Origin: Acidimicrobiales bacterium
GTDB lineage: Bacteria; Actinomycetota; Acidimicrobiia; Acidimicrobiales; Iamiaceae
NCBI GenBank assembly: GCA_030447445.1
Contig: JAUJOW010000008.1
Location: 1 to 64,000 of the forward strand
Direction of reading: 5' to 3'
Length of the DNA stretch: 64,000 bases
In this document: positions 1 through 64,000 of the stretch, one piece after another
Numbering within the stretch: the stretch's first letter is position 1
How the letters are laid out: each line of letters begins with the position of its first letter
The notes under the pieces: model-generated
What the model saw: only the letters and a program-made list of their open reading frames with translations
Told to the model about the DNA's origin: nothing
Databases searched by the model: none
Made by a program: the position numbers and the translations under genes

Positions 1-1
1 A

Positions 2-32
2 AAAGCCGGCCTGATTCTGTCAGACCGGCTTT
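2..32 (-). terminator. Bidirectional intrinsic terminator hairpin
   Basis: The arms AAAGCCGG (2-9) and CCGGCTTT (25-32) pair perfectly. An inner stem CTGA/TCAG closes a five-base loop, with one c/a mismatch between the two stems. Read on the minus strand the hairpin ends in a T run, so it would terminate the AT-rich minus-strand gene whose stop codon lies at 54-56. Confidence 0.75.
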
Positions 33-53
33 GTTTAATGCGTATTGGTATCA

Positions 54-155
54 TTAATATTTAAACAATATCTCGCTATGCAATAGTTCAATTGTATTTT
101 CCCTTGCTACAGGTGTCTGCCGTTTTTCAATTTTAGTTTCATTTATTTTTTTGCA
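54..155 (-). CDS. 3' end of an AT-rich foreign gene (partial)
   Basis: On the minus strand an open frame runs from the GC junction at about 155 to a TAA at 54-56, about 32 codons. It includes a stretch reading KIEKRQTPVAREN and ends EILFKY. Codons are AT-rich and the terminator hairpin follows 22 bases later, which is what the end of a real gene would look like. No function can be read from so short a piece. The frame differs from that of the neighbouring pectate lyase fragment, so the two are not one gene. Confidence 0.35.
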   Translation of the reverse strand, partial: CKKINETKIEKRQTPVARENTIELLHSEILFKY

Positions 156-905
156 AGGACGGACAACTCCGGGGGAGGTAGACGTAGTTGACGAAGTTCA
201 GCTCCCGGCACCCGCCGTCCGTCGTGCGGTCGTGCCAGTTGTAGACCACGTTGTTGCGGAGGTCGAGTCGGCCGGCGAGTCGGCCGCCGTGGTTCAGCCC
301 GCCGGCCAGGCTCCAGTTGCGGCCGGCGCAGTGCGCCAGCAGGTTGTGGTGAAAGCTGCCGGCGTCGCCGGAAATGCTGGCGGCATACGAGTGGCCCTTG
401 CCGGTCCCGAGGTACTTGGGGTGGACCGAGTGGTTCAGCGCCTCGGCGATGAGGCACCACTGGACCGTGACGTTCCGGGCGCCCCGCGAGCTGACGCCCT
501 CGTCGATCGTCCAACTGACGGAGCAGTGGTCGATGATGCTGTGGTCGCAGCTCGCCAGGCCCATCCCGTCGAGTGTCTGGCCGCTCTCGTCTCCGACACG
601 CACGCGCAGGTGGCGGACGATGACGTCGTGGGCCCCGAGGCACCCGAACGAGTACCCCTTGACGCAGACCCCGTCGCCCGGGGCGGTCTGGCCGGCAACC
701 GTGACGTAGGGGTTCCTGATGATGATTTTGGACTTGAGCTCGATCGTCCCGCCGACGCGGAAGACGACGGTGCGCGGCCCGGCCGCCTCGCAGGCGGCGC
801 GGAGGCTGCCGGGGCCGGCGTCGTTCAGGGTGGGCACCTCGCTGACCCCCCCCCACGCGCACGGCTTCGGCCACACTCGCACGCACCCCGCCCCGGCGGC
901 CCAAC
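139..905 (-). pseudogene. Pectate lyase-like fragment, frameshifted and truncated at both ends
   Basis: The translation matches the right-handed beta-helix pectate lyase-like proteins common in Planctomycetes and Verrucomicrobia. It shows LNDAGPGSLR, a VAGQTAPGDG stretch, VRHLRVRVGD, DHCSVSW and repeated asparagine/glycine turns, then NFVNYVYLP. These proteins are normally secreted, act on pectin-like polymers and are over 400 aa; here about 240 residues remain. The ATG at 882 lies downstream of the real N-terminus: the GRSRARGG segment that precedes LND in this family is encoded in another frame, just upstream of a run of nine C (G on the coding strand) at 846-854. One extra G would rejoin the frames. 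The 3' end stops at the AT-rich junction and the last residues are junk. It is probably foreign to the host chromosome. Confidence 0.75.
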
Positions 906-924
906 TGTGCGGTGAGCGGGGGGG

Positions 925-956
925 GGCGGCGCTGGGGGGGGACGCCCCCCGCCGCC
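925..956 (-). terminator. G/C-rich hairpin downstream of the 994-1725 gene
   Basis: GGCGGC (925-930) pairs with GCCGCC (951-956) and GGGGGG (935-940) with CCCCCC (945-950), around a small loop. It lies about 40 bases past the stop codon of the minus-strand gene and could end its transcript, although no T tract follows. It also sits at the apparent border between the foreign pectate lyase fragment and the actinobacterial sequence. Confidence 0.4.
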
Positions 957-993
957 GGACCTTGCTGGTGGTGGTGTGGGAGGGAGGCGATGG

Positions 994-1725
994 TCAGGCG
1001 GCGTCGCCGCCGAGGTCATGGGACACGTGGGTCTCGGGAGGATGGGCCTCGGGAGGGTCGGGGCGCTCGGCCTCGCCGGGGCGCTCGGGAGCGGTCGATC
1101 CGACCGACCCACCGGAGGCACTCGATGCGGCAGCGGCGGCCAGGTGGCGGTCCCGGGCCCAGAGAGCGGCCTCCCGGGCCATGGCCGGGTGGAACCGCCA
1201 GCGGTGCAGCTGGCGCTCGGCGTGCTCGAGGTCGTCGCCCAGCTCGTAGAGGGTGATGGCCAGCCGGCGGGCCCGTCGGCGTTCGGCTTCCACCGTCGGG
1301 ACCCGCAGGTCCTGCTCCTGCCACTCGCGGTGGGCTTCCTGGAGCTCGGGGGGCAGCCGGTCCACCTGGTGTCGGTTGAGGGGGGGCAGCCGACGACGGA
1401 CTGCCAGCCCGGCGGCGCCACAGAACTGGGCGAGGCCGAACTGGGCGCAGCGGCCGAGGCTGCGCATGAACGGTGAGTGGCGACCGCCCTTGGTGCCCAG
1501 GCCGAGGGAGCGGGCGGTCTCCACCAACGGCAGCTCGAAGCCGTCGGGGTGGCGCTCGAGCCCGGTGGCCAGCCGGCGCAGCAGCCAGGTCGTGCTCGGG
1601 CCGAGGATGCCCAACCAGTACTGTTCGACGTAGGCGGAGCGGGGGTCGTGGCCGAGGGCGTCGATCACGGGGTCGGCCCACGGGGTGATCGTGAGCGTGG
1701 CAGGCAGGACGTCGGGGGTGGACAT
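994..1725 (-). CDS. Conserved hypothetical protein, actinobacterial type
   Basis: This is a 243-residue soluble protein with no signal peptide or membrane segment. A compact N-terminal part (about 10-190) has well-spaced hydrophobic residues and contains WLGILGPSTTW, LARSLG-like and HSPFMRSLGR segments. It is followed by an Arg/Glu-rich helical stretch with LPPELQEAH and a disordered Pro/Glu/Gly tail. I recognise the overall look from hypothetical proteins of Acidimicrobiia but know of no assigned function. The start is well supported: GGAGGA lies three bases before the ATG on the coding strand. It is transcribed away from the FG-GAP gene at 1900, with 174 bases between them, and ends next to the G-rich hairpin that borders foreign sequence. 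Confidence 0.75.
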   Translation of the reverse strand: MSTPDVLPATLTITPWADPVIDALGHDPRSAYVEQYWLGILGPSTTWLLRRLATGLERHPDGFELPLVETARSLGLGTKGGRHSPFMRSLGRCAQFGLAQFCGAAGLAVRRRLPPLNRHQVDRLPPELQEAHREWQEQDLRVPTVEAERRRARRLAITLYELGDDLEHAERQLHRWRFHPAMAREAALWARDRHLAAAAASSASGGSVGSTAPERPGEAERPDPPEAHPPETHVSHDLGGDAA

Positions 1726-1899
1726 GGTTCCTCCGAAGCGAGGCGGGCCGCATGGAGGGGAAGTGGCTGCACGGGAGGTTACTCTCGTGCACTTTCATGT
1801 AGTATCGATGAGCCGCGGTGAGACTGTCAAGGACATTATCGGGTGCAGTACCGTGACCGAGGCCATCGGACCGGCGGGTCCCTCCCCCAGGAGCCGTGC

Positions 1900-3024
1900 A
1901 TGCGCAGTCCCCACGCCCGCCGCACGCTCTTCCTGGCCGTGGTCGCCGTCGTCGTGCTGGTGCTGGGCAGCGCCGCCCCGGCCGGCGCCTTCATCCCCGA
2001 CGACGTGCGCTACGAGCAGGTGCTCGGGTCCTACGAACCGCTCAGCGGCGACTTCAACGGCGACGGTCTCGGTGACATCGTCTGGTACGCCGCCGGCACG
2101 GCCAGCGACTGGCTGTGGCTCGGCCACGAAGCCGGCTGGGAGCAGCGCACCAACCGTCCCCTGACCATCTCGGGGACCTACCGCCCGGTCGTGGGGGAGT
2201 TCACCGGTGACGGCATCGACGACATCCTGTTCCACCGCCCCGGACCCGGCGGCTCGGACTACTTCTGGCCCTCCCGGGGCGACGGCCGGTTCGGCTCGGT
2301 GGCCGTGGCCAACGCCAACGAAGGCACCCCGCACGTCGGCCGGTTCAACGGCGACGAGCGCGACGACATCTTCTGGTACCGCCCAGGATCTGGCTTCGAC
2401 TCCATCTGGGTAGCCACCCACGACGAGGGCTTCCTCGAGACGCCGACCCCGGTGTTCGGCACCTACACCCCCGCCGTCGGGGATTACGACGGCAACGGCT
2501 TCGACGACATCCTCTGGAGCGATGAAGCCAGCGCCACCGACCCGCTGTGGTTCTCGACGGGCACCGCCGGGCCCGACTGCGGGGGCTGCTTCACCCGGAC
2601 CAGCGTGTCCTTCCTGGGGCGGGGCAGCGTCCCGGTGGCCGGGAACTTCAACGGCGACGACAAGACCGATGTCTTCTGGTACGGCGCTGGTGGCGGGGCC
2701 GACGGCCTCTGGCTGGCCACCGGCGACGGCTTCGATCTCGAGCCCTACTCGGTGGTGGGCTCGTACCGGCCGATCGTCCGGGAGGCGCTGAGCCAGGACG
2801 AGATCGTCTGGTACGGGGAGTCCTGGCCGGAGACGATGTGGCACTACGTCGACGGGCGGTTCGTCAGCGAGGAGTTCCCCCAGGTCGCGGCCGGTCGCAT
2901 CCCGATCGTCGGCGTCCACCGCGGCCCGTTCCAGGATGAGGACGTCTTCTTCGCCGGCCCCGGCGACCGGATCGACGCCCAGACCTACGTGTCGGACCAA
3001 CCGGGACGACGGTCGCGCCGATGA
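1900..3024 (+). CDS. Secreted FG-GAP/VCBS repeat protein
   Basis: The 374-residue protein has a clear signal peptide: basic N-terminus (RSPHARR), hydrophobic core of valine and leucine, and a cleavage site near PAGAF at about residue 27. Six or more repeats follow, each with a calcium-loop-like core such as DFNGDGLGD, EFTGDGIDD, RFNGDERDD and NFNGDDKTD followed by a [IV][FVL]WY strand, spaced by about 45 residues. These are the blades of a beta-propeller of the FG-GAP/VCBS type. Such proteins act outside the cell, often in adhesion or carbohydrate contact. An ATG exists 57 bases upstream, but GGAG seven bases before 1900 and the signal peptide support this start. The next gene starts five bases after the stop codon and is also secreted, so the two probably form one unit. 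Confidence 0.85.
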   Translation: MRSPHARRTLFLAVVAVVVLVLGSAAPAGAFIPDDVRYEQVLGSYEPLSGDFNGDGLGDIVWYAAGTASDWLWLGHEAGWEQRTNRPLTISGTYRPVVGEFTGDGIDDILFHRPGPGGSDYFWPSRGDGRFGSVAVANANEGTPHVGRFNGDERDDIFWYRPGSGFDSIWVATHDEGFLETPTPVFGTYTPAVGDYDGNGFDDILWSDEASATDPLWFSTGTAGPDCGGCFTRTSVSFLGRGSVPVAGNFNGDDKTDVFWYGAGGGADGLWLATGDGFDLEPYSVVGSYRPIVREALSQDEIVWYGESWPETMWHYVDGRFVSEEFPQVAAGRIPIVGVHRGPFQDEDVFFAGPGDRIDAQTYVSDQPGRRSRR

Positions 3025-3028
3025 TCGC

Positions 3029-4033
3029 GTGAGCGACGCCGGCGTGGCTCGTACCCGAGCGGCCTCGGCCATCCTCGTCGTCGTGGCGGTCGTCGCCGCG
3101 CTCTTCGGCCCCCTCCCTGCGGCAGGCGGGCCGACGCGAGCGGTCAAGCCGGCCGTGCCCGCCTCGGGTGCCCTCTTCGGGGTGTGGGACCAGCCCCAAG
3201 CGGGGAACGACCATCGAGCCGGGATCCAGCGCCAGTGGCGTGCCCTCGTCGACGACCTCGGCCGCCCGCCGGACATCGCCCACTCCTTCTACAAGTTCTC
3301 CGACCCGTTCCCTTCATGGCGGGAGCCGTGGTACCAGTACCACGGTTCGGTCCCGATGATCTCATGGGCCGGCGCCGTCTCCGCAGACGTGCTGGCGGGG
3401 CGCCACGACACCCTGATCCGGCAGCGGGCCCGGGCGGTCCGGGAACTGGGTGCGCCGCTGTTCCTCCGCTACTCCGCCGAGCCGGAGGCGACGAAGCACC
3501 TTTCTCGCTCCCAATCGCCTGAGGCCTACAAGGTCGCCTGGCGCCGGGTGCACCGCCTCTTCGCCGAGGAAGGCGTGACCAACGTCGCCTGGGTGTGGTG
3601 CCCGACGGCGTTCGGCTTCGAAGACGGTCGGGCGCCGGCGTACTACCCCGGCAACGACGTGGTCGACTGGGTGTGCGCCGACGGGTACAACTGGGGCCCA
3701 GCCAAGGGAGCTCCGTGGCGCGACTTCGCCACGATCTTCGAGAGCTTCCACGCCTTCGGCGTCGCCGTGGGCAAGCCGCTCATGGTGGGCGAGTACGGGA
3801 CGGTCGAGAGGGGACCCGGCGACAAGGCCGAGTGGTTCGCCACGGCCACGGAGCAGATCAAGCGCCTGCCGGCCATAAAGGCCGTCGTCTACTACAACTC
3901 GAATCGCTTCGAGGACGACCGGATGTGGCGGTGGCGGATCACGAGCAGTCCATCGGCCCGGACGGCGTTCGAGGCCATGGCCTCGGACCCCTACTTCCAT
4001 CGACGGCAGCGCTCGTCGACCACCCGCTTCTGA
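3029..4033 (+). CDS. Secreted GH26-like glycoside hydrolase
   Basis: The 334-residue protein has a hydrophobic signal segment (SAILVVVAVVAALFG) ending near residue 35. The mature part resembles the (beta/alpha)8 barrel of GH26-type endo-mannanases and related lichenase/xylanase proteins. It shows GVWDQPQ at the first strand, FLRYSAEPE, where a glutamate sits in the place of the general acid, WVWCPT, DWVCADGYNW, and GEYGT with the candidate nucleophile glutamate. The start is the GTG at 3029, five bases after the preceding stop codon. The gene faces the exopolysaccharide operon tail to tail, with six bases between stop codons. A plausible role is to trim or release the polysaccharide made by that operon, but the substrate cannot be read from sequence. 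Confidence 0.8.
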   Translation: MSDAGVARTRAASAILVVVAVVAALFGPLPAAGGPTRAVKPAVPASGALFGVWDQPQAGNDHRAGIQRQWRALVDDLGRPPDIAHSFYKFSDPFPSWREPWYQYHGSVPMISWAGAVSADVLAGRHDTLIRQRARAVRELGAPLFLRYSAEPEATKHLSRSQSPEAYKVAWRRVHRLFAEEGVTNVAWVWCPTAFGFEDGRAPAYYPGNDVVDWVCADGYNWGPAKGAPWRDFATIFESFHAFGVAVGKPLMVGEYGTVERGPGDKAEWFATATEQIKRLPAIKAVVYYNSNRFEDDRMWRWRITSSPSARTAFEAMASDPYFHRRQRSSTTRF

Positions 4034-4039
4034 GCAACA

Positions 4040-5605
4040 TCAGCGCCTGGGGGTCACCTCGCGGTAGGAGTGGTAGCGCTTCGACTGCGACGGGCCTCGG
4101 TTGACGACGACGCCGAGCAACCTGGAACCGACCCTGGCCAGCTGCTGCTGGGTTTCGACCACCTCTGCTTCGGTGGTATGGGCGATCGAGACCACCAGCA
4201 CCATGGCCTCGGCGACAGTGGCCAGCCCGTGGGTGTCGGCCACGGCGAGCACGGGGGGCGCATCGAGCAGCACCAGGTCGAAGCGCTTGCGTAGCTGGCG
4301 CAGCACGTCGGCCATGGCATCGGACTGGAGGAGGTCGCTCGGGTTGCGGAACTTGGCTCCATCGATCGGCCCCGCCATGAGAACCGACAGACCGCCGCCT
4401 ATATCCCGCAGGGCCTTGTCGAGCCGAAGGTTGCCCTGGAGCACATCGGTCAGACCCTCGGTGCCGTTCAGGCCGAAGATCCGGTCGAGAGTGGGGCGAC
4501 GGATGTCGGCCGACACGAGGGCCACTGAGTGGCCACCCTGCGCCAGGACGGTGGCCAGGTTCGCCGAGACCGTGGACTTGCCTTCGTCCCGGTTGGCGCT
4601 GGTGAAGCACACGACCTGGGTGTCGGCGTCGGTGACGGCGATGAGGAACGAGGCGCGGAGTCGTCGGAAGGCATCAGCTTCGGAGCTGTCGGGATCCTGG
4701 AGGGTGACCAGGCTGTTCTCGGCCTTGCGATACCCCTCGGCGAAGGTGGGCACCGTTCCCAAGGTGGTTACACCGAGGTGGTGCTCGATCGACCCCTTGT
4801 CCCGCACCTGAGCGTCGAGGCGGTCGGCCACGAAGGCGACACCGAGGGCGAGGATGCCACCGCCCAGCAGTCCCAGGGCCCCGGTGCGCACCGGTCCGGG
4901 CGTCGACGGGCTGCCGGGCAGGTTGGCCGGGGTCAGCACAAGGCCGGGATCCACCTCGGTCTGCTCGACCGTCCGCAGCTCGAGGCGGGCATCGGCGAGT
5001 TGCGCATCGAGGGAATCGACACGCCGGTTGGCGGCCGCCCATTGGGCCGGCTCCTCGTCGGGGTTGATCAGGGCCAGGGCCTGCTCGGCGTCCTGAAGCT
5101 GGTCGCTCGTGTCTTCGATGACCCGCTGCTGGGCTGCCACCCGTTGTTCGATCTTGCCGACCACCTCGGCCCGGTTGACCTCGACGTAGGCCTCGGCGAA
5201 GGCCTGGGCGCCGGCCTGGGCCCGGCGCGGGGTGTCGCCGGTGAACTCCACCTGGAGGATGCGGGCCTCCGACGGAGCCGTGACCTCCACGCGAGCCAGC
5301 AGCGCCCGCGGGGAGACGTCGAAGTCGAGCTGCTCGGCGGCTCGCTCGGCCACCACCTCGGACTCCATCACCCGCGCCTCGGTCAACACATCGCTGGCCG
5401 CCAGGCGAGGCGCCCCTTCGGTGACCTCGGAGTCAGGGATCTGCACCTCGCTCCGGGCCGTCCAGCGCTCGGGCCGGGTCACCCCGTAGGCGACGCCGAG
5501 GAGGGTGCAGACGACGACGATGGTGAACACGAGCGCCTTGCGCCGCCGGATCACCCCGAGGTAGTCGGCGAGGTCCACGCTCGTGGCGTTGGGTTCAGCG
5601 CTCAC
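4040..5605 (-). CDS. Wzz-BY-kinase fusion (polysaccharide co-polymerase with tyrosine kinase domain)
   Basis: The 521-residue protein begins with a chain-length determinant (Wzz) domain: cytoplasmic SVDLADYLGVIRRRK, a membrane helix at about 24-42, a long extracytoplasmic helical region, and a second helix at about 241-262. The C-terminal part is a CpsD/CapB-like bacterial tyrosine kinase with Walker A TSANRDEGKST (about 335-345), Walker A' SADIRRP and Walker B LLDAPPVLA. Such proteins set chain length and drive Wzy-dependent polymer export at the inner membrane. The C-terminal tail has only two tyrosines (RYHSY), fewer than the usual cluster. The GTG at 5605 is preferred, with AGGAGG upstream at a rather long 11-base spacing; an ATG at 5677 is possible. 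It is the last gene of the operon running from 12019 to 4040. Confidence 0.9.
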   Translation of the reverse strand: MSAEPNATSVDLADYLGVIRRRKALVFTIVVVCTLLGVAYGVTRPERWTARSEVQIPDSEVTEGAPRLAASDVLTEARVMESEVVAERAAEQLDFDVSPRALLARVEVTAPSEARILQVEFTGDTPRRAQAGAQAFAEAYVEVNRAEVVGKIEQRVAAQQRVIEDTSDQLQDAEQALALINPDEEPAQWAAANRRVDSLDAQLADARLELRTVEQTEVDPGLVLTPANLPGSPSTPGPVRTGALGLLGGGILALGVAFVADRLDAQVRDKGSIEHHLGVTTLGTVPTFAEGYRKAENSLVTLQDPDSSEADAFRRLRASFLIAVTDADTQVVCFTSANRDEGKSTVSANLATVLAQGGHSVALVSADIRRPTLDRIFGLNGTEGLTDVLQGNLRLDKALRDIGGGLSVLMAGPIDGAKFRNPSDLLQSDAMADVLRQLRKRFDLVLLDAPPVLAVADTHGLATVAEAMVLVVSIAHTTEAEVVETQQQLARVGSRLLGVVVNRGPSQSKRYHSYREVTPRR

Positions 5606-5732
5606 CCGAGCTCGGGCCTCCTGTGGCGGGGACGTCGGCGCCCAGCGGGCACGGTCGTCGGAACAGCTCCGTTCCATTCTGCCCGGCCGGCGACCGATGG
5701 CGGGGATGGCAGCGCAGCGAGGCAGGGCCGGG

Positions 5733-7394
5733 TCACGACGGGGCCGCCGGGCTCGTTCGAGTGCCGCCGGGACGGGGCCGGAGGGCGGTTCGGAACGCCT
5801 CGGGGTGGAGCAGGCGTCGCCCCCGCCACAGGAGCCCGATGTAGAGCGGGGCAGTGATGGCCAGGGTGGCCATCATGGATGGGATCGTCGCTCCAGCGAC
5901 CAGCCGGACCAAGAGCGCCGGGATCCCTACGGCGACGGTGGCCAGCACGGCCACGCGGCGAGCTCCGGCTCCGAAGGGGTGCAGGCCCAGCCCGCGATGG
6001 ACCTGGATGAGCGGTAGGGCGTTGCTAAGGCTGATGCTCGCCGTCCAGGCGATGGCCGCGCCCGTGGCGCCGAAGGGGGGAACGAGGAGGATGTTGCCGA
6101 GCACGTTGACAGCCACGGCCACGGCCGCGTTCAGGAGGTTCGACCGGCTGGCCCCACCCATGAGCAGGACCATGTCCACAGGGCCGCACAGCGACGCGAA
6201 CAGGCCGGCGCCGGCCAGGATGACGAGCACGGTCGCTCCGTCCTCGAAGCCGGGACCGAACGCCCGCATGAGCACCGGCGCGAACGCCGCACTGAGGAAG
6301 TGGATGGGCCACACGAGGCAGACGCCCCAGGCCGTGGCCGACTGGAAGACGAACTGGGCGCGAGGCAGCTGGCGGCGGGCGAGGGCGGCGCTGATCTGGG
6401 GCTGGACGGCGTGGTTGACGGCCAGAGCCACGAACATGCCGACGATCAGCCAGCGGCTGGCGGCGGCGTAGACGCCGGCGGCCAGCGATGAGGCCAACGC
6501 GCCGACCATGAGGATGTCGAGGCGGAGCACGGCGACCTGGAACACCCCCGCGAGCGCGCGAGGGGCGGCGAAGCCCCAGAAGGCCCGTCCGCTCACCTGG
6601 TCGCCGGCGAGGCCGTCGCTGCCATCCCCGTCAAAGCCGCCCGCAAGTGGACCAGTGGGTGTGCCCGACACGGCCAACCGCTCACTCCGGCGGACCAGCA
6701 CGGCGTACCAGACCGCCATCGCAGCGGCGGCCAGGACGTAGGGCACGGCCCATGCCGCCGCCATCGCCAGCGGGCCGAGGCCGAGTACGAGCACGACCAG
6801 CACGGCGATGGGCTGGGCGATCGGGCGAGCGACCCGCTCGACGAGCACCGATGGCAGCATCGTCCCGAAACCGCGAGAGCCGGCCTGCAGCACCCCGTAC
6901 ACGGCGGTCACCGCCATGGCGGGGGCGAACACCCGCACCGACGTGGCGAAGTCGTCAGCGTGAGGGCCGTTCGCCACCAACGAGGCCAGGGTGTTGGCCC
7001 CGAGGAAGAGGATGAGCCCGGCCACCACGCCAATGCCAGCGGGGGGGAGGATGGCCAGCCGGCTCCAGCGGCGCAGGGCGTCGATCTGGCCGAAGGCCAG
7101 CGCCCGGGGTACGAAGCGGGCGAGGCCGGTGTCGGCGCCCAGCTGCCCGGCGACGGTCACCATCTGGAAGACGGCGACGGCTTCGAGGAAGGCGCCGGTG
7201 GCGGCCGGTCCGAGGCGACGGGACACCACGACGACGAGAGCGAAGGCGCCCACCGCGCTTACCGCCGACCCGGCGAGGTTCAGCACACCCCCGCGGGCGA
7301 CCGTCGACAGGTCGGGGTCGGCCGAGGTGGCAGCGGCCTCCATCTCTGGTGCCGGGTCGCCGGGCGGCGTCGTCGGGGTCCGGAGCTCGGTCAC
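5733..7394 (-). CDS. Wzx-like polysaccharide flippase (MOP superfamily)
   Basis: The 553-residue integral membrane protein has about 12-14 hydrophobic helices evenly spread from residue 45 to 530. The pattern is that of Wzx/RfbX-type flippases: a first helix pair starting near GGVLNLAGSAVSAVGA, and GPAATGAFLEA and ASRWLIVG segments. Members move lipid-linked repeat units across the inner membrane. It starts at a GTG that overlaps the stop codon of the upstream kinase-fold gene by four bases (GTGA), so the two are translationally coupled. It lies between the kinase-fold gene and the Wzz/tyrosine kinase, which fits export of a Wzy-dependent exopolysaccharide. Confidence 0.88.
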   Translation of the reverse strand: MTELRTPTTPPGDPAPEMEAAATSADPDLSTVARGGVLNLAGSAVSAVGAFALVVVVSRRLGPAATGAFLEAVAVFQMVTVAGQLGADTGLARFVPRALAFGQIDALRRWSRLAILPPAGIGVVAGLILFLGANTLASLVANGPHADDFATSVRVFAPAMAVTAVYGVLQAGSRGFGTMLPSVLVERVARPIAQPIAVLVVLVLGLGPLAMAAAWAVPYVLAAAAMAVWYAVLVRRSERLAVSGTPTGPLAGGFDGDGSDGLAGDQVSGRAFWGFAAPRALAGVFQVAVLRLDILMVGALASSLAAGVYAAASRWLIVGMFVALAVNHAVQPQISAALARRQLPRAQFVFQSATAWGVCLVWPIHFLSAAFAPVLMRAFGPGFEDGATVLVILAGAGLFASLCGPVDMVLLMGGASRSNLLNAAVAVAVNVLGNILLVPPFGATGAAIAWTASISLSNALPLIQVHRGLGLHPFGAGARRVAVLATVAVGIPALLVRLVAGATIPSMMATLAITAPLYIGLLWRGRRLLHPEAFRTALRPRPGGTRTSPAAPS

Positions 7395-8593
7395 GACTCC
7401 GTCGTCAGGGTTCGCTGCTCGAGGGCTCGGAGGATGGCTGCGTGACGGCTCCCGAGGGTGGATTGGCCTTCGATATTGGCCTCGTCCCAGCGCAGCCAGC
7501 GCTCCAACAGGTAGCAGCTGACGAGGTCGCTGGCCGCCGACGGGTCGAGCCCGAGTCCGGCGAGGACGGTGGCGACGTGGTCGGTCGCCGCGTCGGCGCT
7601 CGACGGGACATCGCGGCGCGACTCGATGTGGGCGATCTGGAACGACGCGTGTGCGGCGTCGAGCCCGATCGGCACCGGCCAAGAGGCCCGCTCCCAGTCC
7701 CACACCTGCACCCCGGCGGCGGTGCGCCGGGCGTTCCAGGGCGTGTAGTCACCGTGCCAGGCCCCGAACCGCCAGACCACGCCGTCGAGGCGGCCAGCCA
7801 GCCTCTCGAGCACCGTCCGGCTCTCGGTGTGGCCCGAGCTGGCTCGGCCGGCCACTCTTTGCTCGAGGCCCTGCCACCAGGGTGATCCGACGACCGCTTC
7901 GGTGTTGGGTGAGACGAGCCCGGCGATGGCCCCCACGGTGTCGGCGTCGGCGATGCTCCCCGGTACCGTCGGCAGGTCGTCCAGCGGCCGGGTCAGCAAC
8001 ACCGGATGGCCGCGCCAGGTCTCGACGGTGATGGGCTCCGGGGCCAGGATGCCCTCAGCCCGCCGGCGGTGCACCCGGTCGAGCCACGTCGCCTCGTTGC
8101 GGACCAGTCCGTCGGTCAGCGGGTTCCACGCCAGCTTCGCGTAGCCGTGCACGGTGCCGTCGGGGGTGATCATCGAGATCACCGGCTTGCGGTTCGGGCG
8201 GGGAGCGCCGAGGGTGATCCCGATGGCGATGCCGCGGATGCCGAGGAGCTCGCCCAGCCAGGTGGCAAGGGAGGGGTTGCCATCCCGATCGCGGGACGCG
8301 ACGGTGAGTCTTCCACCGACCAGCGGCGTGAGACCGACCCCGACGGCCCAACCCAAGAGCGATCGAGCCATCGCCGGAGCGTGGGCGGTCTGGCGCAGGA
8401 CGCGCTCCCCGGCCCGCCGAGAAGTCAGCGGTACGACCACGCGGGGGTACTTCGAGCTCGGCATGAGCGCGTAGTGCTCGAGAGGTTCGGGGCCGTTCGT
8501 ACCCGCCGGGCCCAGGAGCTGCGCCAGCCACCCCACCGACCCAGCATCGGCGGCGGCGTCATTGCACCGGCGGCCCCGCAACCAGAGGCTCAT
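7391..8593 (-). CDS. Phosphotransferase-fold (APH-like) kinase in the exopolysaccharide operon
   Basis: The 400-residue soluble protein's C-terminal half carries the aminoglycoside-phosphotransferase signature: WHGDYTPWN (the HGDxxxxN catalytic loop), followed by VWDWERAS, which supplies the metal-binding aspartate. The N-terminal half includes YPRVVVPLTSRR and a GYAKLAWNPLT strand that would carry the ATP-contacting lysine. The family phosphorylates small hydroxylated substrates, including sugars and choline. The ATG overlaps the upstream ligase stop (ATGA) and its own stop overlaps the flippase start (GTGA), so it is embedded in the operon. A role in phosphorylating a glycan precursor is inferred from position only. 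A long open frame extends upstream to 9793 but overlaps the ligase gene and is not used. Confidence 0.75.
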   Translation of the reverse strand: MSLWLRGRRCNDAAADAGSVGWLAQLLGPAGTNGPEPLEHYALMPSSKYPRVVVPLTSRRAGERVLRQTAHAPAMARSLLGWAVGVGLTPLVGGRLTVASRDRDGNPSLATWLGELLGIRGIAIGITLGAPRPNRKPVISMITPDGTVHGYAKLAWNPLTDGLVRNEATWLDRVHRRRAEGILAPEPITVETWRGHPVLLTRPLDDLPTVPGSIADADTVGAIAGLVSPNTEAVVGSPWWQGLEQRVAGRASSGHTESRTVLERLAGRLDGVVWRFGAWHGDYTPWNARRTAAGVQVWDWERASWPVPIGLDAAHASFQIAHIESRRDVPSSADAATDHVATVLAGLGLDPSAASDLVSCYLLERWLRWDEANIEGQSTLGSRHAAILRALEQRTLTTES

Positions 8594-9909
8594 GGCGCGA
8601 CGGCGAGCAACGGATGGGCCTCCGAGCCGTCCCCCTGAGGGCGCTGGGCCTCCCGGAGGGCGACGCCGACGACGAGGAAGAGGATGTGGTGCGGGGCGGC
8701 GGTCAGCTCGTACACGAACATCTGCACCAGGACGATGGCCAGCAGCAGGTGGGCCACGGCCACCGACTCCGGGAGCCGTCTCGTCGACCGCAGGAGGGAG
8801 ATGAGGAAGGCCACGTACAGCACCAGCCCGACCATCCCCTGGGAGACCATGACCAACCAGAACTGGCCCTGAGTGCCGACGGCGGGGACGATCCGGGTTC
8901 CGAGCTGCTCCTGAGGGGCGCCGTAGCCGACCAGCGGCGACTTCGCGGTGAGCTCGACGGCCTCGTTGTACAGCCTCAGTCGCCCCGTGTTGCTGTGCTG
9001 GTTCTCCTGGCGGTCGGCGGCGATGTTCCCCAGCGGGGTGAACAGCAGGACGACGGCGAGGGGCACGGCCATGGCGGCGAGCGCCCGACGGCCACGACGG
9101 CCGAGCCGGCCCGGCCGGGTGGAGGCGTAGACGAGGGCCACGCCGAGGCCAAGGAAGAGACCGCGGTTCAACGAGACGATGGCGGGGACGAGCGACGCCA
9201 CCAGCAACAGGGGAGGGCCCATCTGGTACCGGCGACCGTTGATCTGGTTCCAACCGAGGATCATCACGGCGGTGAGCAGGGCATAGGCCGAGCCCCAGTG
9301 GTTCGTGTACACGAACGGCGCCTTGGGGCGGCCGAGGGGGTAGCCGAGGAAGTCGTGGACCTGCGCGAACGAAGGGTGGACCAGGTCGTAGAGGAACGGC
9401 TCGGCTCCGATTGGCCCTGGAAAGACCAGCTCGACGGCGCTCGTGAACCCTCCGCTGGGGATCAGCACCCCGAGCCAGCCGCCGGCCACCGTGGTGAGCC
9501 ACAGGGCGGCACACAGCGACCACACCCGCCGGAGCGGCAGGAGGTCCCGGGGAGCGTTGTAGACGAAGACGAACACCACGGTGGCGGCCACGTAGAGCGA
9601 CAACCGGTAGCCGAAGGCGGCGAGCTGGGTGGGCTCGGCCAGGCTCACCGCCGAGAAGGCCACCCATCCGAGGAACAGGAACCAGATCCCCGTGCCGCGA
9701 GGCACCTTGAGCCGGCGCCGGTCGACGACGAGGTGAGCGGCGAGCGGCACGGCCATGATCTGCCAGGCGAACGACTGGAGGCCGAGGACCCACCAGACCG
9801 GGAAGCCGAAGAACAGGAGGTCGAGCGGCCAGCCGTAGCGAAGGCGGCGGCTCTGGTGGGCGGCCCTGGGGGTAACGGCGGTCGCCGGAGGCAGTGCCAC
9901 CGAGGTCAC
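8590..9909 (-). CDS. O-antigen ligase/polymerase-like membrane protein (Wzy-like)
   Basis: The 439-residue protein has about ten transmembrane helices and one large periplasmic loop, the layout of the O-antigen ligase/Wzy superfamily. Useful landmarks are VSLNRGLFLGLG after a helix, then NTGRLRLYNEAVEL and SPLVGYGAP, which match the R...G.G pattern of this family. Acting in the inner membrane, it would polymerise or transfer lipid-linked repeat units. The start chosen is the GTG at 9909, with AGAAGGGGG about ten bases upstream; another GTG lies nine bases downstream. It follows a sulfotransferase by 31 bases and overlaps the next gene by four. Confidence 0.8.
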   Translation of the reverse strand: MTSVALPPATAVTPRAAHQSRRLRYGWPLDLLFFGFPVWWVLGLQSFAWQIMAVPLAAHLVVDRRRLKVPRGTGIWFLFLGWVAFSAVSLAEPTQLAAFGYRLSLYVAATVVFVFVYNAPRDLLPLRRVWSLCAALWLTTVAGGWLGVLIPSGGFTSAVELVFPGPIGAEPFLYDLVHPSFAQVHDFLGYPLGRPKAPFVYTNHWGSAYALLTAVMILGWNQINGRRYQMGPPLLLVASLVPAIVSLNRGLFLGLGVALVYASTRPGRLGRRGRRALAAMAVPLAVVLLFTPLGNIAADRQENQHSNTGRLRLYNEAVELTAKSPLVGYGAPQEQLGTRIVPAVGTQGQFWLVMVSQGMVGLVLYVAFLISLLRSTRRLPESVAVAHLLLAIVLVQMFVYELTAAPHHILFLVVGVALREAQRPQGDGSEAHPLLAVAP

Positions 9910-9940
9910 CGCCGCCTGCCCCCTTCTCCGAGCAACACGA

Positions 9941-10993
9941 TCATCTCTCCTCCCGGCGGAGGTAGCCATAGGCGGCCAGCAGGGGAGCGGTGAGAGCAGT
10001 GACCGCTCGCTGCGATCTCGTCGGCAGGTGCTCCCGCCACGCGGTGTCGGCTCGAAGCTCAAGCCGCCCAGAGTCGAACCGCATGGGGTTGCCGCCGACC
10101 GAGTGCCCGGCCCCCAGCTCGACCCAGCCGTTGCCGAGGAAGGGGTAGCGGCGATCGAGGCCGAGGGCGGCGTCGTCGAGGATCCGGTCGAGCTCGGTCC
10201 GTGGGTCGGCCACCAACCGTTCGTAGAAGACCCGTGTGACGGGCACGCCTGTGAGGACGGGGTGGGCGTGGAAGGCGGTGTTCCAGCCGACCCAACTGAG
10301 CGCGGAGCGTCCCGGCCGGAACCGGTGCATGAGGTGGGTGTCGTTCTGCTCCAGCTTCTTGTCGACCTGCTTGGTCCACGAGTAGGCGGCCCCACGCGGA
10401 TCCCGGACGAGGTGGACCATGTGGAGCCGCACTCCCGGGATACCGGCCAGGAGGAAGGCGGTGGACACCTGCTTGGAGGAGTCGATCACCACACTCGCGC
10501 CGGAGACGTCGGCGACCCCGCGGTAGAGGCGGGCGAGCAGCCGGCGGTACCGTTCGATGTCCGGCTGGGCCCGGTGGAACCACGCCGGTCGGAGCAGCCG
10601 GGGGATGTAGCGGGTCCGGTCGACGTCCTGCTGGAGGCGGCGGTGGGTGGCGGCGTCGATGTCCGCCGGGGCGTAGGCGTCGGCGAGGACGGCCGACCAG
10701 AACGGGCACTCGTGGAACCGCTCGCCACAGCCACAGCGCTCGTGCTCGACGAGGGTGCGCTGGGTCAGGCGTACCAGCTCGCCGACCGCCATCGTGCCGG
10801 GCACCGACCCGAGCATCCGGTCGAGCAACGTGCTCCCGCTGCGCCCGAGGCCACCGATGTAGAGGACGGTGATCTCACTCCCATACGGGTCGACGCGAGC
10901 GCGGCCGGCCCCGTGTTGGGACCGGTCGGGATGGCGTTCGGTTCCCATGCGCAGCACCATGCCTCCCGATCCGTCTGGCCTCAAGGCGGTCAC
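9941..10993 (-). CDS. Sulfotransferase family protein (exopolysaccharide locus)
   Basis: The 350-residue soluble protein has a PAPS 5'-phosphosulfate loop, GLGRSGSTLLDRML, near residue 48, and a 3'-phosphate region around HLVRDPRGAAYSW (about 193-205). A cysteine pair (CGCGERFHEC) typical of a sulfotransferase subgroup lies between them. The enzyme would move sulfate from PAPS to a hydroxyl group of a glycan or small metabolite. The GTG at 10993 has GAGGAC upstream; internal ATGs at 10960 and 10948 are alternatives because the first 35 residues look unstructured. It sits between a second sulfotransferase and the polymerase gene, which points to sulfation of the exopolysaccharide or its precursor. 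Confidence 0.82.
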   Translation of the reverse strand: MTALRPDGSGGMVLRMGTERHPDRSQHGAGRARVDPYGSEITVLYIGGLGRSGSTLLDRMLGSVPGTMAVGELVRLTQRTLVEHERCGCGERFHECPFWSAVLADAYAPADIDAATHRRLQQDVDRTRYIPRLLRPAWFHRAQPDIERYRRLLARLYRGVADVSGASVVIDSSKQVSTAFLLAGIPGVRLHMVHLVRDPRGAAYSWTKQVDKKLEQNDTHLMHRFRPGRSALSWVGWNTAFHAHPVLTGVPVTRVFYERLVADPRTELDRILDDAALGLDRRYPFLGNGWVELGAGHSVGGNPMRFDSGRLELRADTAWREHLPTRSQRAVTALTAPLLAAYGYLRREER

Positions 10994-11146
10994 CCTGCGT
11001 CCTCGTCGACATCGAACGGCTCTTGGTGTATCTCGGCCTCCGAGCCCGAACTTGGAGCGTCACCGCCCGAGCCGCAGGCGCGACCCAGACCGCTCCCTCG
11101 GATCAGCAAGGAAGGAAACCGGCGGGACGAGAACGATGGTCGCCGG

Positions 11147-12019
11147 TCATCGGAGCCACGGTGGGCGCTCGGGCAGGTGGTCGACGAGCCACTGGTCGGA
11201 TTCGGCGAACGCGTCGGTCAGGCGCTGGCGGAGCGGTGCGGGGATGTCGGAGGTCGCCTGCTCGTTCCATCGCCGGGACGATGCCGGCGGCCCCGGCGGC
11301 ACGTCCAGGAACCGGTGGATGCGTGCGAGCGCCGTCTCGGGATCGCGCTCGAGGTCGGCGGTGTAGAGGACGAGGACCTGCTCCGGCGGGAAGGCGCCCC
11401 ACCAACGTCGGATCTGCGCGTCGTACTGGCCCCGGGCCACGTAGCCGTGGTGCTGGTGGGAGAAGTGGCGGCCGTCGGAGCGCTGGAGCACCTCCTCGGC
11501 GCCGTTCAGCCGGTCCGCCTCGACGTCGAGCGCCGCCTCGAAGGAGAGATCCTCATACCCCCGCCGCCGCTCGTGGTGGTAGGCCGACCAGGCCCGCTCG
11601 ACGGGATCTCGCAGGATGGCCACCAGCCGTGCCTCTGGCATCACCTTCCGGACACGGTCGGGGACCGCGGGGTGGAACAGGTAGTAGGGACAGGCCTCGC
11701 CGACCTTGAGCCGGTACCCGAGACGGGCCGAAGACCGCTGGCGCACGACGTCGAGGGGGAAGTTCGATCGGTACCATCGCGGCGAGCGGTGGTAGGCCAC
11801 GTCGAACCAGTGGACGCCCTTGGTGCGCCGGGGGAAGGCCACCCCGTCGTGGGCGACGAGGTGGCGGTACAGGGAGGTGGTCCCGCAGCGCTGGCCGCCG
11901 ACGAGCAGGAAGTCGGGCAGCGAGCGCGCCGTCGCCGTCGGCAGCGCCGCCCACTGCCCCACCCGGAGCGCGGCCTTGAAGAAGCGGAACCGCGTCGCCC
12001 CGGTGGTGACTGAGGTCAC
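11147..12019 (-). CDS. Sulfotransferase domain protein (heparan-sulfotransferase-like)
   Basis: The 290-residue protein has the classic sulfotransferase fold markers: a PAPS loop GGQRCGTTSLYRHL near residue 41, KGVHWFD, and the 3'-phosphate site AILRDPVERAWSAYHH near 135. A C-terminal WNEQATSDIP segment and a WLVDHLP end are also seen. The length matches the Sulfotransfer_1 family acting on saccharides. It heads the minus-strand operon: TACCGT lies seven bases before the GTG with no Shine-Dalgarno, suggesting a leaderless mRNA. A gap of 153 bases separates it from the second sulfotransferase, so a further promoter there is possible. Confidence 0.85.
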   Translation of the reverse strand: MTSVTTGATRFRFFKAALRVGQWAALPTATARSLPDFLLVGGQRCGTTSLYRHLVAHDGVAFPRRTKGVHWFDVAYHRSPRWYRSNFPLDVVRQRSSARLGYRLKVGEACPYYLFHPAVPDRVRKVMPEARLVAILRDPVERAWSAYHHERRRGYEDLSFEAALDVEADRLNGAEEVLQRSDGRHFSHQHHGYVARGQYDAQIRRWWGAFPPEQVLVLYTADLERDPETALARIHRFLDVPPGPPASSRRWNEQATSDIPAPLRQRLTDAFAESDQWLVDHLPERPPWLR

Positions 12020-12026
12020 CGTTGCG

Positions 12027-12032
12027 ACGGTA
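12027..12032 (-). promoter_or_regulatory. Predicted -10 element, leaderless start of sulfotransferase gene
   Basis: TACCGT on the minus strand is followed by seven bases and then the GTG at 12019. No Shine-Dalgarno sequence is visible, so transcription would begin at or next to the start codon. Confidence 0.5.
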
Positions 12033-12060
12033 GTACGGCACCAGCTACAACGAGCCGACC

Positions 12061-12891
12061 ATGTCTCCCACCCCGCCGGGCCGGCTGACTGCCGACGAGG
12101 CGATCGCCGAGGTCGCCGGCTGGCTCGACCGGGCCCGGGCCGTGGTCGTGCTCACCGGCGCCGGGATCTCGACCGACAGCGGCATCCCCGACTTCCGGGG
12201 CCCGCAGGGGGTGTGGACCAGGAACCCCAAGGCCGAGCGCACCTCCCACATCCAGCACTACGTGGGTGAGCCCGAGGTGCGCCGGATGGCCTGGCAGCAG
12301 CGCCTCCGGCACCCGGGCTGGACGGCCAGGCCCAACGCCGGTCACCTGGCCCTCGTGGCCCTCGAGCGGCGGGGGACGCTCCACACCCTCGTCACCCAGA
12401 ACATCGACGGGCTCCACCAGGCCGCCGGCCACGACCCGGACCGGGTGGTCGAGGTCCACGGCACCATGCGGGAGGTGGTCTGCCTCGACTGTGACGAGCG
12501 GGCTCCCATGGAGCGGGCCCTCGACCGGGTCCGGGCCGGTGAGGACGACCCGCCCTGCCGCTCCTGTGGCGGGATCCTCAAGTCGGCCACGGTGTCGTTC
12601 GGCCAGAGCCTCGTGCCCGACGACCTGCGCCGGGCCGAGCGGGCCGCCCTCGCCTGTGACCTGCTCCTGGCCGTGGGCAGCACCCTCACCGTGTACCCGA
12701 TCGCCGATCTCCCTCGCCTGGCCAAGGCGGCCGGGGCCCGGGTGGTGGTGGTAAACGGTGAGCCCACCGCCTTCGACGACGAGGCCGACGCCGTGCTGCG
12801 GGGCCCGATCGGCGACATCCTGCCCCGCCTCGTCGACCCGGCGGGCGCCGAAGCGGGGTCGCCACCGGCCGGAACAGAGGCCGCCACCTGA
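12061..12891 (+). CDS. cobB: Sir2-family NAD-dependent protein deacylase
   Basis: The 276-residue protein has all sirtuin motifs: GAGIST (about 32-37) and GIPDFRG for NAD binding, TQNIDGLH (about 116-123) with the catalytic region and VEVHGT carrying the active-site histidine, two Cys-x2-Cys pairs (VCLDC and CRSC) for zinc, and GSTL and NGEP near the C-terminus. It removes acetyl or other acyl groups from lysines using NAD, in the cytoplasm. In this lineage an obvious target would be acyl-CoA-forming enzymes, but nothing local shows that. It is divergent from the sulfotransferase operon. The ATG at 12061 has TACAAC nine bases upstream and no Shine-Dalgarno. Confidence 0.93.
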   Translation: MSPTPPGRLTADEAIAEVAGWLDRARAVVVLTGAGISTDSGIPDFRGPQGVWTRNPKAERTSHIQHYVGEPEVRRMAWQQRLRHPGWTARPNAGHLALVALERRGTLHTLVTQNIDGLHQAAGHDPDRVVEVHGTMREVVCLDCDERAPMERALDRVRAGEDDPPCRSCGGILKSATVSFGQSLVPDDLRRAERAALACDLLLAVGSTLTVYPIADLPRLAKAAGARVVVVNGEPTAFDDEADAVLRGPIGDILPRLVDPAGAEAGSPPAGTEAAT

Positions 12892-12952
12892 TTGTTGACC
12901 GAGTGGATAGGATTTTCCTGCCCGACCAGGTCCGAGACAGAGGGTCGCCACC

Positions 12953-14134
12953 ATGGCCAACTTCCGGGAGCTGCTGAACGCAGCCAAGGAGCAGATCCGC
13001 GAGGTCGACACGGCCGAAGCCGACGAGCTGCGCAGCGACGGTGGTGCCGTCGTGCTCGACGTGCGAGAGCCCGACGAGTACGAGCAGGGCGCCATCCCCG
13101 GCGCCGTCCACATCCCCCGCGGCACCCTCGAGGCCAGCGTCGAGAACCGCATCCCCGACAAGTCGGTGCCCGTGGTCGTCCACTGCGCCAGCGGCGTGCG
13201 CTCGGCCTTCGCCGCCCAGACGCTCGGTGAGCTCGGCTACACCGGCGCGGTGTCCATGGCCGGCGGGTTCAACAAGTGGAAGGACGAGGACCGCGACTGG
13301 AACACCCCCCGGAAGCTCAGCCCCGAGCAGCGCAACCGCTACCAGCGCCACCTGCTGCTCCCAGAGGTCGACGTCGAGGGCCAGCTGAAGCTGCTCGACG
13401 CCCGGGTACTCCTCCTCGGGGCCGGCGGCCTCGGTTCACCGGCCGCCCTCTACCTCGCCGCCGCCGGCGTGGGCACGATCGGCATCATCGACATGGACGT
13501 GGTCGACGAGTCGAACCTGCAGCGCCAGATCCTCCACAACCTGGACCGGATCGGCGAGCGCAAGGTCGACTCGGCCAAGAAGACCCTGACCGCCCTCAAC
13601 CCCGATGTCGACGTGGTCACCTTCGACGTGCGGCTCGGCGCCGACAACGTCATGGACATCCTCGCCGGGTTCGACGTCGTGGTCGACGGCACCGACAACT
13701 TCCCCACCCGCTTCCTCGTGAACGACGCGTCGGTGAAGCTCGGCATCCCCGTGGTGCACGGGTCGATCTTCCGGTTCGAGGGCATGGTCACCGTCTTCGA
13801 CCCCAAGCGGGGCCCGACCTACCGCGACATGGTGCCCGAGCCGCCCCCGGCCGAGCTGGCCCCGAGCTGCGCCGAGGCCGGCGTGTTGGGCGTGCTGCCC
13901 GGGATCGTCGGGTCGCTGCAAGCGGTCGAGGCCATCAAGCTGATCCTGGACCTCGGCCAGCCCCTCATCGGGCGACTGCTGGCCTACGACTCCCTCGAGC
14001 AGAGCTTCCGGGAGTACCGGGTGCGGCCCGATCCGACCAACGAGATCACCTGGGCCAACCGGGACCGCATCACCGTCGCCGAGCTCGACGAGCTCTGCAT
14101 GCCCCACCCCCTGCAGGCCCCGGCCAACGCCTGA
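12953..14134 (+). CDS. Rhodanese-MoeB/ThiF fusion (sulfur-carrier adenylyltransferase/sulfurtransferase)
   Basis: The 393-residue protein has an N-terminal rhodanese domain (about 20-110) with LDVREPDEY and the active-site loop HCASGVRS, whose cysteine would carry the persulfide. A ThiF/MoeB/E1-like adenylyltransferase domain follows from about 130: GAGGLGSPAALYLAAAG for ATP binding, DESNLQRQ, DGTDNFPTR and SCAEAGVLGVLPG with the conserved cysteine. Such proteins adenylate and thiolate ubiquitin-like sulfur carriers (MoaD, ThiS, CysO). The domain order is the reverse of mycobacterial MoeZ, where rhodanese is C-terminal, and the zinc Cys-x2-Cys pairs of classical MoeB are absent, as also in MoeZ. 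No MoaD/ThiS gene is nearby, so the partner is unknown. Confidence 0.88.
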   Translation: MANFRELLNAAKEQIREVDTAEADELRSDGGAVVLDVREPDEYEQGAIPGAVHIPRGTLEASVENRIPDKSVPVVVHCASGVRSAFAAQTLGELGYTGAVSMAGGFNKWKDEDRDWNTPRKLSPEQRNRYQRHLLLPEVDVEGQLKLLDARVLLLGAGGLGSPAALYLAAAGVGTIGIIDMDVVDESNLQRQILHNLDRIGERKVDSAKKTLTALNPDVDVVTFDVRLGADNVMDILAGFDVVVDGTDNFPTRFLVNDASVKLGIPVVHGSIFRFEGMVTVFDPKRGPTYRDMVPEPPPAELAPSCAEAGVLGVLPGIVGSLQAVEAIKLILDLGQPLIGRLLAYDSLEQSFREYRVRPDPTNEITWANRDRITVAELDELCMPHPLQAPANA

Positions 14135-14163
14135 GCTCCGCCAGCCCGATCGAGCGGGCGCCC

Positions 14164-14169
14164 TAACGT
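14164..14169 (+). promoter_or_regulatory. Predicted -10 element, leaderless start of UPF0104 gene
   Basis: TAACGT is followed by seven bases and the GTG at 14177; no Shine-Dalgarno sequence is visible. Confidence 0.5.
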
Positions 14170-14176
14170 CGGCGGG

Positions 14177-15145
14177 GTGATCGACGCCGTCACCGGACCC
14201 CGGCCCGGTGCCCCACGGCGGCGGGCCGTGCAGGTCTCGACCGTGGTCGGGCTGGTCATCGGCCTCGCCGCCTGCGCCTTCGTCGTCCGCACCCTGTCCT
14301 CGGAGTGGGGCCGGGTGGCCGACGCCCTGGCCGACGCCTCCCTGCGCTGGTTGGCGGTGGGGCTGGTGCTGGCGGCGTTGGCCATGACCTCCATCGGCTG
14401 GGCCTGGACCGACGTCCTGCGCCTGCTCGGCGCCCGGGTGGACCGGGCCCGCGTCGTCGCCTGGTACTACGTCGGTGAGCTGGGGAAGTACCTGCCCGGT
14501 GCGGTGTGGCCGCTCGTCGGCCGGGGTGAGCTGGCTCGACGGGGGGCGGTGGGCCGCAGCGTGGCCTACGCCAGCGTGGCCCTGTCGCTCGGCGCGCTGT
14601 ACCTGGCGGCCACGTTCGTGGCCTTGGTGGCCCTGCCCTTCAGCCTCGCCGGGGGCGGCGAGCTCGGCGCCGAGGCGGCCCTGCTCGGGCTCCTGCCCCT
14701 CGGCCTCGTCGCCCTCCACCCCCGGGTGCTGCGCCCGGTGCTGGCGCTGGCCCGGCGGGTCGGTCGGCGGGACATCCCGGTGGAGATCCCGTCGTGGTCG
14801 GCGTCGGTGGTGGTGGTCGGCCGCTACCTGCCGACCTGGTTGCTGGTGGGCGGGGCGACGTGTGCGGTGGCCCGGGCGGTGGTGCCCGACCCGTCGCTGT
14901 CCCGGGTGGTCTTCGCCGCCGTGCTGTCGTGGATCGCCGGGTTCGCGGCCGTGCCCGTCCCCGCCGGCGCCGGCGTCCGCGAGACCGTCTTCATCGCCGC
15001 CAGCGGGCTCGACCCCGAGATCGCCGCCACCGTGGCCGTGGCCACCCGGGTGCTGTTCATCGTGGTCGACGGGACGGGAGCCGCTCTCGCCCTGCCCTTC
15101 CTCCGCCATCGGGGTGAGCCGGTGCCGGTGCCCGCCCCTGGATGA
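14177..15145 (+). CDS. UPF0104/LPG-synthase transmembrane-domain protein (flippase-like)
   Basis: The 322-residue membrane protein has about eight helices and the family landmarks of the lysylphosphatidylglycerol synthase transmembrane domain (UPF0104): WYYVGELGKYLPGAVWP near residue 96, where the GKYxPG motif sits, and a C-terminal AVPVPAGAGVRE segment (PxPGGxGxxE type). Members without the C-terminal synthetase domain are thought to move lipids or lipid-linked glycans across the membrane. In this neighbourhood of glycosyltransferases a glycolipid substrate is plausible. The GTG start is supported by the N-terminal arginine-rich stretch before the first helix and a TAACGT box. It converges with the methyltransferase gene. 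Confidence 0.82.
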   Translation: MIDAVTGPRPGAPRRRAVQVSTVVGLVIGLAACAFVVRTLSSEWGRVADALADASLRWLAVGLVLAALAMTSIGWAWTDVLRLLGARVDRARVVAWYYVGELGKYLPGAVWPLVGRGELARRGAVGRSVAYASVALSLGALYLAATFVALVALPFSLAGGGELGAEAALLGLLPLGLVALHPRVLRPVLALARRVGRRDIPVEIPSWSASVVVVGRYLPTWLLVGGATCAVARAVVPDPSLSRVVFAAVLSWIAGFAAVPVPAGAGVRETVFIAASGLDPEIAATVAVATRVLFIVVDGTGAALALPFLRHRGEPVPVPAPG

Positions 15146-15156
15146 CCCACGCCGAC

Positions 15157-15205
15157 GTTCTGGGGCAGGACGGGGGCGACAGGGGGACCGGGATCTGCCC
15201 CAGAC
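15157..15205. repeat. Dispersed palindrome, copy A
   Basis: The left arm TCTGGGGCAG and right arm CTGCCCCAGA enclose about 25 G-rich bases. It lies between convergent genes and could act as a terminator. The left edge CGTTCTGGGGCAGG is shared with copy B at 31190, and the general form with copy C at 36803. Confidence 0.65.
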
Positions 15206-15235
15206 ACGAGCTCGGACCCGCCCCGACCGGTGCGG

Positions 15236-15847
15236 TCATCGGCTCGTGCGGGCGGCCACCATCGTCCAGGGGAAGGGGCTGCGCACCTCGGTCACGGTGA
15301 AGCGGGTGGCCACGAGATCGACGAAGGCCCGCCGGCCCCAGTGCTGGATGTGGCCCGGGGTGTTGCCCAGCGCTCCCGCATACTTGCCCCGGGCCAGGTT
15401 GGCCACCCGCCAGATCGGTTCCCGGGGGACCGAGAGGACGAGGTGGCGGCGGGCCACCCGGGCCAGCTCGGCCAACGCCGCCTCGGGGTCGGGGACGTGC
15501 TCGAGCACCTCGATGGCCAGCACCAGGTCGAAGCGGTGGTCGGGGAAGGGAAGCCGGGCGATGTCGGCGAACGCGCCCGGTACGCCGGCCTCGGCCCAGG
15601 CCCCGGCCAGGTCGGTGTCGGGCAGGTCGATGCCCACCACCGAGGCGGTCGGGTACCGCTCGGTGAGGCGTCCGGCCACCTCGGCTTCGCCGACGCCCAC
15701 TTCGAGCACCGTGGCCGGCGCCACGGCCGGCAGCACGCCGTCGAGCGCGCCGAAGAACCCGGCCATCATGCGCCGGACCAGGGGGTTGCCCGAGCCGTAC
15801 TTGTCGTAGGTGTTCCCGGTGGGAACAGCAGACGCCTGTTGGCTCAC
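15236..15847 (-). CDS. Class I SAM-dependent methyltransferase
   Basis: The 203-residue soluble protein has the Methyltransf_11 pattern: VLEVGVGEAEVAGRL (motif I), GIDLPDTDL (motif II acidic end), and DLVLAIEVLEHVPDPEAAL (motifs III/IV, near 115-133), followed by LVLSVPREP. An early YDKYGSGNPLVRRMM segment resembles sugar- or lipid-modifying methyltransferases found next to glycosyltransferases. Start and upstream glycosyltransferase stop overlap by four bases (GTGA), so the pair is coupled and the methyltransferase may act on the product of that enzyme. The substrate is not readable. Confidence 0.85.
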   Translation of the reverse strand: MSQQASAVPTGNTYDKYGSGNPLVRRMMAGFFGALDGVLPAVAPATVLEVGVGEAEVAGRLTERYPTASVVGIDLPDTDLAGAWAEAGVPGAFADIARLPFPDHRFDLVLAIEVLEHVPDPEAALAELARVARRHLVLSVPREPIWRVANLARGKYAGALGNTPGHIQHWGRRAFVDLVATRFTVTEVRSPFPWTMVAARTSR

Positions 15848-16755
15848 GAGGACGCCGGGGTGACCTCGTCCTGGGGCCGGGCCACCCGGACCACCAGGTC
15901 GGCGAGGAGGCCGATGGCCAGGAGCTGGAAGGCGGCGAAGAGGATGACCACGGTGTTGATGGCGATCTTGAAGTCGTTGGCCACGACGTCGTAGGCGAGC
16001 TTGGCCCCACCCACCAAGCCGAGCACGAGGAAGAGCGGGATGAAGACCCGCAGCGGGTTGTACGAGAGGCACATCCGGATGACCTGGATGAAGTAGCGCC
16101 GGGTGTCGGACAGCCAGTGGAACTTCGACCGTCCCGCCCGCTCGCGGTACTCGATGGGCCAGTAGCCGACCGAGTAGCCGTTGGCCAGGAACGCCATGGT
16201 GATCGTCGTGACGCAGGAGAACCCGGGTGGGAGCTGGCTCACGTACTGGAGGGCGACGTCGCGCCGGAAGGCCCGGAGGCCCGAGTTGAGGTCGGGGATC
16301 TCCGTCTGGGTGAGGTAGCAGGCCAGCTTGCGGATCAGCCACTTGGCCGGCACGCGGAACGCCTTGTGCGTCCCCTCCTCGGAGGTCCGGGCCCCCACCA
16401 CCTGGTCCCGGCCGTCGAGCTCCTTCACGAGCTGGGGGATGAGCTCGTTGGGGTAGGTCATGTCGACGTCGGTCCACACCACCACCCGGCCCTTGGCGGC
16501 CCGGGTGCCGTACTTGCGGGCCGAACCCGACCCTCGGTTCTGGCCGAACTGGATGAGGCGGATGCCTTCGATCTCCCGCAGGGCGTCGCCCGAGCCGTCG
16601 TCGGAGCCGTCGTCGACCACGATGATCTCATAGGACCACTCCGAGGCGTCCATGGCGGCGCTGATGCGGTCGATCTCCTCCCGCAGGTGGCCCTTCTCGT
16701 TGTAGACGGGCAGGACGATGCTCACGTCGAGCTCGTCGACACCGGTGGTGGCCAT
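15844..16755 (-). CDS. GT2 glycosyltransferase, polyprenyl-phosphate sugar synthase-like
   Basis: The 303-residue protein has an N-terminal GT-A domain with VSIVLPVYNE, VDDGSDDGS and WTDVDMTYP (DxD), then NSGLRAFRR, as in dolichol-phosphate mannose synthase/ArnC-like enzymes. Two C-terminal membrane helices follow (about 230-252 and 262-285), typical of polyprenyl-phosphate glucosyl- or mannosyltransferases. It would load a sugar from a nucleotide sugar onto a polyprenyl phosphate carrier at the inner face of the membrane, supplying GT39-type enzymes such as that at 27386. TAGGCT lies seven bases before the ATG, indicating a leaderless start. Confidence 0.88.
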   Translation of the reverse strand: MATTGVDELDVSIVLPVYNEKGHLREEIDRISAAMDASEWSYEIIVVDDGSDDGSGDALREIEGIRLIQFGQNRGSGSARKYGTRAAKGRVVVWTDVDMTYPNELIPQLVKELDGRDQVVGARTSEEGTHKAFRVPAKWLIRKLACYLTQTEIPDLNSGLRAFRRDVALQYVSQLPPGFSCVTTITMAFLANGYSVGYWPIEYRERAGRSKFHWLSDTRRYFIQVIRMCLSYNPLRVFIPLFLVLGLVGGAKLAYDVVANDFKIAINTVVILFAAFQLLAIGLLADLVVRVARPQDEVTPASS

Positions 16756-16762
16756 CGCCAGG

Positions 16763-16768
16763 AGCCTA
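16763..16768 (-). promoter_or_regulatory. Predicted -10 element, leaderless start of GT2 gene
   Basis: TAGGCT on the minus strand is seven bases before the ATG at 16755. It belongs to a 14-bp tandem repeat (16766-16797), so a second TAGGCC lies 14 bases further upstream. Confidence 0.45.
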
Positions 16769-16797
16769 CTGAGGGGGGCCTACTGAGGGGGGCCTAC
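16766..16797. repeat. 14-bp tandem repeat between meaB end and GT2 promoter
   Basis: The unit ACTGAGGGGGGCCT occurs twice in a row, with a partial third. It carries the -10-like TAGGCC on the minus strand in each copy, so it may offer alternative transcription starts for the GT2 gene. Confidence 0.5.
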
Positions 16798-17786
16798 GGG
16801 GGTGGAGAACGGCCGAACCGCTCGAGGAGGCGCTCGCTCCCGGCGCCGGGCGACAGGTGGCCGGCGACGACCGCCGCCTCGACCTCCTCGAGCACGGCGG
16901 CGACGGCGGCGTCGCTGCGCAGCCGGTCGAGCAGGGCCCGCTGCACCTCGACCCACATCCAGGCCCGGGCCTGGGACGCCCGGAGACGGTCCAGGGCGCC
17001 GGTGCGGGCCAGCTCGGCGTGGGCACCGGCGACGGCGTCCCACACCTCGGCCACGCCGACCCCGGTGACCGCCGAGACGACCAGTACCTGCGTGGGGAGA
17101 CCGGTGGGGCGTGGTTGCAGCAACCCGGCGGCGACGCGGAGGTCGGCGGCCGTGTGGGCGGCGGCGTCGGCCAGGGCGCCGTCGGCCTTGGTCACGGCCA
17201 CGACGTCGGCGTGTTCCGTGATCCCCCGCTTGATGCCCTGGAGGTCGTCGCCGCCGGTGGGGGAGGCGAGGAGGAGGAACAGGTCGGTCAACCCGCCGAC
17301 GGCCACCTCGCTCTGGCCCACCCCGACGGTCTCGACGAGCACCACGTCGAAGCCGGCCGCCTCGCAGAGGAGGATGGCGTCCCTGGTCCCGCGGGTCACG
17401 CCGCCGAGCTCGCCTCCCGAGGGCGACGGCCGGATGAACGCCGCCGGGTCGGCGGCCAGCCCCTCCATCCGGGTCTTGTCGCCGAGGATGGAACCGCCGC
17501 TGCGGGCGCTCGTCGGGTCGACGGCCAGCACGGCCACCCGGTGACCGGTGCCGGTCAGGTGGGTGCCGAGGGCCTCGATGAAGGTGGACTTGCCGACTCC
17601 CGGCGGGCCGCTGATCCCGAGGCGGAGGGCGCCACCGGTGGCATCGAGCAGCTCCTGGACGAGGGAGGCGGCCTCGGCCCGGTGATCGGGGCGGCGCGAC
17701 TCGACGAGCGTGATGGCCCGAGCCAGCGCCCGCCGGTCGCCGTTCCTGATGGCCGCCCCTGCCGGCGAGCTCGCCCTCCCGGTCAC
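16794..17786 (-). CDS. meaB: Methylmalonyl-CoA mutase-associated GTPase MeaB
   Basis: The 330-residue G3E-family GTPase has P-loop [12 protein letters not shown] (about 60-71), [16 protein letters not shown] with the Switch I region, ETVGVGQSE (Switch II) and the base-recognition motif VTKADG. The family protects and reloads adenosylcobalamin-dependent mutases. The GTG start overlaps the mutase stop by four bases (GTGA), matching the usual mutase-meaB operon. It is intact even though the mutase upstream is broken in this sequence. Confidence 0.93.
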
Positions 17787-19982
17787 GCCGCCCGGTGCGA
17801 CGAGATCAGCTCGATGACCTTGGCCGCCGCCTCGGGGATGTTGGTGCCGGGGCCGAACACGGCGGCCACGCCGACGTCGGCCAGGAAGGCGTGGTCGGCC
17901 GGTGGGATCACCCCTCCGCACACCACCAGGACGTCGCCGGCACCGGCCGACCGCAGCTCGTCGAGGAGCTGGGGGACGAGCGTCTTGTGGCCGGCGGCCT
18001 GGCTCGACACGCCGACCACGTGCACGTCGTTCTCGACGGCGTCGCGGGCGACCTCGGCGGGGGTCTGGAACAGGGGGCCGACGTCCACGTCGAAGCCGAT
18101 GTCGGCGAAGGCGGTGGCGATCACCTTGGCCCCGCGGTCGTGGCCGTCCTGTCCCATCTTGACCACGAGCATCCGGGGCCGGCGCCCCTCCTGGGCGGCA
18201 AAGGCCTCGACCGTCGACCGGATCGCCTCGTAGCCCTCGTCGCCGGCGTAGCCGTGGCCGTACACCCCCGAGATGGTGCGCACCTCGGCCCGGTGACGGC
18301 CGAACACCTTCTCCATGGCGTCGCTGATCTCCCCGACCGTGGCCCGGGCCCGGGCGGCGGCCACGGAAGCCTCGAGCAGGTTGCCGCCGGAGCCGGCCGC
18401 CTCCGTCAAGGCGGCCAGGGCCGCCCCGCAGGCGTCCTCGTCGCGGCTGGCCCGCACCGCCGCCAGCTTCTCCTTCTGCCGCCGGAGCACGTCGCGGTTG
18501 TCGATGTCGAGGACCTCGACGTGGTCGGGGTCGGCAGGCCGGTAGCGGTTCACACCGACCACGGTGATCTCACCCCGGTCGACGCCGGCCTGCCGGCGAG
18601 CCGCCGCCTCCTCGATGCGCAGCTTGGGCATGCCCGAGGCCACCGCCTTGGTCATGCCGCCGAGGTCCTCGACCTCGGCGATCAGCGCCCAGGCCCGGTC
18701 GGCCAGGGCGGCCGTCAGCGACTCGACGTAGTAGCTGCCGCCCAAGGGGTCGACCACGTGGGGCACGCCGGTCTCCTCGGCCAGGATGAGCTGGGTGTTG
18801 CGGGCGATGCGAGCCGAGAAGTCGGTGGGGAGACCGAGGGCCTCGTCGAAGGCGTTGGTGTGCAGCGACTGCGTGCCGCCGAGCACGGCGGCGAGCGCCT
18901 CATAGGCGGTTCGGACAACGTTGTTGTATGGGTCCTGCTCGGTGAGCGACACCCCCGAGGTCTGGCAGTGGGTGCGCAGCATCGACGACGCCGGGGTGGT
19001 CGGTTCGAAGCGTTCCATGACCCGTGACCACAGCGTCCGGGCCGCCCGCAGCTTGGCCACCTCCATGAACAGGTCCATGCCGATGGCGAAGAAGAAGCTG
19101 AGCCGGGGGGCGAAGCGGTCGACGTCGAGGCCCCGACCGACGGCGGTGCGCACGTACTCGAGCCCGTCGGCGATGGTGAACGCCAGCTCCTGGTCGGCGG
19201 TCGCTCCCGCCTCCTGCATGTGGTAGCCGGAGATGGAGATCGAGTTGAACCGCGGCATGTGGTCGGCGGTGTACTCGATGATGTCGGCCACGATCCGCAT
19301 GCTCGGTTCGGGTGGGTAGATGTAGGTGTTGCGGACCATGAACTCCTTGAGGATGTCGTTCTGGATCGTCCCCGAGAGCTGGGCCCGATCCACCCCCTGC
19401 TCCTCGCCGGCGACGATGAAGCTGGCCAGCACCGGCAGCACGGCGCCGTTCATGGTCATCGACACCGACATCTGGTCGAGGGGGATGCCGTCGAAGAGGA
19501 GCTTCATGTCCTCCACCGAGTCGATGGCCACCCCTGCCTTGCCGACGTCGCCCTCCACCCGGGGGTGGTCGGAGTCGTAGCCCCGGTGGGTGGCGAGGTC
19601 GAAGGCCACCGACACCCCCTGCTGGCCGGCGGCCAGGTTCCGGCGGTAGAAGGCGTTGGACTCCTCGGCGGCCCTGCTGGCCGGCGGCCAGGTTCCGGCG
19701 GTAGAAGGCGTTGGACTCCTCGGCGGTGGAGAACCCGGCGTACTGGCGCAGGGTCCAGGGCCGGTTGGCGTACATCGTCGCTCGCACGCCCCGGGTGAAC
19801 GGCGGGAGGCCCGGGAGGGTGTCGGCGTCGATGCCGGCGAGGTCGGCGGCGGTGTAGAGGGGCTTGACGTCGATGCCCTCGGGGCGGTGCCGGACCAGCC
19901 GCTCGGGATCGGCCCCCTTCAGGTCCTTGGCCGCCAGCGCCCGCCAGTCCTCGATCGAAGCCTTCCCGTCGCCGTCGCTCAT
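17783..19982 (-). pseudogene. Methylmalonyl-CoA mutase, frameshifted by a 55-bp tandem duplication
   Basis: Two frames together encode one complete adenosylcobalamin-dependent methylmalonyl-CoA mutase of about 714 residues, the length of single-chain or large-subunit enzymes. The N-terminal ~115 residues ([38 protein letters not shown]) are in one frame. The rest ([29 protein letters not shown], the C-terminal B12 domain with [13 protein letters not shown] supplying the DxHxxG histidine, and a VCGGVIPP segment) is in another. Between them a 55-bp unit at 19617-19671 is repeated exactly at 19672-19726. Since 55 is not a multiple of three, the frame is lost; removing one copy restores it. The enzyme interconverts methylmalonyl- and succinyl-CoA. 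An assembly error or reversible slippage are both possible, because the rest of the gene and meaB look fully functional. Confidence 0.9.
19617..19726. repeat. Exact 55-bp tandem duplication inside the mutase gene
   Basis: Bases 19617-19671 and 19672-19726 are identical. The unit encodes the region reading [18 protein letters not shown]. It causes a +1 frame change. Confidence 0.95.
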
Positions 19983-19990
19983 CGACCTGG

Positions 19991-19996
19991 AGGTTA
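19991..19996 (-). promoter_or_regulatory. Predicted -10 element before mutase gene
   Basis: TAACCT on the minus strand lies eight bases before the ATG at 19982; no Shine-Dalgarno sequence is seen. Confidence 0.4.
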
Positions 19997-20010
19997 CGAC
20001 GGCTTCCCCG

Positions 20011-20787
20011 TCAGCGGCCGAAGCGCGGCGGGCGCTTCTCGAGGAAGGCGGCGATCCCCTCGGCGGCGTCGGGGGTCTGGCTGGCGGTGGCCATAGCTTC
20101 GATGGCCCGGTCGTAGGCCTCGGCCTGCGGCCGGCCGACCTGGTCGTAGAACGCCCGCTTGCCGAGGCCCTTCGACGCCGCGCTGCCCCGGGTGGCCCGG
20201 GCCAGCAGGTCGGCCACGGCGGCGTCGAGGTCGTGGTCGGGAACGCAGCGGTTGACCAGTCCCCACTCGGCGGCGGTGCGGGCGTCGACCACGTCACCGG
20301 TGAGGGCCATCTCGAGGGCCCGCTTGCGCCCGACGTTGGCGCTCACCGCCACGAGGGGGGTGTGGCAGAAGAGGCCGCCCTTGCCGCCGGGGATGGCGAA
20401 ACCGGCCGATTCGGCGGCGACGGCGAGGTCGCAGCTGGCCACGAGCTGACAGCCCGCCGCGGTGGTCAGCGCGTGGACCCGGGCCACGACCACCTGGGGG
20501 ATGGCCTGGATGGTGTCCATCATGTCGGTGCAGGCCCGGAACAAGGCTCGGGCGGCAGGAAGGTCGGCCCCGGCCAGGTCGGCGAAGTCGTGGCCGGCGG
20601 AGAAGACGGGGCCACGGGCGGCCAGCACGACGCCGCGGGCGTCGCTGCGCCCGACGTCGGCGAAGGCGGCGGTGAGCTCGCCGAGCACCGGGCGAGCGAG
20701 CACGTTGCGACGCTCGGGCCGGTCGAGGGTGATGGTGGTGACGCCCTCGTTCCGGGCGACGTCGAGGTGCTCGTAGGACCGGGCCAC
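20011..20787 (-). CDS. Enoyl-CoA hydratase/isomerase family protein
   Basis: The 258-residue crotonase-fold protein has [11 protein letters not shown] near the N-terminus, the oxyanion-hole segment [12 protein letters not shown] (about 62-73) and the second glycine region [16 protein letters not shown] (about 98-113). The first catalytic glutamate position reads within [13 protein letters not shown]. The C-terminal KRPPRF ending is typical of hydratases; some members are isomerases or ring-opening enzymes, so the exact reaction is open. It precedes the mutase in the same direction, 28 bases upstream, and may share the propionate/branched-chain pathway. It starts at a GTG. Confidence 0.85.
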
Positions 20788-20850
20788 GGGGCCACCGTGG
20801 CCACCTCCGCCGGGGTTGTCAAGGAGGGCGAGGGGGCAAGCTGGGCGGTC

Positions 20851-21549
20851 GTGGCCGGCGCCCTCCTCGCCTTCGACGGAGTGGTGGTCGAGGGCGATGG
20901 CGGCGCCAGGATCCTCGACGGGGTGACCGTCGACATCCCCGACCGGGGGGTGACGGTGCTGACCGGCCCGTCCGGCTCCGGCAAGTCGACCCTGCTCCGC
21001 CTGTGCAACCGCCTCGAGGTGCCGACGGCCGGGACGGTCAGCTACCGCGGGGTCGACGTCGCCGAGCTCGACCCCCTTGCCCACCGCCGCCGGGTCGGGA
21101 TGGTCTTCCAGCGGCCGACCCTCTTCCCCGGGACGGTGGGCGACAACCTGGCCGTCGCCCGCCCCGGCGCCGACGACGCCTGCTACGGCGCCGCTCTCGA
21201 GCGGGCCGGGCTCGACCGGTCGTTCCAGGACCGGAGCGGCGACGAGCTCTCCGGTGGTGAAGCCCAGCGGGTCTGCCTCGCCCGCACCCTCGTCACCGAT
21301 CCCGAGGTCCTCGTCCTGGACGAACCGACCTCATCGCTCGACCCGGCCAGCACCCGTGTGCTCGAACGGCTGGTCCGGGCCGAGGCCGAACGAGGCGTCC
21401 CGGTGCTGTGGGTCAGCCACGACCTGGAGCAGGTGCGACGGCTGGCCGACCACCGGGTGGTGCTGATCGGCGGGCGGGTGGCCGACGACGTCGCCGCCGC
21501 CGCTTACCTCGGCGGACGGCTCGACGGCGACGGGTGGTCGCATGGCTGA
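20851..21549 (+). CDS. fetA: ABC transporter ATP-binding protein, FetA-like
   Basis: The 232-residue single ATPase domain has Walker A GPSGSGKST, the Q-loop in MVFQRPTLFPG, signature LSGGEAQR, Walker B VLVLDEPTSSLD and H-loop WVSHD. It overlaps the next gene (UPF0014/FetB permease) by eight bases; that permease family pairs with FetA in an iron-efflux transporter acting at the inner membrane. The start is uncertain: the GTG at 20851 begins the domain neatly, and a GTG at 20797 in the same frame would add 18 residues. It is divergent from the enoyl-CoA hydratase gene. Confidence 0.85.
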   Translation: MAGALLAFDGVVVEGDGGARILDGVTVDIPDRGVTVLTGPSGSGKSTLLRLCNRLEVPTAGTVSYRGVDVAELDPLAHRRRVGMVFQRPTLFPGTVGDNLAVARPGADDACYGAALERAGLDRSFQDRSGDELSGGEAQRVCLARTLVTDPEVLVLDEPTSSLDPASTRVLERLVRAEAERGVPVLWVSHDLEQVRRLADHRVVLIGGRVADDVAAAAYLGGRLDGDGWSHG

Positions 21550-22318
21550 CATCGGCTGGGTCGGCCTGGGGTTGTCCTCGGCGCTCGTGGCGGTCGCCGT
21601 CGGAGTCTCGATCCTGCGAGGGCTCCGCCTCGAGGCCTCCATCCTGTGGGCGTCGCTGCGGGCACTCGTGCAGCTCCTCGCCGTGGGGGCCGTGCTCACC
21701 GTGGTCATCGATCCCGGACGGCCCGTCGCCCTGGCCTGGGGCTGGGTGGCGGTGATGGTGGCCTTCGCCGCTGTCACCGTCCGCCAACGGGCTCCCGACG
21801 TGCCCGGTGTGCTGCCGCTCGCACTCCTGGCCTGCTCGGCCGCCGCCCTGGTCACCCTCGGGGTGCTGTTCGGTCTCGGCGTGTTCCCCATGGAAGGGGC
21901 CACCGTCGTCCCGCTGGCCGGACTGACCCTCGGCAACACCATGACCGCCACCGTCGTCGCCGTGCGCCGGATCGTGGCCGAGCTGGCCGACAAGCGGGCC
22001 GAGGTGGAGGCCCGCTTGGCCCTCGGCCAGGCCTCCTCGGAGGCGGCCCGACCCTATGTGCGCGCCGCCCTGCGCACCGCGCTGCTACCCCAGATCGAGA
22101 CCACCCGCACCGTGGGGCTCATCGCCCTGCCCGGGGCCATGACGGGGTTGATACTGGCCGGGGTCGACCCCCTCGACGCCGTCAGGGTGCAGGTGGCGGT
22201 CATGTACGTCGTGCTCGGATCGGTGGCCACCACCGTCACCGTGGTTGCCCTCGGACTGACCCGCCGGCTGTTCACCCCTGACCACCGGCTCGTGCGCATC
22301 CGCCGGGAGGCCACCTGA
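21542..22318 (+). CDS. fetB: UPF0014/FetB-like ABC permease (metal export)
   Basis: The 258-residue membrane protein has six or seven helices and the hallmarks of the UPF0014 family: SLRALVQLLAVG near residue 38, GLTLGNTMTA (about 124-133), and RTVGLIALPGAMTGLILAG (about 180-198). E. coli FetB forms an iron exporter with FetA that improves resistance to oxidative stress. The ATG lies inside the end of the ATPase gene, showing a two-gene operon. No metal-regulator gene is adjacent. Confidence 0.88.
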   Translation: MADIGWVGLGLSSALVAVAVGVSILRGLRLEASILWASLRALVQLLAVGAVLTVVIDPGRPVALAWGWVAVMVAFAAVTVRQRAPDVPGVLPLALLACSAAALVTLGVLFGLGVFPMEGATVVPLAGLTLGNTMTATVVAVRRIVAELADKRAEVEARLALGQASSEAARPYVRAALRTALLPQIETTRTVGLIALPGAMTGLILAGVDPLDAVRVQVAVMYVVLGSVATTVTVVALGLTRRLFTPDHRLVRIRREAT

Positions 22319-22342
22319 CCGGGGGCAACCCCGGCTCGCCTC

Positions 22343-22348
22343 TAGCTT
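22343..22348 (+). promoter_or_regulatory. Predicted -10 element, leaderless start
   Basis: TAGCTT is followed by seven bases and the GTG at 22356. Confidence 0.5.
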
Positions 22349-22355
22349 TGGCGTC

Positions 22356-22802
22356 GTGAGGACCGGCGTGATCGGGGGGGCAGGGGTGTGCTTCCTCACC
22401 GCCGTGGTCGGGCTCGGGGTCTGGGGCTACGGCGATCGTGACGCCTCCCGGGCCCGGCACGAGCGGGCCGTCGAGGCCGAGAACCGGGGCCGGGTGTGCG
22501 ACGAGCTGTCCATGGGGATCACCTACCTCACCGGCCAGCCGATCGGCCCCGAGCTCCCCCCCGGCATCGTCTACCCCCCGCTCTCCGACCAGGAGCTCGT
22601 GGCCGGCGCCCAGTACCTCGCCTACTACTTCCCCGAGCAGCTCGCACCGGTCGCGCCGCCGGTGCTCGAGGACCCGGTCGACGTCCTCGCCGAGGCCTCC
22701 GACGAGGCGCTGGCCACCGCATCGGCCGAGCCCTTCCGCAGCCGGGACGCCGTGCGGGCGGCCGACGCGTTGGCCCAGTACCACGGCGAGCACTGCGGCT
22801 GA
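22356..22802 (+). CDS. Membrane-anchored small hypothetical protein
   Basis: The 148-residue protein begins with one hydrophobic segment (GVCFLTAVVGLGVWGY) near residues 10-26 and then a soluble part. It is rich in Glu and Ala and ends in YHGEHCG. Three cysteines are present, two of them in the exported part (RVCDE and EHCG), so a disulfide is possible. I do not recognise a family. It has its own predicted leaderless promoter and lies between the FetAB-like exporter and the decayed flavoprotein gene, with no obvious functional link. Confidence 0.65.
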   Translation: MRTGVIGGAGVCFLTAVVGLGVWGYGDRDASRARHERAVEAENRGRVCDELSMGITYLTGQPIGPELPPGIVYPPLSDQELVAGAQYLAYYFPEQLAPVAPPVLEDPVDVLAEASDEALATASAEPFRSRDAVRAADALAQYHGEHCG

Positions 22803-22808
22803 GGCCGG

Positions 22809-22814
22809 TAGCTT
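22809..22814 (+). promoter_or_regulatory. Predicted -10 element, leaderless start of flavoprotein gene
   Basis: TAGCTT is followed by seven bases and the ATG at 22822. The hexamer and spacing are identical to the element at 22343. Confidence 0.5.
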
Positions 22815-22821
22815 GGCCGGC

Positions 22822-24125
22822 ATGGCTGTGCGGTTCGTGATCATCGGAGGAGGCCCCGCCGGCAACCAGGCCGCCACCCATGCCGCCACCTCTGGGACTG
22901 CATCCCGTCCAAGGCCATGATCGCCACCGGGGCGCGCTCGCGTTCACGAACCGCTCCGAGGGGATGGGCCTCGGCCACGTCGCCGCCACCCTCGACTTCG
23001 ACGCCCTGAAGGAGCGGATCACCTCGATCGAGCACCGCCTGGAGCACTCGGTCCGTGGCCTGCTGGAGAGCCAGGGGTGAGGCTGCTCCGAGGAACCGGT
23101 CGCCTGGCCGGGCCCCACGAGGTGATCGCCGACACCGCCGAGGGCGACGTCCACCTCGACGCCGACGCCGTGCTACTGAGCACCGGGTCACGGCCCCGCA
23201 TCCCGGAGTGGGCACAGGTCGACGGGGAGCGGGTGCTCACCACCCGCCACGCCTATCCACCGCCGCAGCTCCCCGAGCACCTGGTGGTCATCGGCTCGGG
23301 GTGACCGGGGTCGAGTTCGTGCACATGTTCGCCTCGTTCGGATGCCAGGTGACCCTCGTGGTCAGCCGCCAGCAGGTGCTGCCGGCCAAGGACGCCGAGG
23401 TGGCCGCCGCCCTCGAGGACAACTTCGTCGAGCGGGGCGTCCGCCTGCTGAAGGGCGCCCGGGCCGAGGGCATCGATGTCGCCTCTGACGGCGTGGTGGT
23501 GCGCTGTGACGACGGTCGCACCGTGGCCGCATCCCACGCCCTCCTCGCCATCGGGTCGATCCCCAACAGCGACGGCCTCGGCCTCGAGGCCGCCGGCGTG
23601 TCGGCCGACCCTGGCGGCTACATCCCGATCAACCAGCACTGCGTGACCAACGTCGGCCACATCTACGCCGCCGGTGACCTGTCGGGGAAGCTGCCGCTCT
23701 CCTCGGTGGCGTCCATGCAGGGTCGCAAGATCGCCGAGCACGTCATGGGCGGCCACACCCGGGCCCACCGCCACCTCGACTACGACAAGGCGGCGTCGGC
23801 CATCTTCACCGAGCCCGAGATCGCCGACGTGGGCCTGGCCGAGGCCGACGCCTTCGCCGAGGGCCGGAAGATCCGGGTGACCAAGGTGCCCTTCTCGTCG
23901 TCGGCCAAGGCGCTCATCAACAACGATCCCCGCGGGTTCGTGAAGATCCTCTCCGACCCGGCCACCGGTGTGGTGCTCGGCGGCTCGATCGTGGGCCGTC
24001 ACGCCGCCGAGCTCATCTCGGTGATCGCCCTCGCCGTCACCGCCGGGTTGCGGGTGACCGACATCGTCGAGAGCCTCCTCGTGCACCCGGCGCTGTCCGA
24101 GGCCCTGGCCGAGGCCGCCGAGTAG
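22822..24125 (+). pseudogene. Flavoprotein disulfide reductase family (LpdA/NAD(P)H-quinone dehydrogenase-like), four lesions
   Basis: The pieces in three frames add up to a pyridine-nucleotide disulfide oxidoreductase. They are: FVIIGGGPAGNQAA (FAD site), WDCIPSKAM (in the region of the redox cysteines, with only one Cys here), LSTGSRPRIP, VVIGSGVTGVEF (NAD(P) site), GHIYAAGDLSG, and a dimerisation domain ending in HPALSEALAEA. The single cysteine and overall pattern resemble mycobacterial LpdA (Rv3303c type), a quinone reductase rather than a lipoamide dehydrogenase. The reading frame is broken by a deletion of about 60 bp near 22885 between GCCGCC-type repeats, and by single-base losses near 22940, in the G run at 23074-23077, and in the G run at 23298-23301. 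The last 800 bases are intact. This is either real decay or poor consensus sequence. Confidence 0.85.
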
Positions 24126-24130
24126 GCGTC

Positions 24131-24643
24131 GTGGAGGAGTGGCACCCGCCGGCCGGCGAGACGATGCCGACCGGCCCCGATTCGTTCCCGGCCACCGGTC
24201 CGAACGCGCTGGCCCGCATCGCGCCCCGGGCGGCGGCCCGGCTCGTCGACGCCGTCATCGTGTACGTGCCCACGCTCCTGCTGGTGGCGTTGGTGCTCGT
24301 CGTCACCGGTGTGCGGCCCGACGAGGACTTCCGCCCGCCGGTGTGGACCACCCTCGTGCTGTTCGCCGTCGGCTTCGCCTACGAGACGGGGTTGGTGGCG
24401 TGGCGGGGCCAGACCCTCGGGAAGCTGGCCTTCGGGCTCCGGGTGGCCCGGCTGGACGACGGGCGGACGCCGCTGTGGTGGCAGGCCGGCATCCGCATGG
24501 CCTTCCCGGGCGTCATCGGGTCGGTGCCGAACGCGCTCGCCGGCATCGCCGTGGCCGGGATCTACCTCAGCGCCATGTGGAACCCGATGGGCCGCGGTTG
24601 GCACGACAAGGCCGCCGGCACCGTCGTGGTCACCACCCGCTGA
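24131..24643 (+). CDS. RDD family membrane protein
   Basis: The 170-residue protein fits the RDD domain: RLVDAVIVYVP at the first helix (the RxxDxxI core), a second helix LVLFAVGFAYETG, GQTLGKLAFGLRV (the GxTxGK motif) and a third hydrophobic segment near the C-terminus ending with WHDKAAGTVVV. RDD proteins are small membrane proteins, some of which are sodium/proton exchangers, but most have no known role. The GTG start is six bases after the stop of the flavoprotein gene, so they were probably one transcript. Confidence 0.85.
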   Translation: MEEWHPPAGETMPTGPDSFPATGPNALARIAPRAAARLVDAVIVYVPTLLLVALVLVVTGVRPDEDFRPPVWTTLVLFAVGFAYETGLVAWRGQTLGKLAFGLRVARLDDGRTPLWWQAGIRMAFPGVIGSVPNALAGIAVAGIYLSAMWNPMGRGWHDKAAGTVVVTTR

Positions 24644-24661
24644 CTCCCCGCTAGCCGACCG

Positions 24662-26464
24662 CTAGCCGATGACGGCGACCACGTCGCCGGCGCCGACGGC
24701 CTGACCGGGCTCGACGGTCACCTCGGTGACGGTGCCGGCCACGTCGGCGGTGATGGCGTTCTCCATCTTCATGGCCTCGAGCAGGCAGATCACCGAGCCC
24801 ACCTCCACGGCGTCGCCCACCCCCACCGAGACCTTGACGATCGTGCCCTGCATCGGGACCGTCACCGACCCGGACCCGGCGCCCATCCCCTTGGCCGCAC
24901 CAGCGGACCGCTTGGGCCGGGGCGCCGCCGGCATGCCGGCCGCCGCCGCCCCCGCCGGGGCCGTCGTGGCCGACTCGGGCACCCACACGGCCACGGCGAA
25001 GCGCTTGCCGTTGACCTCCACGTCGACGGCGCGGCGCACCCGGGGCTCGGCCCCGTCCCCGCCGGGCCCGACCGGGCCAGCGGCAGGGGCCGCTCCTCCA
25101 GCGGGGCCGACACCGATGCCGGACAGGTCGAGGGTCTCCTCGACCCACTTGGTGGAGTGCCGGGCGGCGGCGAAGTCCTCGTGGGCGAGGATGGCGTCGT
25201 CGGCGGGCAGTGTCGTGCGGATGCCCTCGATGCGGAACTCCCGTATGGCCCGCCGCATGCGGGCGATGGCGGTGGGCCGGTCATCGCCCCAGACGATCAA
25301 CTTGCCGACCAGGTTGTCGTAGTACTGGCTGACCTCGTCACCGGCCTCGTAGCCGCCGTCCCAACGCACGCCGAAGCCCTGGGGCGGGACCAGTGCCGTG
25401 ATGCGGCCCGGTGCGGGCAGGAACCGACCGCCGGCCGGGTTCTCGGCGTTGACCCGGACCTCGATGGCGTGGCCCCGGAGGTCGATGTCGTCCTGCCCGA
25501 ACGACAACGGCTCGCCCGACGCCACCCGGATCTGTTCGCGCACGAGGTCGACGCCCGAGACCAGCTCGGTGACGGGGTGCTCCACCTGCAGGCGGGTGTT
25601 CATCTCGAGGAAGAAGAAGTCGCCGTCCTGGTAGAGGAACTCCACGGTGCCGGCGTTGACGTAGCCGCAGGCGCTGGCCACCTTGACGGCGGCCGCCCCC
25701 ATGCGCCGGCGGAGGTGGTCGGGGAAGTCGGGGGCGGGCGCCTCCTCGATGAGCTTCTGGTGGCGGCGTTGGGCGGAGCAGTCCCGCTCACCGACCCACA
25801 CACACGAGCCGTGGGTGTCGGCGATGATCTGCATCTCCACGTGGCGGGGCCAGGTGAGGTACCGCTCGACGTAGCACTCGCCCCGTCCGAAGCCCTTGAG
25901 CGCCTCGTTGGTGGCCGACTCGAAGGCAGCGGCGGCCTCGCCGGCGGACCGCACCACCCGCATGCCGCGTCCCCCACCGCCGTAGGCCGCCTTGATGGCC
26001 ACGGGCCAACCGTGGGCCTCGCCGAAGGCCACCACCTCGTCGGCGGCGGTGAGGAACTCGGTCGTGCCCGGAACGCCGGCCACCCCGGCCCGTTCGGCGG
26101 CGATCCGGCTCGACACCTTGTCGCCCATGACCTCGATGGCCTCGGGGGGCGGGCCGATGAAGGTGACGCCGCGAGCGGTGATGGCCCGGGCGAAGTCGGT
26201 GTTCTCGGAGAAGAAGCCGTAGCCGGGGTGCACCCCGTCGGCCCCGCTGCGCTCGATGACGTCGAGGATGCCCTCGGTGCGGAGGTAGCTCTCGGCCGCC
26301 GTCTGACCACCGAGGGAGTAGGCCTCGTCGGCCAAGCGGACGTGGAGCGCCTCCCGGTCGAGGTCCGAGTAGACCGCCACGGTGGCCACGCCGAGCTCCT
26401 GGCAGGCGCGGATGACCCGAACCGCGATCTCCCCGCGGTTGGCGACCAGGACCTTGGAGAGCAC
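24662..26464 (-). CDS. Acetyl-/propionyl-CoA carboxylase alpha subunit (biotin carboxylase plus BCCP)
   Basis: The 600-residue protein has a full biotin carboxylase (about 1-450) with VLVANRGEIAVRVIRACQ, GYGFFSENTDFA, AYGGGGRGM (ATP-grasp glycine loop), EMNTRLQVEHPVTE and VRVNAEN. A Pro/Ala linker follows, then a C-terminal biotinyl domain with the attachment motif EAMKMEN near residue 565. It fixes CO2 on biotin and passes it to the acyl-CoA-specific beta subunit, which is not in the window. With the mutase it would form the propionyl-CoA to succinyl-CoA route. The GTG at 26464 lies only a few bases from the divergent biotin ligase, with a TAAACA box six bases upstream. Confidence 0.93.
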   Translation of the reverse strand: MLSKVLVANRGEIAVRVIRACQELGVATVAVYSDLDREALHVRLADEAYSLGGQTAAESYLRTEGILDVIERSGADGVHPGYGFFSENTDFARAITARGVTFIGPPPEAIEVMGDKVSSRIAAERAGVAGVPGTTEFLTAADEVVAFGEAHGWPVAIKAAYGGGGRGMRVVRSAGEAAAAFESATNEALKGFGRGECYVERYLTWPRHVEMQIIADTHGSCVWVGERDCSAQRRHQKLIEEAPAPDFPDHLRRRMGAAAVKVASACGYVNAGTVEFLYQDGDFFFLEMNTRLQVEHPVTELVSGVDLVREQIRVASGEPLSFGQDDIDLRGHAIEVRVNAENPAGGRFLPAPGRITALVPPQGFGVRWDGGYEAGDEVSQYYDNLVGKLIVWGDDRPTAIARMRRAIREFRIEGIRTTLPADDAILAHEDFAAARHSTKWVEETLDLSGIGVGPAGGAAPAAGPVGPGGDGAEPRVRRAVDVEVNGKRFAVAVWVPESATTAPAGAAAAGMPAAPRPKRSAGAAKGMGAGSGSVTVPMQGTIVKVSVGVGDAVEVGSVICLLEAMKMENAITADVAGTVTEVTVEPGQAVGAGDVVAVIG

Positions 26465-26468
26465 GCCA

Positions 26469-26476
26469 TATGTTTA
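26469..26476. promoter_or_regulatory. Overlapping divergent leaderless promoters (carboxylase/birA)
   Basis: On the plus strand TATGTT (26469-26474) is seven bases before the ATG at 26482. On the minus strand TAAACA (26476-26471) is six bases before the GTG at 26464. The two -10 hexamers share four bases, so polymerase bound for one gene should exclude the other. Confidence 0.45.
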
Positions 26477-26481
26477 CGAGG

Positions 26482-27315
26482 ATGCCGGGTGACCGTGCCA
26501 GACAAGCCCTCCACGGCACCCGCTTCGCCGACATCCGCTGGCGGGCGGCGACCGGTTCCACCAACGCCGACGCGTTGGAGCTCGCTCGCCAGGGCGAACC
26601 GGAGGGGATCGTACTGGTGGCCGACCACCAGGGGGCCGGGCGGGGCCGGCACGGCCGCACCTGGACGGCACCCCCCGGAGCGTCGCTGCTGGCCACGGTG
26701 CTGCTCCGTCCCCCCGCCACCGTGCTCGGGGCCACCACCAGCGCCATGGCCGTCGCCGCCGCCGAAGCGGTCGAGGCCGTGGCCGGTTTCGCCCCCCGCC
26801 TGAAGTGGCCGAACGACCTCGTCTGGCCGGGCGACGGTTCGAGCCCGGACCGCAAGCTGGCCGGCATCCTGGCCGAAGCCGAATGGCCGACGGGTGCCTC
26901 CATCGCCGATGGGTGGCGCCCACCCGGCCGAGGGGAGCGGGCGGTGGTCGCCGTGGGCATCGGGCTCAACGTCGACTGGCCCTCCGAGCTGCCCCAGGAG
27001 CTGACCGACGTGGCCGTGGCCGTCAACCACGTCACCGGCACCAGCGTGGACCGAGAGGAGCTCCTCGTCGCCCTGCTGGGACGGCTCGACCACCACTACA
27101 GCCAGCTCCTGGCCGGGACCGGCTCCTCGGTCTCGGATGCCTGGCGCCGACGGTCGGCCACGCTGGGGCGCCGGGTGCGGGTCGACCTCGGCACCGACGA
27201 CGTGGAGGGCACCGCCGTCGACGTGACCGACGACGGCCACCTCGTGGTCGAGACCGCCGATGGGGAGCGGCGCACGTTGGCGGTGGGCGACGTCGTCCAC
27301 CTGCGCCCACAGTGA
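26482..27315 (+). CDS. birA: Biotin--[acetyl-CoA-carboxylase] ligase
   Basis: The 277-residue group I biotin protein ligase lacks an N-terminal DNA-binding domain. Motifs seen are the substrate-binding GRGRHGRTW (about 56-64), RLKWPNDLVW (about 107-116), KLAGILAEA and VGIGLNV in the catalytic core, and an SH3-like C-terminal domain (about 220-275) with RRVRVDLG. It makes biotinyl-AMP and attaches biotin to the lysine of carrier domains such as that of the divergent carboxylase. An ATG at 26470 would add four residues, but the TATGTT box overlaps it, so 26482 is preferred. Confidence 0.9.
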   Translation: MPGDRARQALHGTRFADIRWRAATGSTNADALELARQGEPEGIVLVADHQGAGRGRHGRTWTAPPGASLLATVLLRPPATVLGATTSAMAVAAAEAVEAVAGFAPRLKWPNDLVWPGDGSSPDRKLAGILAEAEWPTGASIADGWRPPGRGERAVVAVGIGLNVDWPSELPQELTDVAVAVNHVTGTSVDREELLVALLGRLDHHYSQLLAGTGSSVSDAWRRRSATLGRRVRVDLGTDDVEGTAVDVTDDGHLVVETADGERRTLAVGDVVHLRPQ

Positions 27316-27385
27316 GCGACACTGCCGACGTGAGAGGTGTCGTGTGGCGATAACCGGTTCGGCACCCTAGGTTCACGCACTCGAC

Positions 27386-29209
27386 ATGGTGATGCGCGAC
27401 GGTGGTTCCATGGGCGCCCCCGTAGCCGTCACCGGTCGGCCGCTCGATCAACCTCGCAGGTGGGCTCCGACCGCGCCGCCGAAGGCGGACCAACCGTCGG
27501 TTGGAACGGCGCCCAGGCCGGCGAGAAGAGGTCGCCGGTACTGGTTGCTGCTGCTCGTACCGTTCGCGCTCGGCGCCGCGCTGCGGGTCGGGCTGGCCTG
27601 GTCGGACCAAGTGATCAACAACGACACCACCGCCTACCTCGAGTCCGGCCGCAGCCTTCTCGACGGTGAGGGCTACAGCCGCTACGGCGTTCCCCAGCTG
27701 CACTTCCCGCCGGTCACACCGGTCCTGCTCGGGGCGGCCTGGGACCTCACCGGTGACCCCGAGGCGGCCTTCGACCTCGTGGTGGTGGTGTCGGGTCTCC
27801 TCCTGATCTTCCCCGTGGCGGCGTTGGCTCGCCGGCTCGGCGGCGACCTCGCTGGGCTCGGTGCGGCCACCGCCGTGGCGTTGGCCCCCGGCCTGGCCGT
27901 CATCCCCTCCAGCGCCGGAGGCGGGTCCGAGAACGTCTACGCCTCCTTGCTGATGACGACGGTGTGCCTGGTGGTGGCCGTCGGCGACGCCACCGGTCGG
28001 CGGCGGGCGGCGCTCGCTGCCCTCGCCGGGGTCACCGGCGGGCTCGCCTACCTGACGCGGCCCGAGGGCCTGCTGCTGGTCGCGCTCATGGTCATGGCCG
28101 CCGCCCTGGGCGCAGTGCCGGGCAGGGCGGCGTGGCGCCGGCCGTGGTCGGGTCTCCTCCAGCACCGTGGGGCCGTGACCAGCGTGGTGGTGCCGTTCGT
28201 GGTCGCCTTCGCCCTCATGGCTGCTCCCTACGTCGCCTTCCTCCATGGGCACACGGGTCGCTGGGAGCTCACCGCCAAGTCACGTGATGCGTCCATCGAG
28301 GCCTGGCGGGCGGTCGCCGAGACGGACCGGGCCGCCCGTGACCGCATCCTCTACCGGCTCCACGACGACGGCGACCGGTTCCGGAGGGAAGGCCGGTCGC
28401 TGGTGGCACTGGCCGTCGACGACCCCGCTGGCTACGCCGGCATCGTGGGCGTGAACGCGCGGGAGCTGCTCGACATCGTCGTGGTGCCGCGGCTGGCCGG
28501 TGGGTTACTCGGCGTACCCCGGTGGGTCGTCTTTCCCGTACCGCTGCTGGCACTGGCCATCTGGGCCGGTTGGCGTCGTCGCCGGTCCCGACCGGTGCCG
28601 CTCCTGGCTGCCATGGGGGCGGTCACCATCGCCACGGCCCTCGGGTTCTTCGTCCAGCCCCGCTACCTCACGCCCGCCCTCGGTCCCCTCTGCGTGCTGG
28701 TGGGGGTGGCGATCCCGCTGCTTCGGCGGTCCGGCCGGCGGACGTGGGCGGTGGTCGCCATCATCGGCGTGTTGACCCTTGCCGCTCCGGTCGTCGACGA
28801 CATCCCCGCCGACAGGGGCATCTTCGACAACCACGAGCCGGTCGAGCACGAGGTCGCGGGGGAGTGGCTGGCCGCCAACACCGCGCCCGGCGCTCGCGTC
28901 ATGACCCGCAGCATGGTGCTCGAGTTCTACGCCCGCCGGCCGACGGTGGCCATGCCCGCCGCCAGCCTGACCGCCACGCTGACCTTCGCCCGACACCACG
29001 GCGCGGAGTACCTCGTGATCGACGAGTTCTTGATGTCGCGGTTCCGTCCGCAACTCATGCCCCTGCTCGGTCCCTTGCCGTGGCCGGGGCTGCGCCTCGT
29101 CCACGAGCTCACCCATGACCATCGGGTCACCCGAATCTTCGCCCTCGACCCGGCGCCGTCGCAGACGTCCATCGACCCCCCCGGCCTGGACTTCGTCGGC
29201 GATTCTTGA
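27386..29209 (+). CDS. GT39-like/ArnT-type membrane glycosyltransferase
   Basis: The 607-residue protein starts with a 50-residue Pro/Arg-rich cytoplasmic tail, then about ten membrane helices. After the first helix comes DQVINNDTTAYLESGRSLL, an acidic loop in the position of the catalytic Asp of GT-C enzymes, followed by YGVPQLHFPPVTPVLLG. Later segments include RPEGLLLVALM and FFVQPRYLTPALGPLCV, common in PMT/ArnT-like proteins. The C-terminal 130 residues are soluble and extracytoplasmic. Such enzymes move a sugar from a polyprenyl-phosphate donor to an outer acceptor; the GT2 at 15844 is the type that makes such donors. The start is uncertain among three nearby ATGs. A hairpin follows the stop. 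Confidence 0.8.
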   Translation: MVMRDGGSMGAPVAVTGRPLDQPRRWAPTAPPKADQPSVGTAPRPARRGRRYWLLLLVPFALGAALRVGLAWSDQVINNDTTAYLESGRSLLDGEGYSRYGVPQLHFPPVTPVLLGAAWDLTGDPEAAFDLVVVVSGLLLIFPVAALARRLGGDLAGLGAATAVALAPGLAVIPSSAGGGSENVYASLLMTTVCLVVAVGDATGRRRAALAALAGVTGGLAYLTRPEGLLLVALMVMAAALGAVPGRAAWRRPWSGLLQHRGAVTSVVVPFVVAFALMAAPYVAFLHGHTGRWELTAKSRDASIEAWRAVAETDRAARDRILYRLHDDGDRFRREGRSLVALAVDDPAGYAGIVGVNARELLDIVVVPRLAGGLLGVPRWVVFPVPLLALAIWAGWRRRRSRPVPLLAAMGAVTIATALGFFVQPRYLTPALGPLCVLVGVAIPLLRRSGRRTWAVVAIIGVLTLAAPVVDDIPADRGIFDNHEPVEHEVAGEWLAANTAPGARVMTRSMVLEFYARRPTVAMPAASLTATLTFARHHGAEYLVIDEFLMSRFRPQLMPLLGPLPWPGLRLVHELTHDHRVTRIFALDPAPSQTSIDPPGLDFVGDS

Positions 29210-29219
29210 GTTTCGATCC

Positions 29220-29247
29220 GGGGGGAACCGCAGGAGCCGTTCCCCCC
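29220..29247. terminator. Bidirectional terminator hairpin
   Basis: GGGGGGAAC (29220-29228) pairs perfectly with GTTCCCCCC (29239-29247) around a ten-base loop. It lies between the convergent GT39-like and pabC genes. Confidence 0.7.
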
Positions 29248-29277
29248 GAACCCCCCTCGCTGCGTGAGAACGAACGC

Positions 29278-30126
29278 TTAGGGATCCAGGGTGCGACCCT
29301 GCAGGGCGGCGAGGGCGGCGGCGGCGGCCCGGGTGCAAGGTCCGGGGGCACGGCCGGGGAGGGTGACGGCGTCGACCGTCGTGATCGGTTGCACATCCCG
29401 CGTGGAGGAGGTGAGGAAGGCCTCTTCGGCGCCACCGAGGTCGGCCAGCGTGAGGTCGTCGCGCTCGTCCACCTCGACCAGCTCCAGCACGAGCTCCCGG
29501 GTGATCCCGGCCAGGCACCCGGTGGTCAGCGAAGGGGTGCACAGGCGCCCGCCGTGTACCAGGAACAGGTTGGATCCGGTGCCCTCGCACAGGGCCCCTG
29601 CCGTGTTGGCCAGGATCGCCTCGCTGGCCCCTCGGCGGTGGGCGGCGGCCAGGGCCACGACGTTCTCGGCGTACGAGGTGGTCTTGGCCCCGGCCACGGC
29701 GCTGCGCTCGTTGCGGGCCCACGGCCCGGTGATCACCTCGGTGGCGGCCGGCCACGGCGGGGCCGCGGCGGCAGCGAGGAGCACCGTGGGTACGGCCTCG
29801 TCACGGCCCGAACCGAGCGGACCGGGGCCGCCGGTGACGGTGATGCGCAACCGGCGGGGATCGGCACCGGTGGCGGCCACGGCGTCGATCACCTGCCTGG
29901 CCGCCGCTCGCAGCTCGTCGTCCTCCAGGGGCAGCGCCAGGTCCAGCACGGCGGCCGAGCGGCGCAGCCGATCCAGGTGGCGGCGAAGGGCGAACGGTGT
30001 GCCGTCGACCACCTTCAGCGTCTCGAACACCCCGTCACCCACGGTGAGGCCGTGGTCGAGGGCGGGCACGGTGGCGGTGGCGGCGTCCTGGACGACCCCG
30101 TCGATCCACACCTTGGTGGGTGTCAT
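29278..30126 (-). CDS. pabC: Aminodeoxychorismate lyase-like PLP enzyme (class IV aminotransferase)
   Basis: The 282-residue fold-type IV PLP protein has VWIDGVV at the start, DHGLTVGDGVFETLKV (about 23-38), AKTTSYAENV with the PLP lysine (about 138), and EGTGSNLFLV and CLAGITR near the phosphate-binding region. Branched-chain aminotransferases share this fold, but the ATGA overlap with the upstream pabB gene argues for 4-amino-4-deoxychorismate lyase, which releases p-aminobenzoate for folate. The ATG at 30126 is chosen for that overlap. Confidence 0.85.
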   Translation of the reverse strand: MTPTKVWIDGVVQDAATATVPALDHGLTVGDGVFETLKVVDGTPFALRRHLDRLRRSAAVLDLALPLEDDELRAAARQVIDAVAATGADPRRLRITVTGGPGPLGSGRDEAVPTVLLAAAAAPPWPAATEVITGPWARNERSAVAGAKTTSYAENVVALAAAHRRGASEAILANTAGALCEGTGSNLFLVHGGRLCTPSLTTGCLAGITRELVLELVEVDERDDLTLADLGGAEEAFLTSSTRDVQPITTVDAVTLPGRAPGPCTRAAAAALAALQGRTLDP

Positions 30127-31166
30127 GCCGGGACGACCTGACCGCTGGCCACCCGCAACAGCCGTCGAGCCTTGAGCTCGGTCTCCTCCCACTCACCGGC
30201 CGGCGTCGAGTCCCACGTGATGCCGCCGCCGGTGCCGAAGTGGAGCATGCCCTCGGCCCGCCAGAACGTCCGGATGGCCACGTTGAGCGCTCCTCGTGAG
30301 CGGTCGGCATCGACCCACCCGACGGCCCCGCAGTAGACCCCGCGCTCGATCGGCTCGAGGCGGGCGATGTGGTCGAGGGCGGCCAGCTTCGGGGCGCCGG
30401 TGACCGAGCCGGGTGGGAAGGTGGCGGCGATGGCCGCCGCCCACCCGAGCCCTGGGCGCAGCCGGCCCTCCACCGTGCTGACCAGGTGCACGAGGCCGGG
30501 GTGGTCCTCGACGGCGAGCAGCGATGGCACCGACACGGTCCCCCAGCGGCACACCCGACCCAGGTCGTTGCGGACGAGGTCGACGATCATCACGTTCTCG
30601 GCTCGGTCCTTGGCCGTCAGGTCGCCAGCGGTGGCCGCCGTGCCCTTGATGGGGGACGACCGAATCCGGTCTCCCGATCGCGACAGGAACCGCTCCGGCG
30701 ACGCCGAGGCGACGTGCACACCCTGGGCGGGCAGGCGCACGACGGCGCTGAACGGAGCCGGGTTCCCGTCGGCGAGCGCGGCGCCGAGGGCGGCGACGTC
30801 GGCCCCGCCCTCCGGCCACGGAGCCGACAGCCGGCGGGTGAGGTTCACCTGGTACACGTCGCCGGCGGCGATGGCGGCCCGGATCCGGCCGACGCTGCCC
30901 TCGAACGCCGCCCGGTCGAGCGAGGACCGCCACGCCGAGGCGTCGACCCCGGGCCAGGGCCGCCCCCGCCACGGCCTCGCCGGCCGGTTGCGGGCGAAGC
31001 GGGCGCACACCGGTGGCCCGTCGAAGGGCAGGACCACGGCCCACGTGCCGGTCGAGTCGAGGGCCTCGAGGTCGTCGGTGACGTCGACCAGCTCGGTGAG
31101 GAGGCGGTCACCGACCACGGCCAACGCCGGCTGATCATCTCGCTCGGCGCGCCCGCTGATGGTCAC
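30123..31166 (-). CDS. pabB: Aminodeoxychorismate synthase component I
   Basis: The 347-residue chorismate-binding enzyme is shorter than the usual ~450 because much of the N-terminal lobe is missing. The catalytic half is complete: AAIAAGDVYQVNLTRRL, SPERFLSR, SSPIKGTAAT, DRAENVMIVDLVRNDLGRV (Mg and chorismate contacts), PGSVTGAPK and GTGGGITWDS. It converts chorismate with ammonia from a PabA subunit into aminodeoxychorismate. PIKGT with lysine rather than alanine marks PabB, as opposed to anthranilate synthase TrpE. The GTG start is near the divergent acyl-CoA dehydrogenase promoter. Confidence 0.9.
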   Translation of the reverse strand: MTISGRAERDDQPALAVVGDRLLTELVDVTDDLEALDSTGTWAVVLPFDGPPVCARFARNRPARPWRGRPWPGVDASAWRSSLDRAAFEGSVGRIRAAIAAGDVYQVNLTRRLSAPWPEGGADVAALGAALADGNPAPFSAVVRLPAQGVHVASASPERFLSRSGDRIRSSPIKGTAATAGDLTAKDRAENVMIVDLVRNDLGRVCRWGTVSVPSLLAVEDHPGLVHLVSTVEGRLRPGLGWAAAIAATFPPGSVTGAPKLAALDHIARLEPIERGVYCGAVGWVDADRSRGALNVAIRTFWRAEGMLHFGTGGGITWDSTPAGEWEETELKARRLLRVASGQVVPA

Positions 31167-31189
31167 CGGCCGAGTCTCGCACCGCCACC

Positions 31190-31247
31190 CCCGTTCTGGG
31201 GCAGGGATCGGGCTACAGGAGGACGGCGGGTTCTGGCCCAGAACGGG
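31190..31247. repeat. Dispersed palindrome, copy B
   Basis: CCCGTTCTGGG (31190-31200) and CCCAGAACGGG (31237-31247) are perfect 11-bp inverted arms. It fills the space between pabB and the acyl-CoA dehydrogenase and ends four bases before the predicted -10 box of the latter, so it could also act as an operator. Confidence 0.7.
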
Positions 31248-31250
31248 TCG

Positions 31251-31256
31251 TACCAT
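31251..31256 (+). promoter_or_regulatory. Predicted -10 element, leaderless start of acyl-CoA dehydrogenase
   Basis: TACCAT is followed by seven bases and the GTG at 31264. The palindrome 31190-31247 covers the region where a -35 element would lie. Confidence 0.5.
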
Positions 31257-31263
31257 CGTCGCC

Positions 31264-32430
31264 GTGGACTTCGACCTCACCGAGGAGCAGGAGTCGTTCC
31301 GCAAGGTCGTGCGCGACTTCGCCGTCAACGAGATCGCTCCGCACGCCGAGGCCTGGGACCGCGACCACACCTTCCCGGTCGACACCGTGCGGGCCATGGG
31401 CGACCTCGGCTTGTTCGGGCTGCCCTTCCCCGAGGAGTACGGCGGCAGCAGCAGCGACTTCACCACCCTCTGTCTGGCCATCGAGGAGATCGCCCGGGTG
31501 GACCAGTCGATGGCCATCACCCTCGAAGCCGGCGTCGGCCTCGGGGCCAACCCCATCTTCAGGTTCGGCAGCGAAGCCCAGCGCCAGCGCTGGCTTCCCG
31601 ACCTGTGCGCCGGCCGGGCCCTCGGCGGGTTCGGCCTCACCGAGCCGGAGGCCGGGAGCGACGCCGGCGGCACCCGGACCCGGGCCCGGCTCGACGAGGG
31701 GAGCGGTAAATGGGTGATCGACGGTGAGAAGGCGTTCATCACCAACTCGGGCACGGCCATCACCAGCCTCGTCACCATCACCGCCCGCACCGATCCCGGC
31801 CGGGAGGAAGGCGGCAAGCCCGAGATCAGCACCATCGTTGTGCCCGCCGGCACCCCAGGGATGGGTGTGCAACCGGCTTACCGCAAGATGGGCTGGCACG
31901 CCTCGGACACCCACGGCCTGGCCTTCGCCGACTGCCGGGTCCCGTCCGACCACCTGCTCGGTGAGCGGGGGCGGGGCTTCGCCAACTTCCTGGCCATCCT
32001 CGACGACGGCCGGGTGGCCATCGCCGCCCTCGCCCTCGGCACGATCGAGGCCTGCCTCGAGCAGTCGGTCGCCTACGCGCAGCACCGCAGCGCCTTCGGC
32101 AAGCCGATCGGCTCCTACCAGGCGGTGGCGTTCAAGTGCGCCGACCTGGCGGTCATGGCCGACACCGCCCGCTCACTCGTGTACAAGGCGGCGTGGCTGA
32201 AGGACCAGGGCCGGCCGTTCAAGAAAGCGGCGGCCATGGCCAAACTCCACGCCACCGAGGCGGCCGTCACCGCCACCCGGGAGGCCACCCAGATCTTCGG
32301 CGGGTACGGCTTCATCGACGAGACCCCGGTGTCCCGCTTCTACCGGGACTCGAAGATCCTGGAGATCGGCGAGGGCACGAGCGAGGTGCAGCGGCTCGTG
32401 ATCAGCCGCCAGCTCGGCCTCCCGGTCTAA
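31264..32430 (+). CDS. Acyl-CoA dehydrogenase
   Basis: The 388-residue flavoprotein has the three-domain acyl-CoA dehydrogenase layout: FDLTEEQESFRKVVRDF at the start, GFGLTEPEAGSDAGG and WVIDGEKAFITNSG in the beta domain (FAD and substrate contacts), and QIFGGYGFIDETPVSRFYRD followed by EIGEGTSEVQRLVI, where the catalytic glutamate of short-chain enzymes is expected. It oxidises an acyl-CoA to the 2-enoyl form and passes electrons to ETF. The GTG start fits the usual N-terminus and lies seven bases after a TACCAT box. Substrate length is not readable. Confidence 0.92.
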   Translation: MDFDLTEEQESFRKVVRDFAVNEIAPHAEAWDRDHTFPVDTVRAMGDLGLFGLPFPEEYGGSSSDFTTLCLAIEEIARVDQSMAITLEAGVGLGANPIFRFGSEAQRQRWLPDLCAGRALGGFGLTEPEAGSDAGGTRTRARLDEGSGKWVIDGEKAFITNSGTAITSLVTITARTDPGREEGGKPEISTIVVPAGTPGMGVQPAYRKMGWHASDTHGLAFADCRVPSDHLLGERGRGFANFLAILDDGRVAIAALALGTIEACLEQSVAYAQHRSAFGKPIGSYQAVAFKCADLAVMADTARSLVYKAAWLKDQGRPFKKAAAMAKLHATEAAVTATREATQIFGGYGFIDETPVSRFYRDSKILEIGEGTSEVQRLVISRQLGLPV

Positions 32431-32492
32431 GGGGAGTCGGTCCGAGCAAGTTCGGAGGCCACCGCGTCCGCTGGTATCCGGGGCGTCGCTGG

Positions 32493-32498
32493 TACCGT
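32493..32498 (+). promoter_or_regulatory. Predicted -10 element, leaderless start of LCP gene
   Basis: TACCGT is followed by six bases and the GTG at 32505, which helps decide the start of the LCP gene. Confidence 0.45.
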
Positions 32499-32504
32499 GC
32501 GGAG

Positions 32505-34055
32505 GTGGCGGCTCTCCCTCCCGCGGTGCCGGCGCGCTCGTCTCGATCACGGCGGACCTGGCCCCAGCGGACGCTCATCACGCTCAACATCGTCTGCATC
32601 GTCGGGGCGCTCGTGCTGGCCGGCGTGCTGGGCTACGGCACCTCCAAGCTCGACGACGTCAAGCGCCTCCGCCTCGACCACGTGCTCCGCGCGGGGGACG
32701 GACCCAGCGAGGATGCACCGCTGGCCGACGGGGCACCGCAGAACTACCTCCTGGTCGGCGCCGACGACGCCACCGGCCTCGATCCCGACGACCCCGTGGC
32801 CGCCGGCCGTCCCGGAGGCGTGCGCTCCGACACGATCATGCTCTTGCGGGTGGACCCCCGGTCCGAGACTGCCCACCTCGTGTCCCTGCCGAGGGATCTG
32901 TGGGTCGACATCGCCGGCAGCGAGTCGAAGGACAAGATCAACGCCGCCATCAACACCGGTGGGGCGGCCACGCTCATCTCGACCATCGAGGCGAACTTCG
33001 GCATCCCCATCCACCACTACGTCCAGGTCAACTTCGCCGGCTTCCGGGAGCTGGTGGAAGCGGTCGACGGGGTGCCGATCTACTTCCCCGAGCCCGTGCG
33101 GGACCGCAAGTCGGGGCTCCTCATCGAAACCCCCGGTTGCAAGGTCCTCGACCCCGTGCAGGCCCTGGCCTTCGTCCGGGCCCGCACCTACGAACTGCGT
33201 CGCGGGGGGGAGTGGGTGGGGGATCCCGCCCTGCCCGACATCGGCCGGACCAGCCGCCAGCAGTACTTCATCCAGAAGGCCATCGAGCGGGCCATCGCCA
33301 AGGGCGTCCGCAACCCCACCAAGCTGGGCCAGCTCGTGGACCTCGGGCTCGAGACGGTCACCCTCGACGACGACCTCCGGGCCCAGGACCTCATCGACCT
33401 CGGCCGCCGGTTCCGGAACTTCAACCCGAAGACCCTGGTGCGCATGTCGCTCCCCGTCGTCGCCGATGTGAAGGGCGGCGCCGACGTGGTGCTGCTCGAG
33501 GAGGAGGAGGCCGAGCCCATCCTCGCCGTGTTCAGGGGCGACGAGCGGGACCCGGCCAGCGTCCCCACCGTCAGCCCCGAAGAGGTGGCGGTGCGGGTCG
33601 AGAACGGTTCGGGGGCCGAGAACCAGGCCACCGAGGTCACCGCTGGCCTCGCCGACATGGGCTTCGCCACCGGAGATCCCACCGATGCCGAAGACTTTGA
33701 GGGCGCCCGCACCACCGTCCGCTACGCCCCCGGGTCCCTGGGCAAGGCCCGTCTCGTGGCGCGCCACGTCGCCGCCCCGGTGACCTTCGAGGAGGTGCCG
33801 GAGCTGGCCGGCAGCGGCACCGACGTGGTGCTCGTGACCGCCCCCAACTTCACCCGCCTGCTCGTCGCCCCCAAGCCCGACAGCCAGCTCGACCCCCCTC
33901 CCACCACGAGCACCACGAGCACGACCGCTCCCACCGATGGCGACGGCGATGGGCCGGGCGGCAGCACCACCGAGCCCGGTGAGGAGGGCGACGGCCCGAC
34001 CACCACCGAGACCGGCGAGGTGCCGGGGGCTCCGCCGCCGGGCGTGGACTGCTGA
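32505..34055 (+). CDS. LytR-CpsA-Psr family cell-wall glycopolymer ligase
   Basis: The 516-residue protein has a short basic N-terminus and one membrane helix (NIVCIVGALVLAGVLGY, about 28-45). The LCP domain (about 75-260) has LLVGADD, RSDTIMLLRVDP and SLPRDLWVDI, with the arginines that bind the polyprenyl pyrophosphate, and QYFIQKAIERA. A LytR_C domain (about 365-450) and a Thr/Pro/Gly-rich disordered tail follow. LCP enzymes transfer glycopolymers from lipid carriers to peptidoglycan on the outer face of the membrane. It is followed after four bases by rmlA and the other rhamnose genes, as expected for a wall-polysaccharide operon. Confidence 0.9.
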   Translation: MAALPPAVPARSSRSRRTWPQRTLITLNIVCIVGALVLAGVLGYGTSKLDDVKRLRLDHVLRAGDGPSEDAPLADGAPQNYLLVGADDATGLDPDDPVAAGRPGGVRSDTIMLLRVDPRSETAHLVSLPRDLWVDIAGSESKDKINAAINTGGAATLISTIEANFGIPIHHYVQVNFAGFRELVEAVDGVPIYFPEPVRDRKSGLLIETPGCKVLDPVQALAFVRARTYELRRGGEWVGDPALPDIGRTSRQQYFIQKAIERAIAKGVRNPTKLGQLVDLGLETVTLDDDLRAQDLIDLGRRFRNFNPKTLVRMSLPVVADVKGGADVVLLEEEEAEPILAVFRGDERDPASVPTVSPEEVAVRVENGSGAENQATEVTAGLADMGFATGDPTDAEDFEGARTTVRYAPGSLGKARLVARHVAAPVTFEEVPELAGSGTDVVLVTAPNFTRLLVAPKPDSQLDPPPTTSTTSTTAPTDGDGDGPGGSTTEPGEEGDGPTTTETGEVPGAPPPGVDC

Positions 34056-34059
34056 GCGC

Positions 34060-35172
34060 ATGAAGGGGCTCGTGCTGGCCGGCGGCTCGGGCAGCCGGCT
34101 GCGACCCATCACCCACACCGGCGCCAAGCAGCTCGTCCCGGTGGCCAACAAGCCGATCCTGTTCCACGGGCTCGAGCAACTGGCCGAAGCCGGCGTCACC
34201 GAGCTCGGCATCGTCGTCGGCGACACCGCCGCCGAGATAGAAGCGGCGGTGGGCGACGGCGGCCGGTTCGGCCTCGAAGTCACCTACCTCCCCCAGGAAG
34301 CCCCCCTCGGCTTGGCCCACGCCGTGCTCATCGCCCGCGACTTCCTCGGCGACCACGACTTCGTCATGTACCTCGGCGACAACCTCCTCGAGACAGGGCT
34401 GGCCGGCTTCGTGGAGCGATTCGAATCCGAGCGCCTCGCCCACCGCGCCCCCCGCCTGGGCCAGGACGGCAGCCGCTCGCCCAGCGCCCAGATCCTCCTC
34501 GCCCGGGTGCCCGACCCACAGCGCTTCGGGGTCGCCGCCCTCGGCCCCGACGGTGAGGTCCTGCGCCTGGTCGAGAAGCCGTCCCGCCCGCCCTCGGACC
34601 TGGCCCTCGTCGGCGTCTACCTCTTCGACCGCCACGTTCACGAGGCGGTGCGGGCCATCCGCCCGTCGGCTCGGGGCGAGCTCGAGATCACAGACGCCAT
34701 CCAATGGCTCATCGACCACGGCCACCGGGTGCAGCACGAGGTGTTGGAGGGGTGGTGGATCGACACCGGCAAGCTCACCCCGCTGCTCGAGGCCAACCGG
34801 CTCCTCCTCGAGAAGATCGAGCCGGTCACCCTCGGCAAGGTCGACGACGGCTCGCGGGTCGAGGGACGGGTGGTGGTCGGCGCCGGAGCGGAGATCGTCG
34901 ACTCGGTGGTGCGGGGCCCGGCCATGATCGGCGAACGCACCCGGATCGTGGACAGCTATGTCGGGCCGTTCACGGCCATCGGTCCGGACTGCGAGGTCAC
35001 CAGCGCGGGCATCGAGCACTCGATCGTGCTGCACGGCAGCCGCATCGACGGCATCCCCAGGGTGACCGACTCACTCATCGGGCGCCACGTCGTGGCCACC
35101 CGGTCGGCCCGCCGACCTCACGCCATCCGGCTCATGCTCGGCGACCACTGCCAGGTCGACCTCGACCAGTAG
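34060..35172 (+). CDS. rmlA: Glucose-1-phosphate thymidylyltransferase, long form
   Basis: The 370-residue protein has the nucleotidyltransferase signature LVLAGGSGSRLRPIT, KQLVPVANKPI, YLGDNLLE (metal site) and EKPSRPPSDLALVGVY. Beyond the ~240-residue catalytic domain there is a left-handed beta-helix tail (about 265-350) with hexapeptide-like repeats (IVDSVVRGPAMIG, VDSYVGPFTAIG), as in StrD/RmlA3-type enzymes. It makes dTDP-glucose from dTTP and glucose-1-phosphate, the first step of dTDP-rhamnose. It starts four bases after the LCP gene. Confidence 0.92.
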   Translation: MKGLVLAGGSGSRLRPITHTGAKQLVPVANKPILFHGLEQLAEAGVTELGIVVGDTAAEIEAAVGDGGRFGLEVTYLPQEAPLGLAHAVLIARDFLGDHDFVMYLGDNLLETGLAGFVERFESERLAHRAPRLGQDGSRSPSAQILLARVPDPQRFGVAALGPDGEVLRLVEKPSRPPSDLALVGVYLFDRHVHEAVRAIRPSARGELEITDAIQWLIDHGHRVQHEVLEGWWIDTGKLTPLLEANRLLLEKIEPVTLGKVDDGSRVEGRVVVGAGAEIVDSVVRGPAMIGERTRIVDSYVGPFTAIGPDCEVTSAGIEHSIVLHGSRIDGIPRVTDSLIGRHVVATRSARRPHAIRLMLGDHCQVDLDQ

Positions 35173-35200
35173 CGGCTCGGTGGGCGAAGCTGGCGCCGTC

Positions 35201-35767
35201 ATGGCCACCGCCACCCCGTCCACCGTCATCGAGGGCGTCATCGTCGTCGAGCCCGACGTCCACGGCGACGAGCGCGGGTGCTTCGTGGAGACCTACCGCC
35301 GGTCGTGGCTCCCCGGCGGCCGGGAGATGGTGCAGGCCAACCGGGCCGACCGCACCGCCGGCTGCGTGGTCGGGCTGCACTTCCACCTCCACCAGGCCGA
35401 CTACTGGTACGTCCCGGCGGGATCGGCCCGGGTGGTGCTGCACGACCTGCGCACCGGCTCGCCCACCGACGGTGCCACCCAGGTCCTCGACCTCGGTGGC
35501 GTCCCGGGCGGTGGCCACGACCATCGAGGCGTCTACATCCCCCCCGGGGTGGCCCACGGCTTCGCCGCCCTCAAGGACCTGACCATCACCTACCTGGTCG
35601 ACGGCTACTACAACCCGGCCGACGAGCTCGGGCTGGCCTGGGACGACCCGGCCGTCGGAGCCGACTGGGGCGTGACCGACCCGGTGCTGTCGGCCCGGGA
35701 CGCCGCCAACCCGAACCGGCCCGACCTCGATCCCGGCCGCCGGCCCCACATCGGTCTGCGGACCTGA
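35201..35767 (+). CDS. rmlC: dTDP-4-dehydrorhamnose 3,5-epimerase-like cupin
   Basis: The 188-residue protein matches RmlC: VVEPDVHGDERGCFVETYRRSW, QANRADRTAGCVVGLHFH, with the catalytic base region at the first conserved histidine, then YVPAGSARVVLHDLRTGSP and YIPPGVAHGFAALKD. The C-terminal part, YNPADELGLAWDDP, is also typical. It epimerises C3 and C5 of the 4-keto sugar. The usual LRGLH core reads VVGLH, so a variant substrate is possible. A GTG at 35180 in frame is an alternative start. The gene sits between rmlA and rmlB. Confidence 0.87.
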   Translation: MATATPSTVIEGVIVVEPDVHGDERGCFVETYRRSWLPGGREMVQANRADRTAGCVVGLHFHLHQADYWYVPAGSARVVLHDLRTGSPTDGATQVLDLGGVPGGGHDHRGVYIPPGVAHGFAALKDLTITYLVDGYYNPADELGLAWDDPAVGADWGVTDPVLSARDAANPNRPDLDPGRRPHIGLRT

Positions 35768-35772
35768 GCAGC

Positions 35773-36780
35773 GTGCGGTTCCTCGTCACCGGCGGCGCCG
35801 GGTTCATCGGTTCGGCGTTCGTGCGCCACCTGGTCGAGACCCGACCCCACGACGACGTGGTGGTGCTCGACCTGCTCACCTACGCCGGCACCCGCACCAA
35901 CCTGGCCAGCGTCGAGGGACGCCACACCTTCGTCACGGGCGACATCGCCGATGTCGAGCTGGTGACGTCGCTGCTGCGCGACCACCGGATCGACGTGGTG
36001 GTCCACTTCGCCGCCGAGTCCCACAACAGCCTGGCCGTGATCGACCCCGGCCGCTTCTTCCGCACCAACGTGCTCGGCACCCAGGGCCTGCTCGAGGCCA
36101 GCCGCCAGGTCGGCGTGGCCCGGTTCCACCACATCTCGACCTGCGAGGTCTACGGAGACCTGGCCCTCGACGCCACCGACCCGTTCGGCGAGCGCTCGCC
36201 CTACCGCCCCCGCACGCCCTACAGCGCGTCGAAGGCGGGGGCGGACCACGCCGTACGCGCCTACGGGGAGACCTTCGGCCTGCCTGTCACCATCACCAAC
36301 TGCGCCAACAACTACGGGCCCCACCAGTTCCCCGAGAAGGTGGTGCCGCTGTTCGCCACCCTCGCCCTCGACGACCGTCCGCTGCCGCTGTACCGGTCGA
36401 GCGACCACCGCCGGGAGTGGATCCACGTGGAGGACCACTGCCGGGCCATCGAGGCCGTGCTCGACCGGGGCCGGGTCGGTGCCACCTACCACGTCGGCAC
36501 CGGCGACGAGCGGAGCATCAACGAGATCGCCGACGCCGTCCTCGCCGCCCTCGGCAAGCCGGCGTCGCTCAAGGCCGTCGTGGACGACCGGCCCGGCCAC
36601 GACCGCCGCTACCTCCTCGACTCGTCCCGCATCCGCTCCGAGCTCGGCTGGCGCCCGACCATCGGGTTCGAGTCGGAGCTGGCCGCCACCGCCACCTGGT
36701 ACGCCGAGCACCGCCCCTGGTGGGAACCCCTGCGGGATCGGGCCCCGGTGACCGAGGCCACCGCCTGGTCCCGCCCGTGA
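35773..36780 (+). CDS. rmlB: dTDP-glucose 4,6-dehydratase
   Basis: The 335-residue extended SDR protein has the NAD-binding GGAGFIGSAFVRHL at the N-terminus, FAAESHNSLAV, STCEVYGD, the catalytic YSASKAGADHAV (YxxxK) and NCANNYGPHQFPEK, all RmlB signatures. It converts dTDP-glucose to the 4-keto-6-deoxy sugar. It starts at a GTG shortly after rmlC. The family's HVDRS reads ESHNS here, a small departure worth noting when naming the exact sugar product. Confidence 0.92.
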   Translation: MRFLVTGGAGFIGSAFVRHLVETRPHDDVVVLDLLTYAGTRTNLASVEGRHTFVTGDIADVELVTSLLRDHRIDVVVHFAAESHNSLAVIDPGRFFRTNVLGTQGLLEASRQVGVARFHHISTCEVYGDLALDATDPFGERSPYRPRTPYSASKAGADHAVRAYGETFGLPVTITNCANNYGPHQFPEKVVPLFATLALDDRPLPLYRSSDHRREWIHVEDHCRAIEAVLDRGRVGATYHVGTGDERSINEIADAVLAALGKPASLKAVVDDRPGHDRRYLLDSSRIRSELGWRPTIGFESELAATATWYAEHRPWWEPLRDRAPVTEATAWSRP

Positions 36781-36802
36781 CCGAGAGCCGCCGGTGAGCC
36801 AG

Positions 36803-36852
36803 CGTTCTCGGGACATGGGGACGGTCATCGCCCTGCCCAAGTCCCGAGAACG
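36803..36852. repeat. Dispersed palindrome, copy C, in the rmlB-rmlD gap
   Basis: CGTTCTCGGGAC (36803-36814) and GTCCCGAGAACG (36841-36852) are perfect 12-bp inverted arms around a 26-base loop. It ends just before the strong Shine-Dalgarno GAGGAGG of rmlD, so a transcript from rmlB would carry it as a hairpin in the rmlD leader. Confidence 0.7.
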
Positions 36853-36867
36853 ACCGAGGAGGCGTCG

Positions 36868-37773
36868 ATGACCGGCCGGCGCGTCGTGCTGGTCACCGGG
36901 GCCGAAGGTCAGCTCGGCCGGGAGCTCGTGGTGGCCTTCACCGGTGCCGGCTGGCGGGTGACCGGAACCGATCGGGCCCACCTCGACGTGACCGATCGCG
37001 ACGCCGTGCTCGGCGCCGTCGGCACCGTGGGCCCCGACACCGTGGTCAACGCGGCGGCGTGGACGGCGGTCGACGACTGCGAGGCCGACGCCGACCGGGC
37101 GTGGAGCACCAACGCGCTGGCCGTCCGCCACCTGGCCGAGGCCTGCGACCGCAACGCCGCCCACCTGTGCCAGATCTCGACCGACTACGTCTTCGACGGG
37201 GACAAGGACGGGCCCTACCTCGAGTGGGACGAGCCGGCCCCCCGCTCGGTGTACGGCCGGTCCAAGCTGGCCGGCGAGCGTGAGGCGGGGGAACGGGCGA
37301 CCGTGGTGCGGACCTCGTGGTTGTGCGGGGCCCAGGGGGACAACGTGGTCCGCACCCTCCTGGGCCTGGCCGCCGACCCCGAGCGAGAGCTGGCCTTCGT
37401 GGACGACCAGCACGGCTGCCCGACCATGGCCGCCGACCTGGCCCCTGTCGTCGTGGCCCTCGTCGCCGACCGGCGCCGGGGGGTCCACCACGTCACCAAC
37501 GCCGGCCCGGTCACGTGGTACGGCTTCGCCCGGGAGGTGCTGGCCCTGGCCGGCCACGACCCCGACCGGGTCTGCCCCATCGCCACCGCCGAGCTCGTGC
37601 CCCCACGCCCGGCTCCGCGGCCGGCCAACTCGGTCCTCGACAACGCCGCACTACGCTTGGCGGGCCTGCCGCCGCTCCGGCACCACGCCGCTGCGCTGGC
37701 CGAGCTCATCACCCAACTGACCGGGCGGCCATCCCCCGCCGTGGACCACGAGCGAGGACGATCGAGTCGATGA
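36868..37773 (+). CDS. rmlD: dTDP-4-dehydrorhamnose reductase
   Basis: The 301-residue SDR protein has VTGAEGQLGRELV at the NADPH site, NAAAWTAVDDCEAD (the RmlD signature), ISTDYVFDG, YGRSKLAGE (catalytic YxxxK) and RTSWLCG. It reduces the last keto group to give dTDP-L-rhamnose. AGGAGG five bases before the ATG is the clearest ribosome binding site of the cluster. The stop overlaps the start of the UDP-glucose dehydrogenase gene by four bases. Confidence 0.93.
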   Translation: MTGRRVVLVTGAEGQLGRELVVAFTGAGWRVTGTDRAHLDVTDRDAVLGAVGTVGPDTVVNAAAWTAVDDCEADADRAWSTNALAVRHLAEACDRNAAHLCQISTDYVFDGDKDGPYLEWDEPAPRSVYGRSKLAGEREAGERATVVRTSWLCGAQGDNVVRTLLGLAADPERELAFVDDQHGCPTMAADLAPVVVALVADRRRGVHHVTNAGPVTWYGFAREVLALAGHDPDRVCPIATAELVPPRPAPRPANSVLDNAALRLAGLPPLRHHAAALAELITQLTGRPSPAVDHERGRSSR

Positions 37774-39056
37774 GTGAGATCGCGGTGATCGGTGCCGGGT
37801 ACGTCGGGCTCACCACCGCGGCCTGCATGAGCCACCTCGGCCACGAGGTCGCCTGCGTCGACGTGGTGCCCGAGAAGATCGAACGACTGCGCCGGGGAGA
37901 CGTCCCCATCCTCGAGGCAGGGCTCGACGAGCTCGTCCAGGAAGGCCTCCGCTCTGCCCTGCTCCACTTTTCGCTCGACGCCGCCGGAGCCGTGGCCCAG
38001 GCCGAGTTCGTGTACCTCTGCGTGCCCACCCCGCAGGGCCTCGACGGGTCCGCCGACCTCAGCTACATCGAGGACGCCGCCCGGGAGATCGGCCCGTTCC
38101 TGCAGCCCGAGGCCATCGTCATCAACAAGTCGACCGTGCCTGTGGGCTCCACCCGGGTGGTCGAGCAGGCCCTCGGCCGCGGCGACGTGCCGGTGGTGTC
38201 CAACCCCGAGTTCCTCCGCGAGGGCTCGGCGGTCCACGACTTCATGCACCCCGACCGGGTCGTCATCGGCGCCGACGACCAGGGCGCCGCCATCCGGGTG
38301 GCCGGGCTGTACCTCGGCATGGCCGCCCCTCTGCAGGTGACCGATCCGGCCTCGGCCGAGACCATCAAGTACGCGAGCAACGCCTTCCTGGCCACGAAGA
38401 TCAGCTTCGTCAACGCCATCGCCGCCGTCTGCGAGGCGGTGGGCGCCGACGTCAACGACGTCGTGCTTGGCATGGGCTACGACAAGCGGATCGGCAACGC
38501 CTTCCTCCGTCCCGGCCCCGGCTGGGGAGGCTCCTGCTTCCCCAAGGACTCGCGAGCGCTGGTGCGCATCGCCGAGGACGCCGGCTACGACTTCGACCTG
38601 CTGAAGGGCGTCATCACCGTCAACGACGAGCAGTTCGAGCGGGTGACCGACAAGATCGTGACCCGCGCCGGCGGCTCGGTCGAGGGGCGGCGAGTCGCCG
38701 CCTGGGGGCTCACCTTCAAGGCCCGCACCGACGACACCCGCGACTCGCCGTCGATCGAGATCCTCCGCCGCCTGCGGGCTCGCGGCGCGCTGATCCGGGC
38801 CTATGACCCGGCCGTCCCCCGATCGACCGAGGACGATCGGCTGGCCGACATCGAGGTGGTCGACGACCCCTACGCGGCCTGTGCCGACGCCGAGGTCCTC
38901 GCCGTGCTCACCGAGTGGGACGAGCTGAAGTGGCTTGACTTCGACAAGGTGGCGGAGACGATGGCGGCGCCTCGGGTGGTCGACGCCCGCAACCTGCTCG
39001 ACCGCAACACGCTCGTCCGCCGGGGCTTCGAGTACGAGGGCATCGGGCGGACCTGA
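37770..39056 (+). CDS. ugd: UDP-glucose 6-dehydrogenase
   Basis: The 428-residue protein has the NAD-binding VIGAGYVGLTTAACMSHLGH, NKSTVPVGST, NPEFLREGSAV, ASNAFLATKISF and the catalytic-cysteine motif GWGGSCFPKD (about 250-259), then WGLTFKARTDDTRDSPS. It oxidises UDP-glucose twice to UDP-glucuronate. The stop is directly followed by the UDP-xylose synthase start, so the two enzymes probably work in sequence. Confidence 0.94.
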   Translation: MSEIAVIGAGYVGLTTAACMSHLGHEVACVDVVPEKIERLRRGDVPILEAGLDELVQEGLRSALLHFSLDAAGAVAQAEFVYLCVPTPQGLDGSADLSYIEDAAREIGPFLQPEAIVINKSTVPVGSTRVVEQALGRGDVPVVSNPEFLREGSAVHDFMHPDRVVIGADDQGAAIRVAGLYLGMAAPLQVTDPASAETIKYASNAFLATKISFVNAIAAVCEAVGADVNDVVLGMGYDKRIGNAFLRPGPGWGGSCFPKDSRALVRIAEDAGYDFDLLKGVITVNDEQFERVTDKIVTRAGGSVEGRRVAAWGLTFKARTDDTRDSPSIEILRRLRARGALIRAYDPAVPRSTEDDRLADIEVVDDPYAACADAEVLAVLTEWDELKWLDFDKVAETMAAPRVVDARNLLDRNTLVRRGFEYEGIGRT

Positions 39057-39995
39057 GTGGCTCGCATCGTCGTCACCGGAGGCGCTGGGTTCCTCGGCTC
39101 GCACCTGTGCCGGCGGCTGCTCGGGCGGGGCGAGGAGGTCGTCTGCCTGGACAACCTCATCACCGGCTCCCTCGAGAACATCGAAGACCTCTTCGGGCAG
39201 CCGGGCTTCACCTACGTCGAGCACGACGTCAGCACCTACGTCTGGGTGCCCGGGCCGGTCGACGGGGTGTTCCACTTCGCCAGCCCGGCCTCGCCGATCG
39301 ACTTCGAGCGCATCCCCATCCAGATCCTCAAGGTGGGGAGCCTGGGCACCCACAACACGCTGGGCCTGGCCAAGGCCAAAGACGCCCGGTTCTTCCTGGC
39401 CTCGACCAGCGAGGTCTACGGCGACCCCCTCGAGCATCCCCAGACCGAGGAGTACTGGGGGAACGTGAACCCGATCGGCCCGCGCGGGGTCTACGACGAG
39501 GCGAAGCGGTTCGCCGAGGCCATGACCATGGCCTACCGCCGGGCCCACGGCCTCGACGTCCGCATCGTCCGCATCTTCAACGTCTACGGCCCCGGCATGC
39601 GACCAGGCGACGGGCGGGCGGCCTCCAACTTCATCGTCCAGGCCCTGCGGGGCGAGCCGATCACGGTCTACGGCGACGGCTCCCAGACCCGCAGCTTCTG
39701 CTACGTCGACGACGAGGTGGGCGGCTTCCTGGCCCTGTACGACTCCGACGAGACGGGACCGATGAACATCGGCAACCCCGACGAGTTCACCATCGGCGAG
39801 CTGGCCGAGACCGTCCGCGACGTCACCGGGTCGTCCTCGGAGATCGCCTACCACCCCCTCCCGGTCGACGATCCCACCCAGCGCCGTCCCGACATCACCC
39901 TCGCCCGCAAGACCCTCGGGTGGGAACCGACGGTCCCGCTCCGGGAGGGCATCGCCCGCACCGCCGAGTACTTCGCCCGCCAGCTCGGCCGCTGA
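39057..39995 (+). CDS. uxs: UDP-glucuronate decarboxylase (UDP-xylose synthase)
   Basis: The 312-residue SDR protein has [31 protein letters not shown] (a UXS signature), [14 protein letters not shown], the catalytic [10 protein letters not shown] and [10 protein letters not shown]. It converts UDP-glucuronate to UDP-xylose. Its GTG begins on the base after the ugd stop. This implies a xylose- or 4-keto-pentose-containing glycan. It is the last intact gene of the plus-strand sugar-nucleotide operon. Confidence 0.92.
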
Positions 39996-40027
39996 CCGCC
40001 GGGCCCACCAGCCAGCGAGGCGAGGCC

Positions 40028-40270
40028 ATGGCCACGGCGGTGGGGCGATCGGGGTGGCGGTTCGCGCTGCTGGTCTTCGCGGTGTGGCGGCTGGCCCACG
40101 GCCTGGCCGTGGTGGCGCTGGGCGGTGACCTCTTCGACGACACCTTCCGGTTCGACTCCATCCACCCTCGTCGACTGCTACGAGGTTGACGACCCGAGCT
40201 ACGAGGCCTTCGAGGACGTCTCCTTCCTGCCCGGCCTGCCCTGGATCACCTGCGTCGTCCGCCTGTGCTG
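40028..40270 (+). pseudogene. Remnant of an integral membrane mannosyltransferase-like gene
   Basis: The ATG at 40028 follows GAGG, and the first 48 codons look real: a positive start, then a hydrophobic helix (FALLVFAVWRLAHGLAVVALGG) and FRFDSIH. The frame then breaks and ends at 40189. A different frame continues with YEVDDPSYEAFEDV and SFLPGLPWITCVVRL, which fits the next part of a PIG-V/GT-C type membrane mannosyltransferase (usually ~400 residues). Nothing more of the gene follows; within about 35 bases the convergent fucose synthase gene ends. It was probably lost after the sugar-nucleotide operon was formed. I am confident it is a broken membrane protein gene, less so of the family. 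Confidence 0.6.
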
Positions 40271-40304
40271 CCGGCGCCGCGTCGCCGTGAACGGCAGGCG
40301 GCGG

Positions 40305-41270
40305 TCAGTGGACCCTGGCGTCGGCGGCCTCGCGGTTGGCCAGGTACCAGGCGACCGTGCGGGGAAGACCCTCCGCGAACGGCGTCGATGCCTTGAAGCC
40401 GAAGCGCTCCCTGGCCAGCGTGGCGTCGACCCGGCGCCGGGGTTGGCCGTCGGGTCGTGACGTGTCCCAGCGGACCTCCCCCTTGAAGCCCGTCGCTTCC
40501 ACGATGTGGTCGAGCAGCTCGGTGATGGGCATCTCCCGGTCGGCGCCCAGGTTCACCGGATCGGCCCCGTCGTAGCGCTCGGCGGCCAGCACGATGCCCT
40601 CGGCGGCGTCGTCGACGTAGAGGAACTCCCGGCTGGCCTGGCCCGTCCCCCACACCTCGATGACGTCGTCGCCCCGTTCGACGGCGTCGACGCACTTCTT
40701 GATGAGCGCCGGGATGACGTGGGACACCGCCGGGTGGAACTTGTCACCCGGCCCGTAGAGGTTGGTCGGGATCAGGTAGATGGCGTCCTGGCCGTACTGG
40801 TCGCGGTTGCTCTGGGCGTGCACGAGGTGGGCCAGCTTGGCCACGCCGTACGGCGCGTTGGTCACCTCGGGGTAGCCCTGCCAGAGCGACGACTCCTTGA
40901 ACGGCACCTCGGTGATGTTCGGGTACGAGCACACGGTGCCGACCATGACCGTCTTGGCGGTGGCGGTGACCCGGGCCTCCTCGAGCACATAGGTGCCCAT
41001 GAGCAGGTTGTCGACGTACAGGTCGGCGGGGCAGGCCTGGTTGAACCCGATGCCGCCCACGCGGGCGGCGAGGTGGATGACGACGTCGGGCCTGGTGTCG
41101 GCGAACATGGCGGCGGTGTCCTCGCGCCGGCGCAGGTCGTACCGCGTGCTACGGGGCACGGTGATCGACGCCGCCCCCGCCTCCTCCAGCCGGGCCACCA
41201 CGGCCCGGCCCAGGAAGCCGGACCCGCCGGTGACGACCACCCGGCGGTCCGACCAGAACGACGACGACAT
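40305..41270 (-). CDS. fcl: GDP-L-fucose synthase
   Basis: The 321-residue SDR protein has VVVTGGSGFLGRAVV, HLAARVGGIGFNQACPADL, GTVCSYPNITEVPFKES (with the catalytic serine), the catalytic YGVAKLAHLV and PTNLYGPGDKFHP, all characteristic of GDP-4-keto-6-deoxymannose epimerase/reductase. It makes GDP-L-fucose from the product of Gmd (gene at 49005). The ATG at 41270 is seven bases after a TACGAT box on the minus strand. Confidence 0.93.
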   Translation of the reverse strand: MSSSFWSDRRVVVTGGSGFLGRAVVARLEEAGAASITVPRSTRYDLRRREDTAAMFADTRPDVVIHLAARVGGIGFNQACPADLYVDNLLMGTYVLEEARVTATAKTVMVGTVCSYPNITEVPFKESSLWQGYPEVTNAPYGVAKLAHLVHAQSNRDQYGQDAIYLIPTNLYGPGDKFHPAVSHVIPALIKKCVDAVERGDDVIEVWGTGQASREFLYVDDAAEGIVLAAERYDGADPVNLGADREMPITELLDHIVEATGFKGEVRWDTSRPDGQPRRRVDATLARERFGFKASTPFAEGLPRTVAWYLANREAADARVH

Positions 41271-41277
41271 GGCGGTG

Positions 41278-41283
41278 ATCGTA
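41278..41283 (-). promoter_or_regulatory. Predicted -10 element, leaderless start of fcl
   Basis: TACGAT on the minus strand is seven bases before the ATG at 41270. Confidence 0.5.
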
Positions 41284-41394
41284 CCGAACGAGCCTGCGTG
41301 GCCAGGGCGCCCCACCCACGCCCGTGCCGGCGACGGGAGTCCGGTGGGGCCCGCGCCCTCGGTTGCCGAGGGCGCCGGGGACCGGGGAGCGGGC

Positions 41395-42516
41395 ATGGGA
41401 GACTCGGCGGCCATGGCCGGACCGGTCCGGGTGGCCATCACCCTCGAGCAGTGCTGGCACCGGGTGCCCGGTGGCACGGCAGCGGCGACCATCGAGCAGG
41501 TCCGAGCCCTCGGCGACCGCGACGACGTCGACCTCGTCGGGGTGAGTGCCCGGCACCGGCACCCGGCTCCGGAGGCGTTCCGGCCCCCGGTCGCCGTCCG
41601 CTCGCTCCCGCTGCCCAGGCCAGCGCTCTACGAGTCGTGGCATCGTGCCCGACGGCCTCGGGTGGAGCGGACCACCGGCGCCGTCGAGGTGATCCACGCC
41701 ACCGCCGTCGCCATGCCCCCTCGGACGGTGCCGTTGGCGGTGACCATCCACGATCTGGCCTTCCTCGCCGACCCGGCCCAGGCCACGGCCAGGGGCAACC
41801 GGTTCTTCCGCCGAGGCACCGACCTCGCTCGCGCCGAGGCCGACGTGGTCATGTGCCCGTCCATGACCACCATGCGGGAGTGCGAGGCGGCCGGCTTCGA
41901 CCCGGCCACGCTGCGTCTGGTCCCCTGGGGCACCCACGCTCGCCCGGCTGGCCAGGACGAGGTCGCCGACGTCCGACGCCGACACGGCCTCACCCGCCCG
42001 TACGTGCTGTTCACCGGCACCGTCGAACCCCGCAAGAACCTGGCCGGGTTGACTCGGGCCTTCCGCCGTCTCCGCCGCACCGACGTCGACCTCGTCCTGG
42101 TCGGCCCCCACGGTTGGAACGAGGACCTCGGCGCTCTGCTCGACGGCCTGGACGGACGGGCCCGCCACCTCGGCTTCGTGCCCACCGCCGACCGGGACGC
42201 GCTCTACGCCGGGGCCGCCGTGTTCTGCTACCCGAGCCTCCGCGAGGGGTTCGGGTTGCCGGTGCTGGAGGCGATGACCCAGGGGACGCCGGTGGTGACC
42301 TCGGCAGGCACGGCCACCGAGGAGGTGGCCGGCGAGGCGGCGGTGCTGGTCGACCCCCGGGACAGCACCGCGCTGGCCGAGGCCATCGAACGCGTCCTCG
42401 ACGACGCCGCCCTGGCCGAGGGTCTGGCCGCCGCCGGGCCGGCGAGGGCGGCCACGTTCACCTGGGCGGGCACGGCCGCCCGCACCGCCGCTGTCTACGC
42501 CGAGCTCGCAGCGTGA
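41395..42516 (+). CDS. GT4 family glycosyltransferase
   Basis: The 373-residue GT-B protein has VTIHDLAFL at the hinge of the N-terminal domain, VLFTGTVEPRKNLAGL at the start of the C-terminal domain, and the donor-site PSLREGFGLPVLEAMTQGTPVV (E-x7-E). A close pattern is seen in bacterial mannosyl- and rhamnosyltransferases. GGGGAG six bases before the ATG supports the start. It begins a tightly coupled three-gene glycosyltransferase operon with four-base overlaps. Confidence 0.88.
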   Translation: MGDSAAMAGPVRVAITLEQCWHRVPGGTAAATIEQVRALGDRDDVDLVGVSARHRHPAPEAFRPPVAVRSLPLPRPALYESWHRARRPRVERTTGAVEVIHATAVAMPPRTVPLAVTIHDLAFLADPAQATARGNRFFRRGTDLARAEADVVMCPSMTTMRECEAAGFDPATLRLVPWGTHARPAGQDEVADVRRRHGLTRPYVLFTGTVEPRKNLAGLTRAFRRLRRTDVDLVLVGPHGWNEDLGALLDGLDGRARHLGFVPTADRDALYAGAAVFCYPSLREGFGLPVLEAMTQGTPVVTSAGTATEEVAGEAAVLVDPRDSTALAEAIERVLDDAALAEGLAAAGPARAATFTWAGTAARTAAVYAELAA

Positions 42517-43733
42517 ACGGCGGGCGGGTGGGGGTGAACCTCCTGTGGCTCGTGGCCGAGCACGTGGGCGGGAGCGAGGACTACACCGTGCGGCTGCTGC
42601 GAGGTCTGGCCGAACGCCAACCGCCCGGGCTCGACCTGACCCTGTTCGCGCTCGCTCCCTTCCCGGCCGCCCACCCCGACCTCGCCGGGCACTACCGCAC
42701 CGTGACCATGCCCTCCGACGGCCGCAACAAGGCCCTCCGGGTGGCAGCCGAGAACACGTGGCTGGCCGCCCGGTCCCGCCGCCACCAGCTCGACCTCGTC
42801 CACCACGCCGGCGGCGTCGTACCCCCCGTCCGGGGGCGGCCCGCCGTGGTCACCATCCACGACCTCCAACCCCTCGCCCTGCCGGCCAACTTCGGCGCCG
42901 TCAAGCAGCGCTACCTGCGCACCGTGCTGCCGTGGTCGGTCCGGTCGGCCCGGCTGGTCCTGGCCGTGAGCCGCTTCACCGCCGACGACGTCATCTCCCG
43001 CCTCGGGGTGCCCGCCGAGCGGGTGCGGGTGGTGCCTCACGGCATCGAGCCGGCGGCGGCGCCGTCCGGTGAGGAGGAGGTGGTCCGGGTCCGCCGCCGC
43101 TACCGGGTGCCCGGCCCGTACTTCGTGTGCAACGCCATGACTTGGCCGCACAAGAACCATCCGCTTCTGGTCGAGGCGTTCGCCACCGTGGTCGCCGCCG
43201 TGCCCGACGTCACCCTCGTGCTCACCGGGGGGGAGGCCGCCGGTGAGGGACCCTTGCGGGACGAGATCGCCCGTCGGCGTCTGGAGGGACGGGTGCGGCG
43301 CACCGGTCGCATCCCCCGGGCCGACCTCGATGCCCTGCTGTCGGGGGCGACGGCGCTCACCTTCCCTTCCCGCTTCGAGGGGTTCGGGGCCCCCGTCCTC
43401 GAGGCGATGGCCCGAGGCTGCCCCGTGATCGCCGCCGATGCCACTGCCCTCCCCGAGGTGGTCGGCGACGCCGGGCTCCTCGTCCGCGTCGACGATCCCG
43501 GCGCCTGGTCGCAGGCCATGCTGACGCTGCTCCGCCACGACGCCCGCCGATCCTCCCTGGCGGCGGCCGGCCGGGCTCGTGCCGCCGGCTTCGGGTGGGA
43601 CGCCTCGGCCGCCGCCCTCGAGGCGGCGTACCGCGACGGCCTCGCCCGGTCCCCGGGTCGGTCCACGCCCGGTGACCCCGGCAGCTCCGCCGATGCCGTC
43701 ACGCCGCCGGCTGGGGTGAGGGGCGGGCGGTGA
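42513..43733 (+). CDS. GT4 family glycosyltransferase
   Basis: The 406-residue GT-B protein has NLLWLVAEHVGGSEDYTVRLL at the N-terminus with the glycine-rich acceptor loop, VTIHDLQPLALP, FVCNAMTWPHKNHPLLVEAF and PSRFEGFGAPVLEAMARGCPVI (E-x7-E donor site). About 30 disordered residues follow at the C-terminus. It is coupled by GTGA overlaps to both neighbours. The sugar specificity is unknown; the adjacent genes make GDP-, dTDP- and UDP-sugars. Confidence 0.88.
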   Translation: MNGGRVGVNLLWLVAEHVGGSEDYTVRLLRGLAERQPPGLDLTLFALAPFPAAHPDLAGHYRTVTMPSDGRNKALRVAAENTWLAARSRRHQLDLVHHAGGVVPPVRGRPAVVTIHDLQPLALPANFGAVKQRYLRTVLPWSVRSARLVLAVSRFTADDVISRLGVPAERVRVVPHGIEPAAAPSGEEEVVRVRRRYRVPGPYFVCNAMTWPHKNHPLLVEAFATVVAAVPDVTLVLTGGEAAGEGPLRDEIARRRLEGRVRRTGRIPRADLDALLSGATALTFPSRFEGFGAPVLEAMARGCPVIAADATALPEVVGDAGLLVRVDDPGAWSQAMLTLLRHDARRSSLAAAGRARAAGFGWDASAAALEAAYRDGLARSPGRSTPGDPGSSADAVTPPAGVRGGR

Positions 43734-44995
43734 GGCTGCTCGCTTTCTGCCCGCACTTCGACCCCGACGTGGCCCCCACCGGCGTGGTCATGACGAACAT
43801 CGTCGAACAGCTCGCGGCACGAGGCCACCGGCTCCACGTCGTCACCGCGCTGCCCTGGTACGAGCACCACCGGGTCGAGGCCGGGTGGACGGGCCGGCTC
43901 GTGCGTCACGAGGACGTGGCCTGGGGGCGCATCACCCGCGTCCACCCGTTCCCCACCGACAAGCGCAACATCCCCGCCCGCGCCCTCGCCTTCGCCGGGT
44001 TCACCGCCGTCGCCGCTCTCGCCGCCCTCGTGGGGCGCTCCCGCCCCGACGCCGTGGTGGCGATGTCACCGCCGCTCACCCTGGGCGCCGCCGGGTGGGC
44101 CGCCGCCCGCCTGCACCGGGTGCCCTTCGTGTTCAACATCCAAGACGTCTTCCCCGACGTGGCCGTCGAGGTCGGCGCCATCACCAACCGGCGGGTCATC
44201 GCCCTCGCATCCTGGCTCGAGCGCACCACCTACGCCGGCGCCGACAGCGTCACCGTCCTCTCCGAGGACCTGCGTGAGAACGTGACCGCCAAGCTCGGTC
44301 CCGACAGCGTGACCGAGGCCACCAAGGTGCGGGTCATCCCCAACTTCATCGACACCACCTTCATCCGCCCGGGCCCGACCGACAACGGCTACCGGCACCA
44401 GTACGGGCTCGGCGACCGGACGGTGGTGATGTACGCCGGCAACGTCGGGTACTCGCAGTCCCTCGACCTGGTGCTGGCGGCAGCCACCGCTCTCGCCCAC
44501 GACCCCTCGGTGGTGTTCGTCATCAACGGGGGCGGCTCGGCCCGAGCCGGGCTCGAGCGGGGGGCTCGGGGCCTCGACAACGTGCGCTTCGTCGACATGC
44601 AGCCCAAGGAGCGACTGCCCGAGGTGCTGGCCGCGGCGGACGTGCACCTGGTGCCCCTGAAGCGGGGCCTGGCCCGATCGAGCGTGCCGTCCAAGCTGTA
44701 CTCGATCCTCGCCGCCGGGCGACCGGTGGTGGCCAGCGTGGACCCGGGCACCGAGGTGGCCCGCATCGTGACCCAGGCCGGGGCCGGGGCCGCCATCCCC
44801 CCTGACGACCCGGAGGCGTTCACCAAGGCCATCCGCCGCCTGGTCGAATCGCCCGAGGAGGCGGCTCGGGCCGGGGCGGCGGGGCGGGCCTTCGTCGAGC
44901 GCTGGGCGTCGCCGGCGTCGGTGGCCCGCTCCTACGAGGAGCTGTTGGTCGAGCTGGCCGGGCGACGCTCGGGAGGCAGCAGCGGGGCCAGGTAG
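43730..44995 (+). CDS. GT4 glycosyltransferase, WbuB-like
   Basis: The 421-residue GT-B protein resembles WbuB-type L-fucosaminyl/rhamnosyl transferases: FDPDVAPTGVVMTNIVEQLAARGH, NIQDVFPDVAVEVG, VIPNFIDTTFIRPG, VVMYAGNVGYSQSLDLVL and KLYSILAAGRPVVASVDPGTEVA. This group transfers 6-deoxy sugars, fitting the nearby rhamnose and fucose pathways. The GTG start overlaps the previous gene by four bases. A TAGGTT box at its end may be the promoter of the next unit. Confidence 0.88.
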   Translation: MRLLAFCPHFDPDVAPTGVVMTNIVEQLAARGHRLHVVTALPWYEHHRVEAGWTGRLVRHEDVAWGRITRVHPFPTDKRNIPARALAFAGFTAVAALAALVGRSRPDAVVAMSPPLTLGAAGWAAARLHRVPFVFNIQDVFPDVAVEVGAITNRRVIALASWLERTTYAGADSVTVLSEDLRENVTAKLGPDSVTEATKVRVIPNFIDTTFIRPGPTDNGYRHQYGLGDRTVVMYAGNVGYSQSLDLVLAAATALAHDPSVVFVINGGGSARAGLERGARGLDNVRFVDMQPKERLPEVLAAADVHLVPLKRGLARSSVPSKLYSILAAGRPVVASVDPGTEVARIVTQAGAGAAIPPDDPEAFTKAIRRLVESPEEAARAGAAGRAFVERWASPASVARSYEELLVELAGRRSGGSSGAR

Positions 44996-44998
44996 GTT
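44993..44998 (+). promoter_or_regulatory. Predicted -10 element with short leaderless ORF
   Basis: TAGGTT is eight bases before an ATG at 45007 that opens only 18 codons (stop at 45061-45063), upstream of the frameshifted gene at 45077. Confidence 0.35.
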
Positions 44999-45076
44999 GG
45001 TCCGCCATGGCGCACGAGGCGACGACGCCGAGGCCGGTCATGACGATGGGTGGCGATCGGTAAGCGATGGGTAGCG

Positions 45077-45913
45077 ATGGGTAAGGCATCCTCGGCCAAG
45101 AAGGTGGCCCGGGCGGCCCGCGCCGGCGGGAAGCGGACCGGCCAGCGGCGCCAGCTCGGCTTTCCCATGGCGGTGGTCGCCATCGTGGTCGCCGGCGTCG
45201 GCCTCGTCACCTTCGCCAAGGCCAGCGGCGAGTCCACCGACGACAGCAACCCGCCCCAACCCGGTGACCACTGGCACGCCGCCTACGGGGTCTACGTCTG
45301 TGACCGCTTCATCGCCGACTTCTCCGACCGGGGGCCCGACCGCCTCGGCATCCACACCCACGACGACGGCCTGGTCCACATCCACCCGTTCTCGGGCGGC
45401 GCTGGCGGCCGCAACGCCACCCTGGCCAAGTTCTTCGACCAGGTGGACCTCGAGGTCACCGACAGCGAGATCCAGCTCCCCCTCCGGCGACCCGTTCGAA
45501 TCAAAGACCTACCGCGAGGGCGAGACCACCTGCGATGGCGAGCCGGCCACGATCCGGGTGGCGCACTGGAACAGCGCCCTGGAAGCGGCCCAGGGCGCCA
45601 AGCCGGACAAGGTCATCACCGACGACATCGGCGACCTCCGCCTCACCGAGGACCTCGGCGCCTACACGTTCGCCTTCGTGCCGAAGGGAACGTCGATCCC
45701 GCCCCTGCCGGCATCGGCCGACATCCTCACCAAGGCCACCGTCGACGGCGGCGGACCGGGCGGGGCGCCCGGCGCCGACGGCCAGCCGTTGCCCGGCGTC
45801 GACGGCTCGACGCCCCTGCCCTCGAACCTGCGCCGCCCGGCTCGGAGACGGCCCCGCCGCCGTCGGAGACCACCCCGGCCAGCAGCGCGCCGCCGTCGAC
45901 CGCCGCTCCATGA
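45077..45913 (+). pseudogene. Conserved membrane-anchored HWHAAYG-motif protein, frameshifted in the middle
   Basis: The N-terminus is Lys/Arg-rich with one membrane helix (MAVVAIVVAGVGLVTF). The exported domain begins HWHAAYGVYVCDRF and includes GIHTHDDGLVHIHPF, an unusually histidine-rich pattern suggestive of metal binding. At the five-C run 45478-45482 the natural frame shifts: the expected continuation SGDPFESKTYREGETTCDGE to SADILTKATVDGG is in another frame. Near 45821 it returns to the first frame, giving a Pro/Ser/Thr tail (SETAPPPSETTPASS). As written, the first frame stays open across the whole gene but would give a scrambled middle third. I recall similar proteins in Acidimicrobiia but no function. 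The stop overlaps the next start (ATGA). Confidence 0.75.
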
Positions 45914-46917
45914 GGGCGGTGGTGCTCGTCGGCGGCTTCGGCACCCGCCTGCGGCCCCTCACCCTCACCACGCCGAAGCAGATGCTGCCGGTCGTCGACC
46001 GACCGATGATCGAGCACGTGCTGGCCCACCTGCGGTCCCACGGGGTCGGCGACGCCGTGCTGTCGCTCGGCTACCGCCCCGAGGCGTTCACCGAGGCCTA
46101 TCCCGACGGCACCGCCGCCGGGGTGCGCCTCCGGTACGCCGTGGACCCCGAACCGCTCGACACCGCCGGCGCCGTCCGGTTCGCCGCCCGCCACGCCGGC
46201 ATCGACGAACGCTTCGTCGTCTGCAACGGCGACGTGTTGACCGACCTCGACCTCGGCGCGCTGGTCGACCTCCACGAGCGCCGCCGGGCCGAGGGCACCA
46301 TCGCCCTCCACCGGGTCGAGGACCCCTCGGCGTTCGGTGTCGTGGCCACCGACGGTCACGACCGGGTGGTGGCCTTCGTCGAGAAGCCTCCGCCCCACCA
46401 GGCTCCGAGCGACCTCATCAACGCCGGCACCTACGTGTTGGAGCCGTCGGTCCTCGAACGCATCCCCGATGGGCGGGCGGCGTCGATCGAGCGGGAGGTG
46501 TTTCCGACCATGGCTGCCGACGGCAGCCTCTTCGCCATGGTGGGGGACACCTACTGGATCGACGCGGGGACCCCCGCTCAGTACCTCGCCGCCCAGCTCG
46601 ACCTCCTCGACGGTCGCCGGGGCCCGGCCTCCAAAGGGGTGGATCCGGACGCCAGCATCGATGAGGGCGCCACCGTGACCCGCGCCGTGGTGGGGGCCGG
46701 CGCCGTGGTGGCCGCCGGTGCCCGGGTGGTCGACTCCGTCGTGCTCCCCGGGGCGCGGGTGGGCGCCGGCGCGGTGGTGACCGGATCGATCGTGGGTCGC
46801 GGGGCGGAGGTGGGCGCGGGCGCCGAGGTGACCGATCTCACCGTGGTCGGCCACGGTGCCGTGGTCGCGGCCGGGGAGGTGCTGACCGGCGAGCGCCGGC
46901 CCGCCGGCTGTTCGTGA
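45910..46917 (+). CDS. Sugar-1-phosphate nucleotidyltransferase with beta-helix tail (mannose-1-P guanylyltransferase-like)
   Basis: The 335-residue protein has VLVGGFGTRLRPLTLTTPKQMLPVVDRPMIE reading across the nucleotide-binding loop, VCNGDVLTDLDLG (metal-binding Asp), VEKPPPHQAPSDLINAGTYVLE and GDTYWIDAGTPAQYL. From about 240 a left-handed beta-helix tail follows, with repeats such as GAGAVVAAGARVVDS. This architecture matches actinobacterial ManB/ManC-type GDP-mannose pyrophosphorylases near F420 genes. It would feed Gmd, Rmd and Fcl encoded nearby. The ATG overlaps the previous stop. Confidence 0.88.
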   Translation: MRAVVLVGGFGTRLRPLTLTTPKQMLPVVDRPMIEHVLAHLRSHGVGDAVLSLGYRPEAFTEAYPDGTAAGVRLRYAVDPEPLDTAGAVRFAARHAGIDERFVVCNGDVLTDLDLGALVDLHERRRAEGTIALHRVEDPSAFGVVATDGHDRVVAFVEKPPPHQAPSDLINAGTYVLEPSVLERIPDGRAASIEREVFPTMAADGSLFAMVGDTYWIDAGTPAQYLAAQLDLLDGRRGPASKGVDPDASIDEGATVTRAVVGAGAVVAAGARVVDSVVLPGARVGAGAVVTGSIVGRGAEVGAGAEVTDLTVVGHGAVVAAGEVLTGERRPAGCS

Positions 46918-46933
46918 TATCAGTCACGAATGC

Positions 46934-46963
46934 TTGCAACAGCTAGCAGGGGGGCCGTAGGGT
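46934..46963 (+). promoter_or_regulatory. Predicted promoter of the 71-aa gene, leaderless
   Basis: TTGCAA (46934-46939) and TAGGGT (46958-46963) are separated by 18 bases and followed after six bases by the ATG at 46970. It is the clearest two-part promoter in the window. Confidence 0.55.
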
Positions 46964-46969
46964 GGCCTC

Positions 46970-47185
46970 ATGACGTTGCGTGATTCGATCGACGACCTCG
47001 ACGTCCTCATCGCCGAGCTGACCGAGCTCCGTCAGGAGCTCAGCCACGCCGACCTGCGGGGCGCCGACGAGGATGCCCTCTGGTCGGTCGAAGCCGGCCT
47101 GCGCCAGGTGGCGGCCCGGGCCTCGGCCCGAGCCACGGTGGTGCGGCGGGCCATCGAGCTGTTCAACAAGCACCGCGTCGCCTGA
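46970..47185 (+). CDS. Small helical protein of unknown function
   Basis: The 71-residue protein is predicted to be almost wholly helical. It starts MTLRDSIDDLDVLIAELTEL with heptad-like leucine spacing that could form a coiled coil, and ends in a basic helix RRAIELFNKHRVA. There is no signal peptide or cysteine. I do not recognise a family; the strong two-part promoter and clean codon use argue that it is real. It stands alone between the nucleotidyltransferase and the convergent cofE gene. Confidence 0.7.
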   Translation: MTLRDSIDDLDVLIAELTELRQELSHADLRGADEDALWSVEAGLRQVAARASARATVVRRAIELFNKHRVA

Positions 47186-47244
47186 GACCGGCCCGTCGCT
47201 CGGCCGACCGCCCGTCCCGCTCGCCGCCTCCCTCCGCCCCGCGG

Positions 47245-47958
47245 TCAGCGGAAGAGGTCCTCGCTCGCCGGTCGGACGATCTCGGCCCGCACCTCGCCCC
47301 GTCGCAGCCACGCCGGCTCGACGCCTCGCACGACGGCGGCGGGGATGCCCGACGCCTTGCCCATCACCAGCTCGGCGGCGCCGGCCAGCTCGTCCACCAC
47401 CGCCACCTCGGTGACGGCCAGCTCCCGACCGTACGCGTCGGTCGTGCCGCGGAGGTCGACCACGGCCCCGATCCCGGCGCAACCGATGGCCACGTCGGTG
47501 AGGCCGCGCCGCCACGCCCGTCCGAAGGTGTCCGAGATGACCACGGCGACGTCGGCGCCGGTCCGAGCGCGGAGGCCGTCACGCAGCCGGCGGGCCGAGC
47601 GGTCCGGGTCGACGGGGAGCAGGGCGGCCCACCCGTCGTCGACGTTGGACAGGTCCACCCCAGCGTTGGCGCACACGAAGCCGTGGCTGGTCTCGGTGAT
47701 GACGAGGTCACCCCGCCGGCGGAGCACCCGAACCGCTTCGGACTCGACGACGGCTCGGTGCCCGCGCCGGTCCTCTGGGTCGATCGGCACCAGCCGCCCC
47801 TCCGCCTTCGACACCACCTTCTGGGTGACGACCACCACGTCGCCGTCGACCGGACCCAACCCGGCGGCGGTGGTGGCCTCGGCGATGACGCCGGCGAGGT
47901 CGTCACCGGGGCCGATCTCCCCGATGCCCTCGACGCCGATGACCTCGAGCCGACTCAC
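47245..47958 (-). CDS. cofE: Coenzyme F420-0:L-glutamate ligase
   Basis: The 237-residue protein matches CofE: VVVTQKVVSKAEGR near residue 43, ESEAVRVLRRRGD, TSHGFVCANAGVDLSNV, SDTFGRAWRRGLTDVAIG (the conserved SDTxGRxxRxGxxxVAIG block) and GKASGIPAAVVRG. It adds glutamate residues to F420-0 using GTP. Unlike mycobacterial FbiB there is no C-terminal nitroreductase-like domain, so the FMN-dependent step must be encoded elsewhere. AGGGAG six bases before the GTG supports the start. It follows cofD in the same direction. Confidence 0.93.
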   Translation of the reverse strand: MSRLEVIGVEGIGEIGPGDDLAGVIAEATTAAGLGPVDGDVVVVTQKVVSKAEGRLVPIDPEDRRGHRAVVESEAVRVLRRRGDLVITETSHGFVCANAGVDLSNVDDGWAALLPVDPDRSARRLRDGLRARTGADVAVVISDTFGRAWRRGLTDVAIGCAGIGAVVDLRGTTDAYGRELAVTEVAVVDELAGAAELVMGKASGIPAAVVRGVEPAWLRRGEVRAEIVRPASEDLFR

Positions 47959-47979
47959 CGGTGCTCCCTTCGGTGCGCG

Positions 47980-48056
47980 CCGATGAGCCTCGCCCCTGCG
48001 GCTCGAACCGACGCCGTTCCTTCTGGTTCGCTCGCCTGCGGCTCACTCATCGGCGC
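47980..48056 (-). repeat. Two-level inverted repeat between cofD and cofE
   Basis: GCCGATGAG and CTCATCGGC form outer arms, and CGAACC and GGTTCG form inner arms around a 15-base loop. Both strand sides between the arms contain a copy of CTGCGGCTC. The outer right arm overlaps the end of cofD. In the cofD-cofE transcript this could be a processing or attenuation hairpin. Confidence 0.5.
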
Positions 48057-48976
48057 AGCGCCTCGAGCACCGTGGTGCCGAGGGCGCCGGCCCGCTCGGG
48101 GGTCGACATCACGGTGGGCGCCACCAGGCAGCGCAGCCCCTCCGCCTCGACGGCGCTGCTCAGGGCGGCGTCGGCCTCGTCGATGACGAGCACCGACGCC
48201 AGGGGGGCGTAGAGCTCGGCCACGCCCACGACGGTGGCGGCGTGGCCGAGCTCGCGGAGCAACCGATCGGCGGGACCCTTCAGGGCGGCGCCGGCGACGA
48301 TGGGCGACACCGCCACGGTCCGATCTCGAGCCGTTTCGACGGCGGCCCGCACACCGGGCACGGCGAGGACGGGGTCGACCGACACGATGGGGTTGGAGGG
48401 GGCGATCACCACGACGTCGGCGCGGGCGAAGGCTTCGAGCACGCCGGGCGCCGGTGTGGCGGCGTCGGCCCCGTCGAAGCGCACCGCCGTCACGGGCACG
48501 GCGTGGCGCCGCTGCACGAAGTACTCCTGGAAGCCGATCTCGCCCTCACCGTCGACGGTCACCATGGTCCGCACCCGGTCGTCGGTGACCGGCAGCAGGC
48601 GGAGCCGGAGGCCCCAGGCGGCGGTGATCTCGGCGGTGACCTGGCTCAGTGCGGCCCCTTCGCCGAGGCGTTGCGTGCGGTACAGGTGGGTGCCGAGGTC
48701 CCGGTCGCCGAGGCGGAACCAGGTGACCCCCCCATAGCGTTCCACGGCGTCCATGGCCGCCCAGGTCTCACCGGCCAGCCCCCAGCCGGTGTCGGGGTCG
48801 ACGGCGCCGGCCAGCGTGTAGGTGATCGTGTCGAGGTCGGGACTGATGTGGAGGCCGTGCAGCTCGATGTCGTCGGCGATGTTGGCCACCACCGTGATGT
48901 CGGCGGGGTCGTGCACCTCCACCAGGCCGCTGAGCAGGCGGGCGGCGCCCACCCCGCCGGCGATGACGGTGATCAC
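48047..48976 (-). CDS. cofD: 2-phospho-L-lactate transferase (F420 biosynthesis)
   Basis: The 309-residue protein has the CofD/FbiA signature: VIAGGVGAARLLSGL at the N-terminus, VANIADDIELHGLHISPDLDT (metal and substrate site), RLGDRDLGTHLYRTQRL, and IAPSNPIVSVDPVLAVPGV in the C-terminal half. It transfers the phospholactyl or related moiety to the deazaflavin Fo. The GTG at 48976 is preceded by TAGGGT at a six-base spacing, consistent with a leaderless cofD-cofE mRNA. Confidence 0.94.
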   Translation of the reverse strand: MITVIAGGVGAARLLSGLVEVHDPADITVVANIADDIELHGLHISPDLDTITYTLAGAVDPDTGWGLAGETWAAMDAVERYGGVTWFRLGDRDLGTHLYRTQRLGEGAALSQVTAEITAAWGLRLRLLPVTDDRVRTMVTVDGEGEIGFQEYFVQRRHAVPVTAVRFDGADAATPAPGVLEAFARADVVVIAPSNPIVSVDPVLAVPGVRAAVETARDRTVAVSPIVAGAALKGPADRLLRELGHAATVVGVAELYAPLASVLVIDEADAALSSAVEAEGLRCLVAPTVMSTPERAGALGTTVLEALRR

Positions 48977-48982
48977 CGCGGC

Positions 48983-48988
48983 ACCCTA
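48983..48988 (-). promoter_or_regulatory. Predicted -10 element, leaderless start of cofD
   Basis: TAGGGT on the minus strand is six bases before the GTG at 48976. The same hexamer is used at 46958. Confidence 0.45.
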
Positions 48989-49004
48989 CGCGTGGCGGCC
49001 GCCG

Positions 49005-49985
<981 letters not shown>

Positions 49986-49992
49986 GGGCGCC

Positions 49993-49998
49993 GTTCTA
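49993..49998 (-). promoter_or_regulatory. Predicted -10 element, leaderless start of gmd
   Basis: TAGAAC on the minus strand is seven bases before the ATG at 49985; the divergent XRE gene has TAAGTG at 50023-50028, eight bases before its ATG. Confidence 0.45.
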
Positions 49999-50036
49999 CG
50001 CTGGGCCGGCCACCGTGTCTGCTAAGTGGGTTGGCA

Positions 50037-50507
50037 ATGCCGGAGAACCTGTCACCCGAGCTGGGGCGTCGCATCTCCGACCTGCGGGGCAAGCGGGGCT
50101 GGACCCAGCAGGACCTGGCGGCCCGGCTGGCGGTGTCCCGGGCGGCGGTCTCCCACGTCGAGGCCGGCCTGTCGATCCCCGGTGAGCGCACCGTGGCCCT
50201 GCTGGCCGGGTTGTTCGCCATGGAACCCCACGAGCTGGTGGCGGGGACCGACTACCCGGTGGCCAAGGCCGAGCGGCTCCCGGTCGTGGTGGCCCGGTGG
50301 ACCGAGGTCGAGCATCGCCTCGAGCTGCTCGAGCGGGACCTCGCCTGGCTCGAGCGCACCGGCCCCACCGATGCCGCCGCGGTGCTGGGTGAGTGGGAGC
50401 TGCGCCTCGCCGCCCTGGCTCCCGACGTGCACGACGCCGAGGAGCGCGCCCGGCTGGCCGCCGCCCGCCGAGCCCTATCCATGCGGCTTCGCTCAATGGA
50501 GCCGTGA
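50037..50507 (+). CDS. XRE-family transcriptional regulator
   Basis: The 156-residue protein has an N-terminal helix-turn-helix (about 8-65) with RISDLRGKRGWTQQDLAARL and SRAAVSHVEAGLSIPGERTVALLA, the Cro/C1 pattern. A mostly helical charged C-terminal half follows, of unknown role. It is divergent from gmd with their predicted -10 boxes 24 bases apart, so control of gmd and of itself is plausible. Its 3' end overlaps the end of the convergent rmd gene by 15 bases. A TTG six bases upstream is an alternative start. Confidence 0.85.
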   Translation: MPENLSPELGRRISDLRGKRGWTQQDLAARLAVSRAAVSHVEAGLSIPGERTVALLAGLFAMEPHELVAGTDYPVAKAERLPVVVARWTEVEHRLELLERDLAWLERTGPTDAAAVLGEWELRLAALAPDVHDAEERARLAAARRALSMRLRSMEP

Positions 50508-51404
50508 GCGCCAGTCGTCCAGGAGGTCGGCCAGGGTGCGGTCGAGGGGTATCTCGGGCTCCCAGCCGGTGGCGGCGGTGAGCCGGTCGTGGGACCCCCG
50601 CAGCACCGGCACGTCGACGGGGCGGAGCAGCTCGGGATCCGGGATGAAGCGCATCGGGGCCCGGGCCAGCGCCAGGAGCTGATCGGCGAGGTCCTGCACG
50701 GCCACGTCGACGCCCCTGCACACGTTGTAGACCTCGCCCGGCGTGCCGTGCTCGACGAGCAGCCGGTAGGCACGCACGACGTCGCGCACGTCGGTGAAGT
50801 CCCGCCGCGCCGACAGGTTGCCGATGGTGACCACGTCGGTGCCGTCGAGCTCGTTGCGGGCGATGCGGGAGGCGAGGGCAGCGGCCACGAACCGGTCGGT
50901 CTGGCCCGGCCCGAGGTGGTTGAACGCTCGTACCCGCAGGACCGGCAGGCCCCGTCCCAGGAAGGCCTGGAGGGCGAGGAAGTCCGCCGCCACCTTCGAC
51001 GCCGCGTACGGGCTGGCCGGTCGAAGGGGCGCATCCTCGGTGAGCGGTAGCTCCTCCTCGGCGACGGCGCCGTAGACGTCGGCCGAGGACACCGACAGCA
51101 CCCGCTCCACCCCGACGTCGGTGGCCGCCGACAACACGTTCAGGGTGCCCTCGGCGTTGGCCCGGAAGGCCTCCACCGGCGCCTTCCACGAACCTCCCAC
51201 GTCGGCCCAACCGGCCAGGTGGTAGATCACGTCAGGGCGTACCTCGGCGATCACGGCGGCGGTCGCCGAGGCGTCGGTGATGTCGACGATGTGGCCGTCG
51301 TCCCCGGCCCGGTCGCAGGCCACCACCTCGTCGCCGGCGGCCTGGAGGTGACGGACCAGGTGCCGGCCGACGAACCCGCTGGCCCCGGTGACGAGCGCCC
51401 TCAC
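50493..51404 (-). CDS. rmd: GDP-6-deoxy-D-mannose reductase (GDP-D-rhamnose forming)
   Basis: The 303-residue SDR protein has ALVTGASGFVGRHLVRHL, HLAGWADVGGSW, VSSADVYG, the catalytic YAASKVAADFLAL and FNHLGPGQTDRFV, then NLSARRDFTDVRDVVRAYRLL and RPVDVPVLRG, all typical of Rmd. It reduces the Gmd product to GDP-D-rhamnose. GAGGG seven bases before the GTG is a good ribosome binding site. A possible 15-codon leaderless upstream ORF ends 11 bases before the start. Confidence 0.9.
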   Translation of the reverse strand: MRALVTGASGFVGRHLVRHLQAAGDEVVACDRAGDDGHIVDITDASATAAVIAEVRPDVIYHLAGWADVGGSWKAPVEAFRANAEGTLNVLSAATDVGVERVLSVSSADVYGAVAEEELPLTEDAPLRPASPYAASKVAADFLALQAFLGRGLPVLRVRAFNHLGPGQTDRFVAAALASRIARNELDGTDVVTIGNLSARRDFTDVRDVVRAYRLLVEHGTPGEVYNVCRGVDVAVQDLADQLLALARAPMRFIPDPELLRPVDVPVLRGSHDRLTAATGWEPEIPLDRTLADLLDDWRSRLH

Positions 51405-51414
51405 CGGCAGGCCC

Positions 51415-51462
51415 TCATCGGGGCGCTCTCGTCCCCGCTCGACCAGCGCAGCGAGCGGGCAT
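51415..51462 (-). CDS. Possible leaderless leader peptide upstream of rmd
   Basis: On the minus strand TACCAT (51476-51471) is eight bases before an ATG at 51462. This opens 15 codons reading MPARCAGRAGTRAPR, then TGA, and the rmd ribosome binding site GAGGG overlaps the stop region. It fits the leaderless pattern of the window and could couple translation to rmd. Very short, with no homolog known to me, so low confidence. Confidence 0.3.
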   Translation of the reverse strand: MPARCAGRAGTRAPR

Positions 51463-51548
51463 GGCCGGCGATGGTAGACGACCGTCCTTACGGCCCCGCC
51501 GCTCGCTCCGGCGGCGGCAAGCCGGCCCAGCCCGGGTTCAGCGTGGGG

Positions 51549-53405
51549 CTATCCCACCCGCATGGCGTACTCCAGGTTGGGCAGGTTCTGGGCCACGAGC
51601 TGGTCGATGCGCCCGCCACTCTGGAGCCGCTGGACCCAGCTGGCGTAGCCGGCGGGCGACGGCGCCCGTCCGAGCATGGCGGCGGTGGTCATGATCACCT
51701 CCACGTTCGGGCGCACCTGGGCCCGGTAGCGCACCGACTCGGAGAACTCGACCATCACCGCCCCTCGGCTGAGCGCCTGCCGGTCGAGCTGACCCGTCCA
51801 GTAGGTGGACTCGTCGGCGGTGGGCTCACGACCGAGGACGTTGAGGTGGACCCGGCGCACGAACTGGGCGTTGGAGAGCTGGCCGTAGCGCTGCGTGAAC
51901 TGGGTGGACCCGGCCATCGTGTCGGAGATCGACGCCAGCGACGTGCCGCTGTGGAGCCGGCTGAGCCGGTCCACGAGGCCAGCGTGGTCGGGGATGCCTC
52001 CGAAGTAGGCGAGGAACAACCGAGGGATGGGGGCGATGCGGTCCTGGAACTCGGCCGAGGCCATCATGCCGCCGACGAGGGCTTCGGGGGGCACGCCGTC
52101 TCGCTGCATGCGGCTGGCCCAGTAGGCCTGCTCGCTGTTGGTCGACTCCCGGCGCAGGAAGTCGACGTGCTGGCGGGCGGCCAGTGCCTGGGGGGTCTTG
52201 AACGGTCGCCAGCGGGACGGCGTGGCCGAGGCGGCGATGACCCAGGCCACCTCGGCCCGCACGGAACCGAGCTTCTCGAACACCCAGTCCCCGGGGCACG
52301 AGGTCAGGCTGTTGTCACGGTGGCCCATGATCGTCGGCTTGGTCACCACCGTGCCGGCCGGGTAGCGGGTGCTGCCGAGGCTCTCGATGGAGACCGTGCC
52401 ACGCGGGTCGATCCGGTGGATGCTGAGCTTCCAGGCCAGCAGCTCCCGGAGGGCGACGAGCGGTGCGCTGGCCGGGCGGGTGGCCGCCGGCATGATGCCC
52501 GGCTGGTGCTGGCCGAGCACGGCCACGCCGACGCTGTCGGTGTTGAAGCCCTTGGCGTGGCCACCTTGGACGGGAAGGTGGATGTCGCCGCTGCGACCCT
52601 GCCACACCTGCCCGAAGCGGTCGATGAGGAAGTTGTAGGCGATGTCGCACCAGCCGAGGGAGTCGGTGTGGTACCGGTAGATCCCGGCCAGGATCCCCGG
52701 CACCTGCGCCGCCGTGTAGTCGTTGCCGGTGGCGGTGTGGTGCACGACGGCGAAGCGCAGCCGCGGGTTGACGACGGGCGCCGGGGGGCACGTCGGGTTG
52801 TCGGATCGCCACCCGCCCGGCGCCCACTCCGAGCGGGGACGGATGCCGGGCCCGGCGACCTCGGCGCCGGCCACGTCGCCCGATCCGGGCGTGGGCTCGA
52901 TCCAGCGCATCCGGTCGAGGACCAGGTCGGCCATGGCGCCCGAGATCACCCGTACCTCGACGTCGTCGGCACCGGTGGTGCCGAGCCACACCGGGCCGAC
53001 GCCGACCCTTCCGTTGCCGCCCGTGTCGGGACCCTCGTCGACCTCGGCGCTGAGCGACTGCCACGGCGACCACCCGTTGGCCGACCGGCTGCGCAAGGAG
53101 ACCCTGGCCGCCGGATCGCCCTGCCAGGTGAGGGCCACCATCTCCGAGCCGTCGTCGAGGTCGACGGCCGCCGACCACCCGGCCCTGGCCGGCCCGGCCG
53201 TGGTCCGGGTCGGGGCCCCCGGCGAGCCGGCCGGCGGGAGGGGCACGGCCCGGCGGCCGGTGAGCACGACCGTCGAGCGCTCCAGGCGGCCCGGAGCACC
53301 TGGTGTGGGCGCGAACGGCAACCCGGCGGCCAGCGCCCAGGAGACCACGAGGGCGGGGAGGAAGGCCATCACCGGGCGGCGGCGGAGGGACATCGGGTGC
53401 GACAT
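51549..53405 (-). CDS. Secreted N-acetylmuramoyl-L-alanine amidase (PGRP type) with DUF4214-like C-terminus
   Basis: The 618-residue protein has a signal peptide (RRRPVMAFLPALVVSWALAAG, cleaved near residue 28), then a beta-rich region of about 150 residues. A PGRP/amidase_2 domain (about 190-370) follows with FAVVHHTATGNDY, HTDSLGWCDIAYNFLIDRFG, GGHAKGFNTDSVGVAVLG and TSCPGDWVFE, holding the zinc histidines and cysteine. The last ~220 residues contain three or more DUF4214-like units (LFLAYFGGIPDHAG, LNVLGREPTADESTYW, AAMLGRAPSPAGYASW). The enzyme would cut peptide from muramic acid outside the cell. CGAGG before the ATG at 53405 supports the start. Confidence 0.88.
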   Translation of the reverse strand: MSHPMSLRRRPVMAFLPALVVSWALAAGLPFAPTPGAPGRLERSTVVLTGRRAVPLPPAGSPGAPTRTTAGPARAGWSAAVDLDDGSEMVALTWQGDPAARVSLRSRSANGWSPWQSLSAEVDEGPDTGGNGRVGVGPVWLGTTGADDVEVRVISGAMADLVLDRMRWIEPTPGSGDVAGAEVAGPGIRPRSEWAPGGWRSDNPTCPPAPVVNPRLRFAVVHHTATGNDYTAAQVPGILAGIYRYHTDSLGWCDIAYNFLIDRFGQVWQGRSGDIHLPVQGGHAKGFNTDSVGVAVLGQHQPGIMPAATRPASAPLVALRELLAWKLSIHRIDPRGTVSIESLGSTRYPAGTVVTKPTIMGHRDNSLTSCPGDWVFEKLGSVRAEVAWVIAASATPSRWRPFKTPQALAARQHVDFLRRESTNSEQAYWASRMQRDGVPPEALVGGMMASAEFQDRIAPIPRLFLAYFGGIPDHAGLVDRLSRLHSGTSLASISDTMAGSTQFTQRYGQLSNAQFVRRVHLNVLGREPTADESTYWTGQLDRQALSRGAVMVEFSESVRYRAQVRPNVEVIMTTAAMLGRAPSPAGYASWVQRLQSGGRIDQLVAQNLPNLEYAMRVG

Positions 53406-53523
53406 GGGTGACCTCGCGTCGGGGAAGTGGAGCGAAGGGCGTTCCTGTCGGCACCACCGCCGGCGATGCGAGCACATGTCCGGGTTCCCCAGCGGGGTCA
53501 TCGTGGGAGGGGCGCCGTAACGT

Positions 53524-54609
53524 ATGCCGTTCATGAGCCTTCCCGCCACCGACGCCACGGCCACCGCCACGGCCAGCCTGCGGGTGGTCAGCGAGCGGGT
53601 GGAGCGGCGCCTGGCCGCTGTGTTCAGGGCGGAGGTGGCCCGGTGGAGCGCCCTCGACCCGGCGCTGTCAGAGCCGCTGCGCTCCCTCGAGCGGTTGGTC
53701 ATGGCCGGCGGGAAGCGCTTGCGCCCGGCCTTCTGCCACTGGGGGGTCGTGGCCGCCGGTGGGGACCCCGACGAGTCGGTCGTGGTCGACGTCGGTGCCG
53801 CCTTCGAGTTCCTCCAGGCGTTCGCGCTCATCCACGACGACGTGATGGACGACGGGGCCGTCCGTCGGGGCACCCGTACCGCCCACCTGGAGTACGGCGA
53901 GCGCCACACCGTCGAGGGGTGGCGGGGCGAGGCCCGCCGGTTCGGCGAGGGCGTGGCCATCCTCGTCGGCGACCTGGCCCACGTCTACGCCGACCTGATG
54001 ATGGCCGGGGCGCCGCCGGGGGCGGTCGACGTGTGGAACGAGTTGCGGGTCGAGCTCAACATCGGCCAGTACCTCGACATCCTCGGCACCGTCCGGGCCG
54101 ACACCGATCTCGCCGCCGCCCGGCGGGTGGCCCGCTACAAGTCCGGCAAGTACACGATCGAGCGGCCGCTGCACGTGGGGGCGGCGCTGGCCGGCCGCTA
54201 CGCCGAGCTCGGCGGAGCCCTGTCTGCCTACGGCGACCCCCTGGGGGAGGCGTTCCAGCTTCGAGACGACCTGCTCGGCGTCTTCGGCGACGAGGCCAAG
54301 ACCGGCAAGCCCGTGGGCGACGACCTCCGCGAGGGCAAGCCGACCCCCCTCATGGCCGTGGCCACCGAGCAGGTCGATCGGCGCGGCGCCGCGCTCCTGG
54401 CCCGAGTGGGAGCCGACGACCTCGCCGATGACGAGATCACCGCCCTCCAACGTCTCCTCGTCGACTGCGGCGCGTTGGCCGAGATCGAGGAGGCGATCTC
54501 CCTGCTCGTGGACCGGGCCCTCGGGGCCATCGATGTCGCGCCCGTGCCGATCGAAGCGAAGTCGGGCCTGAACGAGCTCGCCTACTACGTGGCCTGGCGG
54601 GACAGCTGA
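53524..54609 (+). CDS. crtE: Polyprenyl diphosphate synthase (geranylgeranyl-PP synthase)
   Basis: The 361-residue protein has the prenyltransferase aspartate-rich motifs: first HDDVMDDGAVRRG (about 111-123) and second QLRDDLLGVFGDE (about 244-256), with GGKRLRPAF before and GKYTIERPL between them. Small residues before the first motif fit a C20 product. It heads the crtE-I-B genes, giving geranylgeranyl diphosphate for phytoene. TAACGT (53518-53523) touches this ATG. If it is the -10 box, the true leaderless start would be the ATG at 53533, three codons in. Confidence 0.9.
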   Translation: MPFMSLPATDATATATASLRVVSERVERRLAAVFRAEVARWSALDPALSEPLRSLERLVMAGGKRLRPAFCHWGVVAAGGDPDESVVVDVGAAFEFLQAFALIHDDVMDDGAVRRGTRTAHLEYGERHTVEGWRGEARRFGEGVAILVGDLAHVYADLMMAGAPPGAVDVWNELRVELNIGQYLDILGTVRADTDLAAARRVARYKSGKYTIERPLHVGAALAGRYAELGGALSAYGDPLGEAFQLRDDLLGVFGDEAKTGKPVGDDLREGKPTPLMAVATEQVDRRGAALLARVGADDLADDEITALQRLLVDCGALAEIEEAISLLVDRALGAIDVAPVPIEAKSGLNELAYYVAWRDS

Positions 54610-54610
54610 G

Positions 54611-56098
54611 GTGAACGTCGTCGTCGTGGGGGCCGGCCTCGGGGGGCTGTCGGCGGCCTGCCACCTCGTGGGGCGGGGCCACGACGTCCTCGTGGTCGAG
54701 CGGGCCGACCGCCCCGGCGGCCGGGCCGGTCTCCTCGAGCTGGCCTCGTCGACCGGGGGCACCTACCGGTTCGACACCGGCCCGACGGTGTTGACCATGC
54801 CGGGCCTGGTGGACGACTGCCTCCACGCCGCCGGGGTCGAGCGCAGCGACGTGCTCACCCTCCGGACCGTCGATCCCATGTACCGGGCCTGCTACGCCGA
54901 CGGCTCCACCCTGCGCGTCTGGCACGGTCGGGAGCCCATGACCGCCGAGGTGCGCGAGGTGTGCGGCCCCGCCGAGGCGGCGGCCTTCGGCCGCTTCTGT
55001 GACTGGCTCACCGACCTCTACCGGTTGGAGATGCCGAACTTCATCGACCGGAACTTCGACTCGCCCCTCGACCTCGCCCACCCGCTCGGCCCTGCCCTGC
55101 GCCTCGTGCGCCAGGGCGGGTTCCGCAAGCTCGGCAAGGTGGTCGCCTCCTACTTCGCCGACGAGCGCCTCCGCCGCATCTTCAGCTTCCAGGCCATGTA
55201 CGCCGGGCTCGCTCCCTACGAGGCCCTCGCCGTCTACTGCGTCATCACCTACATGGACTCGGTGGCCGGCGTGTACGCGCCCGAGGGGGGCATGCACGCC
55301 CTGCCGAGCGCGCTCGCCGCCGCCGCTGAGAAGGGGGGCGCCCGCTTCCGGTACGACGCCACCGTCGAGCGCATCGTCCTCGAGCACGGCACCGAGGGCC
55401 GGGTGCGAGGGGTCCGGCTCGCTGACGGCGAGCTGATCGAGGCCGATGCAGTCGTCGCCAACCCCGACCTGCCCGTGGCCTACCGCACCCTCCTCGGCGG
55501 CCTCCCGATGCCGAGGGTGGCCCGCCGGGGCCGGTACTCGCCCTCGTGCGTGGTGTGGCACGCCGGGGCGAAGGGCGAGCTCCCGCCCGAGGCCGCGCAC
55601 CACAACATCCACTTCGGCCAGGAGTGGGACGCCTCCTTCCGGGCCGTCCTCCACGACGGGGTGCGCATGCCCGACCCGTCGATCCTCGTCACCGTGGCCA
55701 CCGTCGCCTCCCGCGAGCAGGCGCCGCCGGGCGGCCACACCCTTTACGTGCTCGAGCCCACCCCCAACCTCGACGGCCGCGTCGACTGGACCCGCGAGCG
55801 CCATCGGGTGCGCGACGACCTGGCCCGGCGGGTGGCCGCCCTCGGCTACCCGTCCGAAGTCGAGGTCGAGGACTTCGTCGACCCCAGTGACTGGGAGCGC
55901 CGGGGCATGGAGCGGGGCACCCCGTTCGCCCTGTCCCACGCCTTCTTCCAGACCGGTCCCTTCCGGCCCGCCAACGTCGACCGGCGGGCTCCTGGCCTCG
56001 TGTTCGTCGGTTCCTCGACAGTGCCCGGCGTGGGGGTGCCGATGGTGCTCGTGTCCGGTCGCCTCGCCGCCGAGCGGGTGGACCAGCTCGCTCGATGA
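54611..56098 (+). CDS. crtI: Phytoene desaturase
   Basis: The 495-residue FAD enzyme has VVVVGAGLGGLSAACHLVGRGH (dinucleotide fold), DRPGGRAG, FDTGPTVLTMP, GLAPYEALAVYCVITYMDSV and the CrtI C-terminal signature GSSTVPGVGVPMVLVSGRL. It desaturates phytoene stepwise toward lycopene at the membrane. The GTG begins one base after the crtE stop. It overlaps crtB by four bases. Confidence 0.93.
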   Translation: MNVVVVGAGLGGLSAACHLVGRGHDVLVVERADRPGGRAGLLELASSTGGTYRFDTGPTVLTMPGLVDDCLHAAGVERSDVLTLRTVDPMYRACYADGSTLRVWHGREPMTAEVREVCGPAEAAAFGRFCDWLTDLYRLEMPNFIDRNFDSPLDLAHPLGPALRLVRQGGFRKLGKVVASYFADERLRRIFSFQAMYAGLAPYEALAVYCVITYMDSVAGVYAPEGGMHALPSALAAAAEKGGARFRYDATVERIVLEHGTEGRVRGVRLADGELIEADAVVANPDLPVAYRTLLGGLPMPRVARRGRYSPSCVVWHAGAKGELPPEAAHHNIHFGQEWDASFRAVLHDGVRMPDPSILVTVATVASREQAPPGGHTLYVLEPTPNLDGRVDWTRERHRVRDDLARRVAALGYPSEVEVEDFVDPSDWERRGMERGTPFALSHAFFQTGPFRPANVDRRAPGLVFVGSSTVPGVGVPMVLVSGRLAAERVDQLAR

Positions 56099-56946
56099 CG
56101 CTCGAGGAGTCCTACGCCCGTTGCCGGGCGCTCAACAAGCGCTTCGGGACCACCTACTACTGGGCGACGTACGCGCTGCCCCGCGTCAAGCGCCACCACG
56201 TCCACGCCCTGTACGCGTTCTGCCGCTACGCCGACGACATCGTCGACGACCTCGGTCCGGTACCGGTCGAGGTGCGGGAGAAGACGCTGACCGGCTTCGG
56301 TGACCGCTTCTTCGCCGACCTCGACGCCGGTCACAGCGACGACCCCGTGCTCAAGGCGGTGGTCCACACCGTCCGGGCCTTCGACGTGGACCCCGCCGCA
56401 TTCGCCCGGTTCCTCGGGTCGATGGCCATGGACCTCACCGTGGAGCGGTACGAGACCTTCGCCGACCTGCGCCGCTACACCGACGGCTCCGCCGCCGTGA
56501 TCGGCGAGATGATGCTGCCGATCCTGGAACCGTTCGACCCGGCCGCCGCCCGCGGTCCGGCCCGGGACCTCGGCGAGGCGTTCCAGCTCACGAACTTCCT
56601 TCGCGACGTCGCCGAGGACCTCGATCGAGGCCGGGTCTACCTCCCCCAGGAGGACCTGCGCCGCTTCGACGCCACCGCCGCGCTGGCCGCGCGCACCGTG
56701 ACGCCCGGGTGGGCCGCCCTCATGGGCTTCGAGATCGAGCGCACCCGGGCGCTGTACCGGTCCGTCGACGCCGGCCTGGCGCTCCTCCCACCGTCCTCGC
56801 GCCGGTGCATCCGGGCCGCCCGGGTGTTGTACGCCCGCATCCTCGACGTCATCGAGGCCAACGGCTACGACGTCTTCTCCCAGCGGGCCACCGTGCCCAC
56901 CTGGCGGAAGGCGGCGGTGGTGGCCAAGGCGCTCACCCCGATCTGA
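56095..56946 (+). CDS. crtB: Phytoene synthase
   Basis: The 283-residue squalene/phytoene synthase has TYYWATYALPRVKRHHVHALYAFCRYADDIVDD (first DxxxD), QLTNFLRDVAEDLDRGRVYLP (second DxxxD) and ARVLYARILDVIEANGYDVF near the end, as typical. It joins two geranylgeranyl diphosphates into phytoene. The ATG overlaps the crtI stop (ATGA). A GGGCGC/GCGCCC hairpin follows. Confidence 0.93.
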   Translation: MTLEESYARCRALNKRFGTTYYWATYALPRVKRHHVHALYAFCRYADDIVDDLGPVPVEVREKTLTGFGDRFFADLDAGHSDDPVLKAVVHTVRAFDVDPAAFARFLGSMAMDLTVERYETFADLRRYTDGSAAVIGEMMLPILEPFDPAAARGPARDLGEAFQLTNFLRDVAEDLDRGRVYLPQEDLRRFDATAALAARTVTPGWAALMGFEIERTRALYRSVDAGLALLPPSSRRCIRAARVLYARILDVIEANGYDVFSQRATVPTWRKAAVVAKALTPI

Positions 56947-56947
56947 G

Positions 56948-56972
56948 GGGCGCTCGAGTTGGTCAGGCGCCC
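56948..56972. terminator. Hairpin between convergent crtB and crtZ
   Basis: GGGCGC (56948-56953) pairs with GCGCCC (56967-56972) around 13 bases. It overlaps the crtZ stop codon and lies two bases past the crtB stop; there is no T tract. Confidence 0.4.
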
Positions 56973-57466
56973 GCGGGGGCCGGACGGCGGCGGCGCACCG
57001 GCGGCAGGGGGTCGCGCTCGACCGAGCGGGCTCGCTCCCACAGCTCGGCCGGCACCACCGGCACCAGGAACCCGTAGGGCTCGCCCCCCCACAGGTGGTG
57101 GATGCGGTGGGCTTCGCGAACCCGGCGCATCCAGCGACCGCCGGGCACGGGCACCCAGGGCAGGCGGCGGTGGATGCAGATGTCGTGTACGTAGAGGTAG
57201 GCGGCGCCGTACAGCGTCACGCCGGCGGCCACGGCGGTCAGCCCGCCGAGGCCGGGCACGGCGCTACCGGCGGCGAAGGCCACGATGGTCACCGCTGCCA
57301 TCACCACCGGGTACAGGTCGTTCGCCTCGAACGGGGTCCGGCGGGTGCGGTGGTGGCCGCGGTGCCAGCCCGAGCCCACGCCGTGCATGACGAACCGGTG
57401 TGCCAGGTAGGCCACCGGCTCCATGAGCAGGAAGGCGACCAGGGCGACGAGGATCGAGGTCAACAC
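56963..57466 (-). CDS. crtZ: Carotenoid 3-hydroxylase, CrtZ-like
   Basis: The 167-residue membrane protein belongs to the fatty-acid hydroxylase superfamily with the four histidine clusters of CrtZ: HRFVMH, HRGHH, HDICIHRR and HRIHH. Two to four hydrophobic segments alternate with them. It adds hydroxyl groups to the beta rings of carotene, giving cryptoxanthin and zeaxanthin, with a di-iron centre and oxygen. It follows the lycopene cyclase genes, 12 bases after crtYd. It starts at a GTG. Confidence 0.9.
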   Translation of the reverse strand: MLTSILVALVAFLLMEPVAYLAHRFVMHGVGSGWHRGHHRTRRTPFEANDLYPVVMAAVTIVAFAAGSAVPGLGGLTAVAAGVTLYGAAYLYVHDICIHRRLPWVPVPGGRWMRRVREAHRIHHLWGGEPYGFLVPVVPAELWERARSVERDPLPPVRRRRPAPAGA

Positions 57467-57478
57467 GGCGGGCCGAGC

Positions 57479-57799
57479 CTACCGTCGCACCTCTCGGCCG
57501 CGGCCGGCGTGGTCCCAGAGCAGCATGACGAGGGTGAGCAGGGCGATGCCGAACGGGAAGTCCTCGACCGGGATGTCCAAAGGGAAGCGCCACGGTGTCT
57601 TCTCGTCGGCGTTGTAGAGGACGATCGGGGCCGAGAGCTTCGTGAGCCAGCCGTCGACCAGGACCATGAAGAAGAGGTTGATGGCCATGGCGATCCAGTA
57701 GGCCCGGTCCCGGAACAGGCCGGTGCGGAGCCAGCGCAGCTCGACCACGACGACCGCGGCCAACCCCAGGAGCGAGGCGGCGGTGTACTCGGGGATCAC
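57479..57799 (-). CDS. crtYd: Lycopene cyclase subunit, CrtYd/CrtYf type
   Basis: The 106-residue protein has three membrane helices and belongs to the lycopene cyclase domain family: ELRWLRTGLFRDRAYWIAMA, FFMVLVDGWLT and the conserved WRFPLDIPVEDFPFGIALLTL. It works as a heterodimer with the partner encoded just upstream (CrtYc) to form the end rings of lycopene. The GTG overlaps the partner's stop by four bases. CrtYe/Yf proteins of the decaprenoxanthin pathway look similar, but the adjacent hydroxylase favours a beta-ring product. Confidence 0.88.
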   Translation of the reverse strand: MIPEYTAASLLGLAAVVVVELRWLRTGLFRDRAYWIAMAINLFFMVLVDGWLTKLSAPIVLYNADEKTPWRFPLDIPVEDFPFGIALLTLVMLLWDHAGRGREVRR

Positions 57800-58149
57800 C
57801 GGGGCGACGACCCGCCGCCCCGGCCTCGAGGCGCCCCCAGCCGGCTGAGCCCCCAGCGCACCGCTTCCAGGCTCAACAGGCCACAGACCGGGATGACGAG
57901 GAAGAAGGCGAGCTCCTCCACGGGCAGGTCGAACGGGAGCAGCCACCCGGTGGTGTAGCGGGGGCTGTAGCGCCAGTGCTCCCTGGCGATGGCCACGATG
58001 TCCCACACCGTGAAGAGGGCCACGGGGAGCCACATGGCGGCCAGCAGACGCCGGGGCCGGCGGTACACCCGCGCCCGCAGGACGAACTCGAGCGGCAAGG
58101 TGATGGCGAGGCACAACCCCATCAAGAGCAGGTACTGGAAGCGGTCCAT
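57796..58149 (-). CDS. crtYc: Lycopene cyclase subunit, CrtYc/CrtYe type
   Basis: The 117-residue protein has three helices: FQYLLLMGLCLAITLPLE, then RVYRRPRRLLAAMWLPVALFTVWDIVAI, and LPFDLPVEELAFFLVIPVCG, which carries the PxEE signature shared with the partner. It is followed by an Arg/Gly-rich tail. It is the first gene of the crtYc-Yd-Z unit that faces crtE-I-B. Confidence 0.88.
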   Translation of the reverse strand: MDRFQYLLLMGLCLAITLPLEFVLRARVYRRPRRLLAAMWLPVALFTVWDIVAIAREHWRYSPRYTTGWLLPFDLPVEELAFFLVIPVCGLLSLEAVRWGLSRLGAPRGRGGGSSPR

Positions 58150-58244
58150 CCGCCGACCACAGTGCCATGGCCCCTCAGGGCCCAGAGGCCTTGGACCGGA
58201 TGTCTTGACCGGATGCCTTGAAGATCGGCGCCGGCTGCCGCTGG

Positions 58245-59474
58245 ATGGAGGTGCGTCGCCTGCTGTCCGCCACCGCCGCCGTCGTCCTCCTGGGAGCGCT
58301 GGCCGCCTGCCAACCCCCAGAGGACGTCGTGTTCACCGGCCACGGCTTCGGGCACGGCAACGGGATGGGCCAGTACGGCGCGTACGGCTACGCCGTCGAC
58401 GATGGCTGGTCGACGACGCAGATCCTCGACCACTTCTACGGCGGGACCCGCACCGCCACCCTGACCACGAACCGCGATCAGCGGGTGTTCCTCACCGCCT
58501 CGCAGGGCCGGGACCTGGTGGTGTACCAGCCCCGGCGGCAGATGGGGGTGGTGGGGTTCGGGAGCGAGCGGTTCACGTCGGTCCGCATCGCCCGGGTCGA
58601 CGCCGACCGATTCCAGGTCTGGACCGCCACCGCCGCCGGGTGCACCTCCACCGGCGACTGGCAGGACCGGGGCCTGCGCACCGCCGCCGAGCTGGTGGTC
58701 GTGCCCACCGCCCCCGCCGTGACCGCCGACGACCTGCTCCAGCACTGCGGCTCGAGCGGTACCCGCTACTACCGCGGCAGCCTCCTGGCCGTGCAGGCGC
58801 GGGGCTCGATCATCACCGTCAACCTGGTCGACACCGAGAGCCTGATCCGGGGGGTCGTGCCTCGCGAGGTACCGCCGTCGTGGGCCGACGCCGGTAGCGG
58901 TCGGGGAGCGGCCGTCGTAGGGGCCCAGGCCGTCGCCGCCCGGTCCTACGCGCTGGCCGGTGACACCCGTTGGGCCCCGTACGCCACCACCTGCGACTCG
59001 GCGACGTGCCAGGCCTACGGCGGCCACGGGTTCCGGGCCCACGGTTCGTCGGTGGTGCAGCGCAACGAAGACCTCCGCACCGACCGGGCCGTGGCCGACA
59101 CCGCCCGACAGGTCCGCCTCCGCCCCAACGACACCGTCGCCCGCACCGAGTTCGCGACGTCCTCGGGGGGGTGGACGGCCGGTGGCGCGTTCCCCGCCGT
59201 TCCCGACGACGGCGACGACACCGCCATCAACTCCTACCACGACTGGACCTTCACGATCACCCGGTCGGCCCTCGAGGCCAAGTTCGACCAACGCCAGGGC
59301 GTCGACGTCGGGACCTACGAGGGCACCGACATCCTGTCCCGCAACGGGCTCGGGGCCGAGGGTGGGCGGGTCCTGAGCGTCCGGGTGCGGTTCACCGCCC
59401 TCGACGTGACCATGACCGGTGACCAGCTCCGGCTGCTGCTCGGGCTCCGATCGAACTGGTTCAGCGTTCGGTAG
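58245..59474 (+). CDS. SpoIID/LytB-domain lipoprotein
   Basis: The 409-residue protein begins with a lipoprotein signal: basic VRRLL, hydrophobic core, lipobox LAAC with the cysteine near residue 22. The mature part starts FTGHGFGHGNGMGQYGAYGYA, the first SpoIID motif. The central IRGVVPREVPPSWADAG and VVGAQAVAARSYAL blocks complete the SpoIID/LytB domain, and EFATSSGGWTAGG follows. In endospore formers SpoIID is a peptidoglycan lytic transglycosylase; related proteins in non-sporulating actinobacteria probably act in wall remodelling. A TTG 27 bases upstream is possible, but the lipobox position favours this ATG. Confidence 0.87.
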   Translation: MEVRRLLSATAAVVLLGALAACQPPEDVVFTGHGFGHGNGMGQYGAYGYAVDDGWSTTQILDHFYGGTRTATLTTNRDQRVFLTASQGRDLVVYQPRRQMGVVGFGSERFTSVRIARVDADRFQVWTATAAGCTSTGDWQDRGLRTAAELVVVPTAPAVTADDLLQHCGSSGTRYYRGSLLAVQARGSIITVNLVDTESLIRGVVPREVPPSWADAGSGRGAAVVGAQAVAARSYALAGDTRWAPYATTCDSATCQAYGGHGFRAHGSSVVQRNEDLRTDRAVADTARQVRLRPNDTVARTEFATSSGGWTAGGAFPAVPDDGDDTAINSYHDWTFTITRSALEAKFDQRQGVDVGTYEGTDILSRNGLGAEGGRVLSVRVRFTALDVTMTGDQLRLLLGLRSNWFSVR

Positions 59475-59637
59475 CCCTGCGAACGGACCTGTCGAGGTGG
59501 GTCTTGACCGCGCCGAGCTGGGACAGCAGCTCCTGGCGTTGGACCTGGGCCTTCTGGAAGGCGATGAGGCCGAGGCCCACCGTGACGTAGACGGCGTCCT
59601 GCAGGGTCTTGGCGAGGTCTTCGGCGAGGGCCGGCAT
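59461..59637 (-). CDS. Small amphipathic/membrane-associated protein of unknown function
   Basis: The 58-residue protein reads MPALAEDLAKTLQDAVYVTVG at the start, with one moderately hydrophobic segment (VYVTVGLGLIAFQKAQ), then a charged helix with QRQELLSQLGAVKTHLDRSV. AAGGAG six bases before the ATG is one of the best ribosome binding sites in the window, which decides this start over one 48 bases upstream. Its 3' end overlaps the end of the SpoIID gene by 14 bases on the other strand. The shape is phasin-like or helper-like, but no function is known to me. Confidence 0.72.
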   Translation of the reverse strand: MPALAEDLAKTLQDAVYVTVGLGLIAFQKAQVQRQELLSQLGAVKTHLDRSVRRATER

Positions 59638-59702
59638 CGGTGACTCCTTGACGTGGCTGGGTGCCCGATCCGCAACCAGGGCCACGGTACCCTCGACCCA
59701 TC

Positions 59703-62700
59703 GTGAGCACTCGAGATCCCGGCTCCGTGGCGCCCCCCGAGCCCACCGGGACCCATCGGCCCGAACCGCCGGCCCCCGCCGTGCCGCCGGTGGTGGCGGT
59801 GGTGGTCACCCACGACCCGGGACCCTGGCTCGACGAGTCGTTGCGATCGCTCGCCGACCAGACCTACCCCGGCCTGTCGGTGCTCGTGGTCGACGCCGCC
59901 AGCGGCACCGATCCCACCGCCCGCATCGCCGAGGTGCTGCCCCGGGCCTACGTGCGCCGCCTCGACGACAACCCCGGTTACGGCGCTGCCACCAACCAGC
60001 TCCTCGGCGCCGTCGAGGGAGCGGCCTTCTACCTGCTGTGCCACGACGACGTCGCCCTGGAGCCGGGCGCCGTGCGGGCCATGGTGGAGGAGGCCTTCCG
60101 CTCCAACGCCGGCGTGGTCGGGCCCAAGTTGGTGGGCTGGGACGACCCGGCGCAGCTCCGCCAGGTCGGGGCCATGATCGACAAGACCGGCGTCCGGGCG
60201 CCGCTGGCCGAACCGGGCGAGCTCGACCAGCAGCAGCACGACGCCGTGCGGGACGTGTTCGTGGTGCCGGGGGGCTGCACCCTCGTGCGGGCCGACCTCT
60301 TCCACGCCGTCGGCGGGTTCGACGAGGCCATCTCCTTCGTGGGCGAGGACCTCGACCTCTGCTGGCGGGCTCACCTGGCGGGGGCCCGGGTGATCGTGGC
60401 CCCCGCCGCCCGGGTGCGCCACCTCGAGGCGCTGGGCCGGCGCCGCCCCGATGACGACCGCCGGCTCCAAGACCGCCACCGGCTGCGGACCGTCCTCACC
60501 TGCTACGGGCCCTGGCACCTCGTGCGGGTCCTCCCCCAGGCGGTGTTCGTCACGTTGATCGAGGCGCTCCACGCCGTGGCCGCCGGTGACGGCCGCCGGG
60601 CCGGGGCGGCGATCGGGGCGTGGACGTGGAACCTCCGCCGGTTGGGGGAGCTGCGGGCCAGGCGGCGAGACGTCGCCAGGGTGCGCCAGGTCCAGGACGC
60701 CGAGGTGCGTGAGCTCCAGGTCCGAGGGAGCGCTCGGGTCACCGGCTACGTGCGGGGCCGGCTCGACAAGGGTGACGAGCGCCTGGCCGCCGTGAGCCGG
60801 GCCGGCCTCGACCTGGCGGGGAGCTTCAGGGCCCGCTCGAGCACCGTGGCGGTGGCGGCGGCGGCCGTGGTCGGCCTGCTCGTGGCGGTGGGCTCTCGCA
60901 ACCTGGTCCTCGGGCCCATCCCCGCCATCGGGGGCTTCGCCGCCTTTCCCGACGACCCCGGGGCCCTGTGGCACTCGTGGCTGTCGGGTTGGCGCACCGT
61001 CGGGCTCGGCTCCGACGCCCCCGTCCCCACCGCGCTGGGTGCCCTCGGCCTGGCCGGGTACGGCTTCCTCGGCGGGATGGGGCTCCTGCGAGCGGTGCTC
61101 ATCGTCGGTCTCCTGCCGCTCGGCGCCCTCGGGGCGTGGTGGTTGGCCCGCCCCATCGGCTCGCTGCGGGCGGGCGTCGCCGCCTTCGTGGTCTACGCCG
61201 CCATCCCGGTCCCCTACAACGCGCTGGCCGGCGGGGCCTGGGGCGGACTCGCCCTCTACGCCGCTGCGCCGTGGATCCTCCTTGCCCTGGCCCGAGCCAG
61301 CGGCATGGCCCCGTACGGTCGCGACGACCTCGCCGGCGACTCACCGGAGGCGGCGGCCACCCCGCCATCTCGGACGCTCGGGCGCCAGATCCTGGCCCTC
61401 GGCCTGCTGCTCGGGGTGGTGGGGATGCTCGTCCCCTTCGTCGTGGTGGTGGCCCTGCTGGTGGCCGTGGCGCTGGCCGCCGGCTCGCTCTGCTGCGGGA
61501 GGCTCGGGGGCAGCCATCGGATCCTGGCCACCGCCGCCGGGGCCGGCCTGATGGCCGCGGTGCTCCACCTGCCGTGGACGACCGATCTCGTGCGACCCGA
61601 CGGTGACTGGTCGGACTTCGTGGGGATCGGGGCCACCGACGGTGGTGCCATGTCGGTGGGCGACCTCCTGCGCTTCCAGTCCGGGCCCTTCGGGGCGCCG
61701 CCACTCGGATGGGCCTTCCTCGTGGCCGCCGCCCTGCCCGTGATCATCGGCCGGGGCTGGCGGTTCGAGTGGGCGGTGCGGGCCTGGTTCCTGGCCTTGA
61801 CCGGGTGGGGGGTGCCGTGGGCCGGTGAGCAGGGCTGGCTGCCCTTTCCGCTGCCCCCGCCCGAGGTGCTCCTGGCCCCCGCCGCCGTCGGGCTGGCGCT
61901 CGCCGCCGCCCTCGGCACGGCGGCCTTCGAGGTCGACCTGCCCGGGTACCGGTTCGGCTGGCGCCAGGCCGTGTCCTCGGTCGCCGCCGTCGCCGTCGTC
62001 GTCGGAGCCCTGCCCCTCGTCGCCGGGGTCATCGACGGCCGTTGGAAGATGCCGAGCAGCGACCTCAACCCCGCCCTGGCCGCCGTCCTGGCCAGCGACG
62101 GCCCCGCCCCCTCACGGGTCCTGTGGCTGGGAGCGCCCGAGGTGGTGCCGGTGGGCGGGCACCACCTCGACGCCGGGCTGGTCTACGCCGCCACCGACGG
62201 CCGGCCGGGCGTCGAGGCGCTCTGGGCGGGCTCTGCCGACGGCGCCACGGGCCTCCTGGCCGATGCCGTCGACCTGGCCGACGCCCGCCACACCAACCGG
62301 CTCGGCCAGCTGCTGGCCCCGATGGGCATCCGCTACGTGGTCGTCCCCGAGCGGTCGGCTCCGGCCGCCAACGAGACCCCCCGCCGCCCCCCGCCGGGGT
62401 CCCTGACCGCCCTCCTGGCCTCCCAGCTCGACCTCGAGCAGGTCGACACCGACGATGCCCTGACCGTGTACCGCAACACGGCCTGGGTGCCGCTCGTGTC
62501 CTCCCTGCCCGCCGACGGCGCCCCCCGGGACGACTTCACCGACGCCCTCGGAGACGACCTGGCCGCCGCCGAGCTCGCCGTCGGCCGACGTCGCAGCCCC
62601 ACCGCCTTCGACGGCCGGGTCGACCGGGCCGGTCCGGTGCTCTGGTCCTCGCCGTCCTCGCCCCGGTGGGAGCTTGAGGTGGACGGCCGCCCCGTCCCTC

Positions 62701-63053
62701 ACCGCCAGCTGTACGGCTGGGCCAACGGCTTCACCGTGGAGCGAGCGGGCCCGGCCGCACTGCGCTACGACACCCCGACGTCGCGCCTGTTGCTGTGCGC
62801 CGCCCAGGTCGTGGTGTGGTTGGCGGCCATCGTGGCCCTCCGGGCCGTGACCCGCCGCCACGCCGGGGGGGCCACCGGGCGGCGCACCCGACGGCAGGGC
62901 CGGTCCCACGCCGACGCCGTGGTCCCGCCCACCGCCGTCGCCCTCCCCGCCGAGAACGCCGTCGAGCCACCGACGGCGGCGGCGCCGACCGGGGCGGGGA
63001 GCGCCGCCGGTCGACCGACGGCCGGTCGACCCACGGCCAGGGCGGGACGGTGA
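59703..63053 (+). CDS. Giant GT2 glycosyltransferase with multi-pass membrane region
   Basis: The 1116-residue protein has an N-terminal GT-A domain (about 30-270) with VAVVVTHDPGPWLDESLRSL, LCHDDVALEPGAV (DxD-like metal site) and GGFDEAISFVGEDLDLCWRAH (catalytic ED). From about 385 onward there are about 12 membrane helices and then large extracytoplasmic loops, ending with a last helix (LCAAQVVVWLAAIVAL, near 1035) and a Pro/Ala-rich tail. Actinobacteria carry such fusions next to DUF5719 genes. It probably uses a nucleotide sugar inside and builds a wall or lipid-linked glycan. The GTG at 59703 is preferred; it overlaps the next gene by four bases. Confidence 0.85.
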   Translation: MSTRDPGSVAPPEPTGTHRPEPPAPAVPPVVAVVVTHDPGPWLDESLRSLADQTYPGLSVLVVDAASGTDPTARIAEVLPRAYVRRLDDNPGYGAATNQLLGAVEGAAFYLLCHDDVALEPGAVRAMVEEAFRSNAGVVGPKLVGWDDPAQLRQVGAMIDKTGVRAPLAEPGELDQQQHDAVRDVFVVPGGCTLVRADLFHAVGGFDEAISFVGEDLDLCWRAHLAGARVIVAPAARVRHLEALGRRRPDDDRRLQDRHRLRTVLTCYGPWHLVRVLPQAVFVTLIEALHAVAAGDGRRAGAAIGAWTWNLRRLGELRARRRDVARVRQVQDAEVRELQVRGSARVTGYVRGRLDKGDERLAAVSRAGLDLAGSFRARSSTVAVAAAAVVGLLVAVGSRNLVLGPIPAIGGFAAFPDDPGALWHSWLSGWRTVGLGSDAPVPTALGALGLAGYGFLGGMGLLRAVLIVGLLPLGALGAWWLARPIGSLRAGVAAFVVYAAIPVPYNALAGGAWGGLALYAAAPWILLALARASGMAPYGRDDLAGDSPEAAATPPSRTLGRQILALGLLLGVVGMLVPFVVVVALLVAVALAAGSLCCGRLGGSHRILATAAGAGLMAAVLHLPWTTDLVRPDGDWSDFVGIGATDGGAMSVGDLLRFQSGPFGAPPLGWAFLVAAALPVIIGRGWRFEWAVRAWFLALTGWGVPWAGEQGWLPFPLPPPEVLLAPAAVGLALAAALGTAAFEVDLPGYRFGWRQAVSSVAAVAVVVGALPLVAGVIDGRWKMPSSDLNPALAAVLASDGPAPSRVLWLGAPEVVPVGGHHLDAGLVYAATDGRPGVEALWAGSADGATGLLADAVDLADARHTNRLGQLLAPMGIRYVVVPERSAPAANETPRRPPPGSLTALLASQLDLEQVDTDDALTVYRNTAWVPLVSSLPADGAPRDDFTDALGDDLAAAELAVGRRRSPTAFDGRVDRAGPVLWSSPSSPRWELEVDGRPVPHRQLYGWANGFTVERAGPAALRYDTPTSRLLLCAAQVVVWLAAIVALRAVTRRHAGGATGRRTRRQGRSHADAVVPPTAVALPAENAVEPPTAAAPTGAGSAAGRPTAGRPTARAGR

Positions 63054-64000
63054 CCCGCCGCTGGCCGGCCCTCGTGCTCATCCCCGCCCTGTTGGTGGCG
63101 GCGCTGGTCCACGACGGCGGCGACGACGCTGGCGGAGCGGGACGGGCCACCGCCGGGAGATCGGCCGGCGCCGTCGAAGACCGCTTCCGGGCCATGCCGG
63201 TGGCGGCCCCCCGAGGTGCCCTCACGGCGACGTGGTACTGCGCCGGTGGGACCGGCGTGGAGGGAGGCGGGGCCGACCACACCGTGGTCATCGCCAACGC
63301 CGGCACCGGCACGGCCACCGGCACCCTGACCGCCGTGCCCAGCCGGGGGGAGGCGGTCGAGGAGGCGGTGCGGGTGCCGGCCCACGGTCGGGTCGAGGTC
63401 CGCTTGGCCGAGGTGGTCAGCGCGCCCTACGTGGCGGCGCTGGTCGAGACCAGCGGCGGCACCGTGGCCGTCGAGCACCGCGTCGCCGGCCCCACCGGGG
63501 TGGACACCGCCGCCTGTGCCACCAGTGCCTCGGACCGCTGGTACTTCGCCTCGGGGTCCACCACCCGCGACGCCGACGAGGTGCTGGTGTTCTTCAACCC
63601 CTTCCCCGACGACGCCGTGGTCGACGCCAGCTTCGTCACCGAGGAAGGTCGGCGGACCCCGGACCTGTTCCGTGGCCTGCCCGTCCCCGGCCGGTCGGTG
63701 GTGGCCGTGCCGGTGACCCGCGAGGTCACCGTCGCCCGCCAGATCTCCACCACCGTGGCCGTGCGCAGCGGTCGGGTGATCGTCGACCGCATCCAGTCCT
63801 TCGACGGTCGGGGGGCGGCCACCACCGAAGCAGAGGCAGCCGCCGAGCCCTTCCGCCCCAAGGGCCTCACCGTGGCCCTGGGCGTGCCCCGGCCCGCGAC
63901 CACCTGGGTCTTCCCGGTCAGCATGAAGGCCGACGGCGTGCACGAGCGCCTGGTGGTCTACAACCCGAGCGACGACCAGGCCGAGGTCGACGTGGCCGTC
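63050..64000 (+). CDS. DUF5719-like secreted protein (partial, runs off the window)
   Basis: The 317 codons present start at a GTG overlapping the stop of the giant GT2 (GTGA). A signal or anchor segment (PALVLIPALLVAALV) is followed by a beta-rich exported domain. It has WYCAGGTGVEGGGADHTVVIAN near the start, VEVRLAEVVSAPYVAALVE, RWYFASGSTT and LVFFNPFPDDAVVDASF, and a second similar block begins near VFPVSMKADGVHERLVVYNPS. This two-repeat pattern and the position after a GT2 gene match DUF5719 proteins of actinobacteria, whose role is unknown but likely in the cell envelope. The 3' end is missing. Confidence 0.8.
   Translation, partial: MTRRWPALVLIPALLVAALVHDGGDDAGGAGRATAGRSAGAVEDRFRAMPVAAPRGALTATWYCAGGTGVEGGGADHTVVIANAGTGTATGTLTAVPSRGEAVEEAVRVPAHGRVEVRLAEVVSAPYVAALVETSGGTVAVEHRVAGPTGVDTAACATSASDRWYFASGSTTRDADEVLVFFNPFPDDAVVDASFVTEEGRRTPDLFRGLPVPGRSVVAVPVTREVTVARQISTTVAVRSGRVIVDRIQSFDGRGAATTEAEAAAEPFRPKGLTVALGVPRPATTWVFPVSMKADGVHERLVVYNPSDDQAEVDVAV

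Follow-up and report, generated by a model that had tools for sequence, protein, structure and literature searches.

A block of sulfotransferase and Wzx/Wzy-type genes in an Acidimicrobiales genome as the probable half of a split cluster for a sulfated polysaccharide

Among bacteria, sulfated capsules have been reported for marine Vibrio and Cobetia, and one may ask what two sulfotransferase genes are doing amid genes for glycan polymerisation and export in an Acidimicrobiales bacterium, and where the enzymes that would assemble the glycan are to be found. The genes lie near the start of the window, the whole stretch of 64,000 nucleotides that was analysed, and a first-pass annotation had read them as a compact operon for a sulfated, Wzy-type exopolysaccharide. 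All of the genes that it named (two sulfotransferases, a Wzy-type protein, a kinase, a Wzx-type flippase, a Wzz fusion, a GH26-like enzyme and an FG-GAP protein) were recovered where it had placed them (Table 1), with the FG-GAP gene falling just outside the interval 3029-12019 to which it had been assigned. As described there, the six export and modification genes, from ST1 to the Wzz fusion, form one minus-strand block (4040-12019) that faces the GH26-like and FG-GAP genes. The several 4-bp overlaps said to join them come down to that between the Wzy and kinase genes (8590-8593) and, only if the flippase begins at a GTG codon at 7394, that between kinase and Wzx, the remaining junctions being gaps of 31-186 bp.

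Table 1. Genes of the block and its facing neighbours, with window coordinates, strand and basis of assignment
Gene product	Position	Strand	Basis
ST1, PAPS-dependent sulfotransferase (WpsH counterpart)	11147-12019	-	Sulfotransfer_1, E 1.6e-17
ST2, second sulfotransferase (WpsB counterpart)	9941-10960	-	Sulfotransfer_3, 2.1e-13
Wzy-type polymerase, O-antigen ligase/polymerase family (WpsJ counterpart)	8590-9909	-	Wzy_C 2.2e-9; hydrophobic segments
APH-fold kinase (WpsI counterpart)	7391-8593	-	motif and structure model; no Pfam match
Wzx-type flippase (WpsG counterpart)	5733-7343, start possibly 7394	-	MatE 1.1e-6; about 11 hydrophobic segments; cluster-conserved
Wzz/BY-kinase fusion, co-polymerase and tyrosine autokinase (WpsK counterpart)	4040-5605	-	Wzz 8.2e-10; TIGR01007
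Secreted GH26-like glycosidase (WpsE counterpart)	3029-4033	+	Pfam GH26 1.4e-7; N-terminal hydrophobic segment
FG-GAP repeat protein, probably secreted	1843-3024	+	FG-GAP_3 2.1e-14; cluster membership uncertain

Several of these assignments are strengthened by further matches. The kinase domain of the Wzz fusion scores 139.7 bits against the tyrosine autokinase model TIGR01007 (cut-off 108), the Wzy homologue is present in a single copy in the genome, and the GH26-like protein matches 'endoglucanase H' structures (2bv9) by phmmer at 5.4e-28 with both acidic positions aligned. No conservation of the FG-GAP protein alongside the cluster was seen in the relatives examined. The kinase gave no match in Pfam or PDB profile searches, so that its identity required a structure model. 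In the AlphaFold model (pLDDT 84) it has the APH fold, with HGDxxxxN and the metal-binding Asp, and the HGDxxxxN and DWE motifs are invariant in 23 homologues. Its Foldseek matches are aminoglycoside kinases (such as aminoglycoside 3'-kinase), maltokinase, glucosamine kinase and LicA, members of the APH superfamily with which it shares fold and motifs (HGDxxxxN / D-W-E) and from which it differs in having no sequence-profile match and in TM-scores of only 0.36-0.48 over the query.

The block is not an operon complete in itself. The annotation had noted that neither a glycosyltransferase nor an initiating transferase lies in the interval, which is correct for the interval and wrong for the system as a whole, as both are present on another contig, C30. 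There, Alg14/Alg13-like and GT2 glycosyltransferases are accompanied by a third sulfotransferase (ST3), a second GH26-like enzyme, a DUF4012 gene and a WbaP-type transferase, the only one in the genome. In six relatives (G014-G018 and G021) both halves lie in one contiguous cluster comprising ALG14, ALG13, ST, GT2, WZY, KIN, ST1, WZX, WZC and PGT, with GH26 and DUF4012 in some, and the block in the window is therefore taken as one half of a split cluster. Since the Alg14/13, GT2 and PGT genes belong to the cluster in those relatives and lie on C30 here, the GT4 genes at 41-45 kb, which had been offered as a source of the missing enzymes, are not needed and were dropped as candidates. In the phylogenies the WZY, WZX, WZC, KIN and PGT genes, drawn from both halves, all have their sister in G021 (bootstrap 96-100%), and ST2 groups with the in-cluster gene of that genome, apart from ST3. 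Mirror-tree correlations among the cluster genes (0.93-0.97) were not counted as evidence, because the set contained near-duplicate species and no housekeeping control. Three of the four sulfotransferase genes above the Pfam cut-off in the 3.07 Mb genome sit in the two halves, which points to clustering beyond chance.

The split itself was observed in one MAG, from an uncultured bacterium, which is 86% complete, in 37 contigs and without a second genome of its genus. This fragmentation, the want of a congener for confirmation and the first ~150 bp of the window's contig (C16), which are low in GC and look foreign, would all fit an assembly or binning artefact, the real genome having one contiguous cluster; yet both halves are embedded in contigs with core-gene flanks, both have a GC of 0.71, and the GT2 and GH26 genes on C30 stand 13 bp apart at the very point where the relatives carry the missing block, so that we consider an artefact unlikely. 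Were it nevertheless the explanation, the biology would be left as read. No exact overlap was found between the ends of C16 and C30, and their adjacency may be proposed only from the gene order in G014 and G016.

Taken together, what the genes encode, the motifs of their products, the way they keep company across genomes and the unbroken cluster of the relatives support the original reading of a cluster for a sulfated Wzy-type polysaccharide. More specifically, the genome probably has a Wzx/Wzy-dependent cluster for a sulfated polysaccharide, either a surface or an extracellular one, that is split in two, with the sulfation, polymerisation and export genes in the window and the assembly genes on C30. 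The parts of a Wzx/Wzy-dependent pathway are complete in the genome: initiating transferase, glycosyltransferases, flippase, polymerase and co-polymerase. We infer that a polysaccharide is the acceptor and that it is sulfated, and likewise the order of steps and the substrate of the kinase. The WbaP-type transferase would load the first sugar-phosphate onto undecaprenyl phosphate, and the Alg14/Alg13-like and GT2 enzymes would extend the lipid-linked sugar. Two or three cytoplasmic sulfotransferases (ST1, ST2 and the ST3 of C30) could then add sulfate from PAPS made by CysD-CysN-CysC, while the APH-fold kinase may phosphorylate a sugar or the repeat unit. Wzx would flip the repeat unit, Wzy polymerise it and the Wzz/tyrosine-kinase fusion set the length, and the secreted GH26-like enzymes might trim or release the polymer.

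A sulfate donor can be supplied, as a complete cysD-cysN-cysC operon, with an APS kinase match of 7.1e-66, is present on contig C7; this and the WbaP-type transferase on C30 are two things that the annotation had proposed to look for. A third was linkage of the sulfotransferases to wzx, wzy and wzc in relatives, and such co-occurrence was found. The loss of linkage that the annotation had named as a refutation does occur in one family, f17, where ST1 and ST2 lie apart from wzx/wzy, yet each of the five genomes examined there has the pair at another place, and in three f17 genomes PAPS genes adjoin the wzx/wzy locus.

The ST1 profile matches the bacterial sulfotransferase 3rnl (1.9e-37), and its characterised matches are mostly heparan-sulfate sulfotransferases (1e-24). 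With the N-/3-O-sulfotransferases of that group it shares the PAPS loop and the RDPxxRAxS motif. Both the 5'-phosphosulfate loop and the 3'-phosphate motif are present, and across 97 cluster homologues the PAPS-site residues are kept with few exceptions. It departs from them where their Glu, which we take to be the catalytic base, is replaced by Gly68 (Gly in 90 of the 97), directly after an invariant Lys67. Asp73 and Glu108 are conserved as well. This missing Glu, the position of ST2, which is closer to protein-tyrosine and polyketide sulfotransferases than to glycan sulfotransferases, the unlinked pair of f17 and the varied acceptors across sulfotransferase families could each suggest that the product of the cluster is a polysaccharide or lipid-linked glycan while the sulfotransferases modify a glycolipid, secreted protein or metabolite, the exported polymer being unsulfated. 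There is only an outside chance of this, in view of the heparan-type matches of ST1, the ST genes that in most lineages stand among those for Wzy, the kinase, Wzx and GTs, and the PAPS genes that adjoin the wzx/wzy part even where the sulfotransferases are located elsewhere. An arrangement like that of f17, a polysaccharide locus with sulfotransferases and cysDNC, underlies the sulfated capsule of Vibrio sp. KMM 8419, which differs in being Gram-negative, in its ABC-transporter (Kps) export and in its 80-gene cluster (PMC11641403).

The closest known counterpart of a sulfated polymer cluster of this kind is wps-1 (wpsA-K, AMIS_7280-7380, with the adjoining AMIS_7390) of Actinoplanes missouriensis, described in June 2026 as required for normal sporangia (PMC13390465). 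Bacterial sulfated polysaccharides were, according to that paper, exclusively cyanobacterial until then, wps-1 of this one sporangium-forming species being put forward as a first hint in actinomycetes (PMC13390465). Deletions in wps-1, including wpsH and wpsI, and in the Sat/APS-kinase gene AMIS_7390, which adjoins wps-1 and is not counted as part of it, left sporangia damaged (PMC13390465). Shared with wps-1 are a GT2 (WpsA), two sulfotransferases of different families (WpsB, WpsH), GH26 (WpsE), Wzx (WpsG), the kinase-like protein (WpsI), Wzy (WpsJ) and Wzz (WpsK), the kinase and a GH26 lying here in the window and the GT2 on C30. An Actinoplanes locus (L113) with wps-1 gene content and an adjacent Sat/APS-kinase fusion has genes that match the profiles of this genome, and the cluster described here is supported as a further case of the wps-1 kind. 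Unlike in wps-1, an Alg14/Alg13-like pair replaces the WecG/TagA-type WpsC, the methyltransferase WpsF is missing from both halves, as is the DUF4262 protein WpsD, Wzz and a tyrosine kinase form a single fusion protein, there is a third sulfotransferase, the cluster is split over two contigs, and the PAPS genes are elsewhere (C7). WpsC and WpsF vary among carriers, many of which have lost them or have something else in their place. Galactofuranose, inferred for WpsA in A. missouriensis (PMC13390465), was rejected for the repeat unit here, no UDP-galactopyranose mutase having been found in this incomplete genome.

In both organisms, sulfate on the polymer is a reading from genes rather than chemistry. 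For synechan (xss) of Synechocystis PCC 6803 sulfate was shown chemically, and its exopolysaccharide cluster, as here, is of the Wzx/Wzy type and includes a priming transferase and two sulfotransferases that belong to different subfamilies (PMC8205485). Compared by description only, synechan differs in being cyanobacterial and plasmid-borne, with eight GTs, and the passages considered name no APH-fold kinase or GH26 (PMC8205485).

How widely such clusters occur was assessed by a kinase-based search of Actinomycetota, blind to sulfotransferases, with counts over 52 full-context loci; kinase loci number about 450 in all. WZY and WZX were found in all 52, ST1 or ST2/3 in 47 and both in 39, one full-context locus without any sulfotransferase being L185. 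A Wzz/tyrosine-kinase-type chain-length regulator, which goes with polymerisation, is present in 48/52, and this makes it improbable that the Wzy-family protein is a ligase yielding a short sulfated oligosaccharide on a lipid, wall or protein carrier instead of a long exopolysaccharide, even though its Pfam family spans ligases and polymerases, and the cluster of some genomes has LCP and DUF4012 genes nearby.

Thermoleophilia, Euzebyaceae and Acidimicrobiales are among the carriers, so that a wps-1-type cluster is now seen across much of the phylum, including lineages not known as sporangium formers. A tentative extension, to which we give slightly less than even weight, is that the kinase-marked cluster and its sulfated Wzx/Wzy-type surface glycan, perhaps also phosphorylated, are ancient in Actinomycetota and belong to the phylum at large, being found in Acidimicrobiia, Nitriliruptoria, Thermoleophilia and Actinomycetes. 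The sporangium-matrix role in Actinoplanes would then have come later, and the sulfotransferases of the cluster would make up a clade of their own, with a non-canonical catalytic base. The literature on clusters for sulfated exopolysaccharides in actinobacteria at large, and on sulfotransferases and exopolysaccharide in Acidimicrobiia, yielded nothing relevant; the wide distribution, the PAPS linkage and the split architecture seem to be new. PAPS-making genes of different types repeatedly adjoin the cluster, as a Sat/APS-kinase fusion in Actinoplanes and as cysDNC in some Acidimicrobiales, with none beside it in the present genome, and the sporangium defect that follows deletion of AMIS_7390, hitherto unexplained, may be read directly as one of sulfate donor supply. 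Sulfation becomes testable in cultured carriers, of which A. missouriensis, Planobispora and Kineosporia are examples. The kinase gene is a usable marker for the cluster. Within the order, ST1 is present in 37/37 kinase-bearing genomes, against 17 of the 261 that have no kinase.

The second half of the predicted sulfated Wzx/Wzy-type polysaccharide cluster appears to lie on another contig of this metagenome-assembled genome (3.07 Mb, 37 contigs, completeness estimate 86%). Gene prediction combined with Pfam and NCBIfam scans bore out the gene list of the first-pass annotation for the window, which opens contig C16 (119,545 bp). Of the several 4-bp overlaps claimed there, that between the Wzy and kinase genes stands and that between the kinase and Wzx genes holds only with the alternative Wzx start; elsewhere the preferred starts give none.

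Genes of the predicted polysaccharide block in the window
Gene	Position	Strand	Remark
ST1 (sulfotransferase)	11147-12019	minus	
ST2 (sulfotransferase)	9941-10960	minus	
Wzy	8590-9909	minus	
Kinase	7391-8593	minus	
Wzx	5733-7343	minus	alternative start 7394
Wzz/tyrosine-kinase fusion (WZC)	4040-5605	minus	
GH26-like	3029-4033	plus	faces minus-strand genes
FG-GAP	1843-3024	plus	faces minus-strand genes

The glycosyltransferases and initiating transferase missing from this block had been expected elsewhere in the genome, and candidates for both are present on contig C30. The genome's sole bacterial sugar transferase is located there, a WbaP-type enzyme (PGT) matching WbaP in the PDB (3.9e-58), surrounded by genes for three glycosyltransferases (Alg14-like, Alg13-like and GT2), a third sulfotransferase (ST3) and a second GH26-like enzyme, together with one beta-propeller and one DUF4012 protein. 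In six same-family relatives (G014-G018 and G021) the C30 and window genes form one cluster, in the order ALG14-ALG13-ST-GT2-WZY-KIN-ST1-WZX-WZC, in some followed by GH26 and DUF4012, and then PGT; the G017 stretch compared begins at ST, the ALG14/ALG13 end falling outside it. On C30, GH26 starts 13 bp after GT2, precisely at the position occupied by WZY to WZC in the relatives. In G014 and G016 the gene w994, which flanks the window block (in G014 also the other flank, Sir2), is found roughly 12-15 kb away from where the cluster begins, separated from it by metH and a cobalamin adenosyltransferase-like gene, the latter being the gene closest to the left end of C30. The most parsimonious interpretation has the window block relocated to the gap between w994 and Sir2 and places C16 next to C30; this split and adjacency are based on one genome, in which no sequence overlap joining the two contigs was found.

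In trees, the window genes are sister to those of G021 (WZY 100/100, WZX 100/99, WZC 99/98, KIN 96/96), as is the C30 PGT (97/97), positions consistent with one cluster that would have split after divergence; ST1 branches slightly unlike the other window genes. ST2 groups with the G021 gene and ST3 with genes of G014-G018, and therefore two paralogues were kept. The first ~150 bp of C16 are likely a chimeric contig end: positions 1-150 form an AT-rich, terminator-like start (GC 0.22-0.46 vs 0.71 for the cluster), and a pectate-lyase-like ORF (139-882) is truncated at the beginning of the contig. Farther along, an LCP ligase gene followed by rml-type dTDP-rhamnose, UDP-sugar dehydrogenase and epimerase genes (32526-39995) constitutes a sugar-nucleotide block of the usual kind, a possible source of precursors.

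Conservation was assessed with the kinase as bait, so that the sulfotransferases played no part in the choice of loci. The kinase occurs in 37 of 298 genomes of the order, and ST1 (E<=1e-40) in 37/37 of these vs 17/261 of the remainder (Fisher 1.9e-34, computed without correction for relatedness). In a named genome collection, kinase relatives were found at 449 places, of which the best 80, overlapping the order-search loci and dominated by Actinoplanes relatives, were analysed. These are mostly from Micromonosporaceae, with others from Streptosporangiaceae, Geodermatophilaceae, Kineosporia, Glycomyces, Nocardioidaceae, Intrasporangiaceae, Euzebyaceae, Thermoleophilia and Acidimicrobiales. Among the 52 of these 80 with full context (>19 kb of sequence each), WZY and WZX are present in 52/52 and WZC in 48/52. 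The proposed linkage of sulfotransferases to these genes holds in 47/52 (ST1 or ST2/3; both in 39/52) but fails in the Acidimicrobiales family f17, whose genomes G127, G092, G230 and G158 appear to account for four of the five sulfotransferase-free loci; an adjacent ST1-ST2/3 pair lies elsewhere in all five f17 genomes examined, which leaves L185 as the only one of these five loci for which no sulfotransferase was found. In G064 (family f42), Wzy and kinase form one fused 1030-aa frame (L085, 6762-9854), which supports a functional link between them.

PAPS synthesis genes, which the first-pass annotation proposed to seek, were located on contig C7, where a bona fide APS kinase (7.1e-66) stands with cysN and cysD, giving the genome the capacity for PAPS synthesis; a second member of the PAPS_reduct family maps to C36. 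In f17, wzc has the complete cysD-cysN-cysC set next to it in G127 and G092; in G286, cysD lies at the end of a contig. At the f17 loci L086, L090, L125 and L166 this set adjoins wzc-wzy, the ST1-ST2/3 pair being elsewhere in the genome. Contig C14 holds a possible second sulfated-glycan locus (L012, 2371-9521), with a fourth sulfotransferase (5360-6400) between two ~1000-aa GT2 proteins, beside a MurJ/MviN-like gene.

The wps-1 cluster (wpsA-K) of Actinoplanes missouriensis was described in June 2026 (PMC13390465). The Actinoplanes locus L113 reads Sat/APS-kinase fusion, Wzz, Wzy, kinase, ST1, Wzx, methyltransferase, GH26, WecG/TagA glycosyltransferase, ST2-type and GT2, corresponding to AMIS_7390 plus wpsK to wpsA, minus wpsD; judged by gene order and domain content, it would be the wps-1 counterpart. 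Deleting wpsA, C, G, H, I, J or K gave squashed sporangia, wpsB deletion reduced spore release, and AMIS_7390 deletion was severe (PMC13390465). Sulfation is a prediction by those authors, who linked AMIS_7390 to sulfur amino acids (PMC13390465); because linkage of PAPS genes to the cluster recurs, our comparison suggests instead that AMIS_7390 supplies PAPS to the sulfotransferases.

By profile, ST1 matches 3rnl, the structure of a bacterial sulfotransferase, as well as heparan-sulfate sulfotransferases, and its PAPS motifs are kept in nearly all of 97 cluster homologues. At the position aligned to a Glu of 3-O-sulfotransferase 3A1 and of 3rnl, which we take to be the catalytic base, 90/97 have Gly, directly preceded by an invariant Lys; this substitution may hint at a new mechanism, as a lead rather than proof. 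The kinase had no sequence matches in Pfam and PDB searches; its model (pLDDT 84) matches APH-fold kinases, with HGD, N and DWE invariant. In alignments of the GH26-like protein with 'endoglucanase H' structures, both acidic positions are conserved, which makes it plausible that the protein trims the cluster's own polymer. A third GH26-like frame lies farther along C30, past an aminopeptidase-like gene (L011, 1043-2020). Beta-propeller-like proteins recur beside the cluster (L010, 10122-11906; L048-L052; L124, L148, L177), DUF5122-like in the source genome and reaching ~1220 aa beside ST1 in genus g2.
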